Below, in pieces: positions 1 through 64,000 of a stretch of 64,000 nucleotides of DNA. How positions within the stretch are numbered: position 1 is the first letter of the stretch; each line of letters opens with the position of its first letter. The position numbers and the translations under genes are program-made. The notes below the pieces were generated by a model, which was not told the DNA's origin, made no database searches, and saw only the letters and a list, made by a program, of their open reading frames with translations. The stretch comes from Lentilactobacillus parabuchneri DSM 5707 = NBRC 107865 (GTDB lineage: Bacteria; Bacillota; Bacilli; Lactobacillales; Lactobacillaceae), in the NCBI RefSeq assembly GCF_001435315.1, contig NZ_AZGK01000002.1:138763-202762 (forward strand), read 5' to 3'.

Positions 1-60
1 TGTCCAACTGGTGTCAATTGAATAACAACGTACACGACAACCTCATCATGTGAGATTCTC

Positions 61-105
61 AAAAAGGTCTTCGATCCATAAATATGGAATTGAAGACCTT
101 TTTTG
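61..105 (+). terminator. Rho-independent terminator of an upstream gene
   Basis: An 11-bp inverted repeat (AAAAGGTCTTC / GAAGACCTTTT) with a short A/T-rich loop is followed by a T-run. It ends transcription of a gene lying left of the window. The bases from here to the next start codon show only a short leader with a GGGGGT-type ribosome binding site. Confidence 0.75.
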
Positions 106-239
106 CGTTTAGCATTGTTTACGCCGAATCTAAAGACCCTTTTACTGCCGTTCGCGTTCTGGTTATGTTAGCCTTAAGTTAGATGTTTAATATGAATTGT
201 TGAGTATGAGCCTCAACATATAGTTAATGGGGGTAACTA

Positions 240-2225
240 ATGTGTAATTTCAAGAGATGGCTTTATGTAGGCTTTTGTTCACTTTTATGTATCATAATGA
301 GCTGGTTAATGCTAGGCACACTGGCCCAAGCATCAACGACTGGCTTAGGTACCTTTTCAGCTGTTGAACAGACACCTCTCCAAACAGGATTTCAGACGGT
401 CACACTCACCCCAGCAAACGATTCAAATACGCTGAAAACAAATGGTGGTGTTTTTCCAGACGAATCGACTCTGGCCATCAAATTTATGGATGGTGATCAA
501 CTGGTTGGCACAAAGACTTACACTCATGGCACCAACGCAAATGTTAACCTGATTATTAACAGCTGGATTCCCGATAACTACCAATTTAACTATGCCAACA
601 TTACTCCTGAACCTAATCAATTCGTTTACCTGAACGGAAATGAAGTTCATGTTTGGACGAACGTTTTCGATCAGACTGTCATTATCAATGTCTTACCAAT
701 TGCGCCACAAAAAACGACGATTTCGGTTCATTATGTTGATGAATCCGGAAGTCCAATTTCCGGGATTACTTCCAAAAGTTTTACCCAAGAAGTGAACAGC
801 AGCTACGATGTTTCAGGTGCTGATTTTAAGCCTGTCATTCCAGGCTACACGTTGGACACCTCTAAGTTGCCGACAAATGCAACTGGAATCGTTGGCACAA
901 CTCCTATCTCAGTCACCTATGTCTACCGGAAAAATCCGGTGATTGCCCAGCCGGTGACCGTTAAATACGTTGACGAAAATCATCAGCCAATTGCCGATGA
1001 TCAGATCATCACCGGCTATGTTGGCGATAGCTATAATGCCGCAGAGACACCGTACAAAGTCGATACGCTCACAAGCCACAATAATATCTATCAGTTAGTC
1101 ACGACGCAGTTGCCAACGAACGCAACGGGACTACTGGGCAATGAGGCAATCACGGTCACCTACGTTTACCGAAAAGTGGCGACTACCGCAGACAACGCCA
1201 CCGTAATCGTAAATTACGTTGATCGCGACAGCCATTTAATGATTAAAAACAGTCAATCGATTAGTGGAAAAGTTGGTGACCCATACCAGGCCACTGGGAA
1301 CTATCAGCCCAGCACTATTGTCTACAAGGGCGATACGTATACGTTAGATACTAACCAGTTACCCGTTAATGTCACGGGAACTTTTAGCGATAGCACTCAA
1401 TTTGTGACTTATTACTATTTCAAGAAACAAACGCCGACCCCACCGAACCCCAATCCGGAACCAACACCGAATCCACAACCGACACCCAGTCCAGCGCCCG
1501 ATTCAGGGGGCGGAACAATCACCAATCCCAATGAAATTGTTTCACGTGGAACAGTCGTTTACGCAATCAATCGGATCTATCTCTACCAAAACCCAACTTT
1601 TAAAATTAACCAACGAACCGTTAGATACGTCAAAAAACCACGCATTTATCGACCAATGTTTGTCGTAACCGGCTACGGCAAATCAACAAGTGGCCGCCTT
1701 CGATACAAAGTCCGCGATGTTAATCACCTGAGTAAAACACGCTATAAGACCGGCTATATCACGACGCAAGCAACACATGTGGCACCGGTCTATTATCAGA
1801 AGTTGCATACGGCCATTTCCGTTATCAACCCAAATGGTGTCAATTCATATGTGTACAAGAATCTAACCGGCAAGGTTAAAAATTATAAACAGGGAACCGT
1901 CTTAAAAATCGACGGAATAGTTCAACATCGTCTGACTACCCGGTTTGTCCTCCGTAATGGGAAATTCATAACGGCAAATCGTAAATTAGTTCAATTAAGA
2001 CACGCAAATTATCCCGTCAAAGTTAAAACAATCTCTGCCATCAATCGATACAGTAACGCCAATTTCACCAAAAAGAATGGCCGCTTTAAAGCAGGGACCA
2101 TCTTAAAGGTTTATCATGTCGACTACTCATGGGGAAATAATTTCAATAAACGATGCACATTGAGGTATCGAATCGCTGGTGGCTACATCACTGCAAATAC
2201 CCGATACATCAGACCAATTAAATAG
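240..2225 (+). CDS. Secreted MucBP-repeat surface protein with C-terminal SH3-like module
   Basis: A 661-residue secreted protein. Residues 1-31 form a signal peptide (hydrophobic core, ending AQAS). Residues about 160-395 hold three MucBP-like repeats, each opening with V-x-Y-V-D and closing near P-x-N-x-T-G and T-Y-x-Y; this domain is associated with mucin or glycan binding. A Pro/Asn/Thr linker (about 398-425) leads to a very basic C-terminal region (about 430-661) of three related units of about 70 residues. These are Tyr-rich with G-x-Y-I-T-A and K-x-G-T motifs, and the same region closes the 841-residue protein at 16055-18580. The module resembles the DUF5776/GW-like cell-wall modules of lactobacilli. 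There is no LPxTG motif, so retention is probably non-covalent through the basic module. The start is the ATG eight bases after GGGGGT. Function as an adhesin is inferred from domain type. Confidence 0.85.
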   Translation: MCNFKRWLYVGFCSLLCIIMSWLMLGTLAQASTTGLGTFSAVEQTPLQTGFQTVTLTPANDSNTLKTNGGVFPDESTLAIKFMDGDQLVGTKTYTHGTNANVNLIINSWIPDNYQFNYANITPEPNQFVYLNGNEVHVWTNVFDQTVIINVLPIAPQKTTISVHYVDESGSPISGITSKSFTQEVNSSYDVSGADFKPVIPGYTLDTSKLPTNATGIVGTTPISVTYVYRKNPVIAQPVTVKYVDENHQPIADDQIITGYVGDSYNAAETPYKVDTLTSHNNIYQLVTTQLPTNATGLLGNEAITVTYVYRKVATTADNATVIVNYVDRDSHLMIKNSQSISGKVGDPYQATGNYQPSTIVYKGDTYTLDTNQLPVNVTGTFSDSTQFVTYYYFKKQTPTPPNPNPEPTPNPQPTPSPAPDSGGGTITNPNEIVSRGTVVYAINRIYLYQNPTFKINQRTVRYVKKPRIYRPMFVVTGYGKSTSGRLRYKVRDVNHLSKTRYKTGYITTQATHVAPVYYQKLHTAISVINPNGVNSYVYKNLTGKVKNYKQGTVLKIDGIVQHRLTTRFVLRNGKFITANRKLVQLRHANYPVKVKTISAINRYSNANFTKKNGRFKAGTILKVYHVDYSWGNNFNKRCTLRYRIAGGYITANTRYIRPIK

Positions 2226-2236
2226 CACAAGCCGAG

Positions 2237-2270
2237 CCCTTGATCGTCTATTATCAAGGGTTTTATAATC
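2237..2270 (+). terminator. Rho-independent terminator
   Basis: Inverted repeat CCCTTGAT / ATCAAGGG around a seven-base loop, followed by TTTTAT, just after the MucBP gene. Confidence 0.7.
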
Positions 2271-2384
2271 TCATTTAATAAACTTCCAACTGTAAGCCCT
2301 TTCCAACTTGAAACTTGTTTCATGGCACGCATATAATACAATATTGTATGCAATCATGAATTTTAAATTATTCTGGAGGATATC

Positions 2385-3740
2385 ATGGCAAACAGCGAGG
2401 AACCAAGTGCACCAAAAAAATTCCATTTATCACAAAACCACCACATGACAATTCCCTGGAAATCATTCACACTTGACGAATCAGTCCCCGCAAAACAAGC
2501 CGGCTTGAGGGAACGGGCTTCAATTGTTGGTCGAGTCGGAATCGTGATGTTGTCGTGTGGCACAGGGGCGTGGCGGGTGCGAGATGCCATGAACACCATT
2601 GCCAGGGTCTTGGGGCTAACCTGCTCGGCAGATATCGGGTTGAGTTCGCTTCAATTTACCTGCTTTATCAATGATCACAGTTACTCCCAAGTACTGGCCC
2701 TGCCCAACACCGGCGTTAACACCGATAAATTGAACACGCTGGAAAATTTCGTCGATCATTTTGAACGAGACTTCGGCACCGCAACCGTTAAGCAAATCCA
2801 CGCCAAAATTAGCGAAATTGAGCAGCGGCCGGTTCAATACACCCCCATTATTTCAGGCTTGGCGGCTGCTTTGGCCTGCAGCGGCTTTATTTTTTTGCTG
2901 GGTGGCGGCATTCCGGAAATGATCTGCTCCTTCATTGGTGCTGGAATCGGGCAGTATTTCCGGGGCCAAATGGGAAAGCAGCATATCACCACCATCGCCA
3001 GTATTTCTATTGCGGTTGCCATTGCCTGTTTAGCTTACATGTTCTCGTTTAAGCTTTTTGAGGCCAACTTCCAAGTTCTGGCTCAACATGAAGCGGGTTA
3101 CATTGGCGCAATGCTGTTTGTCATCCCCGGATTTCCATTTATCACCAGTTTCTTGGATATTTCAAAACTAGATATGCGTTCCGGGCTGGAACGATTGGCG
3201 TACGCGATCATGATTACCGCTGTCGCAGCTTTAGTTGGTTGGCTGGTGGCGCTGCTATTTGATTTTCGACCAGAAAATTTCCTACCACTCGGTTTATCGC
3301 CGGTGTTACTCATGTTATTGCGGCTTCCCGCCAGTTTTTGCGGGGTTTACGGCTTCTCAATTATGTTTAACAGTTCCCAGAAAATGGCGATGACTGCCGG
3401 CCTGATTGGGGCGGTTGCCAACACGTTGCGATTAGAACTGGTTGATTTAACCTCCCTGCCACCTGCAGCAGCCGCCTTTATTGCCGCGCTGGTAGCCGGA
3501 TTAATCGCTTCTTTAGTCAACCGATATAACGGCTACCCAAGAATCTCGTTGACGGTCCCATCAATTGTCATCATGGTACCGGGACTTTATATCTACCGGG
3601 CAGTTTATAACATCGGCATCAACCAAATAAGTGTCGGTGCCCTGTGGTTAACCAAAGCCGCCTTAATCATCATCTTCCTACCAATGGGCTTGTTCGTGGC
3701 AAGAGCCTTGATGGACAAGGAGTGGCGACACTTCGATTAA
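2385..3740 (+). CDS. Threonine/serine exporter family (ThrE-type) membrane protein
   Basis: A 451-residue integral membrane protein. The first 130-140 residues are mostly soluble and include the conserved stretch ERASIVGRVGIVMLSCGTGAWRVRDAM. About ten hydrophobic segments follow (roughly residues 150-440). This matches the fused ThrE layout: an N-terminal DUF1212/ThrE domain with a soluble head plus a C-terminal DUF3815-like half. Characterised ThrE proteins export L-threonine and L-serine using the proton motive force. The start ATG follows CTGGAGGATATC, a good ribosome binding site. The gene stands alone between its own terminator and a convergent oxidoreductase. The substrate cannot be read from the sequence. 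Confidence 0.85.
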   Translation: MANSEEPSAPKKFHLSQNHHMTIPWKSFTLDESVPAKQAGLRERASIVGRVGIVMLSCGTGAWRVRDAMNTIARVLGLTCSADIGLSSLQFTCFINDHSYSQVLALPNTGVNTDKLNTLENFVDHFERDFGTATVKQIHAKISEIEQRPVQYTPIISGLAAALACSGFIFLLGGGIPEMICSFIGAGIGQYFRGQMGKQHITTIASISIAVAIACLAYMFSFKLFEANFQVLAQHEAGYIGAMLFVIPGFPFITSFLDISKLDMRSGLERLAYAIMITAVAALVGWLVALLFDFRPENFLPLGLSPVLLMLLRLPASFCGVYGFSIMFNSSQKMAMTAGLIGAVANTLRLELVDLTSLPPAAAAFIAALVAGLIASLVNRYNGYPRISLTVPSIVIMVPGLYIYRAVYNIGINQISVGALWLTKAALIIIFLPMGLFVARALMDKEWRHFD

Positions 3741-3809
3741 GGACGGTGAGCCGTGTCATGCACAATGGCAAAGCAACCACGAATTACTAAAAATACAACT
3801 TAAAAGCAA

Positions 3810-3853
3810 ACGAAAACCGGATCTCACGCGAAAGCATGGCGACCCGGTTTTAT
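3810..3853. terminator. Bidirectional terminator between convergent genes
   Basis: AAAACCGG-atc ... gac-CCGGTTTT arms flank a 19-base loop, with A-rich and T-rich sides, between the ThrE-like gene and the convergent oxidoreductase. Confidence 0.65.
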
Positions 3854-3876
3854 TATTATTTATCACAATCATTCAC

Positions 3877-4794
3877 TTATCCAGCTACAATCACCACACG
3901 GCCATCGTGTTTTTCCTCTAACAACTGGTGGCCCTTCACAAATCCTTCGCGGTCAAATGGCAGCTTATAGCCAATGTTAATATCTAATTTCCCGTCACGC
4001 ATCAAATCAATGACTGCCTGAAGTGCTTCGCGGTCGGTCATCGCATCCGTCGGGTAAACATGGACAAAGTTTAACGGCTTGTCGGTAGTTGGCGAATTGT
4101 GGGCAACACTGACAATCGTACCGTTTGGCTTCACCATCTTAACGTCATCATCGGTGCCGGCACCATTCATCGCACTGTTTAATACAACGTCGCCAGTGTC
4201 AGCCAATTCGACTGCCGGATCAGTTTGATCATAAGCCACAAATTTGGTCGCCCCAATTGATTTGACATAATCTTCATTATGGCTGGATGCAATCCCAATC
4301 ACCGTGGCACCCAGATCCGTCGCAATCTGAACGGCTAGTGACCCAACACCGCCGGAAGCGCCTTTAACAATAACGGTTTGGCCAGACTGGATATTACCAA
4401 AGTACTTAACGGCTTTATAGGCCGTCAGCCCCGGGGTAATCAATCCAGCTGCTCTGGTAGGCGTAATCCCGTCAGGAACGCCGACTGTCGCGTCCAGATC
4501 TCCCAAAACGAATTCCGCATAGCCGTGTTCCGTGTGGGTCATGACCAACTCACCAACGACAAATTGATCGACCCGATCGCCGACCTCAACGACTTCACCC
4601 ACAACATCACGGCCTGGAATATTTGGTGTGGATAAGGTGCCAAATCCGCCGCTACGCTCAGCCCGCTCACGGTTATTCAAACCAATCGCAATTGTTTTGA
4701 TCAGCACTTGATTAGAAGCTGGCTCCGGCTTTGGAACGTCGTATTCTTGAAATACGTCGGGTGTACCATGTTTTTCATATCCATATGCTTTCAT
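3877..4794 (-). CDS. NADP-dependent quinone oxidoreductase-like MDR protein
   Basis: A 305-residue medium-chain dehydrogenase/reductase. The N-terminal GroES-like half contains NIPGRDVVGEVVEVG. The Rossmann half carries the dinucleotide-binding motif GASGGVGSLAVQIA (about residues 147-160). The Cys/His zinc ligands of alcohol dehydrogenases are absent, which places it with the zinc-independent quinone oxidoreductase branch that reduces quinones or enones with NADPH. The length is usual for that branch. It is paralogous to the 304-residue protein at 52242-53156: both start MKA(Y/F)GYE and share the same Rossmann motif and the C-terminal pattern YKLPF...KGHQLL...H.GR(V/I)VI. The true substrate is unknown. 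Confidence 0.85.
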   Translation of the reverse strand: MKAYGYEKHGTPDVFQEYDVPKPEPASNQVLIKTIAIGLNNRERAERSGGFGTLSTPNIPGRDVVGEVVEVGDRVDQFVVGELVMTHTEHGYAEFVLGDLDATVGVPDGITPTRAAGLITPGLTAYKAVKYFGNIQSGQTVIVKGASGGVGSLAVQIATDLGATVIGIASSHNEDYVKSIGATKFVAYDQTDPAVELADTGDVVLNSAMNGAGTDDDVKMVKPNGTIVSVAHNSPTTDKPLNFVHVYPTDAMTDREALQAVIDLMRDGKLDINIGYKLPFDREGFVKGHQLLEEKHDGRVVIVAG

Positions 4795-4995
4795 AATCTC
4801 TTCCTCCTCATTTATCTTACTAGCGCAATTGTAAGCGCATTCACAGATGTGGGCAAGAATCTTGAATCGAAAAGCTTGCCTCTAACAATGTAAAAGTTAG
4901 GTATTAATCTTGTAAATAATGGGTAAAACAGTCCTTTTGACAGCAATTTTATGGCATGCTAATCCTATAAATTTAAATGATGGGGAGTTTATTGG

Positions 4996-5826
4996 ATGTT
5001 AGATATTATTAAAGCAATTATTTTAGGCATCGTTGAAGGGATTACCGAGTTTCTGCCAATCAGTTCCACTGGGCATTTAATCCTGGTCAACGAATTTATC
5101 AAAATGAGCCAAAGTACCCAATTCACTGACATGTTTAACGTGGTCATTCAACTAGGCGCCATCATGGCGGTTGTCGTATTGTATTTCCATAAGCTTAATC
5201 CGTTGTCGCCAAAGAAAACCCACGTTGAGCAACACGAAACTTGGGTTTTGTGGTTCAAGGTTATCGTTGCCGTCCTGCCATCCGTCGTCATTGGCCTTTT
5301 GCTCAATGATTGGATGGACGCGCATTTAATGAACTGGCAAGTCGTTTCTGCCATGCTTCTGATTTACGGTATTTTGTTTATCGTGATTGAAAATCGCAAC
5401 GCCCATCGGACCCCACAATTAACTGATTTGGGACGCCTATCTTACAAAACCGCGTTTATTATCGGCATGTTCCAACTGCTTTCACTGGTTCCGGGAACAT
5501 CTCGGTCCGGTGCGACCATCCTCGGTGGGATCCTAATTGGAACCTCACGATACGTCGCAACCGAGTTTTCCTTTTTTCTGGCGATTCCAACGATGTTTGG
5601 CGCCTCATTGTTGAAAGTGTACAAATACTTTCATCACGGCGGCGTTTTCACCGGCATGCAGACCACCATTCTGCTCACTGGAATGATCGTCTCGTTCTTA
5701 GTTGCCTACGTTGCCATCCGCTTTTTGCTTAATTATATCCAACACAATAATTTCAAGGTGTTTGGCTGGTACCGAATTATTTTGAGCGTTATCGTCATCA
5801 CCTATTTTGGCTTTCTCGCCAGGTAA
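4996..5826 (+). CDS. uppP: Undecaprenyl-diphosphatase UppP (BacA)
   Basis: A 276-residue polytopic membrane protein of standard family length. It carries both signature motifs: [17 protein letters not shown] near residues 14-30 and [10 protein letters not shown] near 165-174. UppP removes a phosphate from undecaprenyl diphosphate, recycling the lipid carrier for peptidoglycan and wall polymers, and overexpression gives bacitracin resistance. A candidate promoter lies just upstream (TTGACA near 4937, then TAATCC 17 bases later), and the ATG follows GGGGAG. The gene is monocistronic and ends at a repeat element that carries a terminator. Confidence 0.97.
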
Positions 5827-5844
5827 ATTTAATCGCATCAAAAT

Positions 5845-6062
5845 GGGAGTGTGCCAAAAGGCGGGTTTGCTTCCGCCAAAGAGGCTTGGCATTTCATGGC
5901 CGGCGTAGCATAACCTAGAATGACTTTTTGAGCTGAAAGCTCGGAAAGTTATTCGTAGTTATGCCTAGGAAGCAGCCTTTTGGCACACGTTCCAGCTATA
6001 TAAAATTGAAAAAGCAAGGGGCTGTTGGCAAAACGTTAGTTTTGTCACAGCCCCATTTTTTG
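5845..6062. repeat. Intergenic palindromic repeat with terminator, copy A
   Basis: A large imperfect palindrome. The outer arms GTGTGCCAAAAGGC (5849-5862) and GCCTTTTGGCACAC (5975-5988) enclose nested arms GCATAAC/GTTATGC and GAATGACTTT/AAAGTTATTC. After a short A/T spacer comes a strong hairpin, GGGGCTGT...ACAGCCCC, with a T-run (about 6021-6062). A second copy lies at 14136-14318. Copy A carries about 30 extra bases (near 5876-5905) absent from copy B. It is noncoding and lies between convergent uppP and the esterase, so it probably acts as a shared terminator. A nonautonomous mobile origin is an inference. Confidence 0.8.
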
Positions 6063-6072
6063 CTATTTTCAA

Positions 6073-6828
6073 TTAAAGTGGTTTTCCATCGCTTAGCCTG
6101 ACGTGCAGTAACCATGTTAAAACATCCGGTAAAATCTTTTGCCAGTACAGCCAATCATGGCCGCCGGGTTCTGTTTGATAAGTCACATTTAAGCCAAGTC
6201 GATTGTTCAAATACGCAGCAAAGGCGTCGCTTTCGGGCTTCATCTCGTCTTGATCGCCCATTAGATAATAAAATCGCAACTTTCGAAGTGCTTCTTTGGG
6301 GGCTGCTTCTGCCAAATGCTGTAAATATCGATCTGGCAAAGCACCATCAAAGATCGCTCGAAAGTCCGGCATCATTTTTGGCAGGGTTGTCAAATCAACC
6401 ACCGGAGACATCGGAATAACCGCACTAAACCAGTCCGGATGGGTGAAGGCTAATTTTAAGGCACCAAAGCCACCCATCGATACGCCGCCGACAAAGTTAT
6501 CTGACCATTTTGTGGAAAGCGGCAGCAGTTTTCGCATTTCCGGGATCACTTCTTTGGTAAGGTAATCCCAGTATGGCAACCCATTAGCCATATTCATATA
6601 GAAGCTGCGATTCATTTCGGGGGTGATGACTGCCAAATTCGTATACTTGGTTAAAACTTCCAAATTCGTCTTTCTGATCCAGCCGCTGCCGTTATCTCCC
6701 AAGCCATGAAGCAGCCAAAGAACCTGCAGCTTATTTTTCGGATCAATTTGATTTGGCAGTACCACGTGAATTGTCGTTTGTTCTTCTAGTGCCTGCCAAG
6801 CCCGGGTAAAACTCAAGATGCTCATCAA
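6073..6828 (-). CDS. Alpha/beta-hydrolase esterase (tributyrin esterase-like)
   Basis: A 251-residue hydrolase of the putative esterase family (PF00756, with EstA-type tributyrin esterases and S-formylglutathione hydrolases). The oxyanion region is VLWLLHGLGDNGSGWIR and the nucleophile elbow is GGVSMGGFG (Ser near residue 116). The catalytic Asp is probably in MGDQDEM and the His in PGGHDWLYW. No signal peptide is visible, so it is cytoplasmic. The gene lies 14 bp downstream of the CHAD gene on the same strand, suggesting co-transcription. The physiological substrate is unknown; short-chain acyl esters are likely from the family. Confidence 0.9.
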   Translation of the reverse strand: MMSILSFTRAWQALEEQTTIHVVLPNQIDPKNKLQVLWLLHGLGDNGSGWIRKTNLEVLTKYTNLAVITPEMNRSFYMNMANGLPYWDYLTKEVIPEMRKLLPLSTKWSDNFVGGVSMGGFGALKLAFTHPDWFSAVIPMSPVVDLTTLPKMMPDFRAIFDGALPDRYLQHLAEAAPKEALRKLRFYYLMGDQDEMKPESDAFAAYLNNRLGLNVTYQTEPGGHDWLYWQKILPDVLTWLLHVRLSDGKPL

Positions 6829-6842
6829 AACGCTCCTTTGCC

Positions 6843-7616
6843 TTATCTAATTTTCTTCAACTGTTCATCGGCAATTTTTTCCAGCAGCTTCTTGTCCTCA
6901 TCTTTGGTAACCTGGGCTGCCAGTTGGTGCAAACGGACGTAGTTCACGTGGGCATCCGTGATAGTTCCTGTAAGGTCTTGGATTTCTCTAGCAGACTTAC
7001 CAGTCTTTTTTGCCTTGTTTGGGGCAAATTCAGAAAAATAGGTTGCAGAATACCGGAGCGTCTTGGATCGTTTCCGCACCTTGTGAACCATTGGGTAATC
7101 GGTAAAATCCAAATTTTGATAACGCTTGGTCAATTGCTTATCGCGCCGGGTAAGCTCGGAAGATACATATTGATGCCAACCGGTCATATCGTCAAACTTC
7201 AAGCGATTTAATTGCTGCCCAACTTGCTGCAGCCAGGTACTCAGTTCCTGCTGTGCTTGCTTGGACAGTGTCCGTTGCATTTCCTGCTCACGACTGTCCC
7301 GCAAAAGTTTAAATAAGTGTCGGTAGTTAACTTGCGCGTCAGGGTGGTTGTATGCATAAACGCCGGCTTCTTCAATCAATACGTCAAGTTCCCGCAGCGT
7401 CCCGAACAAATTGGCGGAACGGCTTAGCTCGGCATCCATTCCCGTATATATAACCGGATCGATTCGCCGTTTTAAGAACTTAATTAATCCACGCAATGTT
7501 CGAATCATCACCCGCAAGTCATGTGCGCGATTCGGATCATAAGGGTTGTTTAGGTACCGTGTCCACTCAACTTGGATGGCTTGGTAACGTTTTTCAATTA
7601 TCTTTTGGATTGTCAT
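6843..7616 (-). CDS. CHAD domain protein
   Basis: A 257-residue protein made almost wholly of a CHAD (conserved histidine alpha-helical) domain. The signature basic helices are visible: RAHDLRVMIRTLRGLIKFL near the N-terminus and HKVRKRSKTLRY near residues 177-188. CHAD domains bind inorganic polyphosphate through surface His/Arg/Lys. Many are fused to or sit beside CYTH triphosphatases, but none is seen here. It is first in a two-gene unit with the downstream esterase. A role in polyphosphate granules is inferred from the family. Confidence 0.85.
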   Translation of the reverse strand: MTIQKIIEKRYQAIQVEWTRYLNNPYDPNRAHDLRVMIRTLRGLIKFLKRRIDPVIYTGMDAELSRSANLFGTLRELDVLIEEAGVYAYNHPDAQVNYRHLFKLLRDSREQEMQRTLSKQAQQELSTWLQQVGQQLNRLKFDDMTGWHQYVSSELTRRDKQLTKRYQNLDFTDYPMVHKVRKRSKTLRYSATYFSEFAPNKAKKTGKSAREIQDLTGTITDAHVNYVRLHQLAAQVTKDEDKKLLEKIADEQLKKIR

Positions 7617-7954
7617 GATGAACTGCCTCTTTTCAGCTCTAAAACAAAAGATTTAACATCACAAAAAGTACAACTTTAATCTAGCATAGTTTGATCTCAA
7701 AGCGGTAATAATTAGTCAAAAATTTGTTCATTGTTGATCATGACTTGCCTCGGCGATATCTCAGATATAGGCGTTTTGATTCCAAAATTTAAGCCCAGCA
7801 ATCGATTATTCCTGGTTTTGGAATAAATGATTACTGGGCTTAAATGAAAGCTAATGGCTAAATGTCACAAGCACTTAAAATAATAGCATTTTGAACGGGT
7901 CGATACCCATGTTGTCAATGAATGAACGGTTACTCGAAGAATGAATCAAAAATC
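7617..7954. other. 338-bp gene-free stretch with a long palindromic unit
   Basis: The stretch lies between the start of the CHAD gene and the end of the HTH/coiled-coil gene, both on the minus strand. I see no coding potential. Its main content is the long hairpin described separately at 7770-7844. The right part serves as the 3' end of the HTH/coiled-coil gene and the left part as the CHAD promoter region. Confidence 0.5.
7770..7844. repeat. Palindromic intergenic repeat unit
   Basis: A head sequence, GGCGTTTTGATTCCAAAAT, is followed by 25-base arms at 7788-7812 and 7820-7844 (TTTAAGCCCAG.../...CTGGGCTTAAA) around a seven-base loop. Related heads occur at 59420 (GGCGTTTTGATCCCAGAAT) and, more distantly, at the start of the repeats at 5845 and 14136. 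It is a dispersed palindromic unit and possibly a terminator for the minus-strand gene at 7955-8488. Confidence 0.65.
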
Positions 7955-8488
7955 TTATCGGCCAAACTGCCACCAGTGCTTTTTCTTGGGTGCTTCTTGA
8001 AATCGCGCGTTACTCGGCTGGTAACTATCGGGAATTTTATCTCCCTTGGGTTGTTCTTCGTTCACGGTTTCTGGAATAGTTTGCTTTACCGAAGAAACAC
8101 CCTTATTTTCGAGTTGTTTAAGCTTGTTTTGAACATCCAACTGCAGCCGCTGGGATTGGTCAAGCAATTGATGCAATTCAGCAATTTGCTTATCCTTGGC
8201 TTCAATCTGCTTTCGTTGATCTTCCAGCTGTTCAGCTAACAAAGCTGTTTGCTTGTTATCACCCTTAGTCGCAAGTTGGTTAGTGGTTTGCTTTTCGCGT
8301 TCTTGTTCCACGTGTCCGTCTTGGTTCTTGAATTGACCTTTGAGAAGCTCAACGCCCTCGTCTTTGATCAGAATCTTGTTTCCTTTTTTTATCGTATATG
8401 TATCTCTGAACTTATCGTCCATATGTTTTCTGATTGCAGTTTTCGATACCGATAATTCGTCCGCCAACTCTTTGATAGTCAGTTCCAT
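7955..8488 (-). CDS. HTH/coiled-coil DNA-binding protein (DUF536-like)
   Basis: A 177-residue protein. Residues 1-55 form a helix-turn-helix that starts MELTIKELADELSVSKTAIR, as in the small MerR-like heads of DUF536/RepB-neighbour proteins common on plasmids and chromosomes of lactobacilli. Residues about 80-130 are a Glu/Lys/Gln heptad coiled coil, and the C-terminus ends in a basic aromatic patch (KKKHWWQFGR). DNA binding and oligomerisation are inferred. Plasmid relatives sit beside replication genes, but no replication gene is present here. The start ATG follows a GGGGG-type ribosome binding site. Confidence 0.7.
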   Translation of the reverse strand: MELTIKELADELSVSKTAIRKHMDDKFRDTYTIKKGNKILIKDEGVELLKGQFKNQDGHVEQEREKQTTNQLATKGDNKQTALLAEQLEDQRKQIEAKDKQIAELHQLLDQSQRLQLDVQNKLKQLENKGVSSVKQTIPETVNEEQPKGDKIPDSYQPSNARFQEAPKKKHWWQFGR

Positions 8489-8853
8489 AATGTCGCCCCC
8501 AACATAAATAGTATAGTTTGCAAACAGTGTGTTTGCAGTCGCACATCATTATTATAGTGATTAACATGCCGTTCGGCAAATAAATTCTGAAGTTTGCTCG
8601 GATTTTATTATAACAAATCCCCTCTTAAAATGAGATTTTAATTAGATTATTTGTTGACAATCTCATCTAAAATGCGGTAAACTACTCGCATGCTGAATGT
8701 GAACTGAAAGAAAACTGATTTTTTGCCATTATAATTTACATATTGTTGGTCGAGGAAGGAAACCGCGATCGTTTTCGTATTTAGTAAGTGTGGTTTCCAG
8801 ATCTAAAGTTTTCGTTTAACGATTTTCTTAGAAATGAAAGTAGGAGTGATTGT
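8489..8853. other. 365-bp divergent intergenic region
   Basis: It lies between the divergent HTH gene and the amino acid permease. It holds a good plus-strand promoter (TTGACA 8654-8659, 18-base spacer, TAAACT 8678-8683), implying a transcript leader of about 160 bases before the permease. That leader contains an inverted repeat, GGAAACC (near 8758) / GGTTTCC (near 8793). I do not recognise a known riboswitch class in it. Confidence 0.5.
8654..8683 (+). promoter_or_regulatory. Promoter of permease-epimerase operon
   Basis: TTGACA, an 18-base spacer and TAAACT, sigma-A-like, about 170 bases upstream of the permease start. Confidence 0.5.
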
Positions 8854-10308
8854 ATGAGCAGTTTAACTGAAAAAATGTTCCGTAAGGAAGATCCCCTTGT
8901 CTATCAAGATAAGGATTCTCATTTGATTCGAAGCTTAACAACCAAAGATTTCTTAGCCCTTGGTGTTGGAACAATCGTTTCGACTTCCATCTTCACGTTG
9001 CCCGGCGTTGTTGCCGCTCAACATGCCGGCCCAGCCGTTGCCCTTTCATTCTTGGCAGCTGCGATTGTTGCCGGAATTGTCGCTTTTGCCTACGCTGAAA
9101 TGGCAGCTGCAATGCCGTTTGCCGGATCCGCCTATTCCTGGATCAACGTGGTCTTTGGCGAGTTCTGGGGCTGGATCGCAGGCTGGGCGCTGCTGGCAGA
9201 ATATTTCATCGCCGTGGCGTTCGTGGCATCCGGTCTGTCGGCCAACTTCCAGGGACTGATATCTCCTCTGGGCTTTAAGCTGCCAGCTGCACTCTCTACA
9301 GCTTCAACCGGTAGTAACGGCGGCTTAATGGATATCGTCGCGATTATCGTTATTTTACTGGTTACAACACTGCTCTCCCGTGGTGCTTCACAGACCGCCC
9401 GAGTTGAAAACACGCTGGTTGTTTTAAAAGTGATCGCAATTTTAATTTTTATTTTTGTTGGCGCAACCGCCATTAAAATGAGCAACTACACACCATTTAT
9501 TCCAAAGTATCACGTTAACCCGGATGGGTCCGCATTTGGTGGTTGGCAAGGAATCTACGCTGGGGTTTCCGAAATCTTCCTGGCCTACATTGGTTTTGAT
9601 TCCATCGCTGCGAACTCTGCTGAAGCTAAAAATCCACAAAAGACCATGCCACGAGGAATTCTTGGGTCACTGGTTATTGCCGTTATTCTCTTCGTTTCCG
9701 TTGCTTTGGTTTTGGTCGGGATGTTCAAATATTCTGATTACGCAAACAACGCTGAACCTGTTGGTTGGGCGCTTCGTCAAAGCGGGCATGCCGTGATCGC
9801 AACGGTTGTTCAGGCAATTGCGGTTGTTGGGATGTTTACCGCCTTAATCGGGATGATGTTGGCCGGATCACGTTTGATCTATTCATTCGGTCGTGACGGC
9901 TTACTTCCTAAGTGGCTTGGAAAATTGGATCACAATTTACCAAACCGTTCATTGATCGTATTGACCATTATTGCCATCGCCTTAGGTGCATTCTTCCCAT
10001 TCACCTTCTTGGCACAATTGATTTCCGCCGGAACTTTGATCGCCTTCATGTTCGTATCGCTGGGCATTTACGCTTTACGTCCTCGTGAAGGTAAGGATAT
10101 TCCGATGCCAAGCTTTAAAATGCCGCTTTATCCAGTGTTGCCAGCACTTGGCTTCTTAGGTGCATTAGGTATCTTCTGGGGCTTGGACATCCAAGCTAAG
10201 ACTTATGCCCTCGGCTGGTTTATCCTGGGCATGGTCATTTACTTCGCATATGGGATTACACATTCAACCGCGACTGTTGATAAAGCTGCGGAACACGAAA
10301 AAGACTAG
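8854..10308 (+). CDS. APC-family amino acid permease
   Basis: A 484-residue permease with about 12 to 13 membrane segments. It has APC hallmarks: ALGVGTIVSTSIFTLPGVVA in the first segment (the unwound-helix substrate site), FAYAEMAAAMPFAGSAYSW, and AYIGFDSIAANSAEAKNPQKT before segment 7. The composition fits the cationic/branched amino acid transporter subgroup (YfnA/CAT-like). I use the ATG at 8854, which follows TAGGAG, not the in-frame ATG 66 bases upstream that lacks a ribosome binding site. The next gene, isoleucine 2-epimerase, starts 18 bp after the stop codon, so the permease probably moves a branched-chain amino acid or its D-form. That link is inference. Confidence 0.9.
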   Translation: MSSLTEKMFRKEDPLVYQDKDSHLIRSLTTKDFLALGVGTIVSTSIFTLPGVVAAQHAGPAVALSFLAAAIVAGIVAFAYAEMAAAMPFAGSAYSWINVVFGEFWGWIAGWALLAEYFIAVAFVASGLSANFQGLISPLGFKLPAALSTASTGSNGGLMDIVAIIVILLVTTLLSRGASQTARVENTLVVLKVIAILIFIFVGATAIKMSNYTPFIPKYHVNPDGSAFGGWQGIYAGVSEIFLAYIGFDSIAANSAEAKNPQKTMPRGILGSLVIAVILFVSVALVLVGMFKYSDYANNAEPVGWALRQSGHAVIATVVQAIAVVGMFTALIGMMLAGSRLIYSFGRDGLLPKWLGKLDHNLPNRSLIVLTIIAIALGAFFPFTFLAQLISAGTLIAFMFVSLGIYALRPREGKDIPMPSFKMPLYPVLPALGFLGALGIFWGLDIQAKTYALGWFILGMVIYFAYGITHSTATVDKAAEHEKD

Positions 10309-10326
10309 TAAGGGGTTGAGGATTTC

Positions 10327-11679
10327 ATGGGTAAGTTAGATAAGGCTTCTAAATTAATTGGTGAAGAAAATCAGTACTATGCACAATCCGCGCGAATCAA
10401 CTACTATAATTTAGTGATCGATCACGCTCACGGTGCGACATTAGTGGACGTTGACGGCAACAAATATATTGATTTGCTGGCAAGTGCATCTGCAATTAAT
10501 GTCGGCCACACCCATGAAAAAGTTGTTAAAGCAATCTCTGATCAGGCACAAAAACTGATTCATTACACCACCGCGTATTTTCACCACGTTCCAGGAATGG
10601 AACTATCTGAAAAGCTCGCTAAAATAGCCCCGGGAGAGTCACCAAAAATGGTGAGTTTCGGAAACTCGGGTTCAGACGCAAACGATGCGATTATCAAGTT
10701 TGCAAGAGCCTACACCGGTCGCCAGTACATTGTTTCGTATATGGGCTCGTATCATGGCTCCACGTATGGTTCGCAAACCTTATCGGGAAGTAGCTTAAAC
10801 ATGACCCGAAAGATTGGGCCAATGCTTCCAAGCGTGGTTCACGTTCCTTATCCTGATTCATACAGAACTTATCCCGGAGAAACCGAACACGATATCTCAC
10901 TTCGTTACTTCAACGAATTCAAGAAACCGTTTGAGTCATTTTTGCCCGCTGATGAAACGGCTTGTGTCCTGATTGAACCAATCCAGGGTGATGGCGGCAT
11001 TATCAAGGCACCGGAAGAATATATGCAGCTGGTTTATCAATTTTGTCACGAACATGGTATTTTGTTTGCGATTGATGAGGTTAACCAAGGCCTTGGCCGA
11101 ACGGGTAAACTTTGGAGCATCCAACAGTTCAAGGACATTGAACCGGATTTGATGTCCGTTGGCAAGTCACTTGCATCCGGCATGCCTTTAAGTGCTGTCA
11201 TTGGTAAAAAGGAAGTGATGCAAAGCTTGGAGGCACCGGCGCACGTCTTTACGACTGCCGGTAACCCAGTGTGTTCCGCCGCATCACTGGCAACTCTTGA
11301 TGTCATTGAAGATGAGCATTTGGTTGAAAAATCAGCGAAGGACGGCGCTTACGCCAAGCAAAAATTCCTGGAGATGCAAAAACGTCACCCAATGATTGGT
11401 GACGTTCGCATGTGGGGCCTCAATGGCGGCATTGAATTAGTCAAAGATCCAAAGACAAAGGAACCCGATAGTGACGCTGCAACCAAAGTCATCTATTATG
11501 CATTCGACCACGGCGTTGTTTTAATCACGCTCGCAGGCAATATCCTGCGTTTCCAGCCGCCACTGGTTATTCCTCGAGAACAACTCGATCGCGCCCTCCA
11601 GGTGCTCGACGATGCCTTTACAGCCGTTGAGAACGGTGAGGTTGAACTACCAACGAATACTGGTAAGATTGGCTGGTAA
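10327..11679 (+). CDS. Isoleucine 2-epimerase (class III PLP fold)
   Basis: A 450-residue fold-type I PLP enzyme of the class III aminotransferase family. The PLP site is visible: IDEVNQGLGRTG with the cofactor Asp near residue 248, and SVGKSLASGMPLS with the Schiff-base Lys near residue 280. The sequence from MGKLDKASKLI to TGKIGW agrees almost residue for residue with my memory of the L. buchneri enzyme (EC 5.1.1.21). That enzyme does not transaminate; it epimerises the alpha carbon of L-Ile to D-allo-Ile and acts on other branched-chain residues. It is co-transcribed with the amino acid permease upstream. The likely role is production of D-branched-chain amino acids. The functional call depends on recalled similarity, because aminotransferase motifs alone would not separate the two activities. 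Confidence 0.9.
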   Translation: MGKLDKASKLIGEENQYYAQSARINYYNLVIDHAHGATLVDVDGNKYIDLLASASAINVGHTHEKVVKAISDQAQKLIHYTTAYFHHVPGMELSEKLAKIAPGESPKMVSFGNSGSDANDAIIKFARAYTGRQYIVSYMGSYHGSTYGSQTLSGSSLNMTRKIGPMLPSVVHVPYPDSYRTYPGETEHDISLRYFNEFKKPFESFLPADETACVLIEPIQGDGGIIKAPEEYMQLVYQFCHEHGILFAIDEVNQGLGRTGKLWSIQQFKDIEPDLMSVGKSLASGMPLSAVIGKKEVMQSLEAPAHVFTTAGNPVCSAASLATLDVIEDEHLVEKSAKDGAYAKQKFLEMQKRHPMIGDVRMWGLNGGIELVKDPKTKEPDSDAATKVIYYAFDHGVVLITLAGNILRFQPPLVIPREQLDRALQVLDDAFTAVENGEVELPTNTGKIGW

Positions 11680-11719
11680 CCCACTACTATAATTAACTGA
11701 AAAATTTAAATCAACATGA

Positions 11720-11758
11720 CAAAAGTCTGAGGGTAGTAAAATGCCTCAGGCTTTTTAT
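11720..11758. terminator. Terminator between convergent genes
   Basis: Arms AG-CTGAGG and CCTCAG-CT flank an 11-base loop, with TTTTTA on the right, between the epimerase gene and the convergent EEP-family gene. Confidence 0.65.
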
Positions 11759-12822
11759 TTCAATTCAAATTCCAGCACTTCAGGATTGTGGTCCGAATTT
11801 TTAAACCCTAAGGACTTAACGTGGACGCGCTTCACTTGAATATTATCTGAAAGCAAGAACCCATCAATCAATGATGTGTAGGTTTTTCCCGGGTAATATG
11901 GGGTCCCATTTGCGCGAACTGACGGGATTTTCTTCTCGGCTAAGCCTTGCTTGGCAATCCGAAAACCGGTTGGCAATTGATTTGCCGGAAATGGATGCGT
12001 CCAATTCATGCGTTTACGGGTTGTCTTAAAGACTTCCGGACTATTCCCCAACATATCATGATTGTAATCCCCCGCCACCATCACGTAATTGCCGGCTTGC
12101 CTTTCACTGGTCATTTTGGCAAAGAGTTTATTGATTTGCGCTTTGCGAACCTTGGCGTTTTTGGTGAACGCGGATAAATGCAGATTAATCACAGCCAATC
12201 GCTTACCGTTACTAACTGGAATGTGACTAACCGAAATCGCCCGATCCAAATCCATAAATTTGTTAAAATCGGTGTCAATCGGCAACTGGTAGCGGGTGCT
12301 ATCAGTTATTTTCGCCTTTGCCAATGTCAGTAACCCTGATTTAGCTCGTCCAATCGGTCGATTGAGGGGATAAAACAGATAAGCCGAGTCATAATTTTGA
12401 GCGTAAACACTGGAATAATTAGCCATCCGGTTCTCGAGCCAACTGACTTCGTTAACGTGATAGGAGCGGTCGCCGTTAGTATCTACCTCTTGAAAAAACA
12501 TCAACGTTGGATCTTCTTGTTTAACGGCTCTGTGAATGCCCGCCAAGTCCGCCATAACCGATTGGCGGCTAAAAGCCCGTGAATACTTGCCGCCATCCAT
12601 GAAGAATGAATAATTATCAGGATAAGCCGCGTATCCAATGTTAAACGTCATCGCTTTGTACAGGTGGTTCGCTTTGAGAACTTGCTGATTTTGATTATGT
12701 GGTTTAAGTTTCACGTTATCAGGAATTCGATGGTAAGTTAAAAATACGTAAGCGGCGTACCCACCGACCATCACAATCAGACCAGATATAACCCACAGTA
12801 CTACCTTAATTAATTGTTTCAT
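11755..12822 (-). CDS. Membrane-anchored endonuclease/exonuclease/phosphatase family protein
   Basis: A 355-residue protein with one N-terminal membrane anchor (about residues 5-27) and an extracytoplasmic EEP (DNase I-like) domain. Family motifs are visible: AMTFNIGYAAY near the start, FFQEVD (metal-binding Glu), VINLHLSAF, VAGDYNHD, and the terminal SDHNPEVLEFEL with catalytic Asp-His. The ATG at 12822 is chosen because it follows GGAGGG; a longer in-frame reading would start inside that ribosome binding site. Possible substrates are extracellular DNA, sphingomyelin-like lipids or inositol phosphates, and the sequence cannot tell them apart. It diverges from the secreted histidine phosphatase. 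Confidence 0.85.
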   Translation of the reverse strand: MKQLIKVVLWVISGLIVMVGGYAAYVFLTYHRIPDNVKLKPHNQNQQVLKANHLYKAMTFNIGYAAYPDNYSFFMDGGKYSRAFSRQSVMADLAGIHRAVKQEDPTLMFFQEVDTNGDRSYHVNEVSWLENRMANYSSVYAQNYDSAYLFYPLNRPIGRAKSGLLTLAKAKITDSTRYQLPIDTDFNKFMDLDRAISVSHIPVSNGKRLAVINLHLSAFTKNAKVRKAQINKLFAKMTSERQAGNYVMVAGDYNHDMLGNSPEVFKTTRKRMNWTHPFPANQLPTGFRIAKQGLAEKKIPSVRANGTPYYPGKTYTSLIDGFLLSDNIQVKRVHVKSLGFKNSDHNPEVLEFELK

Positions 12823-12957
12823 ATGATCCCTCCACATCTAATATCATATCAAATTCGCTAACGAACGATTGGAAATATTTTTAAACAATTGGTACCGGTT
12901 ACAACGTTTTAATGATAAAATTTAGGTATCTTTGTTCATCCTTGAGGAGGGAATATC

Positions 12958-14118
12958 ATGAAGAAATCAAATTTTTTGTTTATGCTATTATTTGCTGGTG
13001 CACTCAGCATCGGGGTCGGAACATCTTCGCAAAGTGTTTCTGCCAAAACAGTTAATATTTACTTAACACGTCACGGCCAAACAATGTTTAACGTTAACGG
13101 CCGTGGTCAGGGTTGGGCTGACAGCCCGCTAACCGATACCGGCATTCAAGTTGCCCACCAACTGGGATATGGGTTGTATGGCTTGAAATTCAAAGCTGCC
13201 TACTCAGCAGATAACATGCGGACCTTTAAGACAGCAACCTATGCGCTTCAATCATCAGGCAATGGCAACTTGAAGGTCAATTGGACGCCAAATCTTCGAG
13301 AAGGCGGCTATGGTAGTTTTGAGGGACAGAAGTATGACGATGTTAATAAAATTACCATGCCACTTGTAAAACCAGCTGGAACTTATTCCGGTCCGCAAGA
13401 TTTTAGCAAAGCACAACAAGCCCTTGGCAAAGACTTCTGGCCAGCACTGCAGGACGCCTATCACGAAGCAGAGACCGTTGATTTTGGCAAATACAGCGAT
13501 CCAAGTCTTCCGGAATCATTGAAAGCTGAAAGCTCTACTCAGGTGATCAACCGCATGAACAATGAATTAACATCTATTGCTCAAAAAGCAGAAAAGACAG
13601 GTGGCAATGTCCTCGTCGTCAGTTCAGGGATGTCGATTCCAGAATGGCTATCAGCTGAAAAGAATTACACAGTTCCTAGATTTGTTAATTGGGGAAATGA
13701 AGCCACAATGAAGGTAACGTATAAGAATGGCCAATTCTACTTTCCATCAAATGTAACCGATAAGACAATTCTTTACACAATTAATAAAGGTGCCGCATTA
13801 CAAAAGCTTCCCAAAAACACATTAAAAGTGAACCGATTCTATTTGAAAAAGAACCGGGTTTCTGGTAAAACTTCAACAGGTGCATCACTCATACTTGCAA
13901 ACGCTAAAGGATCATCATTGAAGAAAGCAACTGCAAACCAAAACGGAAACTTTGTGTTTAAGTTGAGTAAATCAACTCTGGCGAAACTTAAAAAGGGTAT
14001 GAATTTGAAACTAACGTCAATTCCAAAGAACGCAGCGGAATCCCACAATATGAATTCTGATCAGATTTCGCAAACCGTATTTGGCAATAAGACAGCAACC
14101 GTTAAAGTGCTGAAATAA
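12958..14118 (+). CDS. Secreted histidine phosphatase-family protein with C-terminal Ig-like domain
   Basis: A 386-residue secreted protein: signal peptide 1-29 (ending SVSA), histidine phosphatase domain about 30-270, then a basic beta-rich C-terminal domain of about 110 residues resembling bacterial Ig or cell-wall modules. The phosphohistidine loop LTRHGQTMFN is intact, as are the second Arg (NMRTFKTA) and the acid loop REGGYGSFEGQ. However, the second catalytic His, normally in a V-x-H-G motif, is replaced: the sequence reads VVSSGMS. The C-terminal domain (ASLILANAKGSSLKKA...) carries no sortase motif. Activity may be reduced or altered. The start follows GAGGAGGG. Confidence 0.88.
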   Translation: MKKSNFLFMLLFAGALSIGVGTSSQSVSAKTVNIYLTRHGQTMFNVNGRGQGWADSPLTDTGIQVAHQLGYGLYGLKFKAAYSADNMRTFKTATYALQSSGNGNLKVNWTPNLREGGYGSFEGQKYDDVNKITMPLVKPAGTYSGPQDFSKAQQALGKDFWPALQDAYHEAETVDFGKYSDPSLPESLKAESSTQVINRMNNELTSIAQKAEKTGGNVLVVSSGMSIPEWLSAEKNYTVPRFVNWGNEATMKVTYKNGQFYFPSNVTDKTILYTINKGAALQKLPKNTLKVNRFYLKKNRVSGKTSTGASLILANAKGSSLKKATANQNGNFVFKLSKSTLAKLKKGMNLKLTSIPKNAAESHNMNSDQISQTVFGNKTATVKVLK

Positions 14119-14135
14119 CAAAGTTCAATGTAAAA

Positions 14136-14318
14136 GGGAGTGTGCCAAAAGGCGGGTTTGCTTCCGTAGCATAACCTAGAATAACTTTTTGAGCTGAAAG
14201 CTCGGAAAGTTATTCGTAGTTATGCCTAGGAAGCGGCCTTTTGACACACGTTCCGGCTATATAATATTGAAAACGTAAAGGGGCTGTTGGCAAAACGTTA
14301 GTTTTGTCACAGCCCCTT
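14136..14318. repeat. Intergenic palindromic repeat with terminator, copy B
   Basis: Second copy of the element at 5845-6062: same outer arms (TGTGCCAAAAGGC and GCCTTTTGACACAC, with one arm base changed), same inner cruciform arms and same terminal GGGGCTGT/ACAGCCCC hairpin. It lacks about 30 bases present in copy A. Like copy A it lies between two convergent genes and probably serves as their terminator. Confidence 0.8.
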
Positions 14319-14320
14319 TT

Positions 14321-15523
14321 CTATACCCGAATTTTGTCTTTTAAAAATCTCATCGACGCCCATAACAACAATGCACACGCGGCACCAATAACAATATTAA
14401 TCCAGGCAATTGCCGTCACCGGAGTTGCTTCCGCGACTGAAACGATCACCATTCCAATGCTACCCATGATGGTCCCACCGGCACTGTATAAAGCAGATGC
14501 AGAACCGTTATCGTTTTCCTCTTGTTTTAACACCAAATAAGTTCCAGGCGGCCGAACCATGCTGCTGGCCAGAGTTGCCGGAAACTGGGTTAAGGCAAAC
14601 GCAATCGGGCTCATTTTACCAAAGGAGAGTACCAGAATGCCGGCGACAATACTCATGCCAAACGCTGTGTAAATGATTGTAAAGCGATCGACGTACTTTG
14701 ACAGCGGGATATAGACCAATGGCCCCATCAGCATGCCAATCGCGTTAAACGAGAAGAATAAGCTAAACATCCGGCTGCTTAAATGAAACGTATCTTGAAA
14801 AATATACGATGATGAGGAAATGTAAGATAAGGACACAATCGACATCAAAGAAAAGCTAAACAAAAGCGCCGTAAATCCAGGGTTTAAAAGCAATACCCCC
14901 AGCCGACCGAAGGATCTGAGAACGCTGGTTGTTTCGTGGTTGGCTTGATGGGTTTCCTTAAAAATCAGTGCTCCGTAGATGACTGACGCGCCCAATAATG
15001 CTTGAGCGAAGAAAATACCCCGCCAAGAGATAAACGTTAGCAACAATGACCCAATCACCGGCGCAATGGCTGGCGAAATAACCACCATTGATTGCACGAT
15101 CGCCAATGTGGTTTCCTGTTTGCGACCAACAAAAACATCCTTGATGACCGCGGTGGCAATGGTTGTCGCCACCCCGCCACCAATAGCTTGAAGAACCCGG
15201 AAAATAATAATTTCATACGCATTTGTCGCAATCCCGCAAAGAATACTGGCAACCATATACAAGGTTAGGCCAATCAGGAGAATCGGCCGCCGTCCGTATC
15301 GATCGCTGAGCGGTCCCCAAAAGAGGGTTGCGATTGAATAAAAGACAAAAAATAAAATTAAAGTCAGATTCATCACGATTTCAGGAACTGCAAAGAACTT
15401 GGTCATCTCAGGGAGTGCTGGTAGATAAAGATCGGTTGATAACGGCACAAAGGCACTCAAAAGCGCCAGAAAAACAATAAAACCGGTATTGCCCATTCTG
15501 GGTTGCACTTGGTTGGTTGCCAT
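14321..15523 (-). CDS. Bcr/CflA-type MFS drug efflux transporter
   Basis: A 400-residue, 12-segment major facilitator of the Bcr/CflA drug:H+ antiporter branch (DHA1). It shows PLSTDLYLPALPEM in the first segment, WGPLSDRYGRRPILLIGL as motif A after segment 2, and RVLQAIGGGVATTIATAVIKD in segment 4. The ATG at 15523 follows AGGAGGTG. A longer in-frame reading begins at a GTG inside the upstream gene and is less likely. The gene lies 11 bp downstream of a GNAT acetyltransferase on the same strand, so the pair is probably one unit. The drug range is unknown. Confidence 0.9.
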   Translation of the reverse strand: MATNQVQPRMGNTGFIVFLALLSAFVPLSTDLYLPALPEMTKFFAVPEIVMNLTLILFFVFYSIATLFWGPLSDRYGRRPILLIGLTLYMVASILCGIATNAYEIIIFRVLQAIGGGVATTIATAVIKDVFVGRKQETTLAIVQSMVVISPAIAPVIGSLLLTFISWRGIFFAQALLGASVIYGALIFKETHQANHETTSVLRSFGRLGVLLLNPGFTALLFSFSLMSIVSLSYISSSSYIFQDTFHLSSRMFSLFFSFNAIGMLMGPLVYIPLSKYVDRFTIIYTAFGMSIVAGILVLSFGKMSPIAFALTQFPATLASSMVRPPGTYLVLKQEENDNGSASALYSAGGTIMGSIGMVIVSVAEATPVTAIAWINIVIGAACALLLWASMRFLKDKIRV

Positions 15524-15534
15524 CTCAACACCTC

Positions 15535-15969
15535 CTAATCTCTCTCCCACTTCATGCGAACCGCAAACTCATCGGTCACTTCATCTAAATCATGACTAAT
15601 TTCATGAAAACCCTGTTGGATATAAAAACGATAGGCCCGCGAATTCTTCTCGTACACGGACAATGTGAGGACCGAATGAGTTGATTTGGCAGCCGCGATT
15701 AATTGTGAACCAATGCCTTGATCACGAAATTTGGCGGCCACAAATAGCCCCGCTATATAATTGCCATCCATACCCAAGAACCCTTTGACATGGCCATCAG
15801 ATTCAAATATAAAGAGTTCAGCCTTTGAAATCGCCTTCTTGGCGCCATCATAATAATTCTTCCAATACATCGGATCAATAAAGGCGTGGGCCTCAAGATT
15901 TGAGCTCAACCAAATATCCGCCACTTCATCTAACATAGGTCCCGACAGACCAATCGTATGGGTAATCAT
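15535..15969 (-). CDS. GNAT-family N-acetyltransferase
   Basis: A 144-residue single-domain GNAT protein. The acetyl-CoA pyrophosphate loop is AAKFRDQGIGSQLI, the R/Q-x-x-G-x-G/A motif A. Motif B is LTLSVYEKNSRAYRFYIQQGF, typical of RimI-like or small-molecule acetyltransferases. The start is the ATG after GGAGG. It precedes the Bcr/CflA efflux gene by 11 bp, so it may modify the same class of compound that is exported. The substrate cannot be inferred from sequence. Confidence 0.88.
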   Translation of the reverse strand: MITHTIGLSGPMLDEVADIWLSSNLEAHAFIDPMYWKNYYDGAKKAISKAELFIFESDGHVKGFLGMDGNYIAGLFVAAKFRDQGIGSQLIAAAKSTHSVLTLSVYEKNSRAYRFYIQQGFHEISHDLDEVTDEFAVRMKWERD

Positions 15970-16009
15970 CACATAACGCCTCCACAAAAAGGATTTGTTT
16001 CTTATTTTA

Positions 16010-16050
16010 TACCAAAAAGGGAATTCCGAGGTGGAATTCCCTTTTTGAAA
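16010..16050. terminator. Strong bidirectional terminator
   Basis: AAAAAGGGAATTCC / GGAATTCCCTTTTT arms with a five-base loop, serving the 841-residue surface protein gene on the minus strand. Confidence 0.8.
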
Positions 16051-16054
16051 TAGA

Positions 16055-18580
16055 TTACTTAATCACTTTGACGTATTTTGAGTTTCCAGTGATATAACCG
16101 CCGGAAATGTGATACCTCAGTGCACCGTGGTTTGAGACGCTGTTTGCATGTGAGTAATCGTAGTTTTTAATTTTAATCTTGGCACCCTTCTTAAAGGCGA
16201 CTTTCTTGTTGCGTTTACTGAGGTTGACATCTCGATAACGATAAATTGTCTTTTTAACCTTAACATAACGCGGTTGTTTTTGCGTACCCATCGTTACCAG
16301 TTTGCGGTTTGCGGTAATGTACTTGCCATTTGATAAGACGTATCGCGTGGTCAAGTTATGCTTTACAATCGCAGTAACATGCAAGACAGTTCCCTGTTTG
16401 TAATTTCGATACAAACCGGTCAAATTCTTATACATGTAGGCGTTAACCCCTCGTGGGTTAATGACCGTTACTGATGTGTGCATCGTCTGGTAATAAACTG
16501 GGCGGACGTATGCCCACTGCGCAGTGATATAACCTTTTTTACCACGATTCTTGGTCAAATGGTTCACATCGCGAACTTTGTAACGAAGACGGCCATTCGC
16601 AGAGTGACCATAACCGGTAACGACAAACATTGGCCGGTAAACTCTCGGCTTGGAAACATAGCCTGCTTTGCGCTCACGTTTACTGAAGGTCGTATTCTTG
16701 TACAAATAAATCTTCTTTAGTGAGTAAACAACCGTGCCCTTCGCAGCGACATTGCTACCGGAGTTTGAATCACCCCCACCAGGTGTTGGGGTTGGGGTAG
16801 GCGTCGGTGTTGGCGTGGGGGTGGGGGTTGGATTAGGTGTTGGGGTAGGTGTGACATCCTTCTTCACATAAATTTTTACTGGTGAAGTCGTGGTTCCCCA
16901 GACAACAGTCGGTTGAACTTTTCCGTTCAGCTCACTACCGGAAGCAATATGATAACCGGTTGGCACTGTACCATACGTTAAAATCTTATTTAGATCCCAC
17001 GTGTCACCAGTTTTGGTCGTACTTGACGGCGTTAACGTAAATTTGTTGTTTGGAAAACTTGTTTGGCCATCAACATCGACAAATTCAGCATTTAAACTTG
17101 TGAGATTATCATCTGGAATAATCTTCAAGCTTGCATATTTAGTGGCACTTGATCCATTGGTATTTGACGCAAAGATTGGTATCTGATAAGTTTGTCCGCC
17201 GTTTATCTTGCCGTACGCTAATTCTGATTTGTAATCATAGCCCAGGCCGAAGTTCAATGCGTCGTCAGTGTGGGGATCATTATTATCGGTGGTCGTCGCA
17301 AACTGACTCAAAATATCTTTTGCCGATTTCAATTGTGTGTTGTTATTAAACAACAGAGCTCTGGCTTGGGATAACGTTACTTTCAGGTTCTTCACCGTTA
17401 ATAACGGTATGAAGCCAGCCCCAATTGTACTGTTATACATCATTTGAGCAGTTCGATCTTTAACGGTACTATTGTTACTGATATTTGAAATACTTGAAGT
17501 AATCACAAACTTATCTGAAACCAATTTCGTTTGAACTGCAAACGGAATGTTTAGACTACGACCGGCATCATTAGGACCAAGGTTGTCGATCGTAACAGTA
17601 ACCTTTCCCCCCGTACTAGTTGGATCAATCGTCCATTTAGTCGTTGGTGTGTTGGAAATTGGATGTGTATTATCCGGGCTTTCATAAACTTTTAAAGCCT
17701 TTGGATCTTTGATTAAATTAATGGCGTTACTCGAAGATAACGTCCACGTGAACGACTTGGGAACTTTGTCAACGTCGGTTGGCAACGTAACCTGCGCCCA
17801 AGCAACGGTCGCGTTTTGATCGTACCAGTAGATTAGGTTTTTATCATAAGCAGTACTAGAAGCATCCGGAGAATAGGCATAGAAATTGCCATTATAGATA
17901 TCCCCGTCATCAATAAAGCCCGATGGCGCAGTTAATCCACCGAGTCCCCCAAATATTTCTTGGCTAAGGGTATCAGCACCACCACCTGAATTTCCGGGAA
18001 TGTTGTTAACATTCAAAGTTCCATCTTTAATGACAGTTGTCTGACTTCCTCGTATATAGTTAACCTTGATAGGATATGAGACCGTTGACTTTTCGTTAAG
18101 ATCACTGGTTGCGGGTTTCATATAGATTGAAACCCCTGCGTGCGCAAGATTGGCGTAATCAGGACCACTCTTTGCAGTCAGCGTAATTGTTGCCGGGTTA
18201 GTACTACCATCTGTCGAGACGTCAAAGAAATTCCCCGACGAAACAGCATTGATTTGAAGCGAGCTAAGATCAAATCCAGCAACGCCATCGCTATCTTTTC
18301 CGACGGAAATTTGAATCTTATCGCCTGGTTTAATACCAGCGGTCTCTGCAAGTAAAAACTGCATATTGATTGCCTGGCTACTATTATATGTTGCGTCATT
18401 TTTAAAGTTCGTGGTGTAGGTAAATGGACTGGTTAATTCAGAATCATCCGCGTTAACAGTCAGCCCACTCAGAAACATCCCAAATAAAAGACTAAACAGC
18501 CCAATCACTAAAGAAATGATAATACTTTTGTTAAAGTGACGATGATGCGCCACATTTGATAAACCAATATCACTATGCAT
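16055..18580 (-). CDS. Large secreted surface protein with Pro-Thr linker and SH3-like C-terminal module
   Basis: An 841-residue secreted protein. A signal peptide with an N-terminal cytosolic extension has its hydrophobic core at about residues 20-40 (ending TVNA). Residues about 45-575 are beta-rich, Ser/Thr/Asn-rich adhesin-like sequence whose domains I cannot name. A TP-repeat linker (about 578-605) precedes a basic C-terminal region (about 612-841) that is clearly homologous to residues 430-661 of the protein at 240-2225; both contain RPMFVVTGYG, GRLRYKVRDVNHL and ITANRKLV. There is no LPxTG motif. The start ATG follows GGGGGAATTAAA. It is probably an exposed adhesin held by the C-terminal module; the ligand is unknown. 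Confidence 0.85.
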   Translation of the reverse strand: MHSDIGLSNVAHHRHFNKSIIISLVIGLFSLLFGMFLSGLTVNADDSELTSPFTYTTNFKNDATYNSSQAINMQFLLAETAGIKPGDKIQISVGKDSDGVAGFDLSSLQINAVSSGNFFDVSTDGSTNPATITLTAKSGPDYANLAHAGVSIYMKPATSDLNEKSTVSYPIKVNYIRGSQTTVIKDGTLNVNNIPGNSGGGADTLSQEIFGGLGGLTAPSGFIDDGDIYNGNFYAYSPDASSTAYDKNLIYWYDQNATVAWAQVTLPTDVDKVPKSFTWTLSSSNAINLIKDPKALKVYESPDNTHPISNTPTTKWTIDPTSTGGKVTVTIDNLGPNDAGRSLNIPFAVQTKLVSDKFVITSSISNISNNSTVKDRTAQMMYNSTIGAGFIPLLTVKNLKVTLSQARALLFNNNTQLKSAKDILSQFATTTDNNDPHTDDALNFGLGYDYKSELAYGKINGGQTYQIPIFASNTNGSSATKYASLKIIPDDNLTSLNAEFVDVDGQTSFPNNKFTLTPSSTTKTGDTWDLNKILTYGTVPTGYHIASGSELNGKVQPTVVWGTTTSPVKIYVKKDVTPTPTPNPTPTPTPTPTPTPTPTPGGGDSNSGSNVAAKGTVVYSLKKIYLYKNTTFSKRERKAGYVSKPRVYRPMFVVTGYGHSANGRLRYKVRDVNHLTKNRGKKGYITAQWAYVRPVYYQTMHTSVTVINPRGVNAYMYKNLTGLYRNYKQGTVLHVTAIVKHNLTTRYVLSNGKYITANRKLVTMGTQKQPRYVKVKKTIYRYRDVNLSKRNKKVAFKKGAKIKIKNYDYSHANSVSNHGALRYHISGGYITGNSKYVKVIK

Positions 18581-18756
18581 TTTAATTCCCCCGTTCCTAT
18601 ATCTCTATTGTAATATGCCAGACCGTTCATTACAATCAGTAATGGGATTTCTGGTCTAAATGTAATGTTCTTATTTATAAGCCAAATATCATAATTTTGC
18701 GGACTTTTCACAAATTTTCATGTACAATTGACTTAAAAATAAGGAGGAACACCTAC

Positions 18757-19239
18757 ATGTCAGTCTATCAGAACAAAGTTTATCTTGCTTCGCCATTTTT
18801 CAGCGACGGTCAAAAGGATCGGATTAACCAAGTTGTTGAATTACTCAAGCAGAACCCAACTATTGAAAGTGACGGTATTTTCATCCCTCAAGATCACCAA
18901 TTTGAGTCCGAACCTTTCGGCAGCTTCAAATGGCAAGACGCCGTATTTGCCTCGGACATGCGCCAAGTACATAAAGCCGACGTTGTCGTAGCGATTTTGG
19001 ATTACCAACTTGAAGAGGGCCTGACAGAACCCGATTCCGGAACGATATTTGAAATCGGCTCAGCTCATGAGGCCAACATTCCCGTTATCATGGTTCAATT
19101 CGGTGAAAATAGCGAATTGAATCTGATGCTGGCCCGCAGCTACACAGCTTTCTTCAATGGCAAGGCTGACATTCAACACCTCAAGGACTACGATTTCAAC
19201 AACCTCGAACAACGTTATACGGAGAAAAAAGTCCTTTAA
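18757..19239 (+). CDS. ntd: Nucleoside 2-deoxyribosyltransferase
   Basis: A 160-residue protein of normal length for N-deoxyribosyltransferases. These move 2-deoxyribose between purine and pyrimidine bases, a salvage step well known in lactobacilli. Motifs visible are VYLASPFF at the start (base binding), ADVVVAILD, and DSGTIFEIGSAHE, where the Glu of the EIG triplet is the expected nucleophile. I use the ATG at 18757, eight bases after AAGGAGG; the reading frame is open for another 60 bases upstream, but there is no ribosome binding site there. It is a single gene with its own terminator. Confidence 0.93.
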   Translation: MSVYQNKVYLASPFFSDGQKDRINQVVELLKQNPTIESDGIFIPQDHQFESEPFGSFKWQDAVFASDMRQVHKADVVVAILDYQLEEGLTEPDSGTIFEIGSAHEANIPVIMVQFGENSELNLMLARSYTAFFNGKADIQHLKDYDFNNLEQRYTEKKVL

Positions 19240-19246
19240 TTATATG

Positions 19247-19291
19247 TAAAAATGCTAGGCACCCTCTAAAATGGGACCTAGCATTTTTTGT
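19247..19291. terminator. Bidirectional terminator
   Basis: AAAAATGCTAGG...CCTAGCATTTTTT arms between ntd and the convergent antiporter gene. Confidence 0.75.
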
Positions 19292-20505
19292 TACCGATCG
19301 CCTGAAACCCCGTTTTCCATATCCAACGACAAATCCGCTTTGTCATCAGCCGGTAGCAGGTGAATCGCGTGTTTCAATAAGAATGGCGCAATCAGCGTTG
19401 ATAAAATAATCACTAAAATCAGGTCTGAATAGTAAGCATCTGACAACAAGCCGGATGAGAACCCAATTTGAGCGGTAATCAATCCCATCTCACCTCGAGA
19501 AATCATCCCCGAACCGATCATATAGCTGCTATTCAGGTTAAATCCGTTGAGTATCGCTCCCAAGCCACATCCAAACAGCTTACTGATGCAGGCCAAGAAG
19601 GTCAAAATACCAACAAATAGGATTGAGTCGCCAATGTGGGCAAACGACATGTTGAGACCAATGCTAACAAAGAACATCGGGACAAACACCGCGTAGCCAA
19701 TCGGTTCCATATGATTCTCAATGGTTTCCCGATAGGGTGTGTGAGCAACCGCAATGCCGGCGAAAAACGCGCCAACCGCGCCGCTTAGGCCAACGACCTC
19801 AGCAATGTAGGCCATCCCCAGACAAATCACCATCGAAGTGATCGTCACACTCGAGGCCATCAACAAACGCTCCCCGATTCTCATCACATAAGGAACAATC
19901 CATTTGACCATTAAATAAGTGAGGACAAAGAATGCAATTTGCTCAATAAAGACCAGTGCCAAAGAGGTCGACGAACCACCCGTCTTGACACCTTGAGAAC
20001 CCATTAAGCTAATCATAATTGACAACAGAATCACACCAATAATATCATCGGCGACCGCCGCGCCAAGGATCGTGGCACCCTCCTTTGTGTCCAAGGACTT
20101 GTAATCCCGTAGAACTTCAACTGAGATTGAGACCGATGTCGCACTGAAGACCACACCGATGAAAATCGCTTCTAACGGTGAAAATGAAAAGGCAATGCAG
20201 GCGGCGCCAATCATGACGACTGGGAAAATGACCCCAATGACGGCCACGATAATTGCCGGCCGTAGGTATTTTCTCAGTAACTTCAGATTGCTTTCCAGAC
20301 CCCCAATGAACATTAAGATAATCACGCCAATTTGTGAAAACAGGTTAATCATATTGTTCAGTTGGATCCAGTTCAGTAACGCCGGTCCCACGATAATTCC
20401 GACCAGAATCTGGCCAATAACCGAAGGAATTCCAATTCGATTGGATAAGTGCCCAGCCAGCGTGGTCAACACCAGCAACAGGCACAGGGCACCGATAAAG
20501 GTCAT
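19291..20505 (-). CDS. CPA2-family Na+(K+)/H+ antiporter
   Basis: A 404-residue membrane protein with about 12 segments. The core motifs fit the CPA2/KefB-NapA family: GGLESNLKLLRK after segment 3, SATSVSISVEVL in segment 4, AVADDIIGVILLSI with the paired Asp residues of electrogenic antiporters, and GAVGAFFAGIAVAHTP. There is no C-terminal TrkA-N (RCK) domain, so it is the short NapA-like form. It exchanges monovalent cations for protons and helps pH and sodium homeostasis. The start ATG follows an AAGGGAGATTATC sequence. Confidence 0.9.
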   Translation of the reverse strand: MTFIGALCLLLVLTTLAGHLSNRIGIPSVIGQILVGIIVGPALLNWIQLNNMINLFSQIGVIILMFIGGLESNLKLLRKYLRPAIIVAVIGVIFPVVMIGAACIAFSFSPLEAIFIGVVFSATSVSISVEVLRDYKSLDTKEGATILGAAVADDIIGVILLSIMISLMGSQGVKTGGSSTSLALVFIEQIAFFVLTYLMVKWIVPYVMRIGERLLMASSVTITSMVICLGMAYIAEVVGLSGAVGAFFAGIAVAHTPYRETIENHMEPIGYAVFVPMFFVSIGLNMSFAHIGDSILFVGILTFLACISKLFGCGLGAILNGFNLNSSYMIGSGMISRGEMGLITAQIGFSSGLLSDAYYSDLILVIILSTLIAPFLLKHAIHLLPADDKADLSLDMENGVSGDR

Positions 20506-20592
20506 CTGATAATCTCCCTTCTTTAAATGTCGTTTGATTCAGTAGGTTTATGTGTTAAAAAATGCAGCGAACTATGTGTTAAATTCTACTAA

Positions 20593-21975
20593 CTAGTCAT
20601 TTTCCATTTGAGCCGCTCTTGCGCCCATCAAAGCACTGATGAAGTGAATGGCCAGGCCGATGATGAGTCCAATCGCAGCTGGTAACAACCAGTCCATTCC
20701 AAGAGATGCACCCGGCAGAAAGTTGTCTAATTTCAAGATAGTTGTCGCAAAAGCCGACTTTGAAATAATTGCCGGAGCTGCAGCAATCGCATCCAGAATT
20801 GCTGGGATGATGGTAAAGATTGTCGTCCAGATATAAACACGACGGTCGTGGTTAAAGAGTGGGGACGCAATCGACAGGATAATCAACGTAATTGCCAGTG
20901 GGTACAGGAACATCAGCATTGGTGTTGACCAGGCGATAATGGTATCAAGACCAAAGTTGGCAATTCCAAATGAGAGACCTGTCGCAATCAACAGCCAGGT
21001 CCGGTATGAAATCGAGGGGAATTTAGCGTGCAATGCTTCAGAGAATGATGTCGAAAGGCCAACGGCAGTTGTCAGGCAGGTCAGTGTTGCCATCGTGGCT
21101 AAAATAACCTCACCTGTGATCCCCAGGAAATGGTTGGCAATCTGGTTGAAGGCGATCCCACCGTCAATTGAAAGATTAAATTTACCCAGGCTGGTGGCTC
21201 CCAACCAAATCAATCCAATATAAATTAATGCTTCAAGCCCGATTCCAAGGGCGCCGGATTTAATTGTCGTCATTGAAATATCTTTGGCGTTTGTTTGTCC
21301 CAAGCTGCGAATCGCCGTAACGATCGCAATTCCAAACAAGAGACCTGCAATACAATCCATCGTGTTATAACCTTGAAGAAATCCATTAAGAATCGATCCA
21401 TTTTTGTAGGCAGCATCAGTAATGGGTGCGTTGGCTGCCTGACTGATTGGGCTCGTAAATGCAATTGCGAAAATAATAGCAAGTAAGGCTAAAAATGCGG
21501 GATTCAAAATTTTACCAATTGAATTAATAATGCCTGCTGGTTTGCGGGAAGCCCCGTAAGTAATCCCGAAGAAAATCAATGAGTAAATAAATAACCACAT
21601 TGGCTGCTGTGCAGCACTCAGATGGCTTGCAAAGCCGATTTGAAATGGCGTTGTTGCCGTCCGTGGTGTCGCAAACAGCGGTCCCAAGGTTGCACAAACT
21701 AATACCATAAAGAAGGTCGCATAGCGCTTCCCGATTGGCTTAGCCAAGTCATAGATCCCGTTACTATGAGTTACCGCGATTGCAATAATCGCAAGCAGTG
21801 GCAATAACGTCCCAGTCAGCAGAAAGCCAATCCCAGCGGTAAACCAGTGGGCCCCGGCTAATTGTCCCAAGTGAATTGGAAAGATTAAGTTGCCGGCACC
21901 GAAGAACATTCCAAATAGCATTGAGCCGATAATCAGATAGTGTTTGAATGATAATTTCTTTGATTTAGTTTCCAT
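20593..21975 (-). CDS. brnQ: Branched-chain amino acid carrier BrnQ
   Basis: A 460-residue, 12-segment carrier of the LIVCS family. It opens with the conserved FKHYLIIGSMLFGMFFGAGNLIFPIHLGQ-type stretch and has KPIGKRYATFFMVLVCATLGPLFATPRTATTPF. BrnQ imports Leu, Ile and Val with Na+ or H+. The ATG follows AAGGAG. Expression is governed by a T-box leader ending about 150 bases upstream, whose specifier is best read as a Val codon. A 55-codon reading frame between the T-box terminator and brnQ overlaps the brnQ start. Confidence 0.95.
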   Translation of the reverse strand: METKSKKLSFKHYLIIGSMLFGMFFGAGNLIFPIHLGQLAGAHWFTAGIGFLLTGTLLPLLAIIAIAVTHSNGIYDLAKPIGKRYATFFMVLVCATLGPLFATPRTATTPFQIGFASHLSAAQQPMWLFIYSLIFFGITYGASRKPAGIINSIGKILNPAFLALLAIIFAIAFTSPISQAANAPITDAAYKNGSILNGFLQGYNTMDCIAGLLFGIAIVTAIRSLGQTNAKDISMTTIKSGALGIGLEALIYIGLIWLGATSLGKFNLSIDGGIAFNQIANHFLGITGEVILATMATLTCLTTAVGLSTSFSEALHAKFPSISYRTWLLIATGLSFGIANFGLDTIIAWSTPMLMFLYPLAITLIILSIASPLFNHDRRVYIWTTIFTIIPAILDAIAAAPAIISKSAFATTILKLDNFLPGASLGMDWLLPAAIGLIIGLAIHFISALMGARAAQMEND

Positions 21976-22100
21976 ATTGAAGACTCCTTATTTATTAAAT
22001 ACGTTAGATATCTCAATTTTCTGTTTTTAAATCGTTTAAATTCATCATTTGTGACTCGGATAATGCCACCTGACTTACCCTGGCTTAAATTCATTTTCAT
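21933..22100 (-). CDS. Small basic ORF between T-box and brnQ
   Basis: A 55-residue frame starting MKMNLSQGKSGGIIRVTNDE, preceded by a strong AGGGGGTT ribosome binding site five bases before the ATG. It overlaps the first 43 bases of brnQ in another frame, so it is read before the BrnQ start is reached. I recognise no family. It could be a real small protein or a translational-coupling frame that delivers ribosomes to brnQ. A similar short frame sits after the trp T-box at 63241. Confidence 0.4.
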   Translation of the reverse strand: MKMNLSQGKSGGIIRVTNDEFKRFKNRKLRYLTYLINKESSIWKLNQRNYHSNTI

Positions 22101-22121
22101 CGTAATAACCCCCTTTAATGA

Positions 22122-22419
22122 CAAAAAAACGTCCCTCAAGATTGATTTCAATCTCAAGGGACGTTTACACGTGTTACCACCCAAATTCTCAACAACTTCA
22201 CAGCTGCTGACTCACCATGTACGGCCGAAACAACTTCAGCGATACACTGGCGCTGTAATGGGCGCTCCCAACAAACACTCGCAGCATCGCTCGCATTTGT
22301 CGCTCGAAGGCTACTTTCATCACTTAGGCTTTTGAATCGTTCTCACTTACCCGATTCTCCCTGAAAAAGCGCTAAGAGATTACTCTCCTTGTCTTAGCAA
22401 AATCTCATATTTCTGATTG
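22122..22419 (-). ncRNA. T-box riboswitch leader of brnQ, probable Val specifier
   Basis: The conserved T-box sequence reads TGGGTGGTAACACG on the minus strand (22167-22185). It is followed by a terminator with arms CGTCCCT-CAAGATTG / CAATCT-CAAGGGACG and a T-run (22122-22166). In Stem I, a helix ATC-n-CTTAG / CTAAG-n-GAT lies above a loop reading GAAA-GTA-G and then CCTT, which pairs with AAGG. This has the same geometry as the glyQS specifier loop (GAAA-codon-purine), giving GUA (Val) as specifier. Uncharged tRNA-Val would favour readthrough into brnQ. The promoter is at 22426-22454. Confidence 0.88.
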
Positions 22420-22425
22420 CCATAA

Positions 22426-22454
22426 ATACTAACCCGTTTCTGATCAGATGTCAA
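22426..22454 (-). promoter_or_regulatory. Promoter of brnQ T-box transcript
   Basis: On the minus strand TTGACA (22449-22454), a 17-base spacer and TAGTAT (22426-22431), placed just before Stem I of the T-box. Confidence 0.7.
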
Positions 22455-22460
22455 CCAGTT

Positions 22461-24227
22461 TTATTTAACTAATTTCACATTGTGTTTAGTGTAGGTTAAA
22501 TGCCAGCCCTTTGGCAATGAGTGGTGGGCAAATTTACCCGAGAGCTTGCTGGATTTCAAGATGACAACGCCGGACTTGAGGCCCTTGGCGTTCTTCACAA
22601 CCACTTTGCCACCAAGCTTAGCGTGACCGGAAACTGATAACTTGCTATTGGCATTCAGCTTCAGAGTTGCCTGACTGCCTTGGGTATAGCTGCCCTTCAC
22701 AACCACGCTCTTGTTGGATAAGGTTAATTGACCGCCAGCCAAGTTCAGGCTACCATTGCCCAATGCATGGGCGTTTTCAGCAACCAAAGTTCCAGCCTTA
22801 ATTGTGGTGCCGCCCTTGAATGAATTATCACCAAGCAGGCTCAACGAACCCGTGCCTTCCTTGATCAAGCCGCCCTTACCGGAAATATTATTCTTCCAAG
22901 TATCAGCAGCGTTGAAACCACCTTTTTTCGCATCCATATTGACGGTGGTGTCAGACAAGAATTCGCCAAACCCATTAGCAGCCTTAAAGAGGTTCAAACG
23001 GCCCCAGCCTTCGGTATCATCGGTCATTGGATAGCCGGATGGAAGACCAGTTGTGTAAAGTACCTCACGCCTTTGAGTGGCATTTAGATATGGCAGCCGG
23101 GTTGCCAAGAGTACCTCAGCTCCCTTTGGCACAACCATCGGCTTTGTGGTGTCACCAATTGGTGAGAAGCCATAAGTCAGACGATAGGTATAGTTCTTCA
23201 AATTTGTCTGGTAATCGCTAAATGAATCCTTGGCCGATTTGTCCTGTGCCTTGGATAAATCTTTCTGCGTATCCTGGTATGCTTCACTCATTAATTGTTT
23301 GTTGTCGGGGTCGTTCAAAGTGGCCGCTGTCATTGCAGTCCCAATCACCCGACCGCCCATAACGGCAAGCGGTGAATGACGGCCTGCCAATACTCGGTCG
23401 TAACCGACTTCCGAGGAACGGGTAATCAATTGCTGGTATCTTTCTGGGAATAAGTAAGCTAAGGTTTCACCTGTCTCAAATGCTGCCGTGGTGTGACCGC
23501 TTGGGAAATCGTAATCATTAGCAGCGGCTGAAGCCATAACGTTTTTCAAGTAGGGATTCACTTTGACTTGATCACTTTGACGATAAGGACGGGTGAATTT
23601 GATGTAAGCTTTTGGTGTCCCGGTTCCAGACCAAGTTGAATCTTCAGCAATGTCCACCAGCTTGACTGCAGAACCCAAGGTGGCGTTCTCGTCGGCCCAC
23701 TTCATGGAGCTGTAGGGAGAACCTGCAGGCAGTGGCGCGTTAGGTACGGCATTAAAATCCGTCTGCGCATTTGTGTCCTTAATAAATGCAGGTGCGTATT
23801 GACCAAAGCCACTGATGAGGTTATATCGAAGGTCGCGACGGTCCGTTAAATATGAACGATCGATTTCAGCCTGCGATGCACCATTTGAAATTTGAATCGA
23901 TTTATCCAAATTCTCTTGTAACAATGATGCGTTGGTTTTTGTGCTGGTCGTTGGATTCCAGTATGTCAAAAACGTATTGTTGAACAACGCAATTGCCGGA
24001 TTTGTATCCGGAGTCGAATTGGTCTTCACGTTTTCCTGATAGTGATCAACGAAATACCCGTACGATGCCGGTACCGGATTCAATTCACTGGATAGACTTG
24101 AATCACTCTTTGCGTTTACCTTCACATCGGCATTCTGTGAACCTAAAACGGCGGTTCCGGTTAACGTCAAAAGAAAGGCGCTTTTCAGAACCGTTTTCAA
24201 AATTGTGCTGCTATGTCTGCTTCCCAT
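22461..24227 (-). CDS. Secreted PAP2-family acid phosphatase with autotransporter-type beta repeat
   Basis: A 588-residue secreted protein with signal peptide about 1-35. The PAP2/class A acid phosphatase core shows KAYIKFTRP (K-x6-RP), FPSGHTTA (PSGH), and RVLAGRHSPLAVMGG. In the third motif the His nucleophile is present but the Asp four residues later (HxxxD) is Ala. Residues about 455-500 (GTGSLSLLGDNSFKGGTTIK) resemble the passenger-associated repeat of Gram-negative autotransporters, unusual here. The tail (about 500-588) is beta-rich and basic, ending THNVKLVK-like, probably wall-binding. The ATG at 24227 follows GGGAGG. A non-specific phosphomonoesterase role is inferred; activity is uncertain because of the missing Asp. 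Confidence 0.85.
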   Translation of the reverse strand: MGSRHSSTILKTVLKSAFLLTLTGTAVLGSQNADVKVNAKSDSSLSSELNPVPASYGYFVDHYQENVKTNSTPDTNPAIALFNNTFLTYWNPTTSTKTNASLLQENLDKSIQISNGASQAEIDRSYLTDRRDLRYNLISGFGQYAPAFIKDTNAQTDFNAVPNAPLPAGSPYSSMKWADENATLGSAVKLVDIAEDSTWSGTGTPKAYIKFTRPYRQSDQVKVNPYLKNVMASAAANDYDFPSGHTTAAFETGETLAYLFPERYQQLITRSSEVGYDRVLAGRHSPLAVMGGRVIGTAMTAATLNDPDNKQLMSEAYQDTQKDLSKAQDKSAKDSFSDYQTNLKNYTYRLTYGFSPIGDTTKPMVVPKGAEVLLATRLPYLNATQRREVLYTTGLPSGYPMTDDTEGWGRLNLFKAANGFGEFLSDTTVNMDAKKGGFNAADTWKNNISGKGGLIKEGTGSLSLLGDNSFKGGTTIKAGTLVAENAHALGNGSLNLAGGQLTLSNKSVVVKGSYTQGSQATLKLNANSKLSVSGHAKLGGKVVVKNAKGLKSGVVILKSSKLSGKFAHHSLPKGWHLTYTKHNVKLVK

Positions 24228-24255
24228 GCTTAATCCTCCCAAAATGAAACAATTT

Positions 24256-24357
24256 CTATGAAATGCCTATCAGAACAACAAGTATCAGCAAAACCACAAA
24301 TGATATCTCCCAGCCCAACTTGGGAGTATGCTTGATTTCGTACAACATTGTTGACAT
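24256..24357 (-). CDS. Candidate small membrane peptide
   Basis: A 33-residue frame. It starts MSTMLYEIKHTPKLGWEI and ends in one hydrophobic segment rich in Val, Leu and Ile (about residues 18-33). The ATG follows AAAGGATGG at nine bases; a GTG six bases upstream is also possible. An N-terminal charged head and one membrane helix are typical of small regulatory membrane peptides and some toxins, but I recognise no family and the length allows chance occurrence. It is co-directional with TetR upstream and PAP2 downstream. Confidence 0.35.
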   Translation of the reverse strand: MSTMLYEIKHTPKLGWEISFVVLLILVVLIGIS

Positions 24358-24493
24358 ATTCACACCATCCTTTAGATAGTCCCTGATAACCACTCCTGAT
24401 TCATCTTTAGTGTACTTTCGGGATGTAAATTAGCCGCAAAGGATTTGTAAAAAGTGGGTAAAAGTTGACCAAACACATTGATTTTCTCCAACT

Positions 24494-24533
24494 CAAAAAG
24501 GCCCGGGCAAAATGCTCGGACCTTTTGACAAAA
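24494..24533 (-). terminator. Terminator after tetR-like gene
   Basis: On the minus strand AAAAGG-CCGAGC / GCCCGGGCC-TTTTT arms with a short loop and T-run. Confidence 0.65.
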
Positions 24534-24547
24534 CATCGCAATCCCGC

Positions 24548-25261
24548 CTACTGCGCAGCAGACTGGTCGCATTTAATTTCTGCAGATTGTTTTTGGAAAA
24601 TTTCCTGCAGCTGAGCAGAGTTCAGTAACTCATCGCTTTGAATCAGCTTGTAGGCTCCCATAAATGTCGAGCTGATGAGTTCCTTGAGCTTTTCTTTCGG
24701 GAATTCATCGGGGTGTTGAAGCCAATCGTAGCACACCCAGGCAAAACCGCTGGATAGGAAAATAATCGTGTAATTCAAATCCCATTGGCGATCCCTGGTC
24801 GGATCATTTCCGAGTCGACCTCGGTTAAACAGCCCACCGACAAATGAAATTGCCTGCTTGACATCTTCTTGAATCATTCGAGTAAATAACATGGTGTCAA
24901 CGGTCGATACCAGCTTAATACCTCGACTATTGTGACTCATATAATCAACCGCTTGGCCAACAGATTGGATAATTGCTTCCATCGGATCATCCTGATTTTC
25001 CCAACCTTGGGAAAATTGGTTTAACTCCTTGGTGTACTTATCTTCCAGCTGGTCAAACAAGTCATACACGTCATGAAAATACGTGTAAAACGTCCGGCGG
25101 TTAATATGAGCGGCCTTGGTCACTTCGGTCACACTCACTAATTTGAGTAGTTCGCGGCCATCCGACAACCGGGTTGCGGCTTGACTTGTCGTCACTTTAT
25201 TTTCCATCACGGCAATAAACGCGCGAAAGATTGTTTGTTTCATCGAAATGTTTTGAAACAT
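24548..25261 (-). CDS. TetR/AcrR-family transcriptional regulator
   Basis: A 237-residue regulator. The N-terminal region (about residues 8-75) contains an HTH ending in KAAHINRRTFYTYFHDVYDLFDQLE, the recognition-helix signature of TetR proteins. The C-terminal all-helical ligand domain (about 85-220) carries the aromatic FAWVCYDWLQHP stretch common in the DhaS-like subgroup. It lies directly downstream of the giant gene on the same strand and could regulate it or its own operon. No operator was identified with confidence, and the ligand is unknown. Confidence 0.9.
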   Translation of the reverse strand: MFQNISMKQTIFRAFIAVMENKVTTSQAATRLSDGRELLKLVSVTEVTKAAHINRRTFYTYFHDVYDLFDQLEDKYTKELNQFSQGWENQDDPMEAIIQSVGQAVDYMSHNSRGIKLVSTVDTMLFTRMIQEDVKQAISFVGGLFNRGRLGNDPTRDRQWDLNYTIIFLSSGFAWVCYDWLQHPDEFPKEKLKELISSTFMGAYKLIQSDELLNSAQLQEIFQKQSAEIKCDQSAAQ

Positions 25262-25433
25262 ATTCGTTCCCCCTGTAAGAAACCCCGAACATAACCCCTA
25301 ATTGTTATTCGTCTATGGTTATTATAACCTACATTGACTAATAATATTAGATACAGGAAAGCAGCCCCCGGAAAAACCGGTGGTTGCCAACCTGAAGATT
25401 ACGACGTAAGTTCCCCTTCTAATTAATTTAGAA

Positions 25434-28400
25434 CTAATCTACTGAAAACTTACGACGATGAGAAATCCAGACGTAACCAAGAACATCAAGCAACATTAGG
25501 AGTAATCCTAAAACTGCGATCAGGACTTGATTTCCGATATTCTCATTTGTTTGAGGTAACTTCTGTTGAGCCTTTAAACCATCTTTACCCGTCACTGAGT
25601 CAGGAACCAAGGCTGATTTTGGCGTCGTCATCCCTGATAATCCATTCATCTGTGACGAATTTGTTTCGGCGTTTCGATTACGGTTACCATTTTCATTATT
25701 TGTATTTTCGCTGACTTTATTCGATTTTCCATGATTGGTTGATGGGGTTGCAGGGAATTGGCTGTTCCCTCCAACATGATTACCTGTTGAAGGGACTTGG
25801 CTAGTTCCTCCGTTATTTGAATTATTGGAAGCATTTGGCAAACTCGGCAATGAGGAAGTGCCATCGGCGCTAACCGATGAGCCTCCAAGTGTCGGTAAGT
25901 TAATGAATCCATTATTCGTGGTACCACCAAACAATGATGAACCGAATCCATTTTGGGCACCCAGACCAACGATCGGAAGGATAATTGGCAAAAGTGCTGG
26001 AAGGACAACTGGAATACTGATAACAACTGGGAGTAATGGGACCATTGCGACAAGGACTGGCAATCCAAGGACAACGAGCGGCAATACAACCAGTGTGGAA
26101 ATGATGATTGGCAGTATGACTGGTAACAACACTGTCAATACAATTGGTAACAGTAACGGAAGCAAGGCAGCTAACAAGACCGGTACCAACAAGATCGGCA
26201 ATATCAACGGAACGATAATTGGGATAATGATTGGCAGTATAACCGTCTTATTTCGACCAACTAGGGTTTGAATCAATCCTGGCAAGATTGAAGCAAGCGA
26301 CTTAATCAGCGAGTTTGCGCCATTTCCGATTACGGCTAAAGTACTCATGAGAGGAATCAATGCTAACAACAGTGGCAAGCCATTGAAGTTAATATTGATG
26401 TTAATGTTATGATTCTTGTTCCCGTTCAACAGATTGCCCAGAAGGCTTCCCAGCAAGCCACCAATCAGTGGTGATAAGAAGTTCTTGAGCGTATTTCCAA
26501 GCTGCTTAATGCCATTAGCAATCAAGCCAGCTCCGATAAGTGGTAACACACCGAAGCCGATCAGCGGAAGAACAAAGCCCTTCATGAATGATTGGGTAGC
26601 ATTCTTCATCAGACTGTAGCCGATTAATAATCCTGTGTTGAGTACGAGAATTGTTTGTGCAATTTGACCAACTGTCTTCAACAAATTATCAAGCCAAGCT
26701 GGAACTTTGATGGTTGGAATCAATCGTGATAACAACGATAAGCCAACCATTTCGGCACCGAACAACGTTATGTTCATCAAGTTCTTTATCAACTGTGAAA
26801 GGCCACTCTTTAGTGAATCGGCCACAGTTGAAATTGCGGACTCAATGGCATTTACAACGCCGATCAAGCTTGTGTTGAGGTTATCAAGAACACCTTTGAA
26901 AATCAGGTTCAATAATCCAGAAACGATGTTCTTGCCCACGTTGAATAACGTGGTGATTGGTGCAAATAATACGGATCCAATTCCAGAAATGATTCCTGGA
27001 ATCACTTTCAAGAAACTAACGAGGTCAACCACATGAGTCAACAAGCGACCCAAGAGGAATCCAGGAAGACCAAGGATGACGGCATTGAAAATTGCGAGTG
27101 GATAAGTGATAACTTTACCCAAACCGGCAATCACGTTGCCAATCAACTCTGGAACTCCTTTGAACGAAAGTACTTGAATTGGGAATGTGATGAGCTTAAT
27201 GAAGAAGTTGGCAACATTTCCAAACATCTTGAAAATCTGCTGACCAAGTTGATTAAGCCCGTTCGTAACGAACCAAATTGGTGCAGTAACAGCAAACATC
27301 ATCAGATTAGTCAACGTGTTTTGAATGCCTTTAATCGCATTCCCAACAAATTTCTTAATCCCGTTCACTGTCATGATTGCTTGAAGAAGGCCGCCGATGA
27401 TCAACGGAACAACCGTATCAAATACCTTGAAGAACAAACCGTTCTTGACCAGTAATTTAACGAATTGAAGCGGTTTGATTCCAAATAACATCAAAGGCAA
27501 AATCAAGCCAAACGTGAGTAACTTACCTAATCCTTTTGTCAAACCACGGGTAATCAATGTCGCCAATCCGGATAAGGCAACTGTCTTAAACAGATTTTGT
27601 AAGAATGATCGACCGCCATTTAACAAGTTGCCAAGACCGGACAGAATAATCGCCGGCAGCCATTGAACGAAACTGTTGCCTAATAATGCCAATGGAACGG
27701 CAAGAATTAAGCGACCAAGTCTGTTACCAGGCAATGACAACAACAAGGTTGGTAAGAAGAACAATGGAGAAATAAGCGTTAAGCCTAAGCCGGTGAGACC
27801 ACTGGCAATCAGCGGCAAAACGAGTTGATTCATCAGCCAATTGAATGGGCCGACGACGACTTGCTGGTTAACTTGTCGTAAGAATCCAAGAACACCAAGT
27901 GCTCCAGGAACAATGGCAAATCCTGTCAGCAGATCGCCCAAGTGTTTGATTCCGCGAATGAAGAAAGTAAATGTTGAGCCGATCTTCATCAATCCCTGAA
28001 CGATTCCTTTGAGAACCTTGGGAACGACTTGACCTGCGTTCCACATCTTCTTGATGTTGGAAACAAACGATCCAATGGCTTTAAGTGGATTGCTGCCGTT
28101 TATGATGAATAATAAACCGGCAATGTTGAGCAACAATTTACCAAACAGGCTTGTGATCAAGTGGGTAATAATTGTTACCGCTCCAGAAATCAGGTGGAAT
28201 ACGAATGACCCTAATGCAAGGCCAATCCCCCAGATGGTTTGTAATCCCTTAAAGACGGTATTAACTGCGTTGACAATATTTTTCAATATGCCATTCAGTT
28301 TATTTTGAGCTTTGATTGTATCAATAACTGACTTCACGAATCCAACAATAAGAGTCAATGGATTCAATAAGGTATTGAGAAGTCCCAATCCAAAGAAGAC

Positions 28401-31400
28401 AGCAATTGGTACAAGGTTGTTGATGACGAGATCAAGAACGGGTTTGATGAACAAACTATACGGCAGGCCAAGCAGTGCCAGGCCGGCAGGAATCAATCCA
28501 CCAAGCAACATTGCGCCTTTGAACAGACCACCGAGTGGGTTGACGATATCAGGTAAGCCAAGAACGGCTAACTTAACGAATCCACCCAAACCATTTAAGA
28601 AGGCCTTAAATAAGTTAGGAATGACAGCGAACAACGACTTGATTCCGTTATTAAACAAGTCTTTGAGACCTTGGAACAATCCTGATAAGCCTGTCTTAAA
28701 CAAGTTATGTGCCAAATCTGTCAGTCCCTTGGTTAAAAGACCAATGAGGACTAGTGGCATTAACAAGCCGCCAAGCAAACCAGCTGCGATGCCAAGAGCC
28801 AAACGGCCGAAGTCGTTCATGATGTCTCCGGCAATGTTTCCAAGACCTTTGAAGCTATTAATCAATGAAGCAAACAGCTTAGGAACTTGATTCAATGCGA
28901 GTAACCAGTTAAGTGGGAAGATTGGCAACAGCAGTGAACCAAACATCTTAAACAGTGACATCCCTGCTGATAATCCTTCAGCAAGGGTCTTAAGACCATC
29001 AAGGACAAATGCAGATAACGGACCTAAGAGATCCTTTAAGACATTGCCCATCTTCTCAAACACGTTTAGCAATGGATGCTGACCATTCAAGACACTCTTC
29101 AAGACGTTAACCAATCCGATTAACGGCCAAGTGAACAATGCCAACGGTAAGAGAAGTAATTTCGCCAAATCAAGGGTTCCGTTAATCAATAACTGACCGA
29201 TTAGGTTAATCAAATCAGGAATTACTTGAGCCAATGACTTCATGTGCGCCATGATCAGTGGAATCAGCATTGCAACTCCAGCGATTAATGGCAATCCAAG
29301 TAAAGCAAGTGGACTCAGCAATAGTGAGATGATTGAACCGATCATCGTCGCGATGACTGGAATCATCAGCCCAATCAAAGGCATCCCGAGCAGACGAACA
29401 ATGGTTTGAGCAACACCTGCCAAGGTGGCAAAGATAATCAGTGGTAAGACCACATTCTTAATCAAGTCACCTAACAGCTTCAATGGATTGAGATCATTTA
29501 AGAACCCAAAAGTATTTTGAAGCAGTGCAAATGCTTGTTGAACAACCCCGATCCGTCTCAAAACATTCAATGCTGGAATGATTAGATTCATCAAGCTCAG
29601 AGCAGCTTTAACGATGTTACCCATAAACTTGGCAATCTGGCCGACAGTGAGCATCAAGCCAACAAGACCTGCTCCGATAAGCGGAAGAATCAGACTTGTC
29701 AATGGATTCAATAGATTTAACAATCCAAGAATCCCAAATCCGATGAGATTGAAAATCGTGGTAATTGGAGAAATAATCAAACGGCCTAGTGAACTGAAGA
29801 TCGTTTCCGGAATTGAGAATAACAATCCCGTGATTACGTTTGAAACTAATGACCATAATCCAGCTAATGCTTTATTAATAAAGTCATTGAGCTTCAAAGC
29901 TTGTTGCATCAACCAAGCTGGCAGGGTTAACAAACCACCGATCAAGCCCTTGGGAAGGATAACAATGATGTTCAAAATGGTTCTGAGCAAACTGTTGAGC
30001 AAGTTGTTACCAAAGAGCTTCTCGAATAAAGTGGTAACCGCGCCAGTAAGGAATCCAGCAACGTTTTTAATCAAACCTAGTAATGGATTAATGACGCCTG
30101 AAATTAACAGTGCAGGCAAAGCAATTGGTAATGCAACCAAGCCAATTGGCAGCAAGTTAATCAAAATTCCGAGCGGAATCAGGATTAAGCCTGGAAGACC
30201 AAGTGACAAGAGCATCGATAAGCCAATTACCGTTGAGAATGTCAGAGGAACGGCGGTCATGATAAAGATCGCGTAGTTCAATACGGCAAACATTCCCGGA
30301 ACCCAAGTTCCAACAATCATCCAAAGAATGTCAACAATTAAGGCGACAATCCAGCCAATGATTGGAATCAGGCCAATCCAATTTGCCATACCCCAAATTG
30401 GATTTTCCATAATCAGGTAGTAAATAAACAATTCAATTGGGAAGACGGATCCCAACCAACTTTGGGCAATCATAAAGGTTCCCGCAAGGAAGGCCGGAAT
30501 GGAAGCAACACCCAATACGGCAAAGATAACTGCGGCTAAAACAGCGGCCAATGGATTTGCGATAAATCCAGCAATTAATGCAAAGCGTAGGCTTCCGACA
30601 ATTCCAGGTAACGCAATTAGAGTTGCAACCAAGTCACCTATCAGCATCAATGGTAATGTGATCAGGGTAATGCCAACTCCAAGGAAGGCGGCCATTGGTA
30701 AGAGAACCCAGTAGCTTAAGAATGAAGGAACGTTAATTCCCAAATTCAAAACTTCTTGAAGAATGATGACGATTGCCCCAATTCCGACCACGATAAAGGC
30801 AATGAATGCCAAGGCGAGGACGGAAGGAATGGCGTTGAGAACGTACAATCCAATCAATCCGATTAATAACCACTTTGCGTTGAACAATGCAAGGCCGGCT
30901 AATAATCCGACACCTGGAATCAAGCTGATCACATTGACGTTTAATCTGAACAGATCCATAGTTCCCAATCCGAGGACTGCAAGTAATGGAAGCGCCAGGT
31001 AAGCGTAATTTGTGATGTTCTGGAACAAATTACCAAGTGGATTCAACCAGTTTGTGAACGAACCTTGGAAGAAGAACAGTGTGGCAGGAATGAAGATGCC
31101 ACCTAATCCCCAGTACAAGATTGGTTGAACAAACATCGTGTAAACCATGATAATAAATCCTTCAAAGTCGGCAATCGGGTTAACCGCTAATGTCAAGCCA
31201 ATTGGACCTAAGAACCAAGTCCAGATGATGTTGACAGCAATACCGTAAATGGTTCCAAGAACTAATCTGGCAATACCCAACACGATGGCTGGTAATGCAA
31301 GAAGACCAAGCAAGACCGCCCCACCGATAAGAAGAATTGGTAAGCCGAGCAATCCGGCTAATCCCAGTGATAAGAATTCTGCAGCACCGATGACGGTTGA

Positions 31401-34400
31401 GAATGTGAGTGGCACTTGAGTCATGATAAAGATGGCGTAGTTCAATAATGCAAACATGCCAGGTACCCAAGTACCCACAATCATCCAAATAACATCAACG
31501 ATTAGCGCAACAATCCAGCCAATAATCGGGATTAAGCCAATCCAGTTAGCCATCGCCCAAATTGGATTTTCCATAATGATATAGTAAATCGCCAATTCGA
31601 TTGGGAAGACTGACTTCAGCCAACTCTGTGCGATCATGAAGGTTCCGGCAAGAAATACTGGAAGTGATGCCACTCCAATCACACCGAAGTTAAATGCAGC
31701 CAGGATGGCAGCCAGTGGGTTAACCAATAAGCCACTAATCAAGCCAAGTCCCAAGTTACCAACGATGAAGGGTAATCCAATCAGTGTTGCCAAGAGATCA
31801 CCAACAAGCATGGATGGAAGGCTAATCAGAACAATTCCGACACCCAACATCGCAGCCATTGGCAAGAGGACCCAGTAACTTAAGAATGATGGAACGTTAA
31901 TTCCGAGGTTAAGCACTTCTTGAAGGATAATGACGATTGCGCCAATTCCGACCACGATGAAGACAATGAATGCCAGAGCGAGGACGGATGGAATGGCGTT
32001 AATCACAAATTGTGCGATCAAGCCGATTAACCCTAATTTAGCAAGTGTCAAAGCGATGAAGCCAATCAAGCCAACGCCTGGGAATAAGTTCAGCGTCAGC
32101 ATTGAAAGCCGAAGACCATCGATGGCACCGAGACCAAGTAATGCAAGAATTGGTAATGCAAATTTAGCAAAGAACGTGATTCCTTGATAGAGATATCTTA
32201 ATGGGTTCAGCCAGTTCATAAATGCCCCGGCAAAGAATAAGAAGGTTGTCGGAACCGTCAGACCTGCAAATGCGATATACAAAACAGGTTGAGTGAACAT
32301 AGTGTAAATTGCAATGATAAAGCCGATTGCATCAGCAACTGGGTTGACCATCAGATCTAGCGCGATTGGCCCTAAGAACCATGTAAAGATGATCAACGAA
32401 GCGATTCCGTAGACGAGTCCAAAGATTGCTTTGCCGACTGATTTAATAATGCTTGGAATAGCTAACAATCCTAGAAGAATTGCGCCTCCGATAAGCAAAA
32501 TTGGAGCGGCAAGAATTCCCAAAAGTCCAAGGGAAAGCAATAAGGAAACGCCGGTAATCATTGAGAATACCATTGGAATAGTTGTCAAAGCCCAAATTGA
32601 GTAATTCAGGAATGACATCATTCCAGGTACCCAAACACCCATGACGAGCCATAAGACATCAACGATTAAGGCGACAATCCAACCAATGATTGGTACCAGG
32701 CCAATCCAGTTAGCCATGGCCCAAATTGGATTGTTCATCACAACGTAGTAAACAAATTCTGCAAACGGGAAGACTGATGAAAGCCAGCTTTGGGCAATCA
32801 TGAAGGTCCCAATGAAGAATGCTGGGATGGCAGCAACTCCGAGAATTCCGAAGTTCAAAGCAGCTAAGAATGCAGCTAGTGGATTTGCTAAGAATGATTC
32901 AAGCAAGCCAAGTCCCAAGTTACCAACGATAAATGGCAACCCAATGAGCGTTGCAAACAAGTCGCTTACCAACATCGATGGAAGTATCAAGATGACCGAA
33001 AGGACACCTAAGACAGCAGCCATCGGTAAGAGTACCCAGTAACTCAAGAATGATGGTACGTTAATTCCGATGTTCAAGACTTCTTGAAGGATGATGACAA
33101 TCGCACCAATTCCAACAAGCAAGAAGACAATCGCACCTAAAGCGAGAATTGAAGGAATGACGTTAATCACATATTGCGTAATAAGTCCGATCAATCCAAC
33201 AACCCCATTGAACAAACCAAGATTTGCCAACAATCCCATTCCAGGAACAAGACTGATAAAGAGATCTGAAATTTGAAGACCAACAACGGCCGCAAAGCTA
33301 AGCAGCAAAATTGTCGGTAATGCAAATTTCGCAAAGGAAGTTAAGCCTTGGAACAAGATTCTCAGTGGGTTTAACCAATTAAGGAACATTCCGGCGAAGA
33401 ACAATCCCGTTACAGGAATGCTAATGGCGCCGAATACCCAGTAAAGAAGCGGTTGTTCAAACATGGTGTAAAGTTCGATAACGTAGCCAATGAAGTCGGC
33501 AATCGGGTTAACCGCCAAATCAAGTGCAATTGGTCCTAAGAACCAAACGAAGATGATGTTAGCTGCAATCCCGTAAATCAGGCTGCCGATCAATCCTGCA
33601 ATCGTTTTAATAATGCTTGGAATAGCCAACAATCCTAGAAGAATTGCGCCACCAATCAAATTAATCGGTAATGCAAGTAGACCAACAAGCCCCAGTGACA
33701 ACATCAGTGAAACGCCAATGATTGCAGAGAACGTGGTTGGAACGGCTGTTGAAATAAAGATTGCGTAGTTCAGAAGGGCAAACATACCAGGTACCCAAGT
33801 ACCCACGACCATCCAAAGAACGTCAACGATCAAGGCAACAATCCAACCGATAATTGGGAATAAGCCAATCCAGTTAGCCATTTCCCAAATCGGATTCTGC
33901 ATAATCAGGTAGTAAACAAATAATTCGAGTGGGAAGACGGATGAAAGCCAAGTTTGGGCAATCATAAATGATCCCGCAAGGAAGGCTGGAATTGAAGCAG
34001 CTCCGAGAATACCAAAGCTAAATGCAGCAATTGCTGCGGCAAGTGGATTTGCAACAAAGGCAGTCAATAATCCAAGTCCCAAATTATTAACGATAAACGG
34101 TAATGCCAACAAGGTGATATTGAAATCATCCCTGAGCATCAGTGGTAATGTGATCAAAATCGCAGTAACCGTTAAGATAACTGCCATTGGTAACAATACC
34201 CAGTAGCTCAAGTACGATGGCACGTTAATTCCGATATTCAATACTTCTTGAAGGATGATGACAATCGCACCAATGCCAACGACTAGAAAGACGATTGCAG
34301 CGCCTGCAAGTATTGATGGAATCGTGTTAATGACATACGCAGCAATTAAGCCGATCAAAGCCCATTTTGCAAGCCCTAATGTGAATGCGGAAATCAAACC

Positions 34401-37400
34401 AACTCCTGGAATGATACTAATTAATCCGGCCGATAAGCGAAGTCCATCAATTGCCAAGATCCCCAATACTGCAAGAACTGGCAATGCTAATTTAGCAAAG
34501 GAAGAAATACCATTAAAGATGTCCTTCAATGGGTTCAACCAATTAATGAACATTCCGTTAAAGAACAGAATCGTTGCAGGAATTAAGAAGATTCTAAATC
34601 CATAGAAGAGAACCGGCTGCGTAAACATGGTGTACAGCATGATGATAAATCCAACAAAGTCGGCAATTGGATCAACTGCTAATTTAAGCAGTAATGGACC
34701 TAAGAACCAATTAAAGACAATGTTGACACCAACGCCGAACAACAGATCAGGAAGCATTTGTAAGCCGTAACGAATGACAATTGGCAACCCAATTAGGCCA
34801 AGGACAACTGCTGCGCCAATGAGCAGAACCGGCAGTAAGAGCAAGCCGTTAATTCCAGTCGCGAGCAACAGTGAAACCCCAATGATCGCTGAGAAGGTTA
34901 GCGGAACTGCCGTCAAGATAAAGATCGAGTAGTTAACAATCGCTAAGATTCCTGGCAACCAGGTACCAACAATCATCCAAAGGACATCGACAATTAAGGC
35001 AACGATCCAACCAAGGATTGGGAATAAACCAATCCAGTTGGCCATTTCCCAAATTGGATTTTGCATTACAACATAGTAGAGGAACAGGTCAAATGGGAAG
35101 ACCGCGGCAAGCCAACTCTGAGCCACCATAAATGCACCAGCGAAGAATGCGGGAATCGATGCAAGACCGATAACGCCAAATACAACGTTTGCAAGGATGC
35201 CGGCGATTGGATTTGCCAAGAATGCGGTCAACAAACCAAATGACAAGTTACCAACAATGAATGGTAATTGAGTTATGACGGCAATCGCATCAGCGGCCAG
35301 CATCAATGTCAATGACATTAATATTCCCGCAACGGTGAGAATTGCGGCCATTGGAAGTAAAATCCAGTAACTCAAATACGATGGAACGTTAATTCCGATA
35401 TTTAGAACTTCTTGAAGTACGATCACAATCGCACCAATTGCAACAACGCCTAAAACAATGATTCCAGCCACAATAATTGACGGAATAATGTTAATGACGA
35501 ACTGCGCAATTAATGCTATCAATCCAATTTCACCTGCAGTCAATGCCAGCCATGAAAGTAAGCCAACACCTGGAATGAGGTGTAATCCGACCAGTGACAA
35601 CTTAAGAAGCTCAATGGCGACAAAGCTGCCCAAGCCAAGTAAGATCAGGGACCAAGTTCCAAAGTCGGAAATGGATTGGAAAATAAATCTCAATGGGTTC
35701 AACCAGTTTGCAAACATGCCAACAAAGAAGAATAACGTCAATGGAACGGTAATTAATCCGAAGACGATGTACAAAGCCGGTTGAACAAACATTGTGTAAA
35801 CCATGATGATGAAACCAACAAAATCAGTCATTGGATCTACAGCAAGGTTCAAGAAAATTGGACCTAAGAACCAAATCCAAATGATGTTGGCCGTCAAACC
35901 AATCAAAAGTGTTGGCAGCATAACCGCCAATAGACCACCTAAGATTGGTGCAACTGCGTTGATAATACCGCCGATGAAGTTGAGAATTCCCTTTACAAAT
36001 TGACCGGCAAACAGGCCAATCAAGCCTGAATTGACGTTATTGACAAGGCCTTCAACAAGCGTTAATGGTAATTCAACCAAAGCAGCAAGTAATGCGAGTG
36101 GGACGGTAATTCCGTTGACAACCGGAATCAGTGCGGTCAATAACCCAAGCAGGATCGTTGGAATAATTCCCAATAACTTGAGGGCACCGAACACCCCACC
36201 ATTCGTTAATAATCTGATCAATCCAGTAATTGCACCGCCGATAAGAGCTGGAATCAAGTTTGCAACAAACCCGTTAAAGATCTTGAATGGTAATTTTGCG
36301 AAGTTTAACAACCCTTTAACACCAAGGTTGATAAGACCAAGCAAAGGAAGACCAAATAACAAGCTGGCAACTCCGCCGATAAAGGCTAAGGCACCAAATG
36401 CCAACAAACTGATAACAGCATTCTTAAGGAAGTTTAAGACTGCAGTGATCGGTGAAAGTAACAATTTGAGTCCATTCTTGGCAAGACCAAATACTGAAAC
36501 AATTAAAGCGATGCCAAGAATTAAGTTTAATCCTGGAATAAGGCCTGGTAATGCAAGCAGGATAACTGCAAGCAGTGGATTGTTTTTCAACAAACCGCTC
36601 AAGACACGAATTCCAAGCAAGGTAACTGGGATGGCGATTGATACAGTTAAGCCGATTGCCCCAATAATCAGTGGCAAAATGAGCTTAACAACGCCATTCA
36701 AGGCTTTGAGACCAAAGCCCAGAGCTCCGGCAATTGCCTGATTCAACCATACAAGTGGCGTTAACAATAATTTAGCAACGCTACCAGCAAGTTGGCTAAG
36801 AATGATGGCACCGATGAACTTGGCAATGATTGTTGGAATTGTTAATAACAATTGCGCAATCTTGACGATGTTCAAGGCATTGGTCAAAAGATCCAATGGC
36901 AATACAATCAATTTAGCCAGCAATGAACCAGCTGTTAATGCAAATAAGAGACCTGCAAGCAGCAAGTGGCCGGGGACAGGAAGGATTGCGGTAACGATGG
37001 TTGCAAGCGCACCAAGTAATGTCGGCAATCCAGCTACGGCTTTAACCGCAAAATTCAAGAGGTTCAAGAATCCGAGGATAAAGTCCATCACTAAGCGGTT
37101 ACCAATCTTAAACAAGCCAACAAATAGATTTAAGGCCAAGACTGCCGCCAGCGAGAATGCTTTAACGGTATTAGTAATAAATTGTGATACCAAGCCTGGA
37201 AGTGCACTCAAGCCTTTAGTGATGATTGAAACCAAACCATTTAACAGTGTGTTTGAAAGAAGGATCATGCCTAGTCCAAGCAGACCGTTAAGTGCCAACA
37301 ATCCAAGAGTTGATAGGATCAACCCACCGATTGTCAGCGGTAAAGTGACCAAGAAGAACTTCGCTAATTGAAGTAACGTCTTGATGACATTTCCAGCCAG

Positions 37401-40400
37401 GCTTAACCCGCCAAGAACCAGTAAGCCGAACAAACCGGCACCAAGGGCAAATAATGTATCCTTGATAAGCGTTGAAATGACGTTTTTACCAAACGATAGC
37501 AAGGCTTTTAGCAAGTTTGATGGTAATGAGGTCAAGCCAGACCAGAGTGCCTTTAATAATCCTGAATTCAGCTTTCCAAGTAAGCTCAGCAATTCGTGTG
37601 GCAATGCCAGCAAAATTGTTGAGAAAAGCGCCAACTTGCGAACAAGATTGAGGGCCGGAATTCCAAGCCAAAGCGGCAAGGTCAAGCCACTCAAAATCAA
37701 TTGGCCAACAAGGGCAATTGCATTCAAGATAGTGGTGATAAATGACATCAATTTGAGTCCGGCTCCTAATAATAACGCCGCGATCAATGGGAAGATCAAA
37801 GACATTAAGTTCGTTAAGCCGAAGAAGTTACCGGCTAATTTGATCAGGAACGTTGGAATTGCAAGCAGATTTGCAAGCAACAAACCAGCGTTTAATAGTA
37901 ATGGCACACCGAATAAGAATAATCCGATTGGCCCTTGGGTAATCACACCGTTAACCAAATTGATGATGTTCATCAATGTTCCGATGGCAAGTGCCGGCAA
38001 CCAGCTGATTAAATCATTGGCGATTTGAACGATTGGGTTCAAAATCAGCAGCAAAATTAATCGGCCAATGGCAGAACCGATGCCACCCAGAAACATTAAT
38101 GGTGTTGAAACCAGCAGATTGAAGCCTAAGACTAAAAGCCCGGCCAAAGTGCCGATGACATCGGGAACAACGTTATTGAGAATTCCTTGGAAGATCATCG
38201 CTGGAATACCAAGCAATAGGCCAAGTAAGCCAGTAACGCCTTTAAAGTGGAATAAGCGTTTTAATAAGTTCGGGATGACATTAAAGAATCCATTGCTAAT
38301 GGACTTAACAATGTTCGTGATGCCACCTGCAATCAGCTTAACGATAAATGCGACGAATTGTGGCAACATAAAGTTGTTCACAAACATCTTATTCATGGTC
38401 TTGATGAGATCCCCAACGACACTCAGTGGTCCAAACCCAAATAAGGTATTAAAGATCGAACTGAGGATAGTTGGAATAATCGTCAGACCCACTAATAACA
38501 GATGCGTATTAATGACAGACTTAATAGTTGAAATAATTGTTCCCAAAACTGCTTTAATCGCATCAAAGACCCATTTGAGTTGTAATCCAACCGCAAAGAT
38601 TGCAGGCAGGATAACGGGGGCCAAGGCCAGCCACTTCAAACCAAATGGCAATAATAATCCCGAAATAACGGAACCGACTAATCCAATTGGTAAAAGTATG
38701 AGTGGTAAGCCAAATGAAATGAGCGCATTGAAGACGACCGGTAAGCCATTTTTCAGCAGCGAACTGATTGTTGCAACTGAACCGGCTAAGAATGCCGGCA
38801 GCCAGCTGAGCAAACTGTTCCCCAACAGAAGTAATGGGAAGTTAATGATCGATGAAACGATGTTATTCAATCCTGTTCCCAACAACATGGCAATTGGTAA
38901 GCCCAGCAAACCGGTAATAACTGGCAATGCCAAGCCGGTACCAATCACAGCGATTGCAGGCAACAGTAGATTTGCGATACTTGGTACTAAGATATTTGTA
39001 AGAATAGTGAGCGGTAAACTCAATATTGCCAATATTGGTGATGTCAAAATCTTAATACCAGTAATCGCTGGTATTATAAACAACAATCCGTTAAGAAGTG
39101 CCGCACCACCAACAACGGGGCTGACAACTGTCTTAATAACTTGTTGAATTTGACTTTCAATATTAGTGACAACATTTGCAGCTAAAGAACTTACTTTAGC
39201 AACGAGTTTAGCCGTTCCCGTAACCAAGTCGCGGAACAAACGGTTAGCAATGTTGATAACAACGAATGGCAAGCCGCCAAGTGCGATCGTTAATGGTAAG
39301 GTAGCCAATGTCAAAGCACCAACGACCAAACGAACGAACAGCGGACCAAGGGTTGTCGAAACCAGGCTACCTGTTTTATTAATAGCCTTTGTAACTGTTG
39401 TAGCTACTGTCGTAGCAATTGCTGTTAATGGAACAGCAATGAAAATCACATTGGTAAATTGTTTCAAGGTATTCAGGCCTGCTTTAATATTGTCAAAGAA
39501 TTTCTTAAGTGCCCAACCAGCAAGTGGAATGAGTGCTAGAAATGCCATGGCAATCTTAATCAGGGTTGGTGCGATGATGAACGCTGGGATGATTGCTCCC
39601 AAAGCAAGTGCTTGAATCACGTTCTTAGCACCCTGAATAAATTTGTTAATTGCTGATGTAGCTGAACTGAACAACTGACGACCCAACATTGTCAAAATTA
39701 ACGTGACAAGTGAAGCGCCAATTGCAAAACCAGCCAAAAGCGGCACGTTTGCTAAACCAGTGCCAAGGTTCAAAAGGTTTCCTGTGAGAACTGAGAAGGC
39801 CAATGCTGAAACAACTGAAAGAATCGCATTAATCGGATTAATGATTGATGAAACGACTCCCAGCAAAGGTGCAGCAAGGGCTAAATGACCAAGAACAGTC
39901 ATTGTTGTCGCGATTGCGTTGATTGAGCCAATGATGAAACCAGTAATAAAGGTTCCAAGATTTGAAATGGCAGCAACGGCATTCGCAATGTTACTAATTG
40001 TCTTGAAAATGACCGGAAGAACTGCAGCGGCAATTGCACCAGCTGCAACTGCGGTACCAATCATGGTCATGGTTGTTCCAATGGCAATTGCACCGCCAAT
40101 GGTTCCGAGTGTCCCGATGGTACCGATCGTTCCGACGACGCTTCCAATGGTAACAACAGTTCCGATTGTGACGGCCGCATCGATAACTGGCTTGGCGATC
40201 AATAAGCCACCAATAATCAATGGTGCATTAATCATAATCAGCCCAACGTTAATTAGTGCTGGAATAATGATTAGTGGGGCAATAAACGGAGCAGCTTTGA
40301 AAGCAACGTTGACAATTGATTTCGTAACTTTAACAATGTTAGAAACTGCTGAAACAGCTGAAGAAATGACCGAACCAACAATTGGAATGGTGGTTAAAGC

Positions 40401-43106
40401 ACCAATCGTTGAAACAGCAACAAATGCACCAATTAACCCAGGAATGATTGATAATGGATTAAAGACGTTGACAATGTTTGTGACAGGATTGCCACCAATA
40501 TTGAAAATGTTGGCCAAGCTGAACATTGACGATCCGCCGTTACTTGAAGCGGTATTTTCACTCGCTTCTTTTTGTTGCTTGCTGGTTTCTTGAAGGTCTT
40601 TGTAGTAATCGGAATTTTGAAGAATATCTGAATCAACAGCATCATCGAACATATCCGGTGTTGCGGATGATCCAAGTGACTTGAGCAATTGTGGCATGGT
40701 AGCAGTCAATGAACTCGGATTAGTTGCGTCCGGTTGTCCGTTGATGGTAACCAAGGCAGTCTTACCTGTTGTCAAAGGAATCTTGTAGTTCCAAACCTGA
40801 CTGTCGTTTGCACCGGCAACTGCCATTTTCTTAGCGATATCATTTAAAATCCAAGGATAATCCTTGACGATTTCGCCTTGTTCAGTGGCGTCTGCCCATG
40901 AACCAGTCTGGCTGGCAACTTGAGATTTGATATTATCAAAAATTGCGGTTCCATCTGAATCTTCAGTGTTTGCGGTTGATGACTGGGTATCACTTCCGTT
41001 CGACTGTTCAGCTGCAAGTTTCGTATACGTTGCTTTTGGATCACTTGCAGTTGGCGTCGGTGCGGTTGTGTACTTCGAGGTATTTAAAGTGCCATTGTCG
41101 TTGGTAAAGGTTGTTGACCCAACAACGGCATTATAAGCATCCTTGGCTGAAGCATTTTGGAGATTATTCTGCTCAGTTTGAAGATCCTTATAGTATTGTG
41201 ACTGCTTTAAAATATCCACATCAACTGCTTCGTCAAACATCCCGGTCTTCGATGAATTCCCTAAGGACTTCAACAGCGCTGGCATGGAAGCAAGCAGTGT
41301 TTTCTCATCAGCTTTTGCGGTACTTGAACGGCCGTCGATTGTAACCAACGCCGTCTTACCGGAAGTCAAAGGAACTGCGTACTTCCAAACTTGACCTTTT
41401 GTATCTTGATTAGCTGCCATCTTTGAGGCGATATCTTTGAGAATCCATGGATAGGATTTGATAATTTCACCTTGTTCGTTGACAGTGGCCCAAGTGGATG
41501 TTTGATTTGAAACGTTCTTCTTCACTGCGTTGAAAATTGCTTCGCCTTCAGAAGTTTGTCCTGTGGAGTTTGCATTATCAGTCGCTGAAGAAGTTGTTGC
41601 ATTTTGATCTGTCGTAGTCGCGGTTGATTGACTCTCTGCAGCTGAACTGACTGTTCCAGTGGAATTAGCCTGTGCAGTTGTTGGAGTGGTCGATGCCTGA
41701 CTGCTTTGATCATTTGACGATGTCGTGGTTGAAGTTGCACCACTAGTCGTTGCTGTTTCAGATGATTGCCCGGTAGTTGTCGTGGAAGTGCTCTGCTCAT
41801 TGGCGTATTTGTTATACGTTGCTTGCGGATCACTTGCAGCAGGAACTGGGGTTGAAACATACCCCTTTGTCGTTGAACCTTGTTGAATCTTGGTTCGTGA
41901 TAAAACGGTATTATATGCATCTGAAGCATTCACATTTTGCTGCTGTGATTGAGAAATTGACCCATCACTGTTGGTAGTAACAGTTGAATTTTCATTGGCA
42001 GCAGCTTGCGTATCTGCAGAAGAAGTCGTTGTTGCGGCTGACGCTTGAGTTGTCTGATTGGAACTTGTAGAAGTTGATTGAGCGGTTTGTGCTTGTTCAG
42101 ACGAACTCGTTGAATCAGTTGTCGTCGATTGTGAAGGAGCGGCTGCTTGAGTAGTTGAAGCTGATTGAACAACTTTACTTGCTTGCGGCCGATTGACTTC
42201 GGTTGAAGTGGTCCCTCCGGTAGACGATTTCGCAACAGCTTTGCCTTGTGTACTTACGTAACTTTGATTGTTCGAGTTGTTTGCTGACCGGTTCGCATAA
42301 CTTTGCTGACTTGTCGTCGCAGTACTGTCACTTCTTTGAGCTTCCTGGCTCTTAATACTGCTTTGCTGATTTGTCGTTGCATTGTTATTGTTTGCTGTTG
42401 GACTCGTTGCAGCCTGCTGCGTGTTAGTGGTACCAGTATGACTTTGACCCGTTGTTGCTTGTTGTGTCGCAGTATTATTGGTATTTTGCTGACTGGCAGT
42501 GTTCTGCTGAGTCGTTGCATTCGAGGAACTGGCCTTATGAGCACGAGCGGCTAATTTAAACGAATGAATTTGATCATTGTCAATTACCAGCTTGTGGTTA
42601 TCAAATGTTCCTTTGACTTCGGTTGTCATTTTCTTGTTCTTGGTTGGGATCGCATAAGCTTGTCCGTACAACCCGGAATTTAATGACTTTTTGAAAGTCA
42701 GAACCAATTCGTGGTCGCTCACCTTTTTATAGGAAAACGGCAACGATTTTTGATAACTGGCTCTTAAATTCTTCAAGTTAACGTTCTTGCTACTAAATTT
42801 AAAGTGAATCTGATCACCCTTCTTAAAGTAGTTGGCGCTGGTAGGCTTTAAGGCCACCTTCAACACTGGTACCTTATGAGAATACTTGATGGAAGAAGTA
42901 ATTGCCTGCTGGCTTTTACGTTTTGGCGTAAATGCTTTATGGACTGACTTATCTCCATCAGGTTTCTTCGCGTTGACATCAGCGTGGGCGTTTAACTCAT
43001 TGCCTAACATTACCTGAACTGAAGAATTCGCAAACAGCGGTGACATCAAGATCACTGTTGAAATCCCAGCGACCAAACGTAAGCCACGTTTGCTGTTCTT
43101 TTTCAT
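25434..43106 (-). CDS. Giant sortase-anchored hydrophobic repeat protein (5,890 residues)
   Basis: One uninterrupted 17.7-kb frame. Layout by residue: signal peptide 1-42; beta-rich head about 50-185; Ser/Thr/Gln/Asn-rich stalk about 190-510; two copies of a 199-residue unit (about 395-840) whose core reads EAIF...K...V..QT..WA and PWIL.DIA.KMA; a hydrophobic region about 852-5735 with dozens of segments of 15-25 apolar residues broken by short Asn/Gly/Pro/Lys turns; a hydrophilic tail about 5735-5845; then LPQTN, a membrane helix and RRKFSVD, a complete sortase A signal. Within the hydrophobic part, five 388-residue repeats span about 30170-35990, with motifs NPIWxMANWIGL, WFLGPI and GINVPSxLSYW. 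I know no family with this layout. The ribosome binding site GAGGAAAGG lies unusually far (about 19 bases) from the ATG. Role unknown; a hydrophobic cell-surface layer or giant membrane scaffold are both conceivable. Confidence 0.9.
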   Translation of the reverse strand: MKKNSKRGLRLVAGISTVILMSPLFANSSVQVMLGNELNAHADVNAKKPDGDKSVHKAFTPKRKSQQAITSSIKYSHKVPVLKVALKPTSANYFKKGDQIHFKFSSKNVNLKNLRASYQKSLPFSYKKVSDHELVLTFKKSLNSGLYGQAYAIPTKNKKMTTEVKGTFDNHKLVIDNDQIHSFKLAARAHKASSSNATTQQNTASQQNTNNTATQQATTGQSHTGTTNTQQAATSPTANNNNATTNQQSSIKSQEAQRSDSTATTSQQSYANRSANNSNNQSYVSTQGKAVAKSSTGGTTSTEVNRPQASKVVQSASTTQAAAPSQSTTTDSTSSSEQAQTAQSTSTSSNQTTQASAATTTSSADTQAAANENSTVTTNSDGSISQSQQQNVNASDAYNTVLSRTKIQQGSTTKGYVSTPVPAASDPQATYNKYANEQSTSTTTTGQSSETATTSGATSTTTSSNDQSSQASTTPTTAQANSTGTVSSAAESQSTATTTDQNATTSSATDNANSTGQTSEGEAIFNAVKKNVSNQTSTWATVNEQGEIIKSYPWILKDIASKMAANQDTKGQVWKYAVPLTSGKTALVTIDGRSSTAKADEKTLLASMPALLKSLGNSSKTGMFDEAVDVDILKQSQYYKDLQTEQNNLQNASAKDAYNAVVGSTTFTNDNGTLNTSKYTTAPTPTASDPKATYTKLAAEQSNGSDTQSSTANTEDSDGTAIFDNIKSQVASQTGSWADATEQGEIVKDYPWILNDIAKKMAVAGANDSQVWNYKIPLTTGKTALVTINGQPDATNPSSLTATMPQLLKSLGSSATPDMFDDAVDSDILQNSDYYKDLQETSKQQKEASENTASSNGGSSMFSLANIFNIGGNPVTNIVNVFNPLSIIPGLIGAFVAVSTIGALTTIPIVGSVISSAVSAVSNIVKVTKSIVNVAFKAAPFIAPLIIIPALINVGLIMINAPLIIGGLLIAKPVIDAAVTIGTVVTIGSVVGTIGTIGTLGTIGGAIAIGTTMTMIGTAVAAGAIAAAVLPVIFKTISNIANAVAAISNLGTFITGFIIGSINAIATTMTVLGHLALAAPLLGVVSSIINPINAILSVVSALAFSVLTGNLLNLGTGLANVPLLAGFAIGASLVTLILTMLGRQLFSSATSAINKFIQGAKNVIQALALGAIIPAFIIAPTLIKIAMAFLALIPLAGWALKKFFDNIKAGLNTLKQFTNVIFIAVPLTAIATTVATTVTKAINKTGSLVSTTLGPLFVRLVVGALTLATLPLTIALGGLPFVVINIANRLFRDLVTGTAKLVAKVSSLAANVVTNIESQIQQVIKTVVSPVVGGAALLNGLLFIIPAITGIKILTSPILAILSLPLTILTNILVPSIANLLLPAIAVIGTGLALPVITGLLGLPIAMLLGTGLNNIVSSIINFPLLLLGNSLLSWLPAFLAGSVATISSLLKNGLPVVFNALISFGLPLILLPIGLVGSVISGLLLPFGLKWLALAPVILPAIFAVGLQLKWVFDAIKAVLGTIISTIKSVINTHLLLVGLTIIPTILSSIFNTLFGFGPLSVVGDLIKTMNKMFVNNFMLPQFVAFIVKLIAGGITNIVKSISNGFFNVIPNLLKRLFHFKGVTGLLGLLLGIPAMIFQGILNNVVPDVIGTLAGLLVLGFNLLVSTPLMFLGGIGSAIGRLILLLILNPIVQIANDLISWLPALAIGTLMNIINLVNGVITQGPIGLFLFGVPLLLNAGLLLANLLAIPTFLIKLAGNFFGLTNLMSLIFPLIAALLLGAGLKLMSFITTILNAIALVGQLILSGLTLPLWLGIPALNLVRKLALFSTILLALPHELLSLLGKLNSGLLKALWSGLTSLPSNLLKALLSFGKNVISTLIKDTLFALGAGLFGLLVLGGLSLAGNVIKTLLQLAKFFLVTLPLTIGGLILSTLGLLALNGLLGLGMILLSNTLLNGLVSIITKGLSALPGLVSQFITNTVKAFSLAAVLALNLFVGLFKIGNRLVMDFILGFLNLLNFAVKAVAGLPTLLGALATIVTAILPVPGHLLLAGLLFALTAGSLLAKLIVLPLDLLTNALNIVKIAQLLLTIPTIIAKFIGAIILSQLAGSVAKLLLTPLVWLNQAIAGALGFGLKALNGVVKLILPLIIGAIGLTVSIAIPVTLLGIRVLSGLLKNNPLLAVILLALPGLIPGLNLILGIALIVSVFGLAKNGLKLLLSPITAVLNFLKNAVISLLAFGALAFIGGVASLLFGLPLLGLINLGVKGLLNFAKLPFKIFNGFVANLIPALIGGAITGLIRLLTNGGVFGALKLLGIIPTILLGLLTALIPVVNGITVPLALLAALVELPLTLVEGLVNNVNSGLIGLFAGQFVKGILNFIGGIINAVAPILGGLLAVMLPTLLIGLTANIIWIWFLGPIFLNLAVDPMTDFVGFIIMVYTMFVQPALYIVFGLITVPLTLFFFVGMFANWLNPLRFIFQSISDFGTWSLILLGLGSFVAIELLKLSLVGLHLIPGVGLLSWLALTAGEIGLIALIAQFVINIIPSIIVAGIIVLGVVAIGAIVIVLQEVLNIGINVPSYLSYWILLPMAAILTVAGILMSLTLMLAADAIAVITQLPFIVGNLSFGLLTAFLANPIAGILANVVFGVIGLASIPAFFAGAFMVAQSWLAAVFPFDLFLYYVVMQNPIWEMANWIGLFPILGWIVALIVDVLWMIVGTWLPGILAIVNYSIFILTAVPLTFSAIIGVSLLLATGINGLLLLPVLLIGAAVVLGLIGLPIVIRYGLQMLPDLLFGVGVNIVFNWFLGPLLLKLAVDPIADFVGFIIMLYTMFTQPVLFYGFRIFLIPATILFFNGMFINWLNPLKDIFNGISSFAKLALPVLAVLGILAIDGLRLSAGLISIIPGVGLISAFTLGLAKWALIGLIAAYVINTIPSILAGAAIVFLVVGIGAIVIILQEVLNIGINVPSYLSYWVLLPMAVILTVTAILITLPLMLRDDFNITLLALPFIVNNLGLGLLTAFVANPLAAAIAAFSFGILGAASIPAFLAGSFMIAQTWLSSVFPLELFVYYLIMQNPIWEMANWIGLFPIIGWIVALIVDVLWMVVGTWVPGMFALLNYAIFISTAVPTTFSAIIGVSLMLSLGLVGLLALPINLIGGAILLGLLAIPSIIKTIAGLIGSLIYGIAANIIFVWFLGPIALDLAVNPIADFIGYVIELYTMFEQPLLYWVFGAISIPVTGLFFAGMFLNWLNPLRILFQGLTSFAKFALPTILLLSFAAVVGLQISDLFISLVPGMGLLANLGLFNGVVGLIGLITQYVINVIPSILALGAIVFLLVGIGAIVIILQEVLNIGINVPSFLSYWVLLPMAAVLGVLSVILILPSMLVSDLFATLIGLPFIVGNLGLGLLESFLANPLAAFLAALNFGILGVAAIPAFFIGTFMIAQSWLSSVFPFAEFVYYVVMNNPIWAMANWIGLVPIIGWIVALIVDVLWLVMGVWVPGMMSFLNYSIWALTTIPMVFSMITGVSLLLSLGLLGILAAPILLIGGAILLGLLAIPSIIKSVGKAIFGLVYGIASLIIFTWFLGPIALDLMVNPVADAIGFIIAIYTMFTQPVLYIAFAGLTVPTTFLFFAGAFMNWLNPLRYLYQGITFFAKFALPILALLGLGAIDGLRLSMLTLNLFPGVGLIGFIALTLAKLGLIGLIAQFVINAIPSVLALAFIVFIVVGIGAIVIILQEVLNLGINVPSFLSYWVLLPMAAMLGVGIVLISLPSMLVGDLLATLIGLPFIVGNLGLGLISGLLVNPLAAILAAFNFGVIGVASLPVFLAGTFMIAQSWLKSVFPIELAIYYIIMENPIWAMANWIGLIPIIGWIVALIVDVIWMIVGTWVPGMFALLNYAIFIMTQVPLTFSTVIGAAEFLSLGLAGLLGLPILLIGGAVLLGLLALPAIVLGIARLVLGTIYGIAVNIIWTWFLGPIGLTLAVNPIADFEGFIIMVYTMFVQPILYWGLGGIFIPATLFFFQGSFTNWLNPLGNLFQNITNYAYLALPLLAVLGLGTMDLFRLNVNVISLIPGVGLLAGLALFNAKWLLIGLIGLYVLNAIPSVLALAFIAFIVVGIGAIVIILQEVLNLGINVPSFLSYWVLLPMAAFLGVGITLITLPLMLIGDLVATLIALPGIVGSLRFALIAGFIANPLAAVLAAVIFAVLGVASIPAFLAGTFMIAQSWLGSVFPIELFIYYLIMENPIWGMANWIGLIPIIGWIVALIVDILWMIVGTWVPGMFAVLNYAIFIMTAVPLTFSTVIGLSMLLSLGLPGLILIPLGILINLLPIGLVALPIALPALLISGVINPLLGLIKNVAGFLTGAVTTLFEKLFGNNLLNSLLRTILNIIVILPKGLIGGLLTLPAWLMQQALKLNDFINKALAGLWSLVSNVITGLLFSIPETIFSSLGRLIISPITTIFNLIGFGILGLLNLLNPLTSLILPLIGAGLVGLMLTVGQIAKFMGNIVKAALSLMNLIIPALNVLRRIGVVQQAFALLQNTFGFLNDLNPLKLLGDLIKNVVLPLIIFATLAGVAQTIVRLLGMPLIGLMIPVIATMIGSIISLLLSPLALLGLPLIAGVAMLIPLIMAHMKSLAQVIPDLINLIGQLLINGTLDLAKLLLLPLALFTWPLIGLVNVLKSVLNGQHPLLNVFEKMGNVLKDLLGPLSAFVLDGLKTLAEGLSAGMSLFKMFGSLLLPIFPLNWLLALNQVPKLFASLINSFKGLGNIAGDIMNDFGRLALGIAAGLLGGLLMPLVLIGLLTKGLTDLAHNLFKTGLSGLFQGLKDLFNNGIKSLFAVIPNLFKAFLNGLGGFVKLAVLGLPDIVNPLGGLFKGAMLLGGLIPAGLALLGLPYSLFIKPVLDLVINNLVPIAVFFGLGLLNTLLNPLTLIVGFVKSVIDTIKAQNKLNGILKNIVNAVNTVFKGLQTIWGIGLALGSFVFHLISGAVTIITHLITSLFGKLLLNIAGLLFIINGSNPLKAIGSFVSNIKKMWNAGQVVPKVLKGIVQGLMKIGSTFTFFIRGIKHLGDLLTGFAIVPGALGVLGFLRQVNQQVVVGPFNWLMNQLVLPLIASGLTGLGLTLISPLFFLPTLLLSLPGNRLGRLILAVPLALLGNSFVQWLPAIILSGLGNLLNGGRSFLQNLFKTVALSGLATLITRGLTKGLGKLLTFGLILPLMLFGIKPLQFVKLLVKNGLFFKVFDTVVPLIIGGLLQAIMTVNGIKKFVGNAIKGIQNTLTNLMMFAVTAPIWFVTNGLNQLGQQIFKMFGNVANFFIKLITFPIQVLSFKGVPELIGNVIAGLGKVITYPLAIFNAVILGLPGFLLGRLLTHVVDLVSFLKVIPGIISGIGSVLFAPITTLFNVGKNIVSGLLNLIFKGVLDNLNTSLIGVVNAIESAISTVADSLKSGLSQLIKNLMNITLFGAEMVGLSLLSRLIPTIKVPAWLDNLLKTVGQIAQTILVLNTGLLIGYSLMKNATQSFMKGFVLPLIGFGVLPLIGAGLIANGIKQLGNTLKNFLSPLIGGLLGSLLGNLLNGNKNHNINININFNGLPLLLALIPLMSTLAVIGNGANSLIKSLASILPGLIQTLVGRNKTVILPIIIPIIVPLILPILLVPVLLAALLPLLLPIVLTVLLPVILPIIISTLVVLPLVVLGLPVLVAMVPLLPVVISIPVVLPALLPIILPIVGLGAQNGFGSSLFGGTTNNGFINLPTLGGSSVSADGTSSLPSLPNASNNSNNGGTSQVPSTGNHVGGNSQFPATPSTNHGKSNKVSENTNNENGNRNRNAETNSSQMNGLSGMTTPKSALVPDSVTGKDGLKAQQKLPQTNENIGNQVLIAVLGLLLMLLDVLGYVWISHRRKFSVD
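30170..35990 (-). repeat. Five in-register 1164-bp (388-codon) coding repeats
   Basis: The codons just after the TTGAA of the conserved QEVLN(I/L)GINVPS block fall at 35417, 34253, 33089, 31925 and 30761. Successive differences are 1164, 1164, 1164 and 1164 bases. Each unit contains, in order, WFLGP(I/L), an Asn/Asp-Pro turn, QEVLN, PS(Y/F)LSYW, NPIW(E/A/G)MANWIGL and GWIVALIVD(V/I)(L/I)W. No net insertion or deletion has accumulated between anchors even though the bases have diverged visibly. Confidence 0.85.
40900..41900 (-). repeat. Two 199-codon repeats in the stalk of the giant protein
   Basis: Each unit has a pre-segment with A-S-D-P-(Q/K)-A-T-Y and a following segment EAIFNAVKKNV.. 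or TAIFDNIKSQV.., then PWIL(K/N)DIA.KMA and TSGKTALVTI(D/N)G or TTGKTALVTING. The two IF cores lie about 595 bases apart (near 41545 and 40950). I do not recognise the domain. Confidence 0.75.
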
Positions 43107-43118
43107 GGCGGATATGTT

Positions 43119-43133
43119 TCACATCCTTTCCTC
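43119..43133 (-). promoter_or_regulatory. Start-stop (ATG TGA) element in the giant-gene leader
   Basis: On the minus strand GAGGAAAGG is followed at once by ATG TGA (43124-43119), then 12 bases to the giant-gene ATG. The ribosome binding site is spaced for the start-stop codon pair rather than for the true start. It could hold ribosomes ahead of the giant frame. This is a reading of spacing only. Confidence 0.3.
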
Positions 43134-43242
43134 TAAAACCTGTGTGACAATTTTGTATCTAAAAATCAATACTTAACGAGCATTCCCCCTTTGTGTAACT
43201 TTGACTGTTGAACTTTGAAATCTGCAAATTGATCACCTTGAC

Positions 43243-43518
43243 GATCTATCGTGGCTGCCAACCATCGTAGATCAAACGGTGCTTATCCATTGAGGTGCCG
43301 CCCACAATAGATCCCCTTTGGTGCAGTCCATGTGGTGCCACCCACCTAGACGCAGTGCTACACGTCCGATGTGGTGCCGCCCACATAGACGCAACGTGCA
43401 TTAGCTAAAACGGTGCCAACCGTTCAGGAAATTTCAACGGTTCAGCGATAACGGTCATCCTTTACGACTATTAAGCCCGGCTGCCAAGCCGTTACCAATT
43501 GAACTGCCACGTCCAATC
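43243..43518. repeat. Array of hairpins with conserved TGCC loops
   Basis: At least seven short inverted repeats share a six- or seven-base loop, (C)TGCC(A/G)(A/C): GATCTA..TGG-loop-CCA..TAGATC (43243-43273), TTGaGG-loop-CCaCAA (about 43290), ATGTGG-loop-CCACcT (about 43330), ATGTGG-loop-CCACAT (43369-43386), AACGG-loop-CCGTT (43409-43424), CGGC-loop-GCCG (43478-43491) and TTGaAC-loop-GTCCAA (43499-43516). The stems differ in sequence while the loops are conserved. Further TGC-loops (TGCTTA, TGCAGT, TGCTAC) fall between them. Confidence 0.7.
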
Positions 43519-43751
43519 GTGCTTAATTTGGTAAAGGTAAATCAGCTATATAACGATGAAATATATATAAATAGTTCATCCTTTTATAACTACATTTAGC
43601 GTAACACCGTAATTCAGGCGCTGAAATACACACTTTGACCGAAAGTGTGCAAAGTTCAATGACTTGCCTGCGTATGCTTCCCGAGGTTAGCAAATTAGTT
43701 TACACTTAATAATAGGAAGTTAATCATTTATCGTTGAAAGGGAAATTAAAT

Positions 43752-44456
43752 ATGAAACAGTTAGATAAAAAATTGATTGGCACAACTTTGGGGGTGGCAT
43801 CCCTCCTATTGACCATGACTATCATCGGCACAACACCTACCCACGCAGCCGATACGTTTGCTAAAAATGAAATTAGTGGTCCTAAAGGCTACTTCAAAAG
43901 CGATAAAGCTCAGTTTTCCTTTTATTGGAAGTATCTCAAGACCAACAAAGGGGTTCAGACTATTCTGATTTTCGGCGATTTCAAACAACCACAACTCCAG
44001 ATCGGGATGCCTGTTTTAAACACGATTAGCAAGGATCGAAAGACCTTCACCTCACAGTACAAATTTGTCAGTAACAAAGGGAAATTACTCAACCAAAAAT
44101 TTTACTTTCCAATTATTAAGTTAAGCGATGCCACTTACCAAATTCACTTGGCCTATCACAATGGTGCTCGTGTCCCCAGCGCAACTGGAAAGGCATATGT
44201 CTTTACCAAGACCAGTAAATCTCCCGCAACGACTTATGCAAACAAGTACAGCAAGCCAAGCTTAACCAAGCAGTACACGGCCCAATTGGAAAAATCCGCC
44301 GAAAAACAATACAGACAGCAGCGAGCCAAGGGTAAGAATGTCGCTAACCCTGCTAAAAACAAAACCGTTCAAAAAAAGATTAAAGCCAAGGTTAATTCAG
44401 CCGTTAAGAAAAACGTGAAGCAGTTGATTAAAGGGTTTAATTACGACGTAAAGTAG
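43752..44456 (+). CDS. Secreted hypothetical protein with basic C-terminus
   Basis: A 234-residue protein with a clear signal peptide (residues 1-34, ending THAADT). The mature N-terminal part (about 40-165) is beta-rich and Tyr/Phe-rich and may fold as a small beta-sandwich. The C-terminal part (about 170-234) is highly basic with many Lys/Gln/Ala and could bind the cell wall or anionic polymers. There is no sortase motif. The ATG at 43752 follows AAAGGGAAATT; an earlier in-frame ATG lacks a site. I do not recognise a family. It diverges from the giant gene across the hairpin array. Confidence 0.75.
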   Translation: MKQLDKKLIGTTLGVASLLLTMTIIGTTPTHAADTFAKNEISGPKGYFKSDKAQFSFYWKYLKTNKGVQTILIFGDFKQPQLQIGMPVLNTISKDRKTFTSQYKFVSNKGKLLNQKFYFPIIKLSDATYQIHLAYHNGARVPSATGKAYVFTKTSKSPATTYANKYSKPSLTKQYTAQLEKSAEKQYRQQRAKGKNVANPAKNKTVQKKIKAKVNSAVKKNVKQLIKGFNYDVK

Positions 44457-44469
44457 GATTAATCAAACG

Positions 44470-44514
44470 AAAAATACCAGGCAATGAGTTACCCACTCGT
44501 TGCCTGGTATTGTT
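44470..44514 (+). terminator. Rho-independent terminator
   Basis: AATACCAGGCAA-GAGT / ACTC-TTGCCTGGTATT arms with a short loop and TGTTTT after, following the small secreted protein gene. Confidence 0.8.
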
Positions 44515-44523
44515 TTGACGCGA

Positions 44524-44539
44524 TGTTTCACATGAAACA
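44524..44539. promoter_or_regulatory. parS-like 16-mer, site 1
   Basis: TGTTTCACATGAAACA, one base from the canonical ParB site TGTTTCACGTGAAACA. It lies in noncoding DNA. Exact or near-exact copies occur at 50912, 60399 and 63567. Confidence 0.4.
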
Positions 44540-44602
44540 TTTAAAACGGTCCGTGAAGTTCAGCCATCACACCGAATGAACCGTGCGCCAAAGTCGCACA
44601 CT

Positions 44603-45610
44603 TCACGATGTAAATGCAGCTTGGGGAAACGAATAAATTCGGTTCGCCACCGTCCACCGATGATAACTGGCAATCCCGATCAGCACATCATCTCCCAATA
44701 ATTGAATCCCTTCGCCCTCAGTTTTGCCGGATACCCAGTCCGGATTATCGAGGATTTGATGGGTTGCCGTATTACTGTCCCAATTCATTTTGCTTAACAT
44801 CAGGCCATCATTATCTGCGCTGCTGCCCAGAAAATAGACGTCATCGTTGTCGGCCAACTCAACACCTTGAATTGAGCCAAAATAAGAGAGCCTGTAAACT
44901 CGAGGACTCATAAACCCGCCAACACTGGTATCCTTTATTTCGGCCGAATTACATGTCAAATATGGTTTGGAAGTGCCCGCCACTTTATCTAATGCCATAT
45001 TCAACCGTTCATTATCGTACGCCATAAAGCTGGCTTTCCGCGGCTTGTCGGTATTGACGGTAATAACTAACAGCTTAGATTGATCACTGGACAAAGCGCC
45101 TTCAACCCGTAAGATATTGCCAATTGATTTTCCCGCTTGATTAGCGTATTTAAGGCCAATTAGGCGAGTGGCTTCGGTATAATTCAGCGTCTTCCCCGAC
45201 ACGTATTGGACCCTGGCTAATTGGGTCGGCCAGTAGGTTAAATCTTGAATCTCGAGGTCTTGATTGGTCGCGTTGGTTTGCGCTCCGCGGGTGGCAACCC
45301 AAAAATAAGGCTGCTGGTTCGGCCCATGGGTAAAGTACTGTAATATTTGTGAATGACCAAATCCCACCAAGATCATTGACGGCTCAAGCTGCTTTGCCTT
45401 CCCGGTCGGATGGCCATGACGATCCTTTTTAATTTTTAACCGACTGAACGCGAGATCCCGTAATTCACCGTCAGACTGATTGCGCCGCCGCTGTAGGGCA
45501 TAAATATAATCAGCTCCCACATAGAAGGTCTGAATCGCATGTACTTTATCCTTCAGTATGAGCCGAAACTTTAAGTTGGTTCCAACACCCGAATAATATC
45601 CATTCATCAC
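44603..45610 (-). CDS. Helveticin J-family (class III bacteriocin-like) protein
   Basis: A 335-residue protein with no signal peptide. Its order of blocks matches my memory of helveticin J (about 334 residues): Y-(V/I)-Y-x-L-Q-x-R-K/R near residue 32, WVATRG-like strand, A-G-(N/K)-x then ALSSDQSKLLVITV, GSIQGVELADNDDVYFLGSS, and a terminal block EGIQLLGDDVLIGIASYH. The family is predicted to fold as a beta-propeller; helveticin J kills related lactobacilli, and homologues are widespread. No immunity or export gene is adjacent. The role (bacteriocin versus surface or intracellular function) is not settled. Start as given; a second Met follows immediately. Confidence 0.75.
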   Translation of the reverse strand: MMNGYYSGVGTNLKFRLILKDKVHAIQTFYVGADYIYALQRRRNQSDGELRDLAFSRLKIKKDRHGHPTGKAKQLEPSMILVGFGHSQILQYFTHGPNQQPYFWVATRGAQTNATNQDLEIQDLTYWPTQLARVQYVSGKTLNYTEATRLIGLKYANQAGKSIGNILRVEGALSSDQSKLLVITVNTDKPRKASFMAYDNERLNMALDKVAGTSKPYLTCNSAEIKDTSVGGFMSPRVYRLSYFGSIQGVELADNDDVYFLGSSADNDGLMLSKMNWDSNTATHQILDNPDWVSGKTEGEGIQLLGDDVLIGIASYHRWTVANRIYSFPQAAFTS

Positions 45611-45681
45611 TAATCATCCTTACTTAATAACACATTATATCATTTTGGATTACTTATCAGACCCAACCATTAACTAACAAG

Positions 45682-45726
45682 CGCCAGTTAAAGCCGACTC
45701 GATCGGTCCTTAACTGGCGCTTATTT
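45682..45726 (-). terminator. Terminator after MFS gene
   Basis: AAGCGCCAGTTAA / TTAACTGGCGCTT arms with an 18-base loop downstream of the minus-strand MFS gene. Confidence 0.7.
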
Positions 45727-45761
45727 GCGACACATTAAATTTGGTCTGTTGAATCTCGTAA

Positions 45762-46952
45762 TTATGATTGTTCTTCAGTGGCGTCTGGTTCCTTCAACAA
45801 CAGCGTTAAGGCCCCAATAACCGCCAGAACGATGCTAACGGCAACTAAAATCGGTGCTGGTTGGTCGTTGCCAATCAGTCGGCTGAGTCCCAACAATGCG
45901 TATGGTGTCAGAAACACCCCAATATTAATCCCGACAATGAGAACTGAAGATGCCAATGTTTCATTTCCCTTACCGGCAATTTCGGCAGATTCCGCAAATA
46001 AATACGGACCAACGAGCGACGTACTTAATCCAGCCACCGCGGTCAGCGTGTACGTCAAAATCAACGAGTTGGAATGCGCCAGCGCGAATAATCCCAGCGC
46101 TGCCACTAAGAGTCCGACTGGCAAAATTAACCGGTGAATTAATTTGAACAAACGGCCATACAAGGTGCCGCCAATCATGTTGGCCACTCCCAAGATGGCA
46201 AGTGCAATGCTTCCGTCCGCAATTTTACCGTACCCGGCGTTCAGGATTAGCCCCGAGATCTTAACAATCACGGTCTGCATAATCATCATGCTAAACAGCA
46301 CAAGTAGGGCATAAATCATCAACCGCCCCTTTAGCAGGCTGCCTAGGCTGGTAGGCTGTTGCGGCGCCGCTTGGGGATCTTCTTGGATCGTTTGTTTTTC
46401 ATCATTTGGCGCACCCCACCAAAATAAAAGCAGGATTGGAATTGCAATCAAATAATACAAGTAAACTTGCCGCCAACCAAATCCGATTAAAAATGACGAG
46501 ATCAAAAACATCAAGATATTTCCCAATGAGTTCACAGAACCTTGGTAGCCCATCATTGTCTGTCGCTTTGCGCCCGTATAATAGGCACTAATCAAACTGT
46601 ATGCCATGGCATTAAACAAGCCAACTCCGGCCCCTAATAAGAATCGCGATCCAAGAATGACCCAAAACGAAGTGGCAGCAATCGGAATGAGGCCGGCAAT
46701 CAGTACAATCAAGACACCGATTAAAACGGTCAGCTTATTGCCGATCTTTTTGGCAATCCAGTTGCTTAAAACAACAAAAATCAAAATACTCAAACTGGGA
46801 ACGGTTGTCAGGCTTTCAATTTGGCTTAACGGAACCGATGGAAATTGACGTGCCATTAATGGAATTGTGCCAGCGACCGCATTGGCACTGGTTAACAGAA
46901 TTGAAATCGACAACAGAGCAGCCGCAAGCCGCCCCTTAGGTTGCTGTGTCAT
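45762..46952 (-). CDS. MFS transporter paired with a GH3 beta-glucosidase
   Basis: A 396-residue, 12-segment major facilitator. It shows SNWIAKKIGNKLTVLIGV as motif A after segment 2 and GSRFLLGAGVGLFNAMAYSLISAYY in segment 4. It lies 23 bp downstream of the GH3 gene on the same strand, so the two are probably co-transcribed. It may import a glucoside for the hydrolase or export an aglycone. The substrate is inferred only from context. Confidence 0.85.
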   Translation of the reverse strand: MTQQPKGRLAAALLSISILLTSANAVAGTIPLMARQFPSVPLSQIESLTTVPSLSILIFVVLSNWIAKKIGNKLTVLIGVLIVLIAGLIPIAATSFWVILGSRFLLGAGVGLFNAMAYSLISAYYTGAKRQTMMGYQGSVNSLGNILMFLISSFLIGFGWRQVYLYYLIAIPILLLFWWGAPNDEKQTIQEDPQAAPQQPTSLGSLLKGRLMIYALLVLFSMMIMQTVIVKISGLILNAGYGKIADGSIALAILGVANMIGGTLYGRLFKLIHRLILPVGLLVAALGLFALAHSNSLILTYTLTAVAGLSTSLVGPYLFAESAEIAGKGNETLASSVLIVGINIGVFLTPYALLGLSRLIGNDQPAPILVAVSIVLAVIGALTLLLKEPDATEEQS

Positions 46953-46975
46953 AATATTTCCCCCTCACAGACCCT

Positions 46976-49360
46976 TTAACGGCCAAAAGCAGCTTTCACG
47001 TAGTGGCGATTGGCAACCGCAACCAACTTATCAACTAATGCTAAGGATAATTTGCCGGCGGACTGCTGAGCCAATCGGATAAGCGGTGTATCCATGACGA
47101 TGGTTTCCATAAATTTCGCTTCGGGACTGTTTGGATCCGGGATATCTTTGGTCATATTCTTTTTAACAATATTGGCAATTTTTCGAACAATTATCGAATG
47201 AGCGCCTAGTTCCCGTGGTGTATTCAACCGGGTATACTGTCCCGGCTGAGTGGTAACGAAGGGTTGAACCGTCAATCCGCTCATCTTGGAAAAGTCCGCC
47301 AAATTGGGTTTCCCGGTTGGCTTTACGTACCACGATGGCAAATTCTTATCACTGGGTACCGACTGACCGTTCGCCTTAACGGATAGTGGGGGTAAGGTTT
47401 GAGCTGAACTCGTTCCCACAATCACAAACTTTTCGGCTGCCGGCAACTGCCAACTTTGGCTCGCGTCGTTCCATTCACTGAAAGCATGGTCAGATAAGCT
47501 AATTGTGACCCGTTTACGCTCTCCTGCTTTCAAAAAAACCTTCTGAAATCCTTTCAATTCTTTCAAGGGTTTCAACGCCCGCTTTGGCGAATTCCCAACG
47601 TAGACTTGAACAACTTCGGCGCCATCCCGATCACCAGTGTTGGCCACCGTAACGGTCACCTCAATCGATTGACCCGTTTGAATTTCAGTCCCACTCAAAC
47701 TTGGATCACTCAACTGAAAGGTGGTGTAGCTTTGCCCATACCCAAACGGAAATGCGACAGGTTGATCAGCCTTTTCATAGTATCGATAACCAACGTAAAC
47801 ACTTTCGGCGTATCCAACTGAACGTGGATTGCGATCATAAATGTCGGCGGATGCAACGTCTTGATAACTAATCGGGTAGCTTTCTGCCAGCTTACCGGAC
47901 GGATTAACCGCACCAGCCAAAATCCGAGCAGCTGCATCCCCCACGAACTGACCGCCCAAATATAGATTAATCAGTCCTTTGACTTTTGAGAGCCACGGCA
48001 GTTCAGTTGGGGCTCCTGCCACCAATAAAACAATCAAGTTGGGGTTGACTGCCGCGAGACGCTCAATCAATGCATTCTGATTGGCAGGCAAATTCATATT
48101 CTGCCGGTCAAAGCCTTCTGATTCATCACTTTCAGGCAAGCCGGCTACAAATACAACCGTTTTTGCATTCTTAGCCGCGGCAATTGCAGCTTCAGTTAAC
48201 GCACCGGTATTCGAATTTGAAAATCCGTAGCCCTGTTGGTAATCATAGGCAATTTTGGCCTTGTCCAACCCTTGTAAAATTGACGTATGACTCGGCGGAT
48301 TAATGTGGGAAGATCCAGCCCCTTGGTATCTGGTGTCGACAGCCATTTGACCCACCACTAAAATTTTTTCGGAAGTTGAAATAGGTAGAATTTGGTCGTC
48401 GTTTTTGAGTAGAACCGCAGCATTTTCCTCAATCCTCTGGGCGAGTTCGCCATTATCCTTCAGTAGAGTTGTTCGATCTCCCTTGAACGCTGGTCGCTTC
48501 GTTTCAGCGATCCGAATCACATTTCCGGCTGCCCGGTTGACCGCAGAGCGCTTCAAATGACCATCTTTTAACGCCTTTACTGCCTCCGGGTCAAACATCC
48601 CGCGGCTTGTTGGCATCTCTAAGTCGGTTCCGGCATTGATACTTGCCACCTTATTGTTTAGCGCACCCCAGTCGGTAATGACTGCACCTTTAAAGCCCCA
48701 TTGATTGCGCAGCATTTCCGTTAACAAATAGTCATTGTCACTACTATAAGTGCCGTTAATTTTATTGTAGGAACACATTATTCCTTCAGGCTGGGCAGTT
48801 TGAACCGCGATTCGAAATGCTTCCAAATACATCTCATGAAGTGCCGTCGGGTCAATTAAGGAATCAGACAAGAGGCGATCGTTTTCCTGGTTATTTCCAG
48901 CAAAATGTTTCAAGCAGGCTGCTGCTCCTTTTGACTGCAGGCTTTTAATCCAAGCCGCGCCAATCATACCGGCCAAATAGGGATCTTCACTGAAATATTC
49001 AAAATTTCGACCACACAGCGGATTTCGCTTAATGTTAATACCTGGACCTAAAACCATGTCGACGTTCAGACTGCGGGCTTCCAACCCAATTGCCTGACCC
49101 ATTTCCGATACCAAATCAGGGTCCCAGGTGCAGGCGACCGCACTTGCAGTGGGAAAACACGTACTGATAGCGCTTTCATTTATGCCTAAAGCATCTCCTT
49201 CGCTAGCTTGATACCGTAGTCCATTAGGCCCATCACTCATTCGAAAACTGGGAATTTGTTTTTCTGGGATTGCCACCGATTTCCAAAAGTCGGCCCCCGA
49301 CGTTAATGAAATTAACTCTTCAGGCGTCAGTTCCGTTAACTTGTCCTGTATCGTTTGCAT
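46976..49360 (-). CDS. Glycoside hydrolase family 3 beta-glucosidase
   Basis: A 794-residue intracellular GH3 enzyme without a signal peptide. Domain 1 is an (alpha/beta)8 barrel (about residues 1-300) with KHFAGNNQENDR and the nucleophile motif VITDWGALNN (Asp near 227). Domain 2 (about 310-530) contains the probable acid/base region ESDESEGFDRQN. A fibronectin III-like domain follows (about 560-650: VTVANTGDRDGAEVVQVYVG). The last 140 residues are an extra tail with no clear motif. The specificity is probably beta-glucosides, as for most GH3 enzymes of lactobacilli, but xyloside or other activity is possible. It is first in a unit with the MFS gene. Confidence 0.92.
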   Translation of the reverse strand: MQTIQDKLTELTPEELISLTSGADFWKSVAIPEKQIPSFRMSDGPNGLRYQASEGDALGINESAISTCFPTASAVACTWDPDLVSEMGQAIGLEARSLNVDMVLGPGINIKRNPLCGRNFEYFSEDPYLAGMIGAAWIKSLQSKGAAACLKHFAGNNQENDRLLSDSLIDPTALHEMYLEAFRIAVQTAQPEGIMCSYNKINGTYSSDNDYLLTEMLRNQWGFKGAVITDWGALNNKVASINAGTDLEMPTSRGMFDPEAVKALKDGHLKRSAVNRAAGNVIRIAETKRPAFKGDRTTLLKDNGELAQRIEENAAVLLKNDDQILPISTSEKILVVGQMAVDTRYQGAGSSHINPPSHTSILQGLDKAKIAYDYQQGYGFSNSNTGALTEAAIAAAKNAKTVVFVAGLPESDESEGFDRQNMNLPANQNALIERLAAVNPNLIVLLVAGAPTELPWLSKVKGLINLYLGGQFVGDAAARILAGAVNPSGKLAESYPISYQDVASADIYDRNPRSVGYAESVYVGYRYYEKADQPVAFPFGYGQSYTTFQLSDPSLSGTEIQTGQSIEVTVTVANTGDRDGAEVVQVYVGNSPKRALKPLKELKGFQKVFLKAGERKRVTISLSDHAFSEWNDASQSWQLPAAEKFVIVGTSSAQTLPPLSVKANGQSVPSDKNLPSWYVKPTGKPNLADFSKMSGLTVQPFVTTQPGQYTRLNTPRELGAHSIIVRKIANIVKKNMTKDIPDPNSPEAKFMETIVMDTPLIRLAQQSAGKLSLALVDKLVAVANRHYVKAAFGR

Positions 49361-49447
49361 AAAAATCCTCCTTCCAACAATTAACCGGATGATGATCCCT
49401 CATCTGAAATTAGCTTTATCTTACCATCAACTCCCCCCTAATTGACG

Positions 49448-49489
49448 AAAAAACGCCCAGCCAATTAGCTGACTGGGCGTTTTTCATAT
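49448..49489 (-). terminator. Terminator of the PTS gene
   Basis: AAAAACGCCCAG-C...G-CTGGGCGTTTTT arms, with the T-run on the minus strand side downstream of the EIIC gene. Confidence 0.8.
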
Positions 49490-49501
49490 TAATTAATTTT
49501 G

Positions 49502-50701
49502 TTAGTTAACCGCAACAGCGTCTTGGGAAACTTTTTCATCCTGACGCAGCATTTCAGAAACTTCCTGACGGCGGCCATAAAGGTAAGTGATGGTAAAGCT
49601 GACCACAAAAGCAATCACACAGCTGATTAAAAATGCCGGGATCGCATGCGTTGCAATGCTGATAAAACCAAGCACGCTGTTGGAGCCTAGCGAAACTGCC
49701 AAAACGTGGGTCATCCCCAGATATACCGAAGCAGTCGCCGAGCCAATCATCGAAGCAAAAAATGGAAATTTAAGTTTCAAGTTAATCCCAAACATCGCCG
49801 GTTCGGTCACTCCAAGTAAGGCTGACATGCTGGCAGATGAAGCCAGGCCACGTTGCTGCTTATCACTAGTTAGGAATAAGACAGCCAGGGAAGCCGCCCC
49901 TTGCGCAATATTTGATACCGACGCAATCGGAAAAATAAAACTACCGCCAGTTTGTTTGACGTTGGCAATCAATTGCGTCTCAATTGCCGGAAAGCTTTGG
50001 TGTAAGCCGGTAATAACCAGTGGCGCATAGAACAATCCAAGCACACCGGTTCCAAATGCCCCGGAAGTTTGGTACAGCCACAGCAACCCGTTGGTTAAGC
50101 CGTCGCTAACATCGCGCATCACAGGGCCAACAATCATAAACGTTAAAATGGCAGTTAATAAAATCGTCATTAATGGGGCAAATGTATAATCAAGTGCTTC
50201 AGGCAGCCTTTTGTGGCACTGCTTTTCAATCACTGACAGCAGCCAAGCAACCGCAAGCATCGGAATGACCGATCCTTGGTACCCGGCCTGCGCCACCGGT
50301 AGCCCCAAGATATGCCAATAACCAAGTGAGTGGCTGGCCACAGCCGTGCTAACATCGTATCCACTGACCAGAGCCGGCGAAACCATCATCATCCCCATGG
50401 CAGCTCCCAGATATGGATTCCCACCGAAACGCTTGGTTGCTGAAAATCCAATCAGCACTGGTAAAAATGTAAAGGGTGCGTTTGCCAAGACGTTAATAAA
50501 TGCCGCGAACCCCTTGAATTGAGGATACGCCGCGACCAAAGACGCACTCATGAATAAATGTGGGGCAGTTAAAACATTGTGTAGGGCCATCAATAGCCCT
50601 GCCGCAACAATTGCCGGAATAATTGGAACAAAGATGTCGGCCAATAAATTAATGAAACCAACCAATCCCTTTTGGGTCTTTTTTAAAGCTGTTAAAAACA
50701 A
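49502..50701 (-). CDS. Orphan PTS EIIC (sucrose/beta-glucoside type)
   Basis: A 399-residue membrane protein of the PTS glucose/glucoside EIIC superfamily. It begins directly with the membrane domain (FINLLADIFVPIIPAIVAAGLLMAL), continues with FTFLPVLIGFSATKRFGGNPYLGAAMG, and contains the glucoside-type FYAPLVITGLHQSFPAIE, with GVTEPAMFGINLKLKFPF near residue 300. The family usually carries a IIB domain before and often IIA after; both are missing here and neither is found nearby. The start is probably the TTG at 50701, eight bases after AGGAGG; a longer frame would begin upstream of that site. It may need IIA/IIB from elsewhere, or be a PTS-independent facilitator. Confidence 0.85.
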   Translation of the reverse strand: MFLTALKKTQKGLVGFINLLADIFVPIIPAIVAAGLLMALHNVLTAPHLFMSASLVAAYPQFKGFAAFINVLANAPFTFLPVLIGFSATKRFGGNPYLGAAMGMMMVSPALVSGYDVSTAVASHSLGYWHILGLPVAQAGYQGSVIPMLAVAWLLSVIEKQCHKRLPEALDYTFAPLMTILLTAILTFMIVGPVMRDVSDGLTNGLLWLYQTSGAFGTGVLGLFYAPLVITGLHQSFPAIETQLIANVKQTGGSFIFPIASVSNIAQGAASLAVLFLTSDKQQRGLASSASMSALLGVTEPAMFGINLKLKFPFFASMIGSATASVYLGMTHVLAVSLGSNSVLGFISIATHAIPAFLISCVIAFVVSFTITYLYGRRQEVSEMLRQDEKVSQDAVAVN

Positions 50702-50796
50702 AAGCGTATCCTCCTCAAAATAGTCACTTCGAACCATTCTACGGATTTTCAGGAAGGATGCAAGTATAAATGGTCATTTTCCATGAGCAAACGTTT

Positions 50797-50815
50797 GTGA
50801 TGAGCGCTTTCATGG
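50797..50815. promoter_or_regulatory. Weak cre-like site
   Basis: The minus strand reads TGAAAGCGCTCATCA: the first half matches the catabolite-responsive element consensus TGNAARCGNWWNCA, the second half is poor. It lies between the divergent EIIC and MFS genes, where CcpA control would be sensible. Confidence 0.3.
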
Positions 50816-50911
50816 CCACTTTCATGGTCTTTATCCAGTTTTCATTTATTTTTATTTTTTATCCGAAGTTTGTCCATTTCTGTCGGGCTGATATGATATG
50901 ATTTGAGAGGA

Positions 50912-50927
50912 AGTTTCACATGAAACA
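50912..50927. promoter_or_regulatory. parS-like 16-mer, site 2
   Basis: AGTTTCACATGAAACA, overlapping the ATG of the MFS gene at 50920; 14 of 16 bases match the canonical ParB site. Confidence 0.25.
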
Positions 50928-52134
50928 ATTTGTCTTCTGGAGGGACGTTAAAGTGACCAAGTTTAAAATTCAATCACTCGTGTTTGTTCTTGTTGCATTT
51001 ATGTTAGGGTGTAACGAATTTATCGTTGTCGGAATTTTACCCGACCTATCAAAGCAATTTCAGACACCCATTTCAACCATGGGGTATCTGGTGACCATCT
51101 TTGCCATGGTTTACGCCATCAGTACAACGTTTGTGACCGTTTTAACCAGCCGATACAGTCGTTACAAAACGCTGCTGATACTGATGATTGTCTTTTTAAT
51201 TGGCAATACCCTAAGTGCCATGTCGATTGGTTACTTAACAATGATGGTCTCACGGATTATCACCGCAACGACTGCAGGTTCGATCATTTCACTTATTATG
51301 ACGTTTGCCAGTACCATTGCCCCTCGTGATAAACGTGCATCACTAGTGTCTTGGATCTTTGCCGGCTTTAGTATTGCGTCCGTCTTTGGCGTCCCAATTG
51401 GCGTCGCTGTCAGTACAAGCTACGGTTGGCGGTATACATTTTGGGGCATTTCGGTTATTACAGTTTTGACTTTTATCCTCTTGGCAAAGATACTGCCAAA
51501 GCAGGTCAGACAAACCAAAAGTACCATTAAAAACCAATTGAAGATTCTCTTGGATCCGCGAATCTATCACGGCGTCTTTTTGGTACTATTCACCGCTGCG
51601 ACCATGTACGGCTATTACACGTATATCCGCCCGCTGCTAACCACATCGATGGGCTTCAGTACTCAAAGCCTGAACTGGCTGTTATTTATAATCGGGATTA
51701 TGAGCATTATTAGTAACCGTTTGTCAGGCGTGATGGCCGAAAAGCCCGATAGTCTTCAAAAAGCACCCCTCTTTTACGTCGCCGATATTGCGTTACTCGC
51801 CGTCTTTCCGTTTGCGCTCCATAGCAAAATTGCCGGCCTCTTAATCATGCTGATCTTGACGTTAATTGTCACCATCATCAATTCACCCATCCAAATTCAT
51901 TTCCTCAACCTTGCCGAGACCGAATACCCCCAATCATTGGTGTTTGCCTCATCTTTAAGTTCAATCTTCTTCAATTTCGGAATCTCACTGGGCTCTGCGA
52001 CCGCGTCGAGTCTGGTAAGCGTTGTTGGGTTGGACAGGATTAGTATTGGCTCAGTGGTCTACGCCATCATCTCCTTGGGATTCTTATTCTTACTCAACCA
52101 TGCCGTTCGCAAACGGGCACAACGAGTTCAATAA
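50920..52134 (+). CDS. DHA1-type MFS transporter
   Basis: A 404-residue, 12-segment major facilitator of the AraJ/YdhP-like DHA1 group, recognised by GCNEFIVVGILPDLSKQF in the first segment and ISRIITATTAGSIISLIM-type segment 4. Such carriers export sugars, nucleosides or drugs. Two starts are possible: the ATG at 50920 after GAGGAA, or a GTG at 50953 after AGGGAC. The second would make the protein begin VTKFKIQSL, closer to family length, so the 11 extra residues may be untranslated. It is followed after about 100 bases by an oxidoreductase gene on the same strand. Confidence 0.85.
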   Translation: MKQFVFWRDVKVTKFKIQSLVFVLVAFMLGCNEFIVVGILPDLSKQFQTPISTMGYLVTIFAMVYAISTTFVTVLTSRYSRYKTLLILMIVFLIGNTLSAMSIGYLTMMVSRIITATTAGSIISLIMTFASTIAPRDKRASLVSWIFAGFSIASVFGVPIGVAVSTSYGWRYTFWGISVITVLTFILLAKILPKQVRQTKSTIKNQLKILLDPRIYHGVFLVLFTAATMYGYYTYIRPLLTTSMGFSTQSLNWLLFIIGIMSIISNRLSGVMAEKPDSLQKAPLFYVADIALLAVFPFALHSKIAGLLIMLILTLIVTIINSPIQIHFLNLAETEYPQSLVFASSLSSIFFNFGISLGSATASSLVSVVGLDRISIGSVVYAIISLGFLFLLNHAVRKRAQRVQ

Positions 52135-52143
52135 GCGCTTTCA
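52130..52143. promoter_or_regulatory. cre-like site before oxidoreductase gene
   Basis: The minus strand reads TGAAAGCGCTTATT, 12 of 14 positions matching TGNAARCGNWWNCA. It lies about 100 bases upstream of the oxidoreductase gene at 52242, so CcpA may control that gene. Confidence 0.4.
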
Positions 52144-52241
52144 ATGCTGTCAACACTGAAATTTAAACATCAAATTAATTGCTTTCACATGCATATGAAT
52201 TAAACTGAGTTTATAGATATGACTAAAAAGGAGCGATTCTG

Positions 52242-53156
52242 ATGAAAGCATTCGGTTACGAACAAAACGGCGGCCCAGAGGTATTTCAAGAGTATGAATT
52301 ACCAACCCCAGAAATTAAGTCCAACCAGATTCTGATCAAAACAGAAGCATTCAACTTAAATAATTTTGAAGCAATGCAGCGGGCTGGAAAGATGAAACCA
52401 ACGGATCACCGGATTATTCCCGGAAGAGATGTTGCCGGCTTTGTGGAACGCGTCGGAGAAGACGTAACCGACTTTGATATTGGTGACCGGGTGGTGGCAC
52501 ATGGCCATCATTCGTACGCCGAGTATTCAGTCGGTGAGGACTCAAATACCGTGTTAATTCCAAGCGGTGTTCCCTACATTGCAGCAGCTGCAATCGTGAC
52601 CCCCGGATTGGCGGCCTACAAGGGAATTCATTTATTTGGAAAGGTCCAACCCGGACAAACGGTGGTTGTTAAAGGTGCCTCCGGTGGTGTGGGATCACTG
52701 GCGGCTCAAATTGCCTTGGATATCGGTGCCAAAGTCATTGGTGTGGGTTCCAGTAAAAATGAAGAATATGTTAAGTCCCTTGGCATTGATCAATACGTCG
52801 CTTACGACAGGGAGGACCCATCCGAAACGCTGGCAGATACTGCCGACGTTGTCATTGATGCGGCGTTAAACGGTAACGGCTATGAAAGTGACGTTAAAAT
52901 CGTTAAAGATGGCGGTATTATTGCAAGTGTCGCCGACGGGGATGCCCCAACGGATAAGGATGTTCATTTCAACCACATTCACCCGACCCAAGAAATTTCG
53001 GACGATGATGCCCTAACTGCCATGCTTGAACTGATGACAGCAGGTAAACTTAAGATTCGAATCGGCTACAAGCTTCCATTCACATTGGATAGTGTGATTA
53101 AAGGACATCAACTCCTGGATTCAAAACATGCCGGCAGAATTGTGATTGCTAAATAA
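52242..53156 (+). CDS. NADP-dependent quinone oxidoreductase-like MDR protein (paralogue)
   Basis: A 304-residue zinc-free medium-chain reductase with IIPGRDVAGFVERVG, the Rossmann motif GASGGVGSLAAQIA and the terminal YKLPFTLDSVIKGHQLL. It is a paralogue of the protein at 3877-4794 and almost the same length. The start ATG follows AAGGAGCGATTCTG. A cre-like box lies about 100 bases upstream. Reduction of quinones, enones or aldehydes with NADPH is the family expectation; the substrate is unknown. Confidence 0.87.
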   Translation: MKAFGYEQNGGPEVFQEYELPTPEIKSNQILIKTEAFNLNNFEAMQRAGKMKPTDHRIIPGRDVAGFVERVGEDVTDFDIGDRVVAHGHHSYAEYSVGEDSNTVLIPSGVPYIAAAAIVTPGLAAYKGIHLFGKVQPGQTVVVKGASGGVGSLAAQIALDIGAKVIGVGSSKNEEYVKSLGIDQYVAYDREDPSETLADTADVVIDAALNGNGYESDVKIVKDGGIIASVADGDAPTDKDVHFNHIHPTQEISDDDALTAMLELMTAGKLKIRIGYKLPFTLDSVIKGHQLLDSKHAGRIVIAK

Positions 53157-53223
53157 TCAATTTTAGTTACAATGGTCGAATTGTCGGTACCATGTAACAT
53201 CCCACAATTTAATCAAAAAATAG

Positions 53224-53272
53224 AAGCCGGAAACTCGCAGTTAAATGCGAATTTCCGGCCTCTTTTTGAGTC
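53224..53272. terminator. Bidirectional terminator between oxidoreductase and phoU
   Basis: GCCGGAAA-TCGCA / TGCGA-TTTCCGGC arms with a six-base loop, T-run to the right and A-run to the left. Confidence 0.85.
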
Positions 53273-53278
53273 ACACGC

Positions 53279-54016
53279 CTATTTGCTATCCTTACCTTTT
53301 TGCTTGTCTTTCACAATTGCCTCTGAATACAACTTGTCGACTAGTTCCGGATTTGATTTGCCGGGATTTAATTCAACAATCTGTCCGGCAGCTGAGTATA
53401 CAATCCATTCAGCCAGGTTAACAACGTGATCACCAATTCGTTCCAGCAGCTTAATAACCATGAAGTAACTCGAACTTGCCGTTACCGTTGCCGTATCCGA
53501 TTGAACCGCGTCGGTAATTTCATCTCGGATTAACAGATACTGCTCATCAACTTTAACATCGTTGTCAGAAAGACTCTTGGCGCCATCAGCATCGCTTTTA
53601 ACGTAAGCTTCCAACGCGCTTTCCAACATGTGACGAACTTCTTCAGTCATCTTTGCAATTGATTTTTCCACCTTGGGAATTCGCGGATTTCCCTTTACCC
53701 GAATTGTTTCACGGGCAATGCTGACAGCGTGGTCGCCAATTCGTTCCAAATCAGAACTGGCCTTCAAAATACTGATAATCACTCGAAAATCCGTCGCAAC
53801 CGGCTGCTGAAGCGCAATCAAACTCAAAGCTTGCTTTTCCAGTTTCATTTCATCTGTATTAGTTTGAACATCTTCATCAATAACAGATTGGGCCATTTTC
53901 TTGTCATGTTCAATAAACGCTGTCGTGGATTTATAAATCTGTTCACTAATCGTCAGACCCATTTCCACAAATCGGCCGTGCAGCTTTTTTAACTCATCAT
54001 CAAATAATTCTCTCAT
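53279..54016 (-). CDS. phoU: Phosphate signalling protein PhoU
   Basis: A 245-residue all-helical protein with the two PhoU three-helix repeats. The metal-binding E/DxxxD-type motifs are visible as DLERIGDHAVSIA (about residue 93) and LLERIGDHVVNLAEW (about residue 200). The last 30 residues are an extra charged tail, slightly longer than usual. PhoU couples the Pst transporter to phosphate signalling and represses uptake and Pho signalling when phosphate is plentiful. It is last in the pst operon. Confidence 0.95.
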   Translation of the reverse strand: MRELFDDELKKLHGRFVEMGLTISEQIYKSTTAFIEHDKKMAQSVIDEDVQTNTDEMKLEKQALSLIALQQPVATDFRVIISILKASSDLERIGDHAVSIARETIRVKGNPRIPKVEKSIAKMTEEVRHMLESALEAYVKSDADGAKSLSDNDVKVDEQYLLIRDEITDAVQSDTATVTASSSYFMVIKLLERIGDHVVNLAEWIVYSAAGQIVELNPGKSNPELVDKLYSEAIVKDKQKGKDSK

Positions 54017-54030
54017 CGTTTATAATCCTC

Positions 54031-54786
54031 CTAGCCAAACTTTCCGTTTAGGTAATCACTGGTTTTTTCGTCATCGGGGTGGATAAACATTTTCTCGGTC
54101 TTACTGAACTCAACCAGGTCACCGTTCAGCAAGAACGCTGTTTTATCCGAAATTCGTGAAGCTTGCTGCATGTTATGAGTCACGATAATAATCGTGTATT
54201 CATCCCGGATATTTAACAACGTATCTTCAATCTTGGCACTTGAAATTGGATCCAAAGCACTGGTTGGTTCATCTAAGAGCACCACTTCCGGTTGAACAGC
54301 CAGCACCCGGGCAACACAGATTCGTTGTTGCTGACCGCCTGAAAAGGACAGCGCGTTTTCATATAGATGATCCTTAACCTCATTCCAAATTGCTGCCTGC
54401 TTTAGGCTGGTCTCAACCCGTTCATCCAGGACGTGTTTGTCCTTTTCGCTTGCTAACCGCAAGCCGTAAGCCACGTTTTCATAAACACTAAACGGAAACG
54501 GATTAGGCTGTTGAAACACCATTCCGACGCGCTTTCGGAGATCAACAATGTCGACGCCAGGTGCATAAATATCCTGGTCTTCAAGCTTCATTGAACCGGT
54601 AATTGTAACTCCTTTGATTAAATCGTTCATCCTGTTCAGGCATCTCAAGTACGTTGATTTTCCACATCCGGATGGGCCAATCAGCGCCGTAATTTCGTGC
54701 TCTTCAAAATCCAAACTGATTCCGTGAAGGGCTTCTTTTGAGCCATAACTCAAATGGACGTCATTACTTGTAATTATCTTTGGCAT
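54031..54786 (-). CDS. pstB: Phosphate ABC transporter ATP-binding protein PstB (second)
   Basis: A 251-residue ABC ATPase with Walker [10 protein letters not shown], signature [17 protein letters not shown], Walker [14 protein letters not shown] and switch His in VTHNMQQA. It pairs with PstA and PstC to power high-affinity phosphate uptake. Two tandem pstB genes are usual in lactic acid bacteria. The gene lies 14 bp upstream of phoU. This copy is the one nearer phoU and is about 13 residues shorter at the N-terminus than the upstream copy. Confidence 0.95.
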
Positions 54787-54801
54787 TGTCCATTCCCCTT
54801 T

Positions 54802-55596
54802 TTATCCAAAGTTGCCGGAGATATAATCTTCAGTTGCTTTGATTTGTGGTGTTGTAAATATCTTCTCAGTGACGTCATATTCAAGAACGTGACCCATATG
54901 GAAGAAAGCCGTGTAATCCGCAATCCGTGACGCTTGCTGCATGTTATGGGTCACAATGATAATCGAATAATTTTCTCGTAGTTGCATCAAGGTTTCCTCG
55001 ATTTTTGCAGTAGAAATTGGATCCAGCGCACTGGCTGGTTCATCCAGCAATAAAATGTCGGGCTTCATTGCCACGCATCGGGCAATACACAACCGTTGCG
55101 CCTGACCACCGGATAGAGCTAAAGCACTTTTATCAAGATCGTCTTTAACTTCATCCCAAAGTGCGGCCGCCTTTAAGCTTTCTTCAACCCGCTGATTGAG
55201 CTCGGCTTTATCCTTGATACCATTTCGTTTCAACGCGAACGTAATGTTTTCACGGATTGATTTGGCAAATGGGTTAGGGCGTTGAAACACCATGTTAATG
55301 TGCTTTCGGACTTCATAGACATTGATATTTTTAGAGTTGATATCCAATCCTCGATACATAATTTTGCCCTGAACCGTCGCAATCCGGTCATTCATCCGGT
55401 TGAGACAACGTAGATACGTTGATTTACCGGATCCAGAGGCCCCGATTAACGCGGTAATCCGGTGTCGCGGAAACGCCAGCGTTGCGTCATGCATCGCGTG
55501 GTTGTCACCATAAAACACCTGTAAATTATCGGTGGTCATTGCTTTTTCGAGTGGAATATCAATAATGTGCGTTTGATTATAGTCATATTCTTGCAT
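54802..55596 (-). CDS. pstB: Phosphate ABC transporter ATP-binding protein PstB (first)
   Basis: A 264-residue ABC ATPase with Walker A GASGSGKST, signature LALSGGQAQRLCIARCV, Walker B DILLLDEPASALD and [18 protein letters not shown]. It has a longer N-terminal tail (MQEYDYNQTHIID...) than the following copy. Product and partners are as for PstB of other Firmicutes. It begins 9 bp after the pstA stop codon. Confidence 0.95.
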   Translation of the reverse strand: MQEYDYNQTHIIDIPLEKAMTTDNLQVFYGDNHAMHDATLAFPRHRITALIGASGSGKSTYLRCLNRMNDRIATVQGKIMYRGLDINSKNINVYEVRKHINMVFQRPNPFAKSIRENITFALKRNGIKDKAELNQRVEESLKAAALWDEVKDDLDKSALALSGGQAQRLCIARCVAMKPDILLLDEPASALDPISTAKIEETLMQLRENYSIIIVTHNMQQASRIADYTAFFHMGHVLEYDVTEKIFTTPQIKATEDYISGNFG

Positions 55597-55605
55597 AATA
55601 ATCTC

Positions 55606-56493
55606 CTACTTCGTTGCCGTCATGCGTTTGTATAACCAGCGGCCGAGCATTCGAGCCAATAAGTTAAATAACAGAATAACGACGATTAAGACGGCTGAAG
55701 CGCCGCTTGAAATCGATGCAGCATCAGGGGTAACCCCTTCCGTGTTCACCTTCCAAATATGAACAGCCAGCGTTTCGGCAGGTCGCATAAAGTTCAAGAA
55801 GCTGGCACTATCCATTGGGTTCCAGTCGCCGTAGTTAACCGTTGGGGCACTTTGTCCGGCCGTGTAAATCAAGGCAGCGGCTTCACCAAACACCCGACCG
55901 GCGCTTAGGATAATCCCTGTTAAAATTCCGGGAAGTGCGGCTGGAAGGACAATTCCGGTAATCGTTCGCCAGCGCGATAAGCCCAGTGATAAGCCGGCCT
56001 CACGCTGCAGCTGGGATACATCTTGAAGTGATTCTTCAATACTTCTTGTCAGCAGCGGTAGGTTGAAGAATGTCAACGCAATCGCACCTGCAAGAATTGA
56101 AAACCCCATGTGGAAATTAACAACGAATAACAAGAATCCAAACAGGCCCACAACCACTGAAGGCAATGAACTTAAAACCTCAACGGCTGTTCTAACTACA
56201 CTTGTTACCCAATTGATTGGTGCGTACTCGGATAAATAAATGCCAGAACCTAAAGCAATTGGAAACGAGATAATCAATGTCAAGACCAACAAGTACAGTG
56301 AGTTAAACAACTGATCCCGAATCCCACCACCGGCAGCAAACGACTGGGCAGGTGACGTTAAGAAATGCCATGAAATATGGGGTACCCCGGTAATCAGAAT
56401 ATAGCCAAGTAAAAAGACCAGAATTGCTAAAACGCAGGCGACCAAAAAATAAATAATGCCGGTTGCAATGTTATTGCTTGTTTTTGAATTCAT
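55606..56493 (-). CDS. pstA: Phosphate ABC transporter permease PstA
   Basis: A 295-residue permease with six segments. The conserved VVGLFGFLLFV-type and SLPSVVVGLFGF motif sits in the middle, followed by the EAA-loop-like LQREAGLSLGLSRWRTITGIVLPAALPGILTG that docks on the ATPase. It overlaps pstC by four bases (ATGA), so the two are translationally coupled. Confidence 0.95.
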   Translation of the reverse strand: MNSKTSNNIATGIIYFLVACVLAILVFLLGYILITGVPHISWHFLTSPAQSFAAGGGIRDQLFNSLYLLVLTLIISFPIALGSGIYLSEYAPINWVTSVVRTAVEVLSSLPSVVVGLFGFLLFVVNFHMGFSILAGAIALTFFNLPLLTRSIEESLQDVSQLQREAGLSLGLSRWRTITGIVLPAALPGILTGIILSAGRVFGEAAALIYTAGQSAPTVNYGDWNPMDSASFLNFMRPAETLAVHIWKVNTEGVTPDAASISSGASAVLIVVILLFNLLARMLGRWLYKRMTATK

Positions 56494-57413
56494 TTTTTCA
56501 GACTGCCTCGCTTTCCAATTACTCGAACCAAGATGTTAAAGACTAATGACATCAGCAGAAGAATGAGCGCAAGCGACCAAAGCGCGTTGTTTGGCAGCGT
56601 GCCCATAGTCGTATTCCCAATTCCGGTGGTTAACTGACTCGTCAGAGTTGACGATGGTGTTAACAATCCATGTGGCATCAAGACGGCGTTTCCAATCACC
56701 ATTTGAACGGCAAGGGCTTCACCAAATGCGCGTGACATTCCGAAAATAATGGCGGTTAGGATTCCTGGGGTGGCCGATCGGAGAACGACTTTGTAAATCG
56801 TCTGCCATCTGGTTGCTCCAAGCGCTAATGATGCTGAACGATAAAACATCGGAACGGCTTTAATACTGTCGACGGACATCGATGTAATGGTTGGGAGCAC
56901 CATGACGAAGAGAACCAGTGTCCCGGCAAGAATTCCAAATCCCGTTCCGCCAAATGCGTGACGGATCAACGGAACAATGACTGAAAGGCCAATAAATCCA
57001 TAAACAACGGAGGGGATTCCAACCAGCAGTTCAATAACTGGTTGTAAGATCTTAGACCCTTTTTCAGGGGCAATTTCTGTCATGAAAAGCGCGACCCCCA
57101 ACGCAAACGGCGTGGCAACAACGGCCGCCAGCACCGTCACGCTAAATGACGTCACGATCATCGGAAGTGCGCCAATTTCCGGATTACCATGTTTATCCAG
57201 CAATGACGGGTTCCAAGTTGTCCCTGATAAGAACTTCCAGAGACTCACATGGTTAACCGTGAAGGTTGCAAGACCCCTTGTCGTAATAAAATACAGAATG
57301 GAAATAACGAGCAAGCTCACGAATCCGATACAGATATAGGTGATGCCTTTACCGAATAAATCTTCATGAGTTGCCTTTGATGGATTTTGAAGATCACGTT
57401 TGATTTCATCCAT
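56490..57413 (-). CDS. pstC: Phosphate ABC transporter permease PstC
   Basis: A 307-residue permease with six segments. A cytosolic N-terminus of about 22 residues leads into the first helix. The EAA-like loop is SASLALGATRWQTIYKVVLRSATPGILTA, and GIPSVVYGFIGLSVIVPLI precedes it. It pairs with PstA in the membrane. The ATG follows AGGAGG. About 190 bases with a hairpin separate it from pstS. Confidence 0.95.
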   Translation of the reverse strand: MDEIKRDLQNPSKATHEDLFGKGITYICIGFVSLLVISILYFITTRGLATFTVNHVSLWKFLSGTTWNPSLLDKHGNPEIGALPMIVTSFSVTVLAAVVATPFALGVALFMTEIAPEKGSKILQPVIELLVGIPSVVYGFIGLSVIVPLIRHAFGGTGFGILAGTLVLFVMVLPTITSMSVDSIKAVPMFYRSASLALGATRWQTIYKVVLRSATPGILTAIIFGMSRAFGEALAVQMVIGNAVLMPHGLLTPSSTLTSQLTTGIGNTTMGTLPNNALWSLALILLLMSLVFNILVRVIGKRGSLKK

Positions 57414-57465
57414 GATTAACCTCCTAATTTGGTTATTCGAAATTTAAATGAGTACCTTAACTTGA

Positions 57466-57502
57466 GGAAGGCTGGAGGCATTTGATTTGCCTTCAGCCTT
57501 CG
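57466..57502 (-). terminator. Intercistronic hairpin between pstS and pstC
   Basis: GAAGGCTG-GGC / GCC-CAGCCTTC arms with a nine-base loop and no strong T-run. It may act as a partial terminator or RNA stabiliser, letting PstS be made in excess of the permease, as is common for binding proteins. Confidence 0.5.
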
Positions 57503-57602
57503 ATTGATGTTGACTGTTTTATTGTAGCGTTACGTTGCTTTTACCTAGTGAGTTTGAAATATGTTTCGAGTACGTTTAAACGTATCTCCAGATCTTGAAT
57601 CA

Positions 57603-58493
57603 TTATTTTTCGCTAACCGCGTTACTTGCATTCTTAGTTACTTTCATATCATGAATACTGATGTAACCAAGTTTTTGAACCAAGCTGTCTTGAACCTTGC
57701 TTGAGTCCATGTAGTTCAAGAATTTCTTGGTCGCTTTGTTTGGTTGACCCTTAGTGTACATATGTTCATATGACCAGATCTTCCATTTGTTGGTTGTGAC
57801 ATTGGCATCAGTTGGTTTGACGTTGTTAACTGATAAGGCTTTAAGCTTGTTGTTAACGTATGAGAAGGCTAAGTAACTGATGGTACCAGGGGTGCTTGAA
57901 ACGATCTTTTGAACAGTACCGTTTGAATCTTGCTCCTGGGCTTTAACTGCCTTGGCACCTTCAAGAACGGCTGATTCGAATGTGGCACGAGTACCTGAAC
58001 CTTGGGCACGGTTGACAACGGTGATCTTTTCATTCTTGCCGCCAACTTGTTTCCAGTTGGTATATTTACCAGTGAAGATTCCCTTTAATTGTGCCATGGT
58101 CAAATTGCTGACGCTGACATCCTTATTAACAACTGGTGTCATACCAACAACGGCAACTTGGTGGTCAACCAATTCTTTTGCTTTGATACCATCTTGCTGT
58201 TCAGCGAAGATGTCTGAGTTACCAATTTGAACGGCACCGGTTTGAACTTGGCTTAATCCGGTACCTGAACCGCCACCTTGAACGGAGATGTTAACGCCTT
58301 TATTTGCCTTTTGATAATTGCTTGCTGCTTGTTCAACTAATGGTTGTAAGGCAGTGGAACCAACGGCGGTAATTTTAACGTTAGAATCAGCTGAAGACTT
58401 CTTTGACTTCGAACTGCTCGACCCACATCCAGTTAGTAATACCCCCACAGCTGTCATTGCTACAATAGTTGAAAAAAAGGATCTTTTTTTCAT
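57603..58493 (-). CDS. pstS: Phosphate-binding lipoprotein PstS
   Basis: A 296-residue lipoprotein with signal and lipobox LLTGC (Cys at residue 23), then a Ser/Lys-rich linker. The binding domain has ITAVGSTALQPLVE, the phosphate-loop GSGTGLSQVQTG (about residue 77) and VVNRAQGSGTRATFE (about residue 163), the standard PstS ligand sites. It is the first gene of the pst operon, opposite a divergent OmpR-type regulator. Four 11-bp-spaced boxes lie upstream. Confidence 0.96.
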   Translation of the reverse strand: MKKRSFFSTIVAMTAVGVLLTGCGSSSSKSKKSSADSNVKITAVGSTALQPLVEQAASNYQKANKGVNISVQGGGSGTGLSQVQTGAVQIGNSDIFAEQQDGIKAKELVDHQVAVVGMTPVVNKDVSVSNLTMAQLKGIFTGKYTNWKQVGGKNEKITVVNRAQGSGTRATFESAVLEGAKAVKAQEQDSNGTVQKIVSSTPGTISYLAFSYVNNKLKALSVNNVKPTDANVTTNKWKIWSYEHMYTKGQPNKATKKFLNYMDSSKVQDSLVQKLGYISIHDMKVTKNASNAVSEK

Positions 58494-58569
58494 AATTCGA
58501 TTTCCTCCTAATGAAAACCCAAGTTTTTTTAGTACTCATTTAAGTACATTCTCAATATAACAACAGCAT

Positions 58570-58610
58570 GTAAATATCGAGTTTCGTTTATGTAAAAGTA
58601 ACGTAAAAGT
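58570..58610 (-). promoter_or_regulatory. Pho-box-like array with 11-bp period
   Basis: On the plus strand GTAAATAT (58570), GTTTCGTT (58581), GTAAAAGT (58592) and GTAAAAGT (58603) occur at exactly 11-base steps. The two right-hand copies are identical. Tandem direct repeats at one helical turn are the normal binding layout of PhoB/PhoP-type OmpR-family regulators. It lies between pstS and the divergent response regulator and could control both. Confidence 0.6.
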
Positions 58611-58680
58611 GGCCATTTTTATCGAAAAGTATGGCATAACTTAAGATGTAAACTATTTATCTAATATGGAGGAAGACCGG

Positions 58681-59406
58681 ATGCCATTGGAAATCTTATT
58701 GATCAGCCAAAATTTAAAACTAGCGGATCAGCTTGAAAAGCAGCTTGCCGCCTATCAAATTAACACCAGAGTGTCTTTTGAACCACTTGACCATTTACTT
58801 CAACAGGTTTCCGGAATTGTCTGGGACTTGAATACCACTGAGTTGCCACAAAATTCCTCGGAGTTACAAATTTTACGCAGCCAAATTGCCGGACCCATCC
58901 TATTATTAGATGAGCAGACGCGCCCGATTGAAACAATCTGTTCTTATTTTTTGGATGACCATCTGGATGACTACATCCATAACGCCCCGTTAAGCGAAAT
59001 GATCGCGCGGATCATTCAAAAGATTTGGGTCTATCAAAATAAAGACAACCTCCAGCTCAATCAGCAAAGCCAAGAGTCAGAAAGTTTGCGCGTCGGCCAT
59101 CTGGTCATTGACCTAAGCAAATTCGAGGTTAATAACGGTCGAAAGAAGCTGAATTTAAGTCCAATTGAATATAAATTGCTACTATTCTTTGTCAGCAATT
59201 CCAACACCGTCCTCAGTCGAACCCAGATTGCCTCAGCGGTGTGGGGTAATACCACGGGCGCGACCCTGAGAATCATTGATACCCACATCAGTAACTTACG
59301 AAAGAAAATCGAGATTGAACCAAAAAATCCCCAGATGTTAACAACCATCCGAGGATTTGGGTATTTATTTAAGAATAGTGGCGCTGAGAAGTCTCAAGTT
59401 AATTAG
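58681..59406 (+). CDS. OmpR-family response regulator with atypical receiver
   Basis: A 241-residue protein divergent from the pst operon. The C-terminal winged helix (about residues 135-230) is clear: LNLSPIEYKLLLFFVSN, RTQIASAVWG and IDTHISNLRKKIE, ending TTIRGFGYLF. The N-terminal receiver is degenerate: the acidic pair after the first strand is replaced (LLISQN), the putative phosphoacceptor lies in GIVWDLNTTEL, and the conserved Lys after strand 5 is not visible (DDYIHNAPL). No sensor kinase is adjacent. The start is the ATG at 58681 after ATGGAGG. It is probably the pst regulator, possibly phosphorylation-independent. Confidence 0.85.
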   Translation: MPLEILLISQNLKLADQLEKQLAAYQINTRVSFEPLDHLLQQVSGIVWDLNTTELPQNSSELQILRSQIAGPILLLDEQTRPIETICSYFLDDHLDDYIHNAPLSEMIARIIQKIWVYQNKDNLQLNQQSQESESLRVGHLVIDLSKFEVNNGRKKLNLSPIEYKLLLFFVSNSNTVLSRTQIASAVWGNTTGATLRIIDTHISNLRKKIEIEPKNPQMLTTIRGFGYLFKNSGAEKSQVN

Positions 59407-59457
59407 GAGAGTGGGCCAACAGGCGTTTTGATCCCAGAATTTAAGCCAGTCAGCGAA
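59407..59457. repeat. Partial palindromic repeat unit
   Basis: GAGAGTGGGCCAACAGGCG-TTTTGATCCCAGAATTTAAGCC, the same head as the repeat at 7770 and similar to the start of the elements at 5845 and 14136. The rest of the palindrome is missing; the sequence runs straight into the 3' end of the next gene. Confidence 0.55.
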
Positions 59458-60243
59458 TCATGAAGGACGCTTCTCATACACTTTTTCCTGATACTTCAGT
59501 AACTTCTGGCATGTATTCACAAAGGTTTGACCATAGGCGGCGCGGATTTCATCTTCCCATTCACCATCGTTTCCCTGTTCATCAAGTATCGGTTCAAGCC
59601 ATTGATTGGTTGGCAACAACTTGAGTAGCGAATGTTTGGTGAACTGCGAAAACAGTAAATTTTCACCAAAAAAGGTTGCCAGCTTTTTTTGAAGTCGCGG
59701 CACTTCAATTGGCAATAACAGGTTATTTGCGTTATTACGGTCACCAAGAAGCAACTCACAATTAAGAAAGTCGGTCTTCAGATCAAAAGCCTTGTCTTTG
59801 TGTGCGTGCGCAATATCTGGAATCATTCGAATGAACCAAATGAGCTTATGATGTTCCAGGGTAATAAGCAAATTGAGAACTGCGATATCTAATGGACTAA
59901 GGGTAAACCTGGCTTCTTGAACCGTAATGGGATGCAGACTGTTCGAAACGGCATTGAACAAATCACCAAAAGTTCCCGGCTCTTTCCAGAGAACTTCAAT
60001 CTGGTGGGCATGTCGCAGCCAAAGCGGATGGGTTGCCACTCGCAGTGTTATCCAATAGACCTGACCTTGCGTATCAAAGCCTTTAATTAACCAGTAGGAA
60101 CTGGCAGTCGAGCGTGCATAATTGCTGGCAGCCAGTTCCAAACCGTCTGGTAAGGCAGCTCGAACCGTTTCAATCAGCCATTCACGGTAGGAAGGCTTAT
60201 CTGTAAATTCATATGCTTGTTCTCGCGGACGGGATTTAGCCAC
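59458..60243 (-). CDS. Hypothetical protein
   Basis: A 261-residue soluble protein with no signal peptide or membrane segment. It is rich in Leu, Trp and charged residues, with a central helical part (about residues 110-200) and no motif I recognise. The basic start (MAKSRPREQ) and general helix content suggest a cytosolic protein. It lies between the response regulator and aroB, and its stop codon falls beside a partial repeat unit. It appears complete; no function is assigned. Confidence 0.7.
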   Translation of the reverse strand: MAKSRPREQAYEFTDKPSYREWLIETVRAALPDGLELAASNYARSTASSYWLIKGFDTQGQVYWITLRVATHPLWLRHAHQIEVLWKEPGTFGDLFNAVSNSLHPITVQEARFTLSPLDIAVLNLLITLEHHKLIWFIRMIPDIAHAHKDKAFDLKTDFLNCELLLGDRNNANNLLLPIEVPRLQKKLATFFGENLLFSQFTKHSLLKLLPTNQWLEPILDEQGNDGEWEDEIRAAYGQTFVNTCQKLLKYQEKVYEKRPS

Positions 60244-60341
60244 TTACTCCGCCTCCCTTTTCAACCTAAAAATCATTTCAATATTAGTTTACGCTTTTTC
60301 GCCAACGTGGACAAAAAAGAGCTTCGGAAAATACTTTCCAG

Positions 60342-60384
60342 CCCAACAAAAAACACCAAGGACAAGCAAAATCCTTGGTGTTTC
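60342..60384 (-). terminator. Terminator after aroB
   Basis: CACCAAGGA / TCCTTGGTG arms with a nine-base loop, followed on the minus strand by TTTTTTGTT. Confidence 0.8.
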
Positions 60385-60398
60385 TCAGTTGATTTAAT

Positions 60399-60414
60399 TG
60401 TTTCACATGAAACA
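60399..60414. promoter_or_regulatory. parS-like 16-mer, site 3
   Basis: TGTTTCACATGAAACA, one base from the canonical ParB site, in the gap just after the aroB stop codon. Confidence 0.4.
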
Positions 60415-61494
60415 TCAGGCTTTGACCGTCTTGATCCCAAGGAATTCTTGAATCTGGTCACTTGGAATTGATTTAATAACCGGTCCGCCAATTTTATGAA
60501 CATAAATTAAGCTTAGATGGCCATCACGATTCTTTTTGTCGTTTTTGATTTTATCAAAGACTTCGTTGGAATTCAGCAGATCCGACGTAACGGGTAAGCC
60601 GACCGCCTCCAAGCGCTCACGTAATTCTTGGGTAATTCCCGGCACGGCTAATTCTTTATCCTCAAAAATTTGTTGGATTGCAATCATGCCAATGCTGACG
60701 GCTTCTCCGTGACGTAAACCGCCCTCTGCCAAAGCTTCAACTGCATGACCAATGGTATGACCGTAGTTTAATAATTGGCGCAAGCCGCCTTCTTTTTCAT
60801 CGCCCATCACAACATCCGTCTTGTACTGAACTGAATGAATGCTTAACTCTTCAGCGTTTGCTAAAATTTCTTCTGGTGAGTTAATGGATTTAACCAGGTT
60901 CCACAGGTCACCATCAGATAAGGCCGCCACCTTCACAATTTCACCGTAACCCTCAACCAAGTCGCGCGTTTTCAGTGTTTTTAATGTGTCCGGATCAATG
61001 ATAACCAAATCCGGTTGGTAGAACGACCCAACAATGTTCTTGGTAGCATCCAAATCAACGGCCGTCTTGCCGCCAACTGAGCTGTCAACCTGGGCTAACA
61101 ATGAGGTTGGCATTTGGATTAAGCCAATCCCGCGCATGTAAGTGGCAGCCAAGAATCCGGCTAAATCACCAGTCACGCCACCGCCCAGTGCAATGACACC
61201 ATCATCGCGATTAAAACTGTCAGCCGCCATCTGCCGGGCAAGATCAGCTAAAACTTCCAACGATTTAGATGCTTCACCCGCTGGGAATTGGTATTCATGA
61301 ACCGTGAATCCAACGGCTTCAAGCGCTTCAGCGACCTGTGCCTGGTAAAGCGGTGCGACATTACTATCACTAACCAACGCGATTTTTCGTTTAGACCACA
61401 CGCTGGATACGAGTTGTCCTGTACAGCCCAGGATGCCACTGGCAATTTCAACGTTGTAGGAATGACCGGGTAATTCTACTTTGATTATTTTCAT
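60415..61494 (-). CDS. aroB: 3-dehydroquinate synthase AroB
   Basis: A 359-residue enzyme of normal length. The NAD-binding loop reads DDGVIALGGGVTGDLAGFLAATYMRG (about residues 97-122). The metal and substrate sites include QVDSSVGGKTAVDL, KNIVGSFYQPD and the zinc His in LLNYGHTIGHAVE. It converts DAHP to 3-dehydroquinate, step two of the shikimate pathway. It overlaps aroF by four bases and is under the same attenuator. Confidence 0.96.
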   Translation of the reverse strand: MKIIKVELPGHSYNVEIASGILGCTGQLVSSVWSKRKIALVSDSNVAPLYQAQVAEALEAVGFTVHEYQFPAGEASKSLEVLADLARQMAADSFNRDDGVIALGGGVTGDLAGFLAATYMRGIGLIQMPTSLLAQVDSSVGGKTAVDLDATKNIVGSFYQPDLVIIDPDTLKTLKTRDLVEGYGEIVKVAALSDGDLWNLVKSINSPEEILANAEELSIHSVQYKTDVVMGDEKEGGLRQLLNYGHTIGHAVEALAEGGLRHGEAVSIGMIAIQQIFEDKELAVPGITQELRERLEAVGLPVTSDLLNSNEVFDKIKNDKKNRDGHLSLIYVHKIGGPVIKSIPSDQIQEFLGIKTVKA

Positions 61495-62507
61495 AACTTG
61501 ACCTCACTTTTTTCTTGGATTGGGGTGGTAATTACCTGACGAATGGCAAAGGCTTGCTGTGCCATTGCGCGGTATTCATCAGGCTTGAGTGCTTGAGCAC
61601 CATCAGAGAATGCGTGAGCAGGATCATCGTGAATTTCAACAACCAAGCCGCTTGCGCCAACGGCGACACCTGCCATAGCTTCCGGTGTCACAAATTCCGT
61701 GTGGCCGGCAGCGTGACTTGGGTCAACAATCACTGGGTAGTAGGTTAATTTTTGCAAAACGGGTACGGCGCCGACATCAAGGGTGTTTCGCGTGTATTTG
61801 TTATCAAACGTCCGAATTCCGCGTTCTGTAATGATAATATTGTGGTTCCCACCAGCCGCGATGTACTCAGCCGCATTTAAGATATCATCAATCGTAGCAG
61901 ACATTCCGCGTTTTAGCATTACTGGAGTCTGAGTTTTACCAACTGCCTTTAAAAGTGAGAAGTTCTGCATGTTTCTGGCACCAATTTGGAAAATATCCGT
62001 GTATTTTTCAACCAACGGAACATGATCTTCATCCATGACTTCAGTCAAAACGTCCATATCAAATGCATCTGCGGCCGCTCTGAGAAATTTCAAACCATCC
62101 TCGCCTAATCCTTGGAATGAGTATGGGGAAGTCCGTGGTTTGAAGGCCCCACCACGTAATACAGTCGCGCCGCCGCTCTTGGCAACCTTGGCCATCTTCA
62201 TAACATGTTCAGCCGATTCAACGGAACATGGGCCAGCCATCATTGTAAAATGATCGCCGCCAATGACACTGTGCGGTGTGGTGACAACCGTATCTTCAGG
62301 GTGGAATAATCGACTGCCCTGAACAGCGGCTGGCACGTTATCAATAATCAAGTCAATTGCGGCTTTTTCTTCAGCATTCAGGTCTTTTTCACTGACACCC
62401 TGAAGGGCAACTCGATTGTTGTGAACAAAAACCTCGTTCGTATCGGTGAAGCGATTCTTAATTTCGTCAATAATATTTTCGTGTCCGTTCTTAATTACAA
62501 TAATCAT
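61491..62507 (-). CDS. aroF: 3-deoxy-7-phosphoheptulonate (DAHP) synthase
   Basis: A 338-residue type I-beta (AroA/AroF, KDO8PS-like) DAHP synthase. An N-terminal ferredoxin-like regulatory domain (about residues 1-70: KNGHENIIDEIKNRF) precedes the barrel, with AGPCSVES, RGGAFKPRTSPYSFQG, VMLKRGMSATIDD and VDPSHAAGHTEFV. It makes the first shikimate intermediate and commits carbon to Phe, Tyr and Trp. The N-terminal domain often gives Tyr/Phe feedback control. The ATG follows AAAGGAGATC. A 300-base leader with an aromatic-rich peptide lies upstream. Confidence 0.95.
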   Translation of the reverse strand: MIIVIKNGHENIIDEIKNRFTDTNEVFVHNNRVALQGVSEKDLNAEEKAAIDLIIDNVPAAVQGSRLFHPEDTVVTTPHSVIGGDHFTMMAGPCSVESAEHVMKMAKVAKSGGATVLRGGAFKPRTSPYSFQGLGEDGLKFLRAAADAFDMDVLTEVMDEDHVPLVEKYTDIFQIGARNMQNFSLLKAVGKTQTPVMLKRGMSATIDDILNAAEYIAAGGNHNIIITERGIRTFDNKYTRNTLDVGAVPVLQKLTYYPVIVDPSHAAGHTEFVTPEAMAGVAVGASGLVVEIHDDPAHAFSDGAQALKPDEYRAMAQQAFAIRQVITTPIQEKSEVKL

Positions 62508-62540
62508 AGTATGATCTCCTTTGTGTGTTTGCCCAAGTTA

Positions 62541-62806
62541 TAAATAAAATAAAACTCCCGCAGCGTATATAACACTGCGGGAGTCAGAATTTTGGGTAAA
62601 AAAATTGGTCCCGCAGTATTTTGGAAAATAACTGTGTGACCGAAGTAAGTAATCATGATGAACTACTATTGGCCGCACAGGATGTGAGGAAGTGCCCACA
62701 TCCTGTCCGGTGTGAACACTAAGCGTACCAATAGTAATAAAATCGATTAATTTTTGAATTAATTTTTATCATGATTAGAGTCTCCTAAGAAAGTTAAATT
62801 TTAATT
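62541..62806 (-). ncRNA. Leader RNA of aroF-aroB: attenuator with alternative hairpins
   Basis: Reading the minus strand from the promoter: the leader peptide ORF; a strong hairpin ACAGGATGTG/CACATCCTGT (62677-62706); a hairpin GGUC...GACC with inner CAG/CUG pairing (62607-62641); and a terminator ACTCCCGCAG/CTGCGGGAGT with T-rich tail (62541-62584). An eight-base antiterminator pairs CTGCGGGA (62609-62616) with the first arm of the terminator (62575-62582), so both cannot form. The Tyr-Tyr-Trp codons (62728-62737) pair over ten bases with 62663-62672, and the start codon region (62768-62777) with 62650-62659. No T-box motif is present. Regulation by leader translation is inferred. Confidence 0.75.
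62719..62772 (-). CDS. Aromatic-rich leader peptide of aroF-aroB
   Basis: A 17-codon frame, MIKINSKINRFYYYWYA then TAG, with six consecutive aromatic codons (Phe, Tyr, Tyr, Tyr, Trp, Tyr). The ribosome binding site TTAGGAGA is eight bases before the ATG. It lies about 35 bases after the promoter and 212 bases before aroF. Ribosome stalling at uncharged Tyr, Phe or Trp tRNA would act at exactly this run. It is a classical attenuation leader by layout, not a functional protein. Confidence 0.85.
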   Translation of the reverse strand: MIKINSKINRFYYYWYA

Positions 62807-62812
62807 GCATAG

Positions 62813-62841
62813 AGCATATAATGAATTCCAGAAAGTGTCAA
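62813..62841 (-). promoter_or_regulatory. Promoter of aroF-aroB leader
   Basis: Minus strand TTGACA (62836-62841), 17-base spacer, TATGCT (62813-62818). The -35 box lies 26 bases from the divergent trp -35. Confidence 0.8.
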
Positions 62842-62867
62842 CCCCAAACTTTGATATTTTAATTTTC

Positions 62868-62896
62868 TTGACATTTTCTCATAATGAGCGTAATTT
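62868..62896 (+). promoter_or_regulatory. Promoter of trp operon
   Basis: TTGACA (62868-62873), 17-base spacer, TAATTT (62891-62896), upstream of the trp T-box. Confidence 0.75.
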
Positions 62897-62904
62897 AAAT
62901 GACA

Positions 62905-63220
62905 ATTAAATATCCGTCCAAAATAAACCGTTGAAGTGGAGATCAAGATTGTTGTGCACGTTAAGAGAGTCGCTATCGCTGAGAATGCGGCCGAACGCAG
63001 GCAGTTAAATGGACCACTGAGGGTTCTTCCGAATCAAAGTACGAAGAAACGTGTTGGTATACGTCAGTTACCGGAGGGATGTTGGTCCCTTGCTAAGCGT
63101 GATTAATTGGCAGATAGACTGTAGTTAAGGCTGTCTGTGCCAATCAATCAAATGAAGGTGGCACCGCGGAAAATCCGTCCTTTACAAACAATTGGTTTGT
63201 GATGGGCGGATTTTTTTATT
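62905..63220 (+). ncRNA. T-box riboswitch leader of trp operon, Trp specifier
   Basis: The T-box motif is AAGGTGGCACCGCGG (63155-63169), followed by a terminator with TCCG/CGGA and TACAAAC/GTTTGTG arms and a T-run (63169-63220). The specifier is TGG (63010-63012) in the context TTAAA-TGG-A. The lower Stem I helix AGTGG (62935-62939) / CCACT (63014-63018) flanks it. Uncharged tRNA-Trp would stabilise the antiterminator and allow transcription of trpE. Confidence 0.93.
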
Positions 63221-63240
63221 GAAATTACGGAGGGTATTTT

Positions 63241-63282
63241 ATGAAAACAGTAGGAAAACGATGGCAATTCCAACGTTGTTAA
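63241..63282 (+). CDS. Short ORF between trp T-box and trpE
   Basis: A 13-codon frame, MKTVGKRWQFQRC, with a strong site ACGGAGGG at a normal distance from the ATG. It has one Trp codon. It lies after the T-box terminator and ends 36 bases before trpE, so it cannot control that terminator. It could affect trpE translation or be a chance frame. Confidence 0.35.
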   Translation: MKTVGKRWQFQRC

Positions 63283-63318
63283 TTTCAGAAACGACAGAAT
63301 AATTTGGAGGCCATTTCA

Positions 63319-64000
63319 ATGAATATTAAACAATTACATCAATTTACGCAATCTTTTCCAGCTATACCAATTTCGATTCAGTTTCAAATGACTGATTTTG
63401 ATCCGATTGCAATTACCCAAGCTTTTGATCAACCTGACAAGCCCTGCTTTTTACTAACGGGACAGCCCAAGAAAACAGAAGACGGTTATTCTTTTATTGG
63501 ACTCAATCCAAGGATGGCGCTGACCTACCGTAACGGCAGGCTGACAACGACCGATTATTTGGGGAATGTTTCACATGAAACAATTCCTTTAAAACCCGTT
63601 TTGGAGCGAATTTTAGCCGACAACAAAACACCGAAGTTAGCTGATTTACCGCCGTTTAATGGTGGCTTGGTTGGTTACTTCAGCTACGACTACGCTAAAT
63701 ACGCGACTTCGGCTCACCTCCCAGAAGTTGCCGATCCCATGGCATTAAACGATGTTGACCTATTATTAATCGATCAGGTAATTGCCTTTAATCACACCAC
63801 CAAGGTTGTCACTTTAACACGGGTCATTGCCAGTTCCAACCTCGATCGGAAGTATGACGCCACAATTGCGTCATTACAGACTCTCCAGCACGAAATACAA
63901 CGGGTTCACCATCAAAGCGCATTGCCAGCCTTTTCAATGACCGACTTCAAGCTCCAATTTTCGCTACCTGAATTTACGGAAAAAGTGGCGGTGGCCAAGA
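63319..64000 (+). CDS. trpE: Anthranilate synthase component I TrpE (partial, N-terminal part)
   Basis: An open frame of about 227 codons, cut by the right edge. The N-terminal domain of chorismate-binding enzymes is visible: YSFIGLNPRMALTY, PPFNGGLVGYFSYDYAKY and DVDLLLIDQVIAFNH. TrpE converts chorismate to anthranilate with TrpG. It is the first gene of the trp operon, directly after a Trp T-box. The ATG follows TGGAGG. The active-site half lies outside the window. Confidence 0.93.
   Translation, partial: MNIKQLHQFTQSFPAIPISIQFQMTDFDPIAITQAFDQPDKPCFLLTGQPKKTEDGYSFIGLNPRMALTYRNGRLTTTDYLGNVSHETIPLKPVLERILADNKTPKLADLPPFNGGLVGYFSYDYAKYATSAHLPEVADPMALNDVDLLLIDQVIAFNHTTKVVTLTRVIASSNLDRKYDATIASLQTLQHEIQRVHHQSALPAFSMTDFKLQFSLPEFTEKVAVAK
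63567..63582. promoter_or_regulatory. parS-like 16-mer, site 4 (inside trpE)
   Basis: TGTTTCACATGAAACA, identical to the sites at 44524 and 60399, but within the trpE coding frame (encodes part of GNVSHETIP). Confidence 0.3.

Follow-up and report, generated by a model that had tools for sequence, protein, structure and literature searches.

Proteins that sortases attach to the cell wall are expected to have bodies that can be secreted, and linkage to the wall is not expected of polytopic membrane proteins. Large polytopic proteins of the Piezo-like kind combine many hydrophobic helices and repeated units in one chain. Among giant surface proteins of the Lactobacillaceae, Giant1-5 of Apilactobacillus kunkeei span 3,000-8,000 aa and, in the available text of their description, have no predicted transmembrane domains and end in SH3b-like C-termini (PMC12863079). 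According to the accessible part of a survey of proteins longer than 5,000 aa, most lack a transmembrane helix and many have at least one (PMC11573180). Giant proteins of Vampirococcus, 1,392-4,163 aa long, are placed by inference at the membrane and cell surface in the text available (PMC8080830).

Here we analyse a window of 64,000 nucleotides from the genome of Lentilactobacillus parabuchneri DSM 5707, in which a preliminary description had noted one 17.7-kb frame with a signal peptide, an S/T-rich stalk, an apolar bulk and an LPQTN sortase signal. This layout was confirmed: the minus strand carries a single frame of 5,890 codons from ATG to stop, with exactly the ends listed in Table 1, and the signal peptide was recognised by eye. 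The ∼4,900 near-continuous apolar residues reported earlier agree with our count of ∼4,860, but the bulk is better described as two flanks around five 388-residue units. Fusion or frameshifting of several genes had been raised as a possible artefact. Comparison with the L. parakefiri relative gave a dN/dS of 0.136 over 5,852 aligned codons, codon usage followed that of 14 other ORFs in the window (r 0.90, vs 0.69-0.75 for the other five frames of the same DNA), and long frames are present in relatives. Because of these three observations, the window giant is one real, conserved gene, neither a set of fused genes nor a chance frame; this excludes the artefact for the copy in the window, and many of its homologues are themselves broken. 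Against L. parakefiri, dN/dS was 0.084 for residues 1-190, 0.184 for the S/T stalk, 0.120 for the soluble modules, 0.131 for flank 1, 0.079 for the units and 0.200 for flank 2, and residues 5721-5890 were the least conserved part of the protein (0.51).

Table 1. Features of the giant gene and its surroundings, in window positions.
Feature	Position	Strand	Basis or remark
PAP2-type phosphatase	22461..24242	-	
TetR-like regulator, directly downstream of the giant	24548..25261	-	weak, below-cut-off family matches
Giant gene, 5,890 codons + stop	25434..43106	-	frame, dN/dS
LPQTN sorting signal, hydrophobic stretch and basic tail, residues 5850-5890	25437..25559	-	motif
C-terminal S/N/G-rich stalk, residues 5731-5849	25560..25916	-	sequence
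Hydrophobic flank 2, residues 4343-5730	25917..30080	-	hydropathy
388-residue unit 5, residues 3955-4342	30081..31244	-	self-search, profile search
388-residue unit 4, residues 3567-3954	31245..32408	-	self-search, profile search
388-residue unit 3, residues 3179-3566	32409..33572	-	self-search, profile search, model
388-residue unit 2, residues 2791-3178	33573..34736	-	self-search, profile search, model
388-residue unit 1, residues 2403-2790	34737..35900	-	self-search, profile search
Hydrophobic flank 1, residues 870-2402	35901..40499	-	hydropathy
Soluble module 2, residues 659-866	40509..41132	-	self-search
Soluble module 1, residues 455-658	41133..41744	-	self-search
S/T-rich stalk, residues 190-450	41757..42539	-	sequence, composition
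N-terminal beta-sandwich head, residues 65-182	42561..42914	-	predicted fold; residues 1-190 matched in 17/397 family genomes
Signal peptide region, residues 1-42	42981..43106	-	judged by eye
Candidate small hairpin between SD-like AGGAAA and ATG	43110..43126	-	by-eye pairing, 4 Lentilactobacillus
Divergent ∼234-aa secreted protein	43752..44456	+	beside giant in window, parakefiri, kefiri, sunkii, kimchicus
Weak helveticin J family match	44603..45610	-	PF17312, E 1.7e-6

The candidate hairpin (GGATGTG-AAA-CATATCC) would shorten a long spacer between the SD and the ATG, and four Lentilactobacillus share a conserved leader. A TetR-like frame was seen by eye 3' of the giant in all four Lentilactobacillus (window, parakefiri, kefiri and sunkii). 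The ∼234-aa neighbour has no Pfam match, occurs in 49 of 397 genomes of the family and is not exclusive to giants. Elsewhere in the window, the phosphatase of this Gram-positive genome carries a beta-strand repeat of the autotransporter type (PATR).

The giant is dominated by L (18.1%), I (10.9%), G (9.5%), A (9.4%) and V (8.0%), with only 1.8% D and 1.0% E. Over the whole protein there are 163 non-overlapping 19-residue windows with a Kyte-Doolittle mean >1.6, one of them the signal peptide and one the sorting signal. A simple HMM placed 160 hydrophobic segments in residues 870-5730, a body in which stretches without K, R, D or E reach 110 residues and GRAVY is 1.41 in flank 1, 1.59 in the units and 1.12 in flank 2. 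Self-search of the giant aligned the two soluble modules (residues 455-671 vs 659-866) at 43% identity and, at offsets of 388 residues, revealed five tandem units covering residues 2403-4342. After the terminal hydrophobic stretch the protein ends in ..WISHRRKFSVD, and the genome has one Pfam match to a sortase (PF04203) above the cut-off.

Five units were found by profile searches in every array that could be counted (8/8: the window, L. parakefiri, L. kefiri, C. furfuricola, C. versmoldensis, C. zhongbaensis, S. kimchicus and genome G364), with unit 3 interrupted by a frameshift in C. versmoldensis and C. zhongbaensis; L. sunkii was left out because its gene is divided between the ends of two contigs, each of which holds one unit. 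In a tree of 40 units, grouping was mostly by lineage and not by position. All 15 units of the L. kefiri group formed a clade, as did the five of S. kimchicus and the four complete units of C. zhongbaensis, and the fifth units of furfuricola, versmoldensis and G364 stood apart on a long branch. Since units at equal positions pair in the kefiri group, and in part also among furfuricola, versmoldensis and G364, those arrays predate the species splits. Forcing a cross-genus clade was rejected at each position covered by the AU test, units 1, 2 and 4 (p-AU 8e-114, 4e-77 and 2e-6; positions 3 and 5 were left out), in a tree that contains long branches. These sequence comparisons suggest that several lineages independently homogenised or rebuilt the array and kept its count at five, and because that count is constant despite the grouping by lineage, the number of units looks constrained.

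Positions invariant among 31 aligned units include W10, D26, N65, N68-P69, G169, P231, W263, P282, P294 and G297, and the positions most often charged include D26, D97, R100, D204 and D305. Structure prediction of the repeats, a check proposed at the outset, gave for two units (2 and 3) a confident all-helical AlphaFold2 model with a pLDDT of 86.

Relatives of the units are sparsely distributed. They occur in 4 of 24 genomes of the genus, in 8 of 397 of the family sample, seven of them credible, and in 3 of 395 of the order sample, the window's own genome being included in each count; the dismissed family match (G301) is a 132-aa frame with an E of 7e-4. A pattern search of genome contigs matched 41 stretches, nine of which encode a relative, at seven loci. 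The head (residues 1-190) is more widespread (17 of 397 family genomes, again including the window's own). A search for homologues in other Lentilactobacillus, also proposed at the outset, recovered relatives in L. parakefiri, L. kefiri and L. sunkii. The named relatives are not the bee-associated lactobacilli mentioned in the preliminary description but belong to Lentilactobacillus, Secundilactobacillus and Companilactobacillus, the last genus label resting in our sample on G385 and C. zhongbaensis. One genome, G310, has two giants in tandem (G310:C23). The first is an open frame of 8,103 codons in which two repeats lie 1,452-1,638 residues apart and no significant 388-residue unit was found in the body; the second consists of ∼240 codons, an in-frame TAA and 8,113 open codons that lead to a stalk and LPQTG. 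In S. kimchicus a second, shorter related gene lies directly upstream of the giant (L037:1-3288).

Shorter genes share the outer parts of the giant. Open frames of 1,146-1,243 codons in four genomes (L077:932-4507, L095, L096 and L097) combine its head and both modules with a terminal domain of ∼430 aa, with a GRAVY of about 2.2 and a conserved GFW..SD end. These paralogs also match the unit locally over 26 columns, at roughly the same relative position. Head matches in seven other Lentilactobacillus genomes lie in open frames of 307-629 codons, and no hydrophobic body was seen around those of G002, G004 and G007, three of the seven. Some of these head-only genes (L072, L073 and L076) consist of the head and an S/T-rich part; that of G004 has an in-frame stop and adjoins a relative of the ∼234-aa neighbour.

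The ends of the giants differ between genera. LPQTN is present in all four Lentilactobacillus giants, that of L. parakefiri being cut by a stop, and LPQTG in one of six giants of the Companilactobacillus genus, the second of G310. In the other five no sorting signal was found, also within 700 bases past their stops, and the frames end soon after ..VGFW.HNDPL; an LPQTL in the first G310 giant lies inside the body and was dismissed as a chance occurrence. The conserved motif IPSVGFWVHNDPL is found near the end of all six, one of which continues through a stalk to its LPQTG. Because this one carries the signal, it is possible that the other five have lost an ancestral one.

Among 12 giants examined, two are intact (the window's and the first of G310), three are open to the limits of their contigs (L. 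sunkii, S. kimchicus and G065) and seven are broken. The L. parakefiri gene has two in-frame stops, one within the sorting signal, and that of L. kefiri holds an inserted IS3-type transposase gene (rve and HTH_21 matches). An in-frame stop breaks the G364 giant and also the second of G310, and one frameshift was seen in each of C. furfuricola, C. versmoldensis and C. zhongbaensis. This is a partial count for C. furfuricola and C. zhongbaensis, viewed short of the gene start, it omits the shorter upstream gene of S. kimchicus, and sequencing error may account for individual breaks. That seven of 12 are broken suggests that the gene is easily lost, and the mostly otherwise open frames suggest that it was lost recently in cultured strains or is switched on and off.

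Searches of known families gave little. Body, head and modules had no Pfam match at E <= 1, the NCBIfam matches were all below cut-off and lay at the giant's C-terminal end, and we recognised no report on this family among open-licence PMC papers. No relatives of the units were found in PDB sequences, plasmids or viral contigs, and Foldseek against solved structures gave nothing significant. The predicted head resembles adhesin-type domains, the comparison being with CNA/MSCRAMM-type and pilin beta-sandwich domains (Cnm, ACE, RspB, CNA and LrpA), to which it has no sequence match in Pfam or PDB (best E against PDB sequences 2.3, within chance); integrin and macroglobulin domains scored 9.4-9.5, which leaves more than one candidate for its kinship and ligand.

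The paradox pointed out in the preliminary description, that a protein exported and sorted to the wall should carry so many membrane-like segments, is real, and none of the known architectures searched resolves it. Of the two solutions offered there, embedding in the membrane seems somewhat better supported than secretion of the whole chain, because five of six giants of the Companilactobacillus genus show no sorting signal, the short paralogs end in a hydrophobic domain and a single SecA was found in the genome. This SecA scored 926.5 bits, narrowly below the SecA2 cut-off of 930, and was taken as the housekeeping protein since hpf- and prfB-like frames flank it by eye; no match reached the SecA2 cut-off. 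Our preferred reading, which we hold tentatively and at slightly less than an even chance, is an adhesin that a polytopic membrane body of enormous size holds in place, with a further attachment, to the wall, in those giants that have a sorting signal. The N-terminus would be exported by the general Sec route, so that head, S/T stalk and both soluble modules stand outside, and the ∼4,860 hydrophobic residues, in ∼150 segments, would form a single, very large helical body in the cytoplasmic membrane, made up of two flanks and a core of five helical units. The chain would then re-emerge outside, and in Lentilactobacillus, where the motif is present, sortase would join the LPQTN end to the wall. 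In this way the body may fasten an extended adhesive arm to both membrane and wall, and the constant five units may reflect a closed or otherwise number-locked assembly.

Several observations count against a membrane body. A home-made and noisy test of the positive-inside rule, a simple two-sided HMM based on K/R alternation, gave an LLR of -2.56 for 162 segments of the window giant, vs +11.0 for 176 segments of 18 control ORFs chosen by GRAVY >0.45, of which 12 were positive and six negative. Values for relatives were -5.95 for 254 segments (first G310 giant), -0.19 for 31 (kimchicus flank) and +0.27 for 15 (a short paralog). In the two-unit model, 10 of 29 helices are 36-55 residues long, which exceeds one bilayer span unless they are kinked, the flanks are unusually rich in N, P and L, and the second G310 giant does carry LPQTG.

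Much of this would fit the strongest rival, doubtful as we consider it, in which the protein is exported in full and its hydrophobic part lies outside the cell as a coat, a glue or a layer that holds lipids, in or on the wall. It would keep the classical domain order of LPXTG adhesins, head out and tail bound to the wall, also in the G310 giant with LPQTG, and would accommodate both the absence of a detected positive-inside bias in our test and the long model helices. Both flanks have a strong net positive charge (68 K/R vs 14 D/E in one, 82 vs 27 in the other), which would also fit binding of anionic lipid or teichoic acid outside. However, segments this hydrophobic should exit the Sec channel laterally, an accessory SecA2 was not identified by the SecA search of the genome, and a wall-bound tail does not suit the five giants without a sorting signal.

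The constant unit number can also be read more specifically. The five units might close into a single-chain five-fold membrane ring or pore, bordered by the two hydrophobic flanks and held to the wall by sortase, with the head outside as an adhesin; this proposal, which would involve more membrane-inserted helices than are known from any described protein, is unlikely. Less probable still is a lock by topology instead of shape, in which each unit has an odd number of spans, so that gain or loss of one flips everything downstream and no ring is needed. The identical count in all eight arrays would agree with it, and the model leaves the spans per unit unsettled, but it would also permit three or seven units, neither of which was seen among the eight, and gene conversion alone would preserve the count too. 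Runaway growth by duplication of an expendable surface protein of little function, later lost, is the least probable reading, for although seven of 12 giants have a stop, frameshift or insertion element and credible units are patchily distributed (7 of 397 family genomes, the window's included), dN/dS is 0.136 overall and 0.079 in the units, the unit count is fixed and intact giants of 5,890 and 8,103 codons exist.

An adhesin on a polytopic membrane body would allow tests of how Sec and YidC cope with ∼150 hydrophobic segments in succession, of how membrane body and wall can be covalently joined, and of why repeat number stays at five while the repeats homogenise. The hosts are food-type lactobacilli, which makes these questions directly testable.

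The giant shares with LPXTG adhesins a predicted beta-sandwich head, an S/T stalk and an LPxT motif followed by a hydrophobic stretch and a basic tail, and its N-terminus looks by eye like a typical signal peptide, but it differs in the ∼4,860 hydrophobic residues between head and anchor: where that class is expected to have a mature part free of membrane-like segments, residues 870-5730 hold 160. Its many hydrophobic segments are long enough to span a bilayer, as in polytopic membrane proteins. Unlike Piezo-like proteins, it has a sortase signal and an adhesin-like head, and its units gave no sequence match and no significant Foldseek match to a solved structure. The Vampirococcus giants are set apart by their description, the available text of which does not mention hydrophobic repeat units or a sortase signal (PMC8080830). 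Giant1-5 of A. kunkeei are likewise very large surface proteins of the Lactobacillaceae, but as far as the accessible text describes them they are of another kind, the window giant having a hydrophobic body and an LPQTN end (PMC12863079). At 5,900-8,100 residues, the giant family described here seems to be both polytopic and wall-linked.
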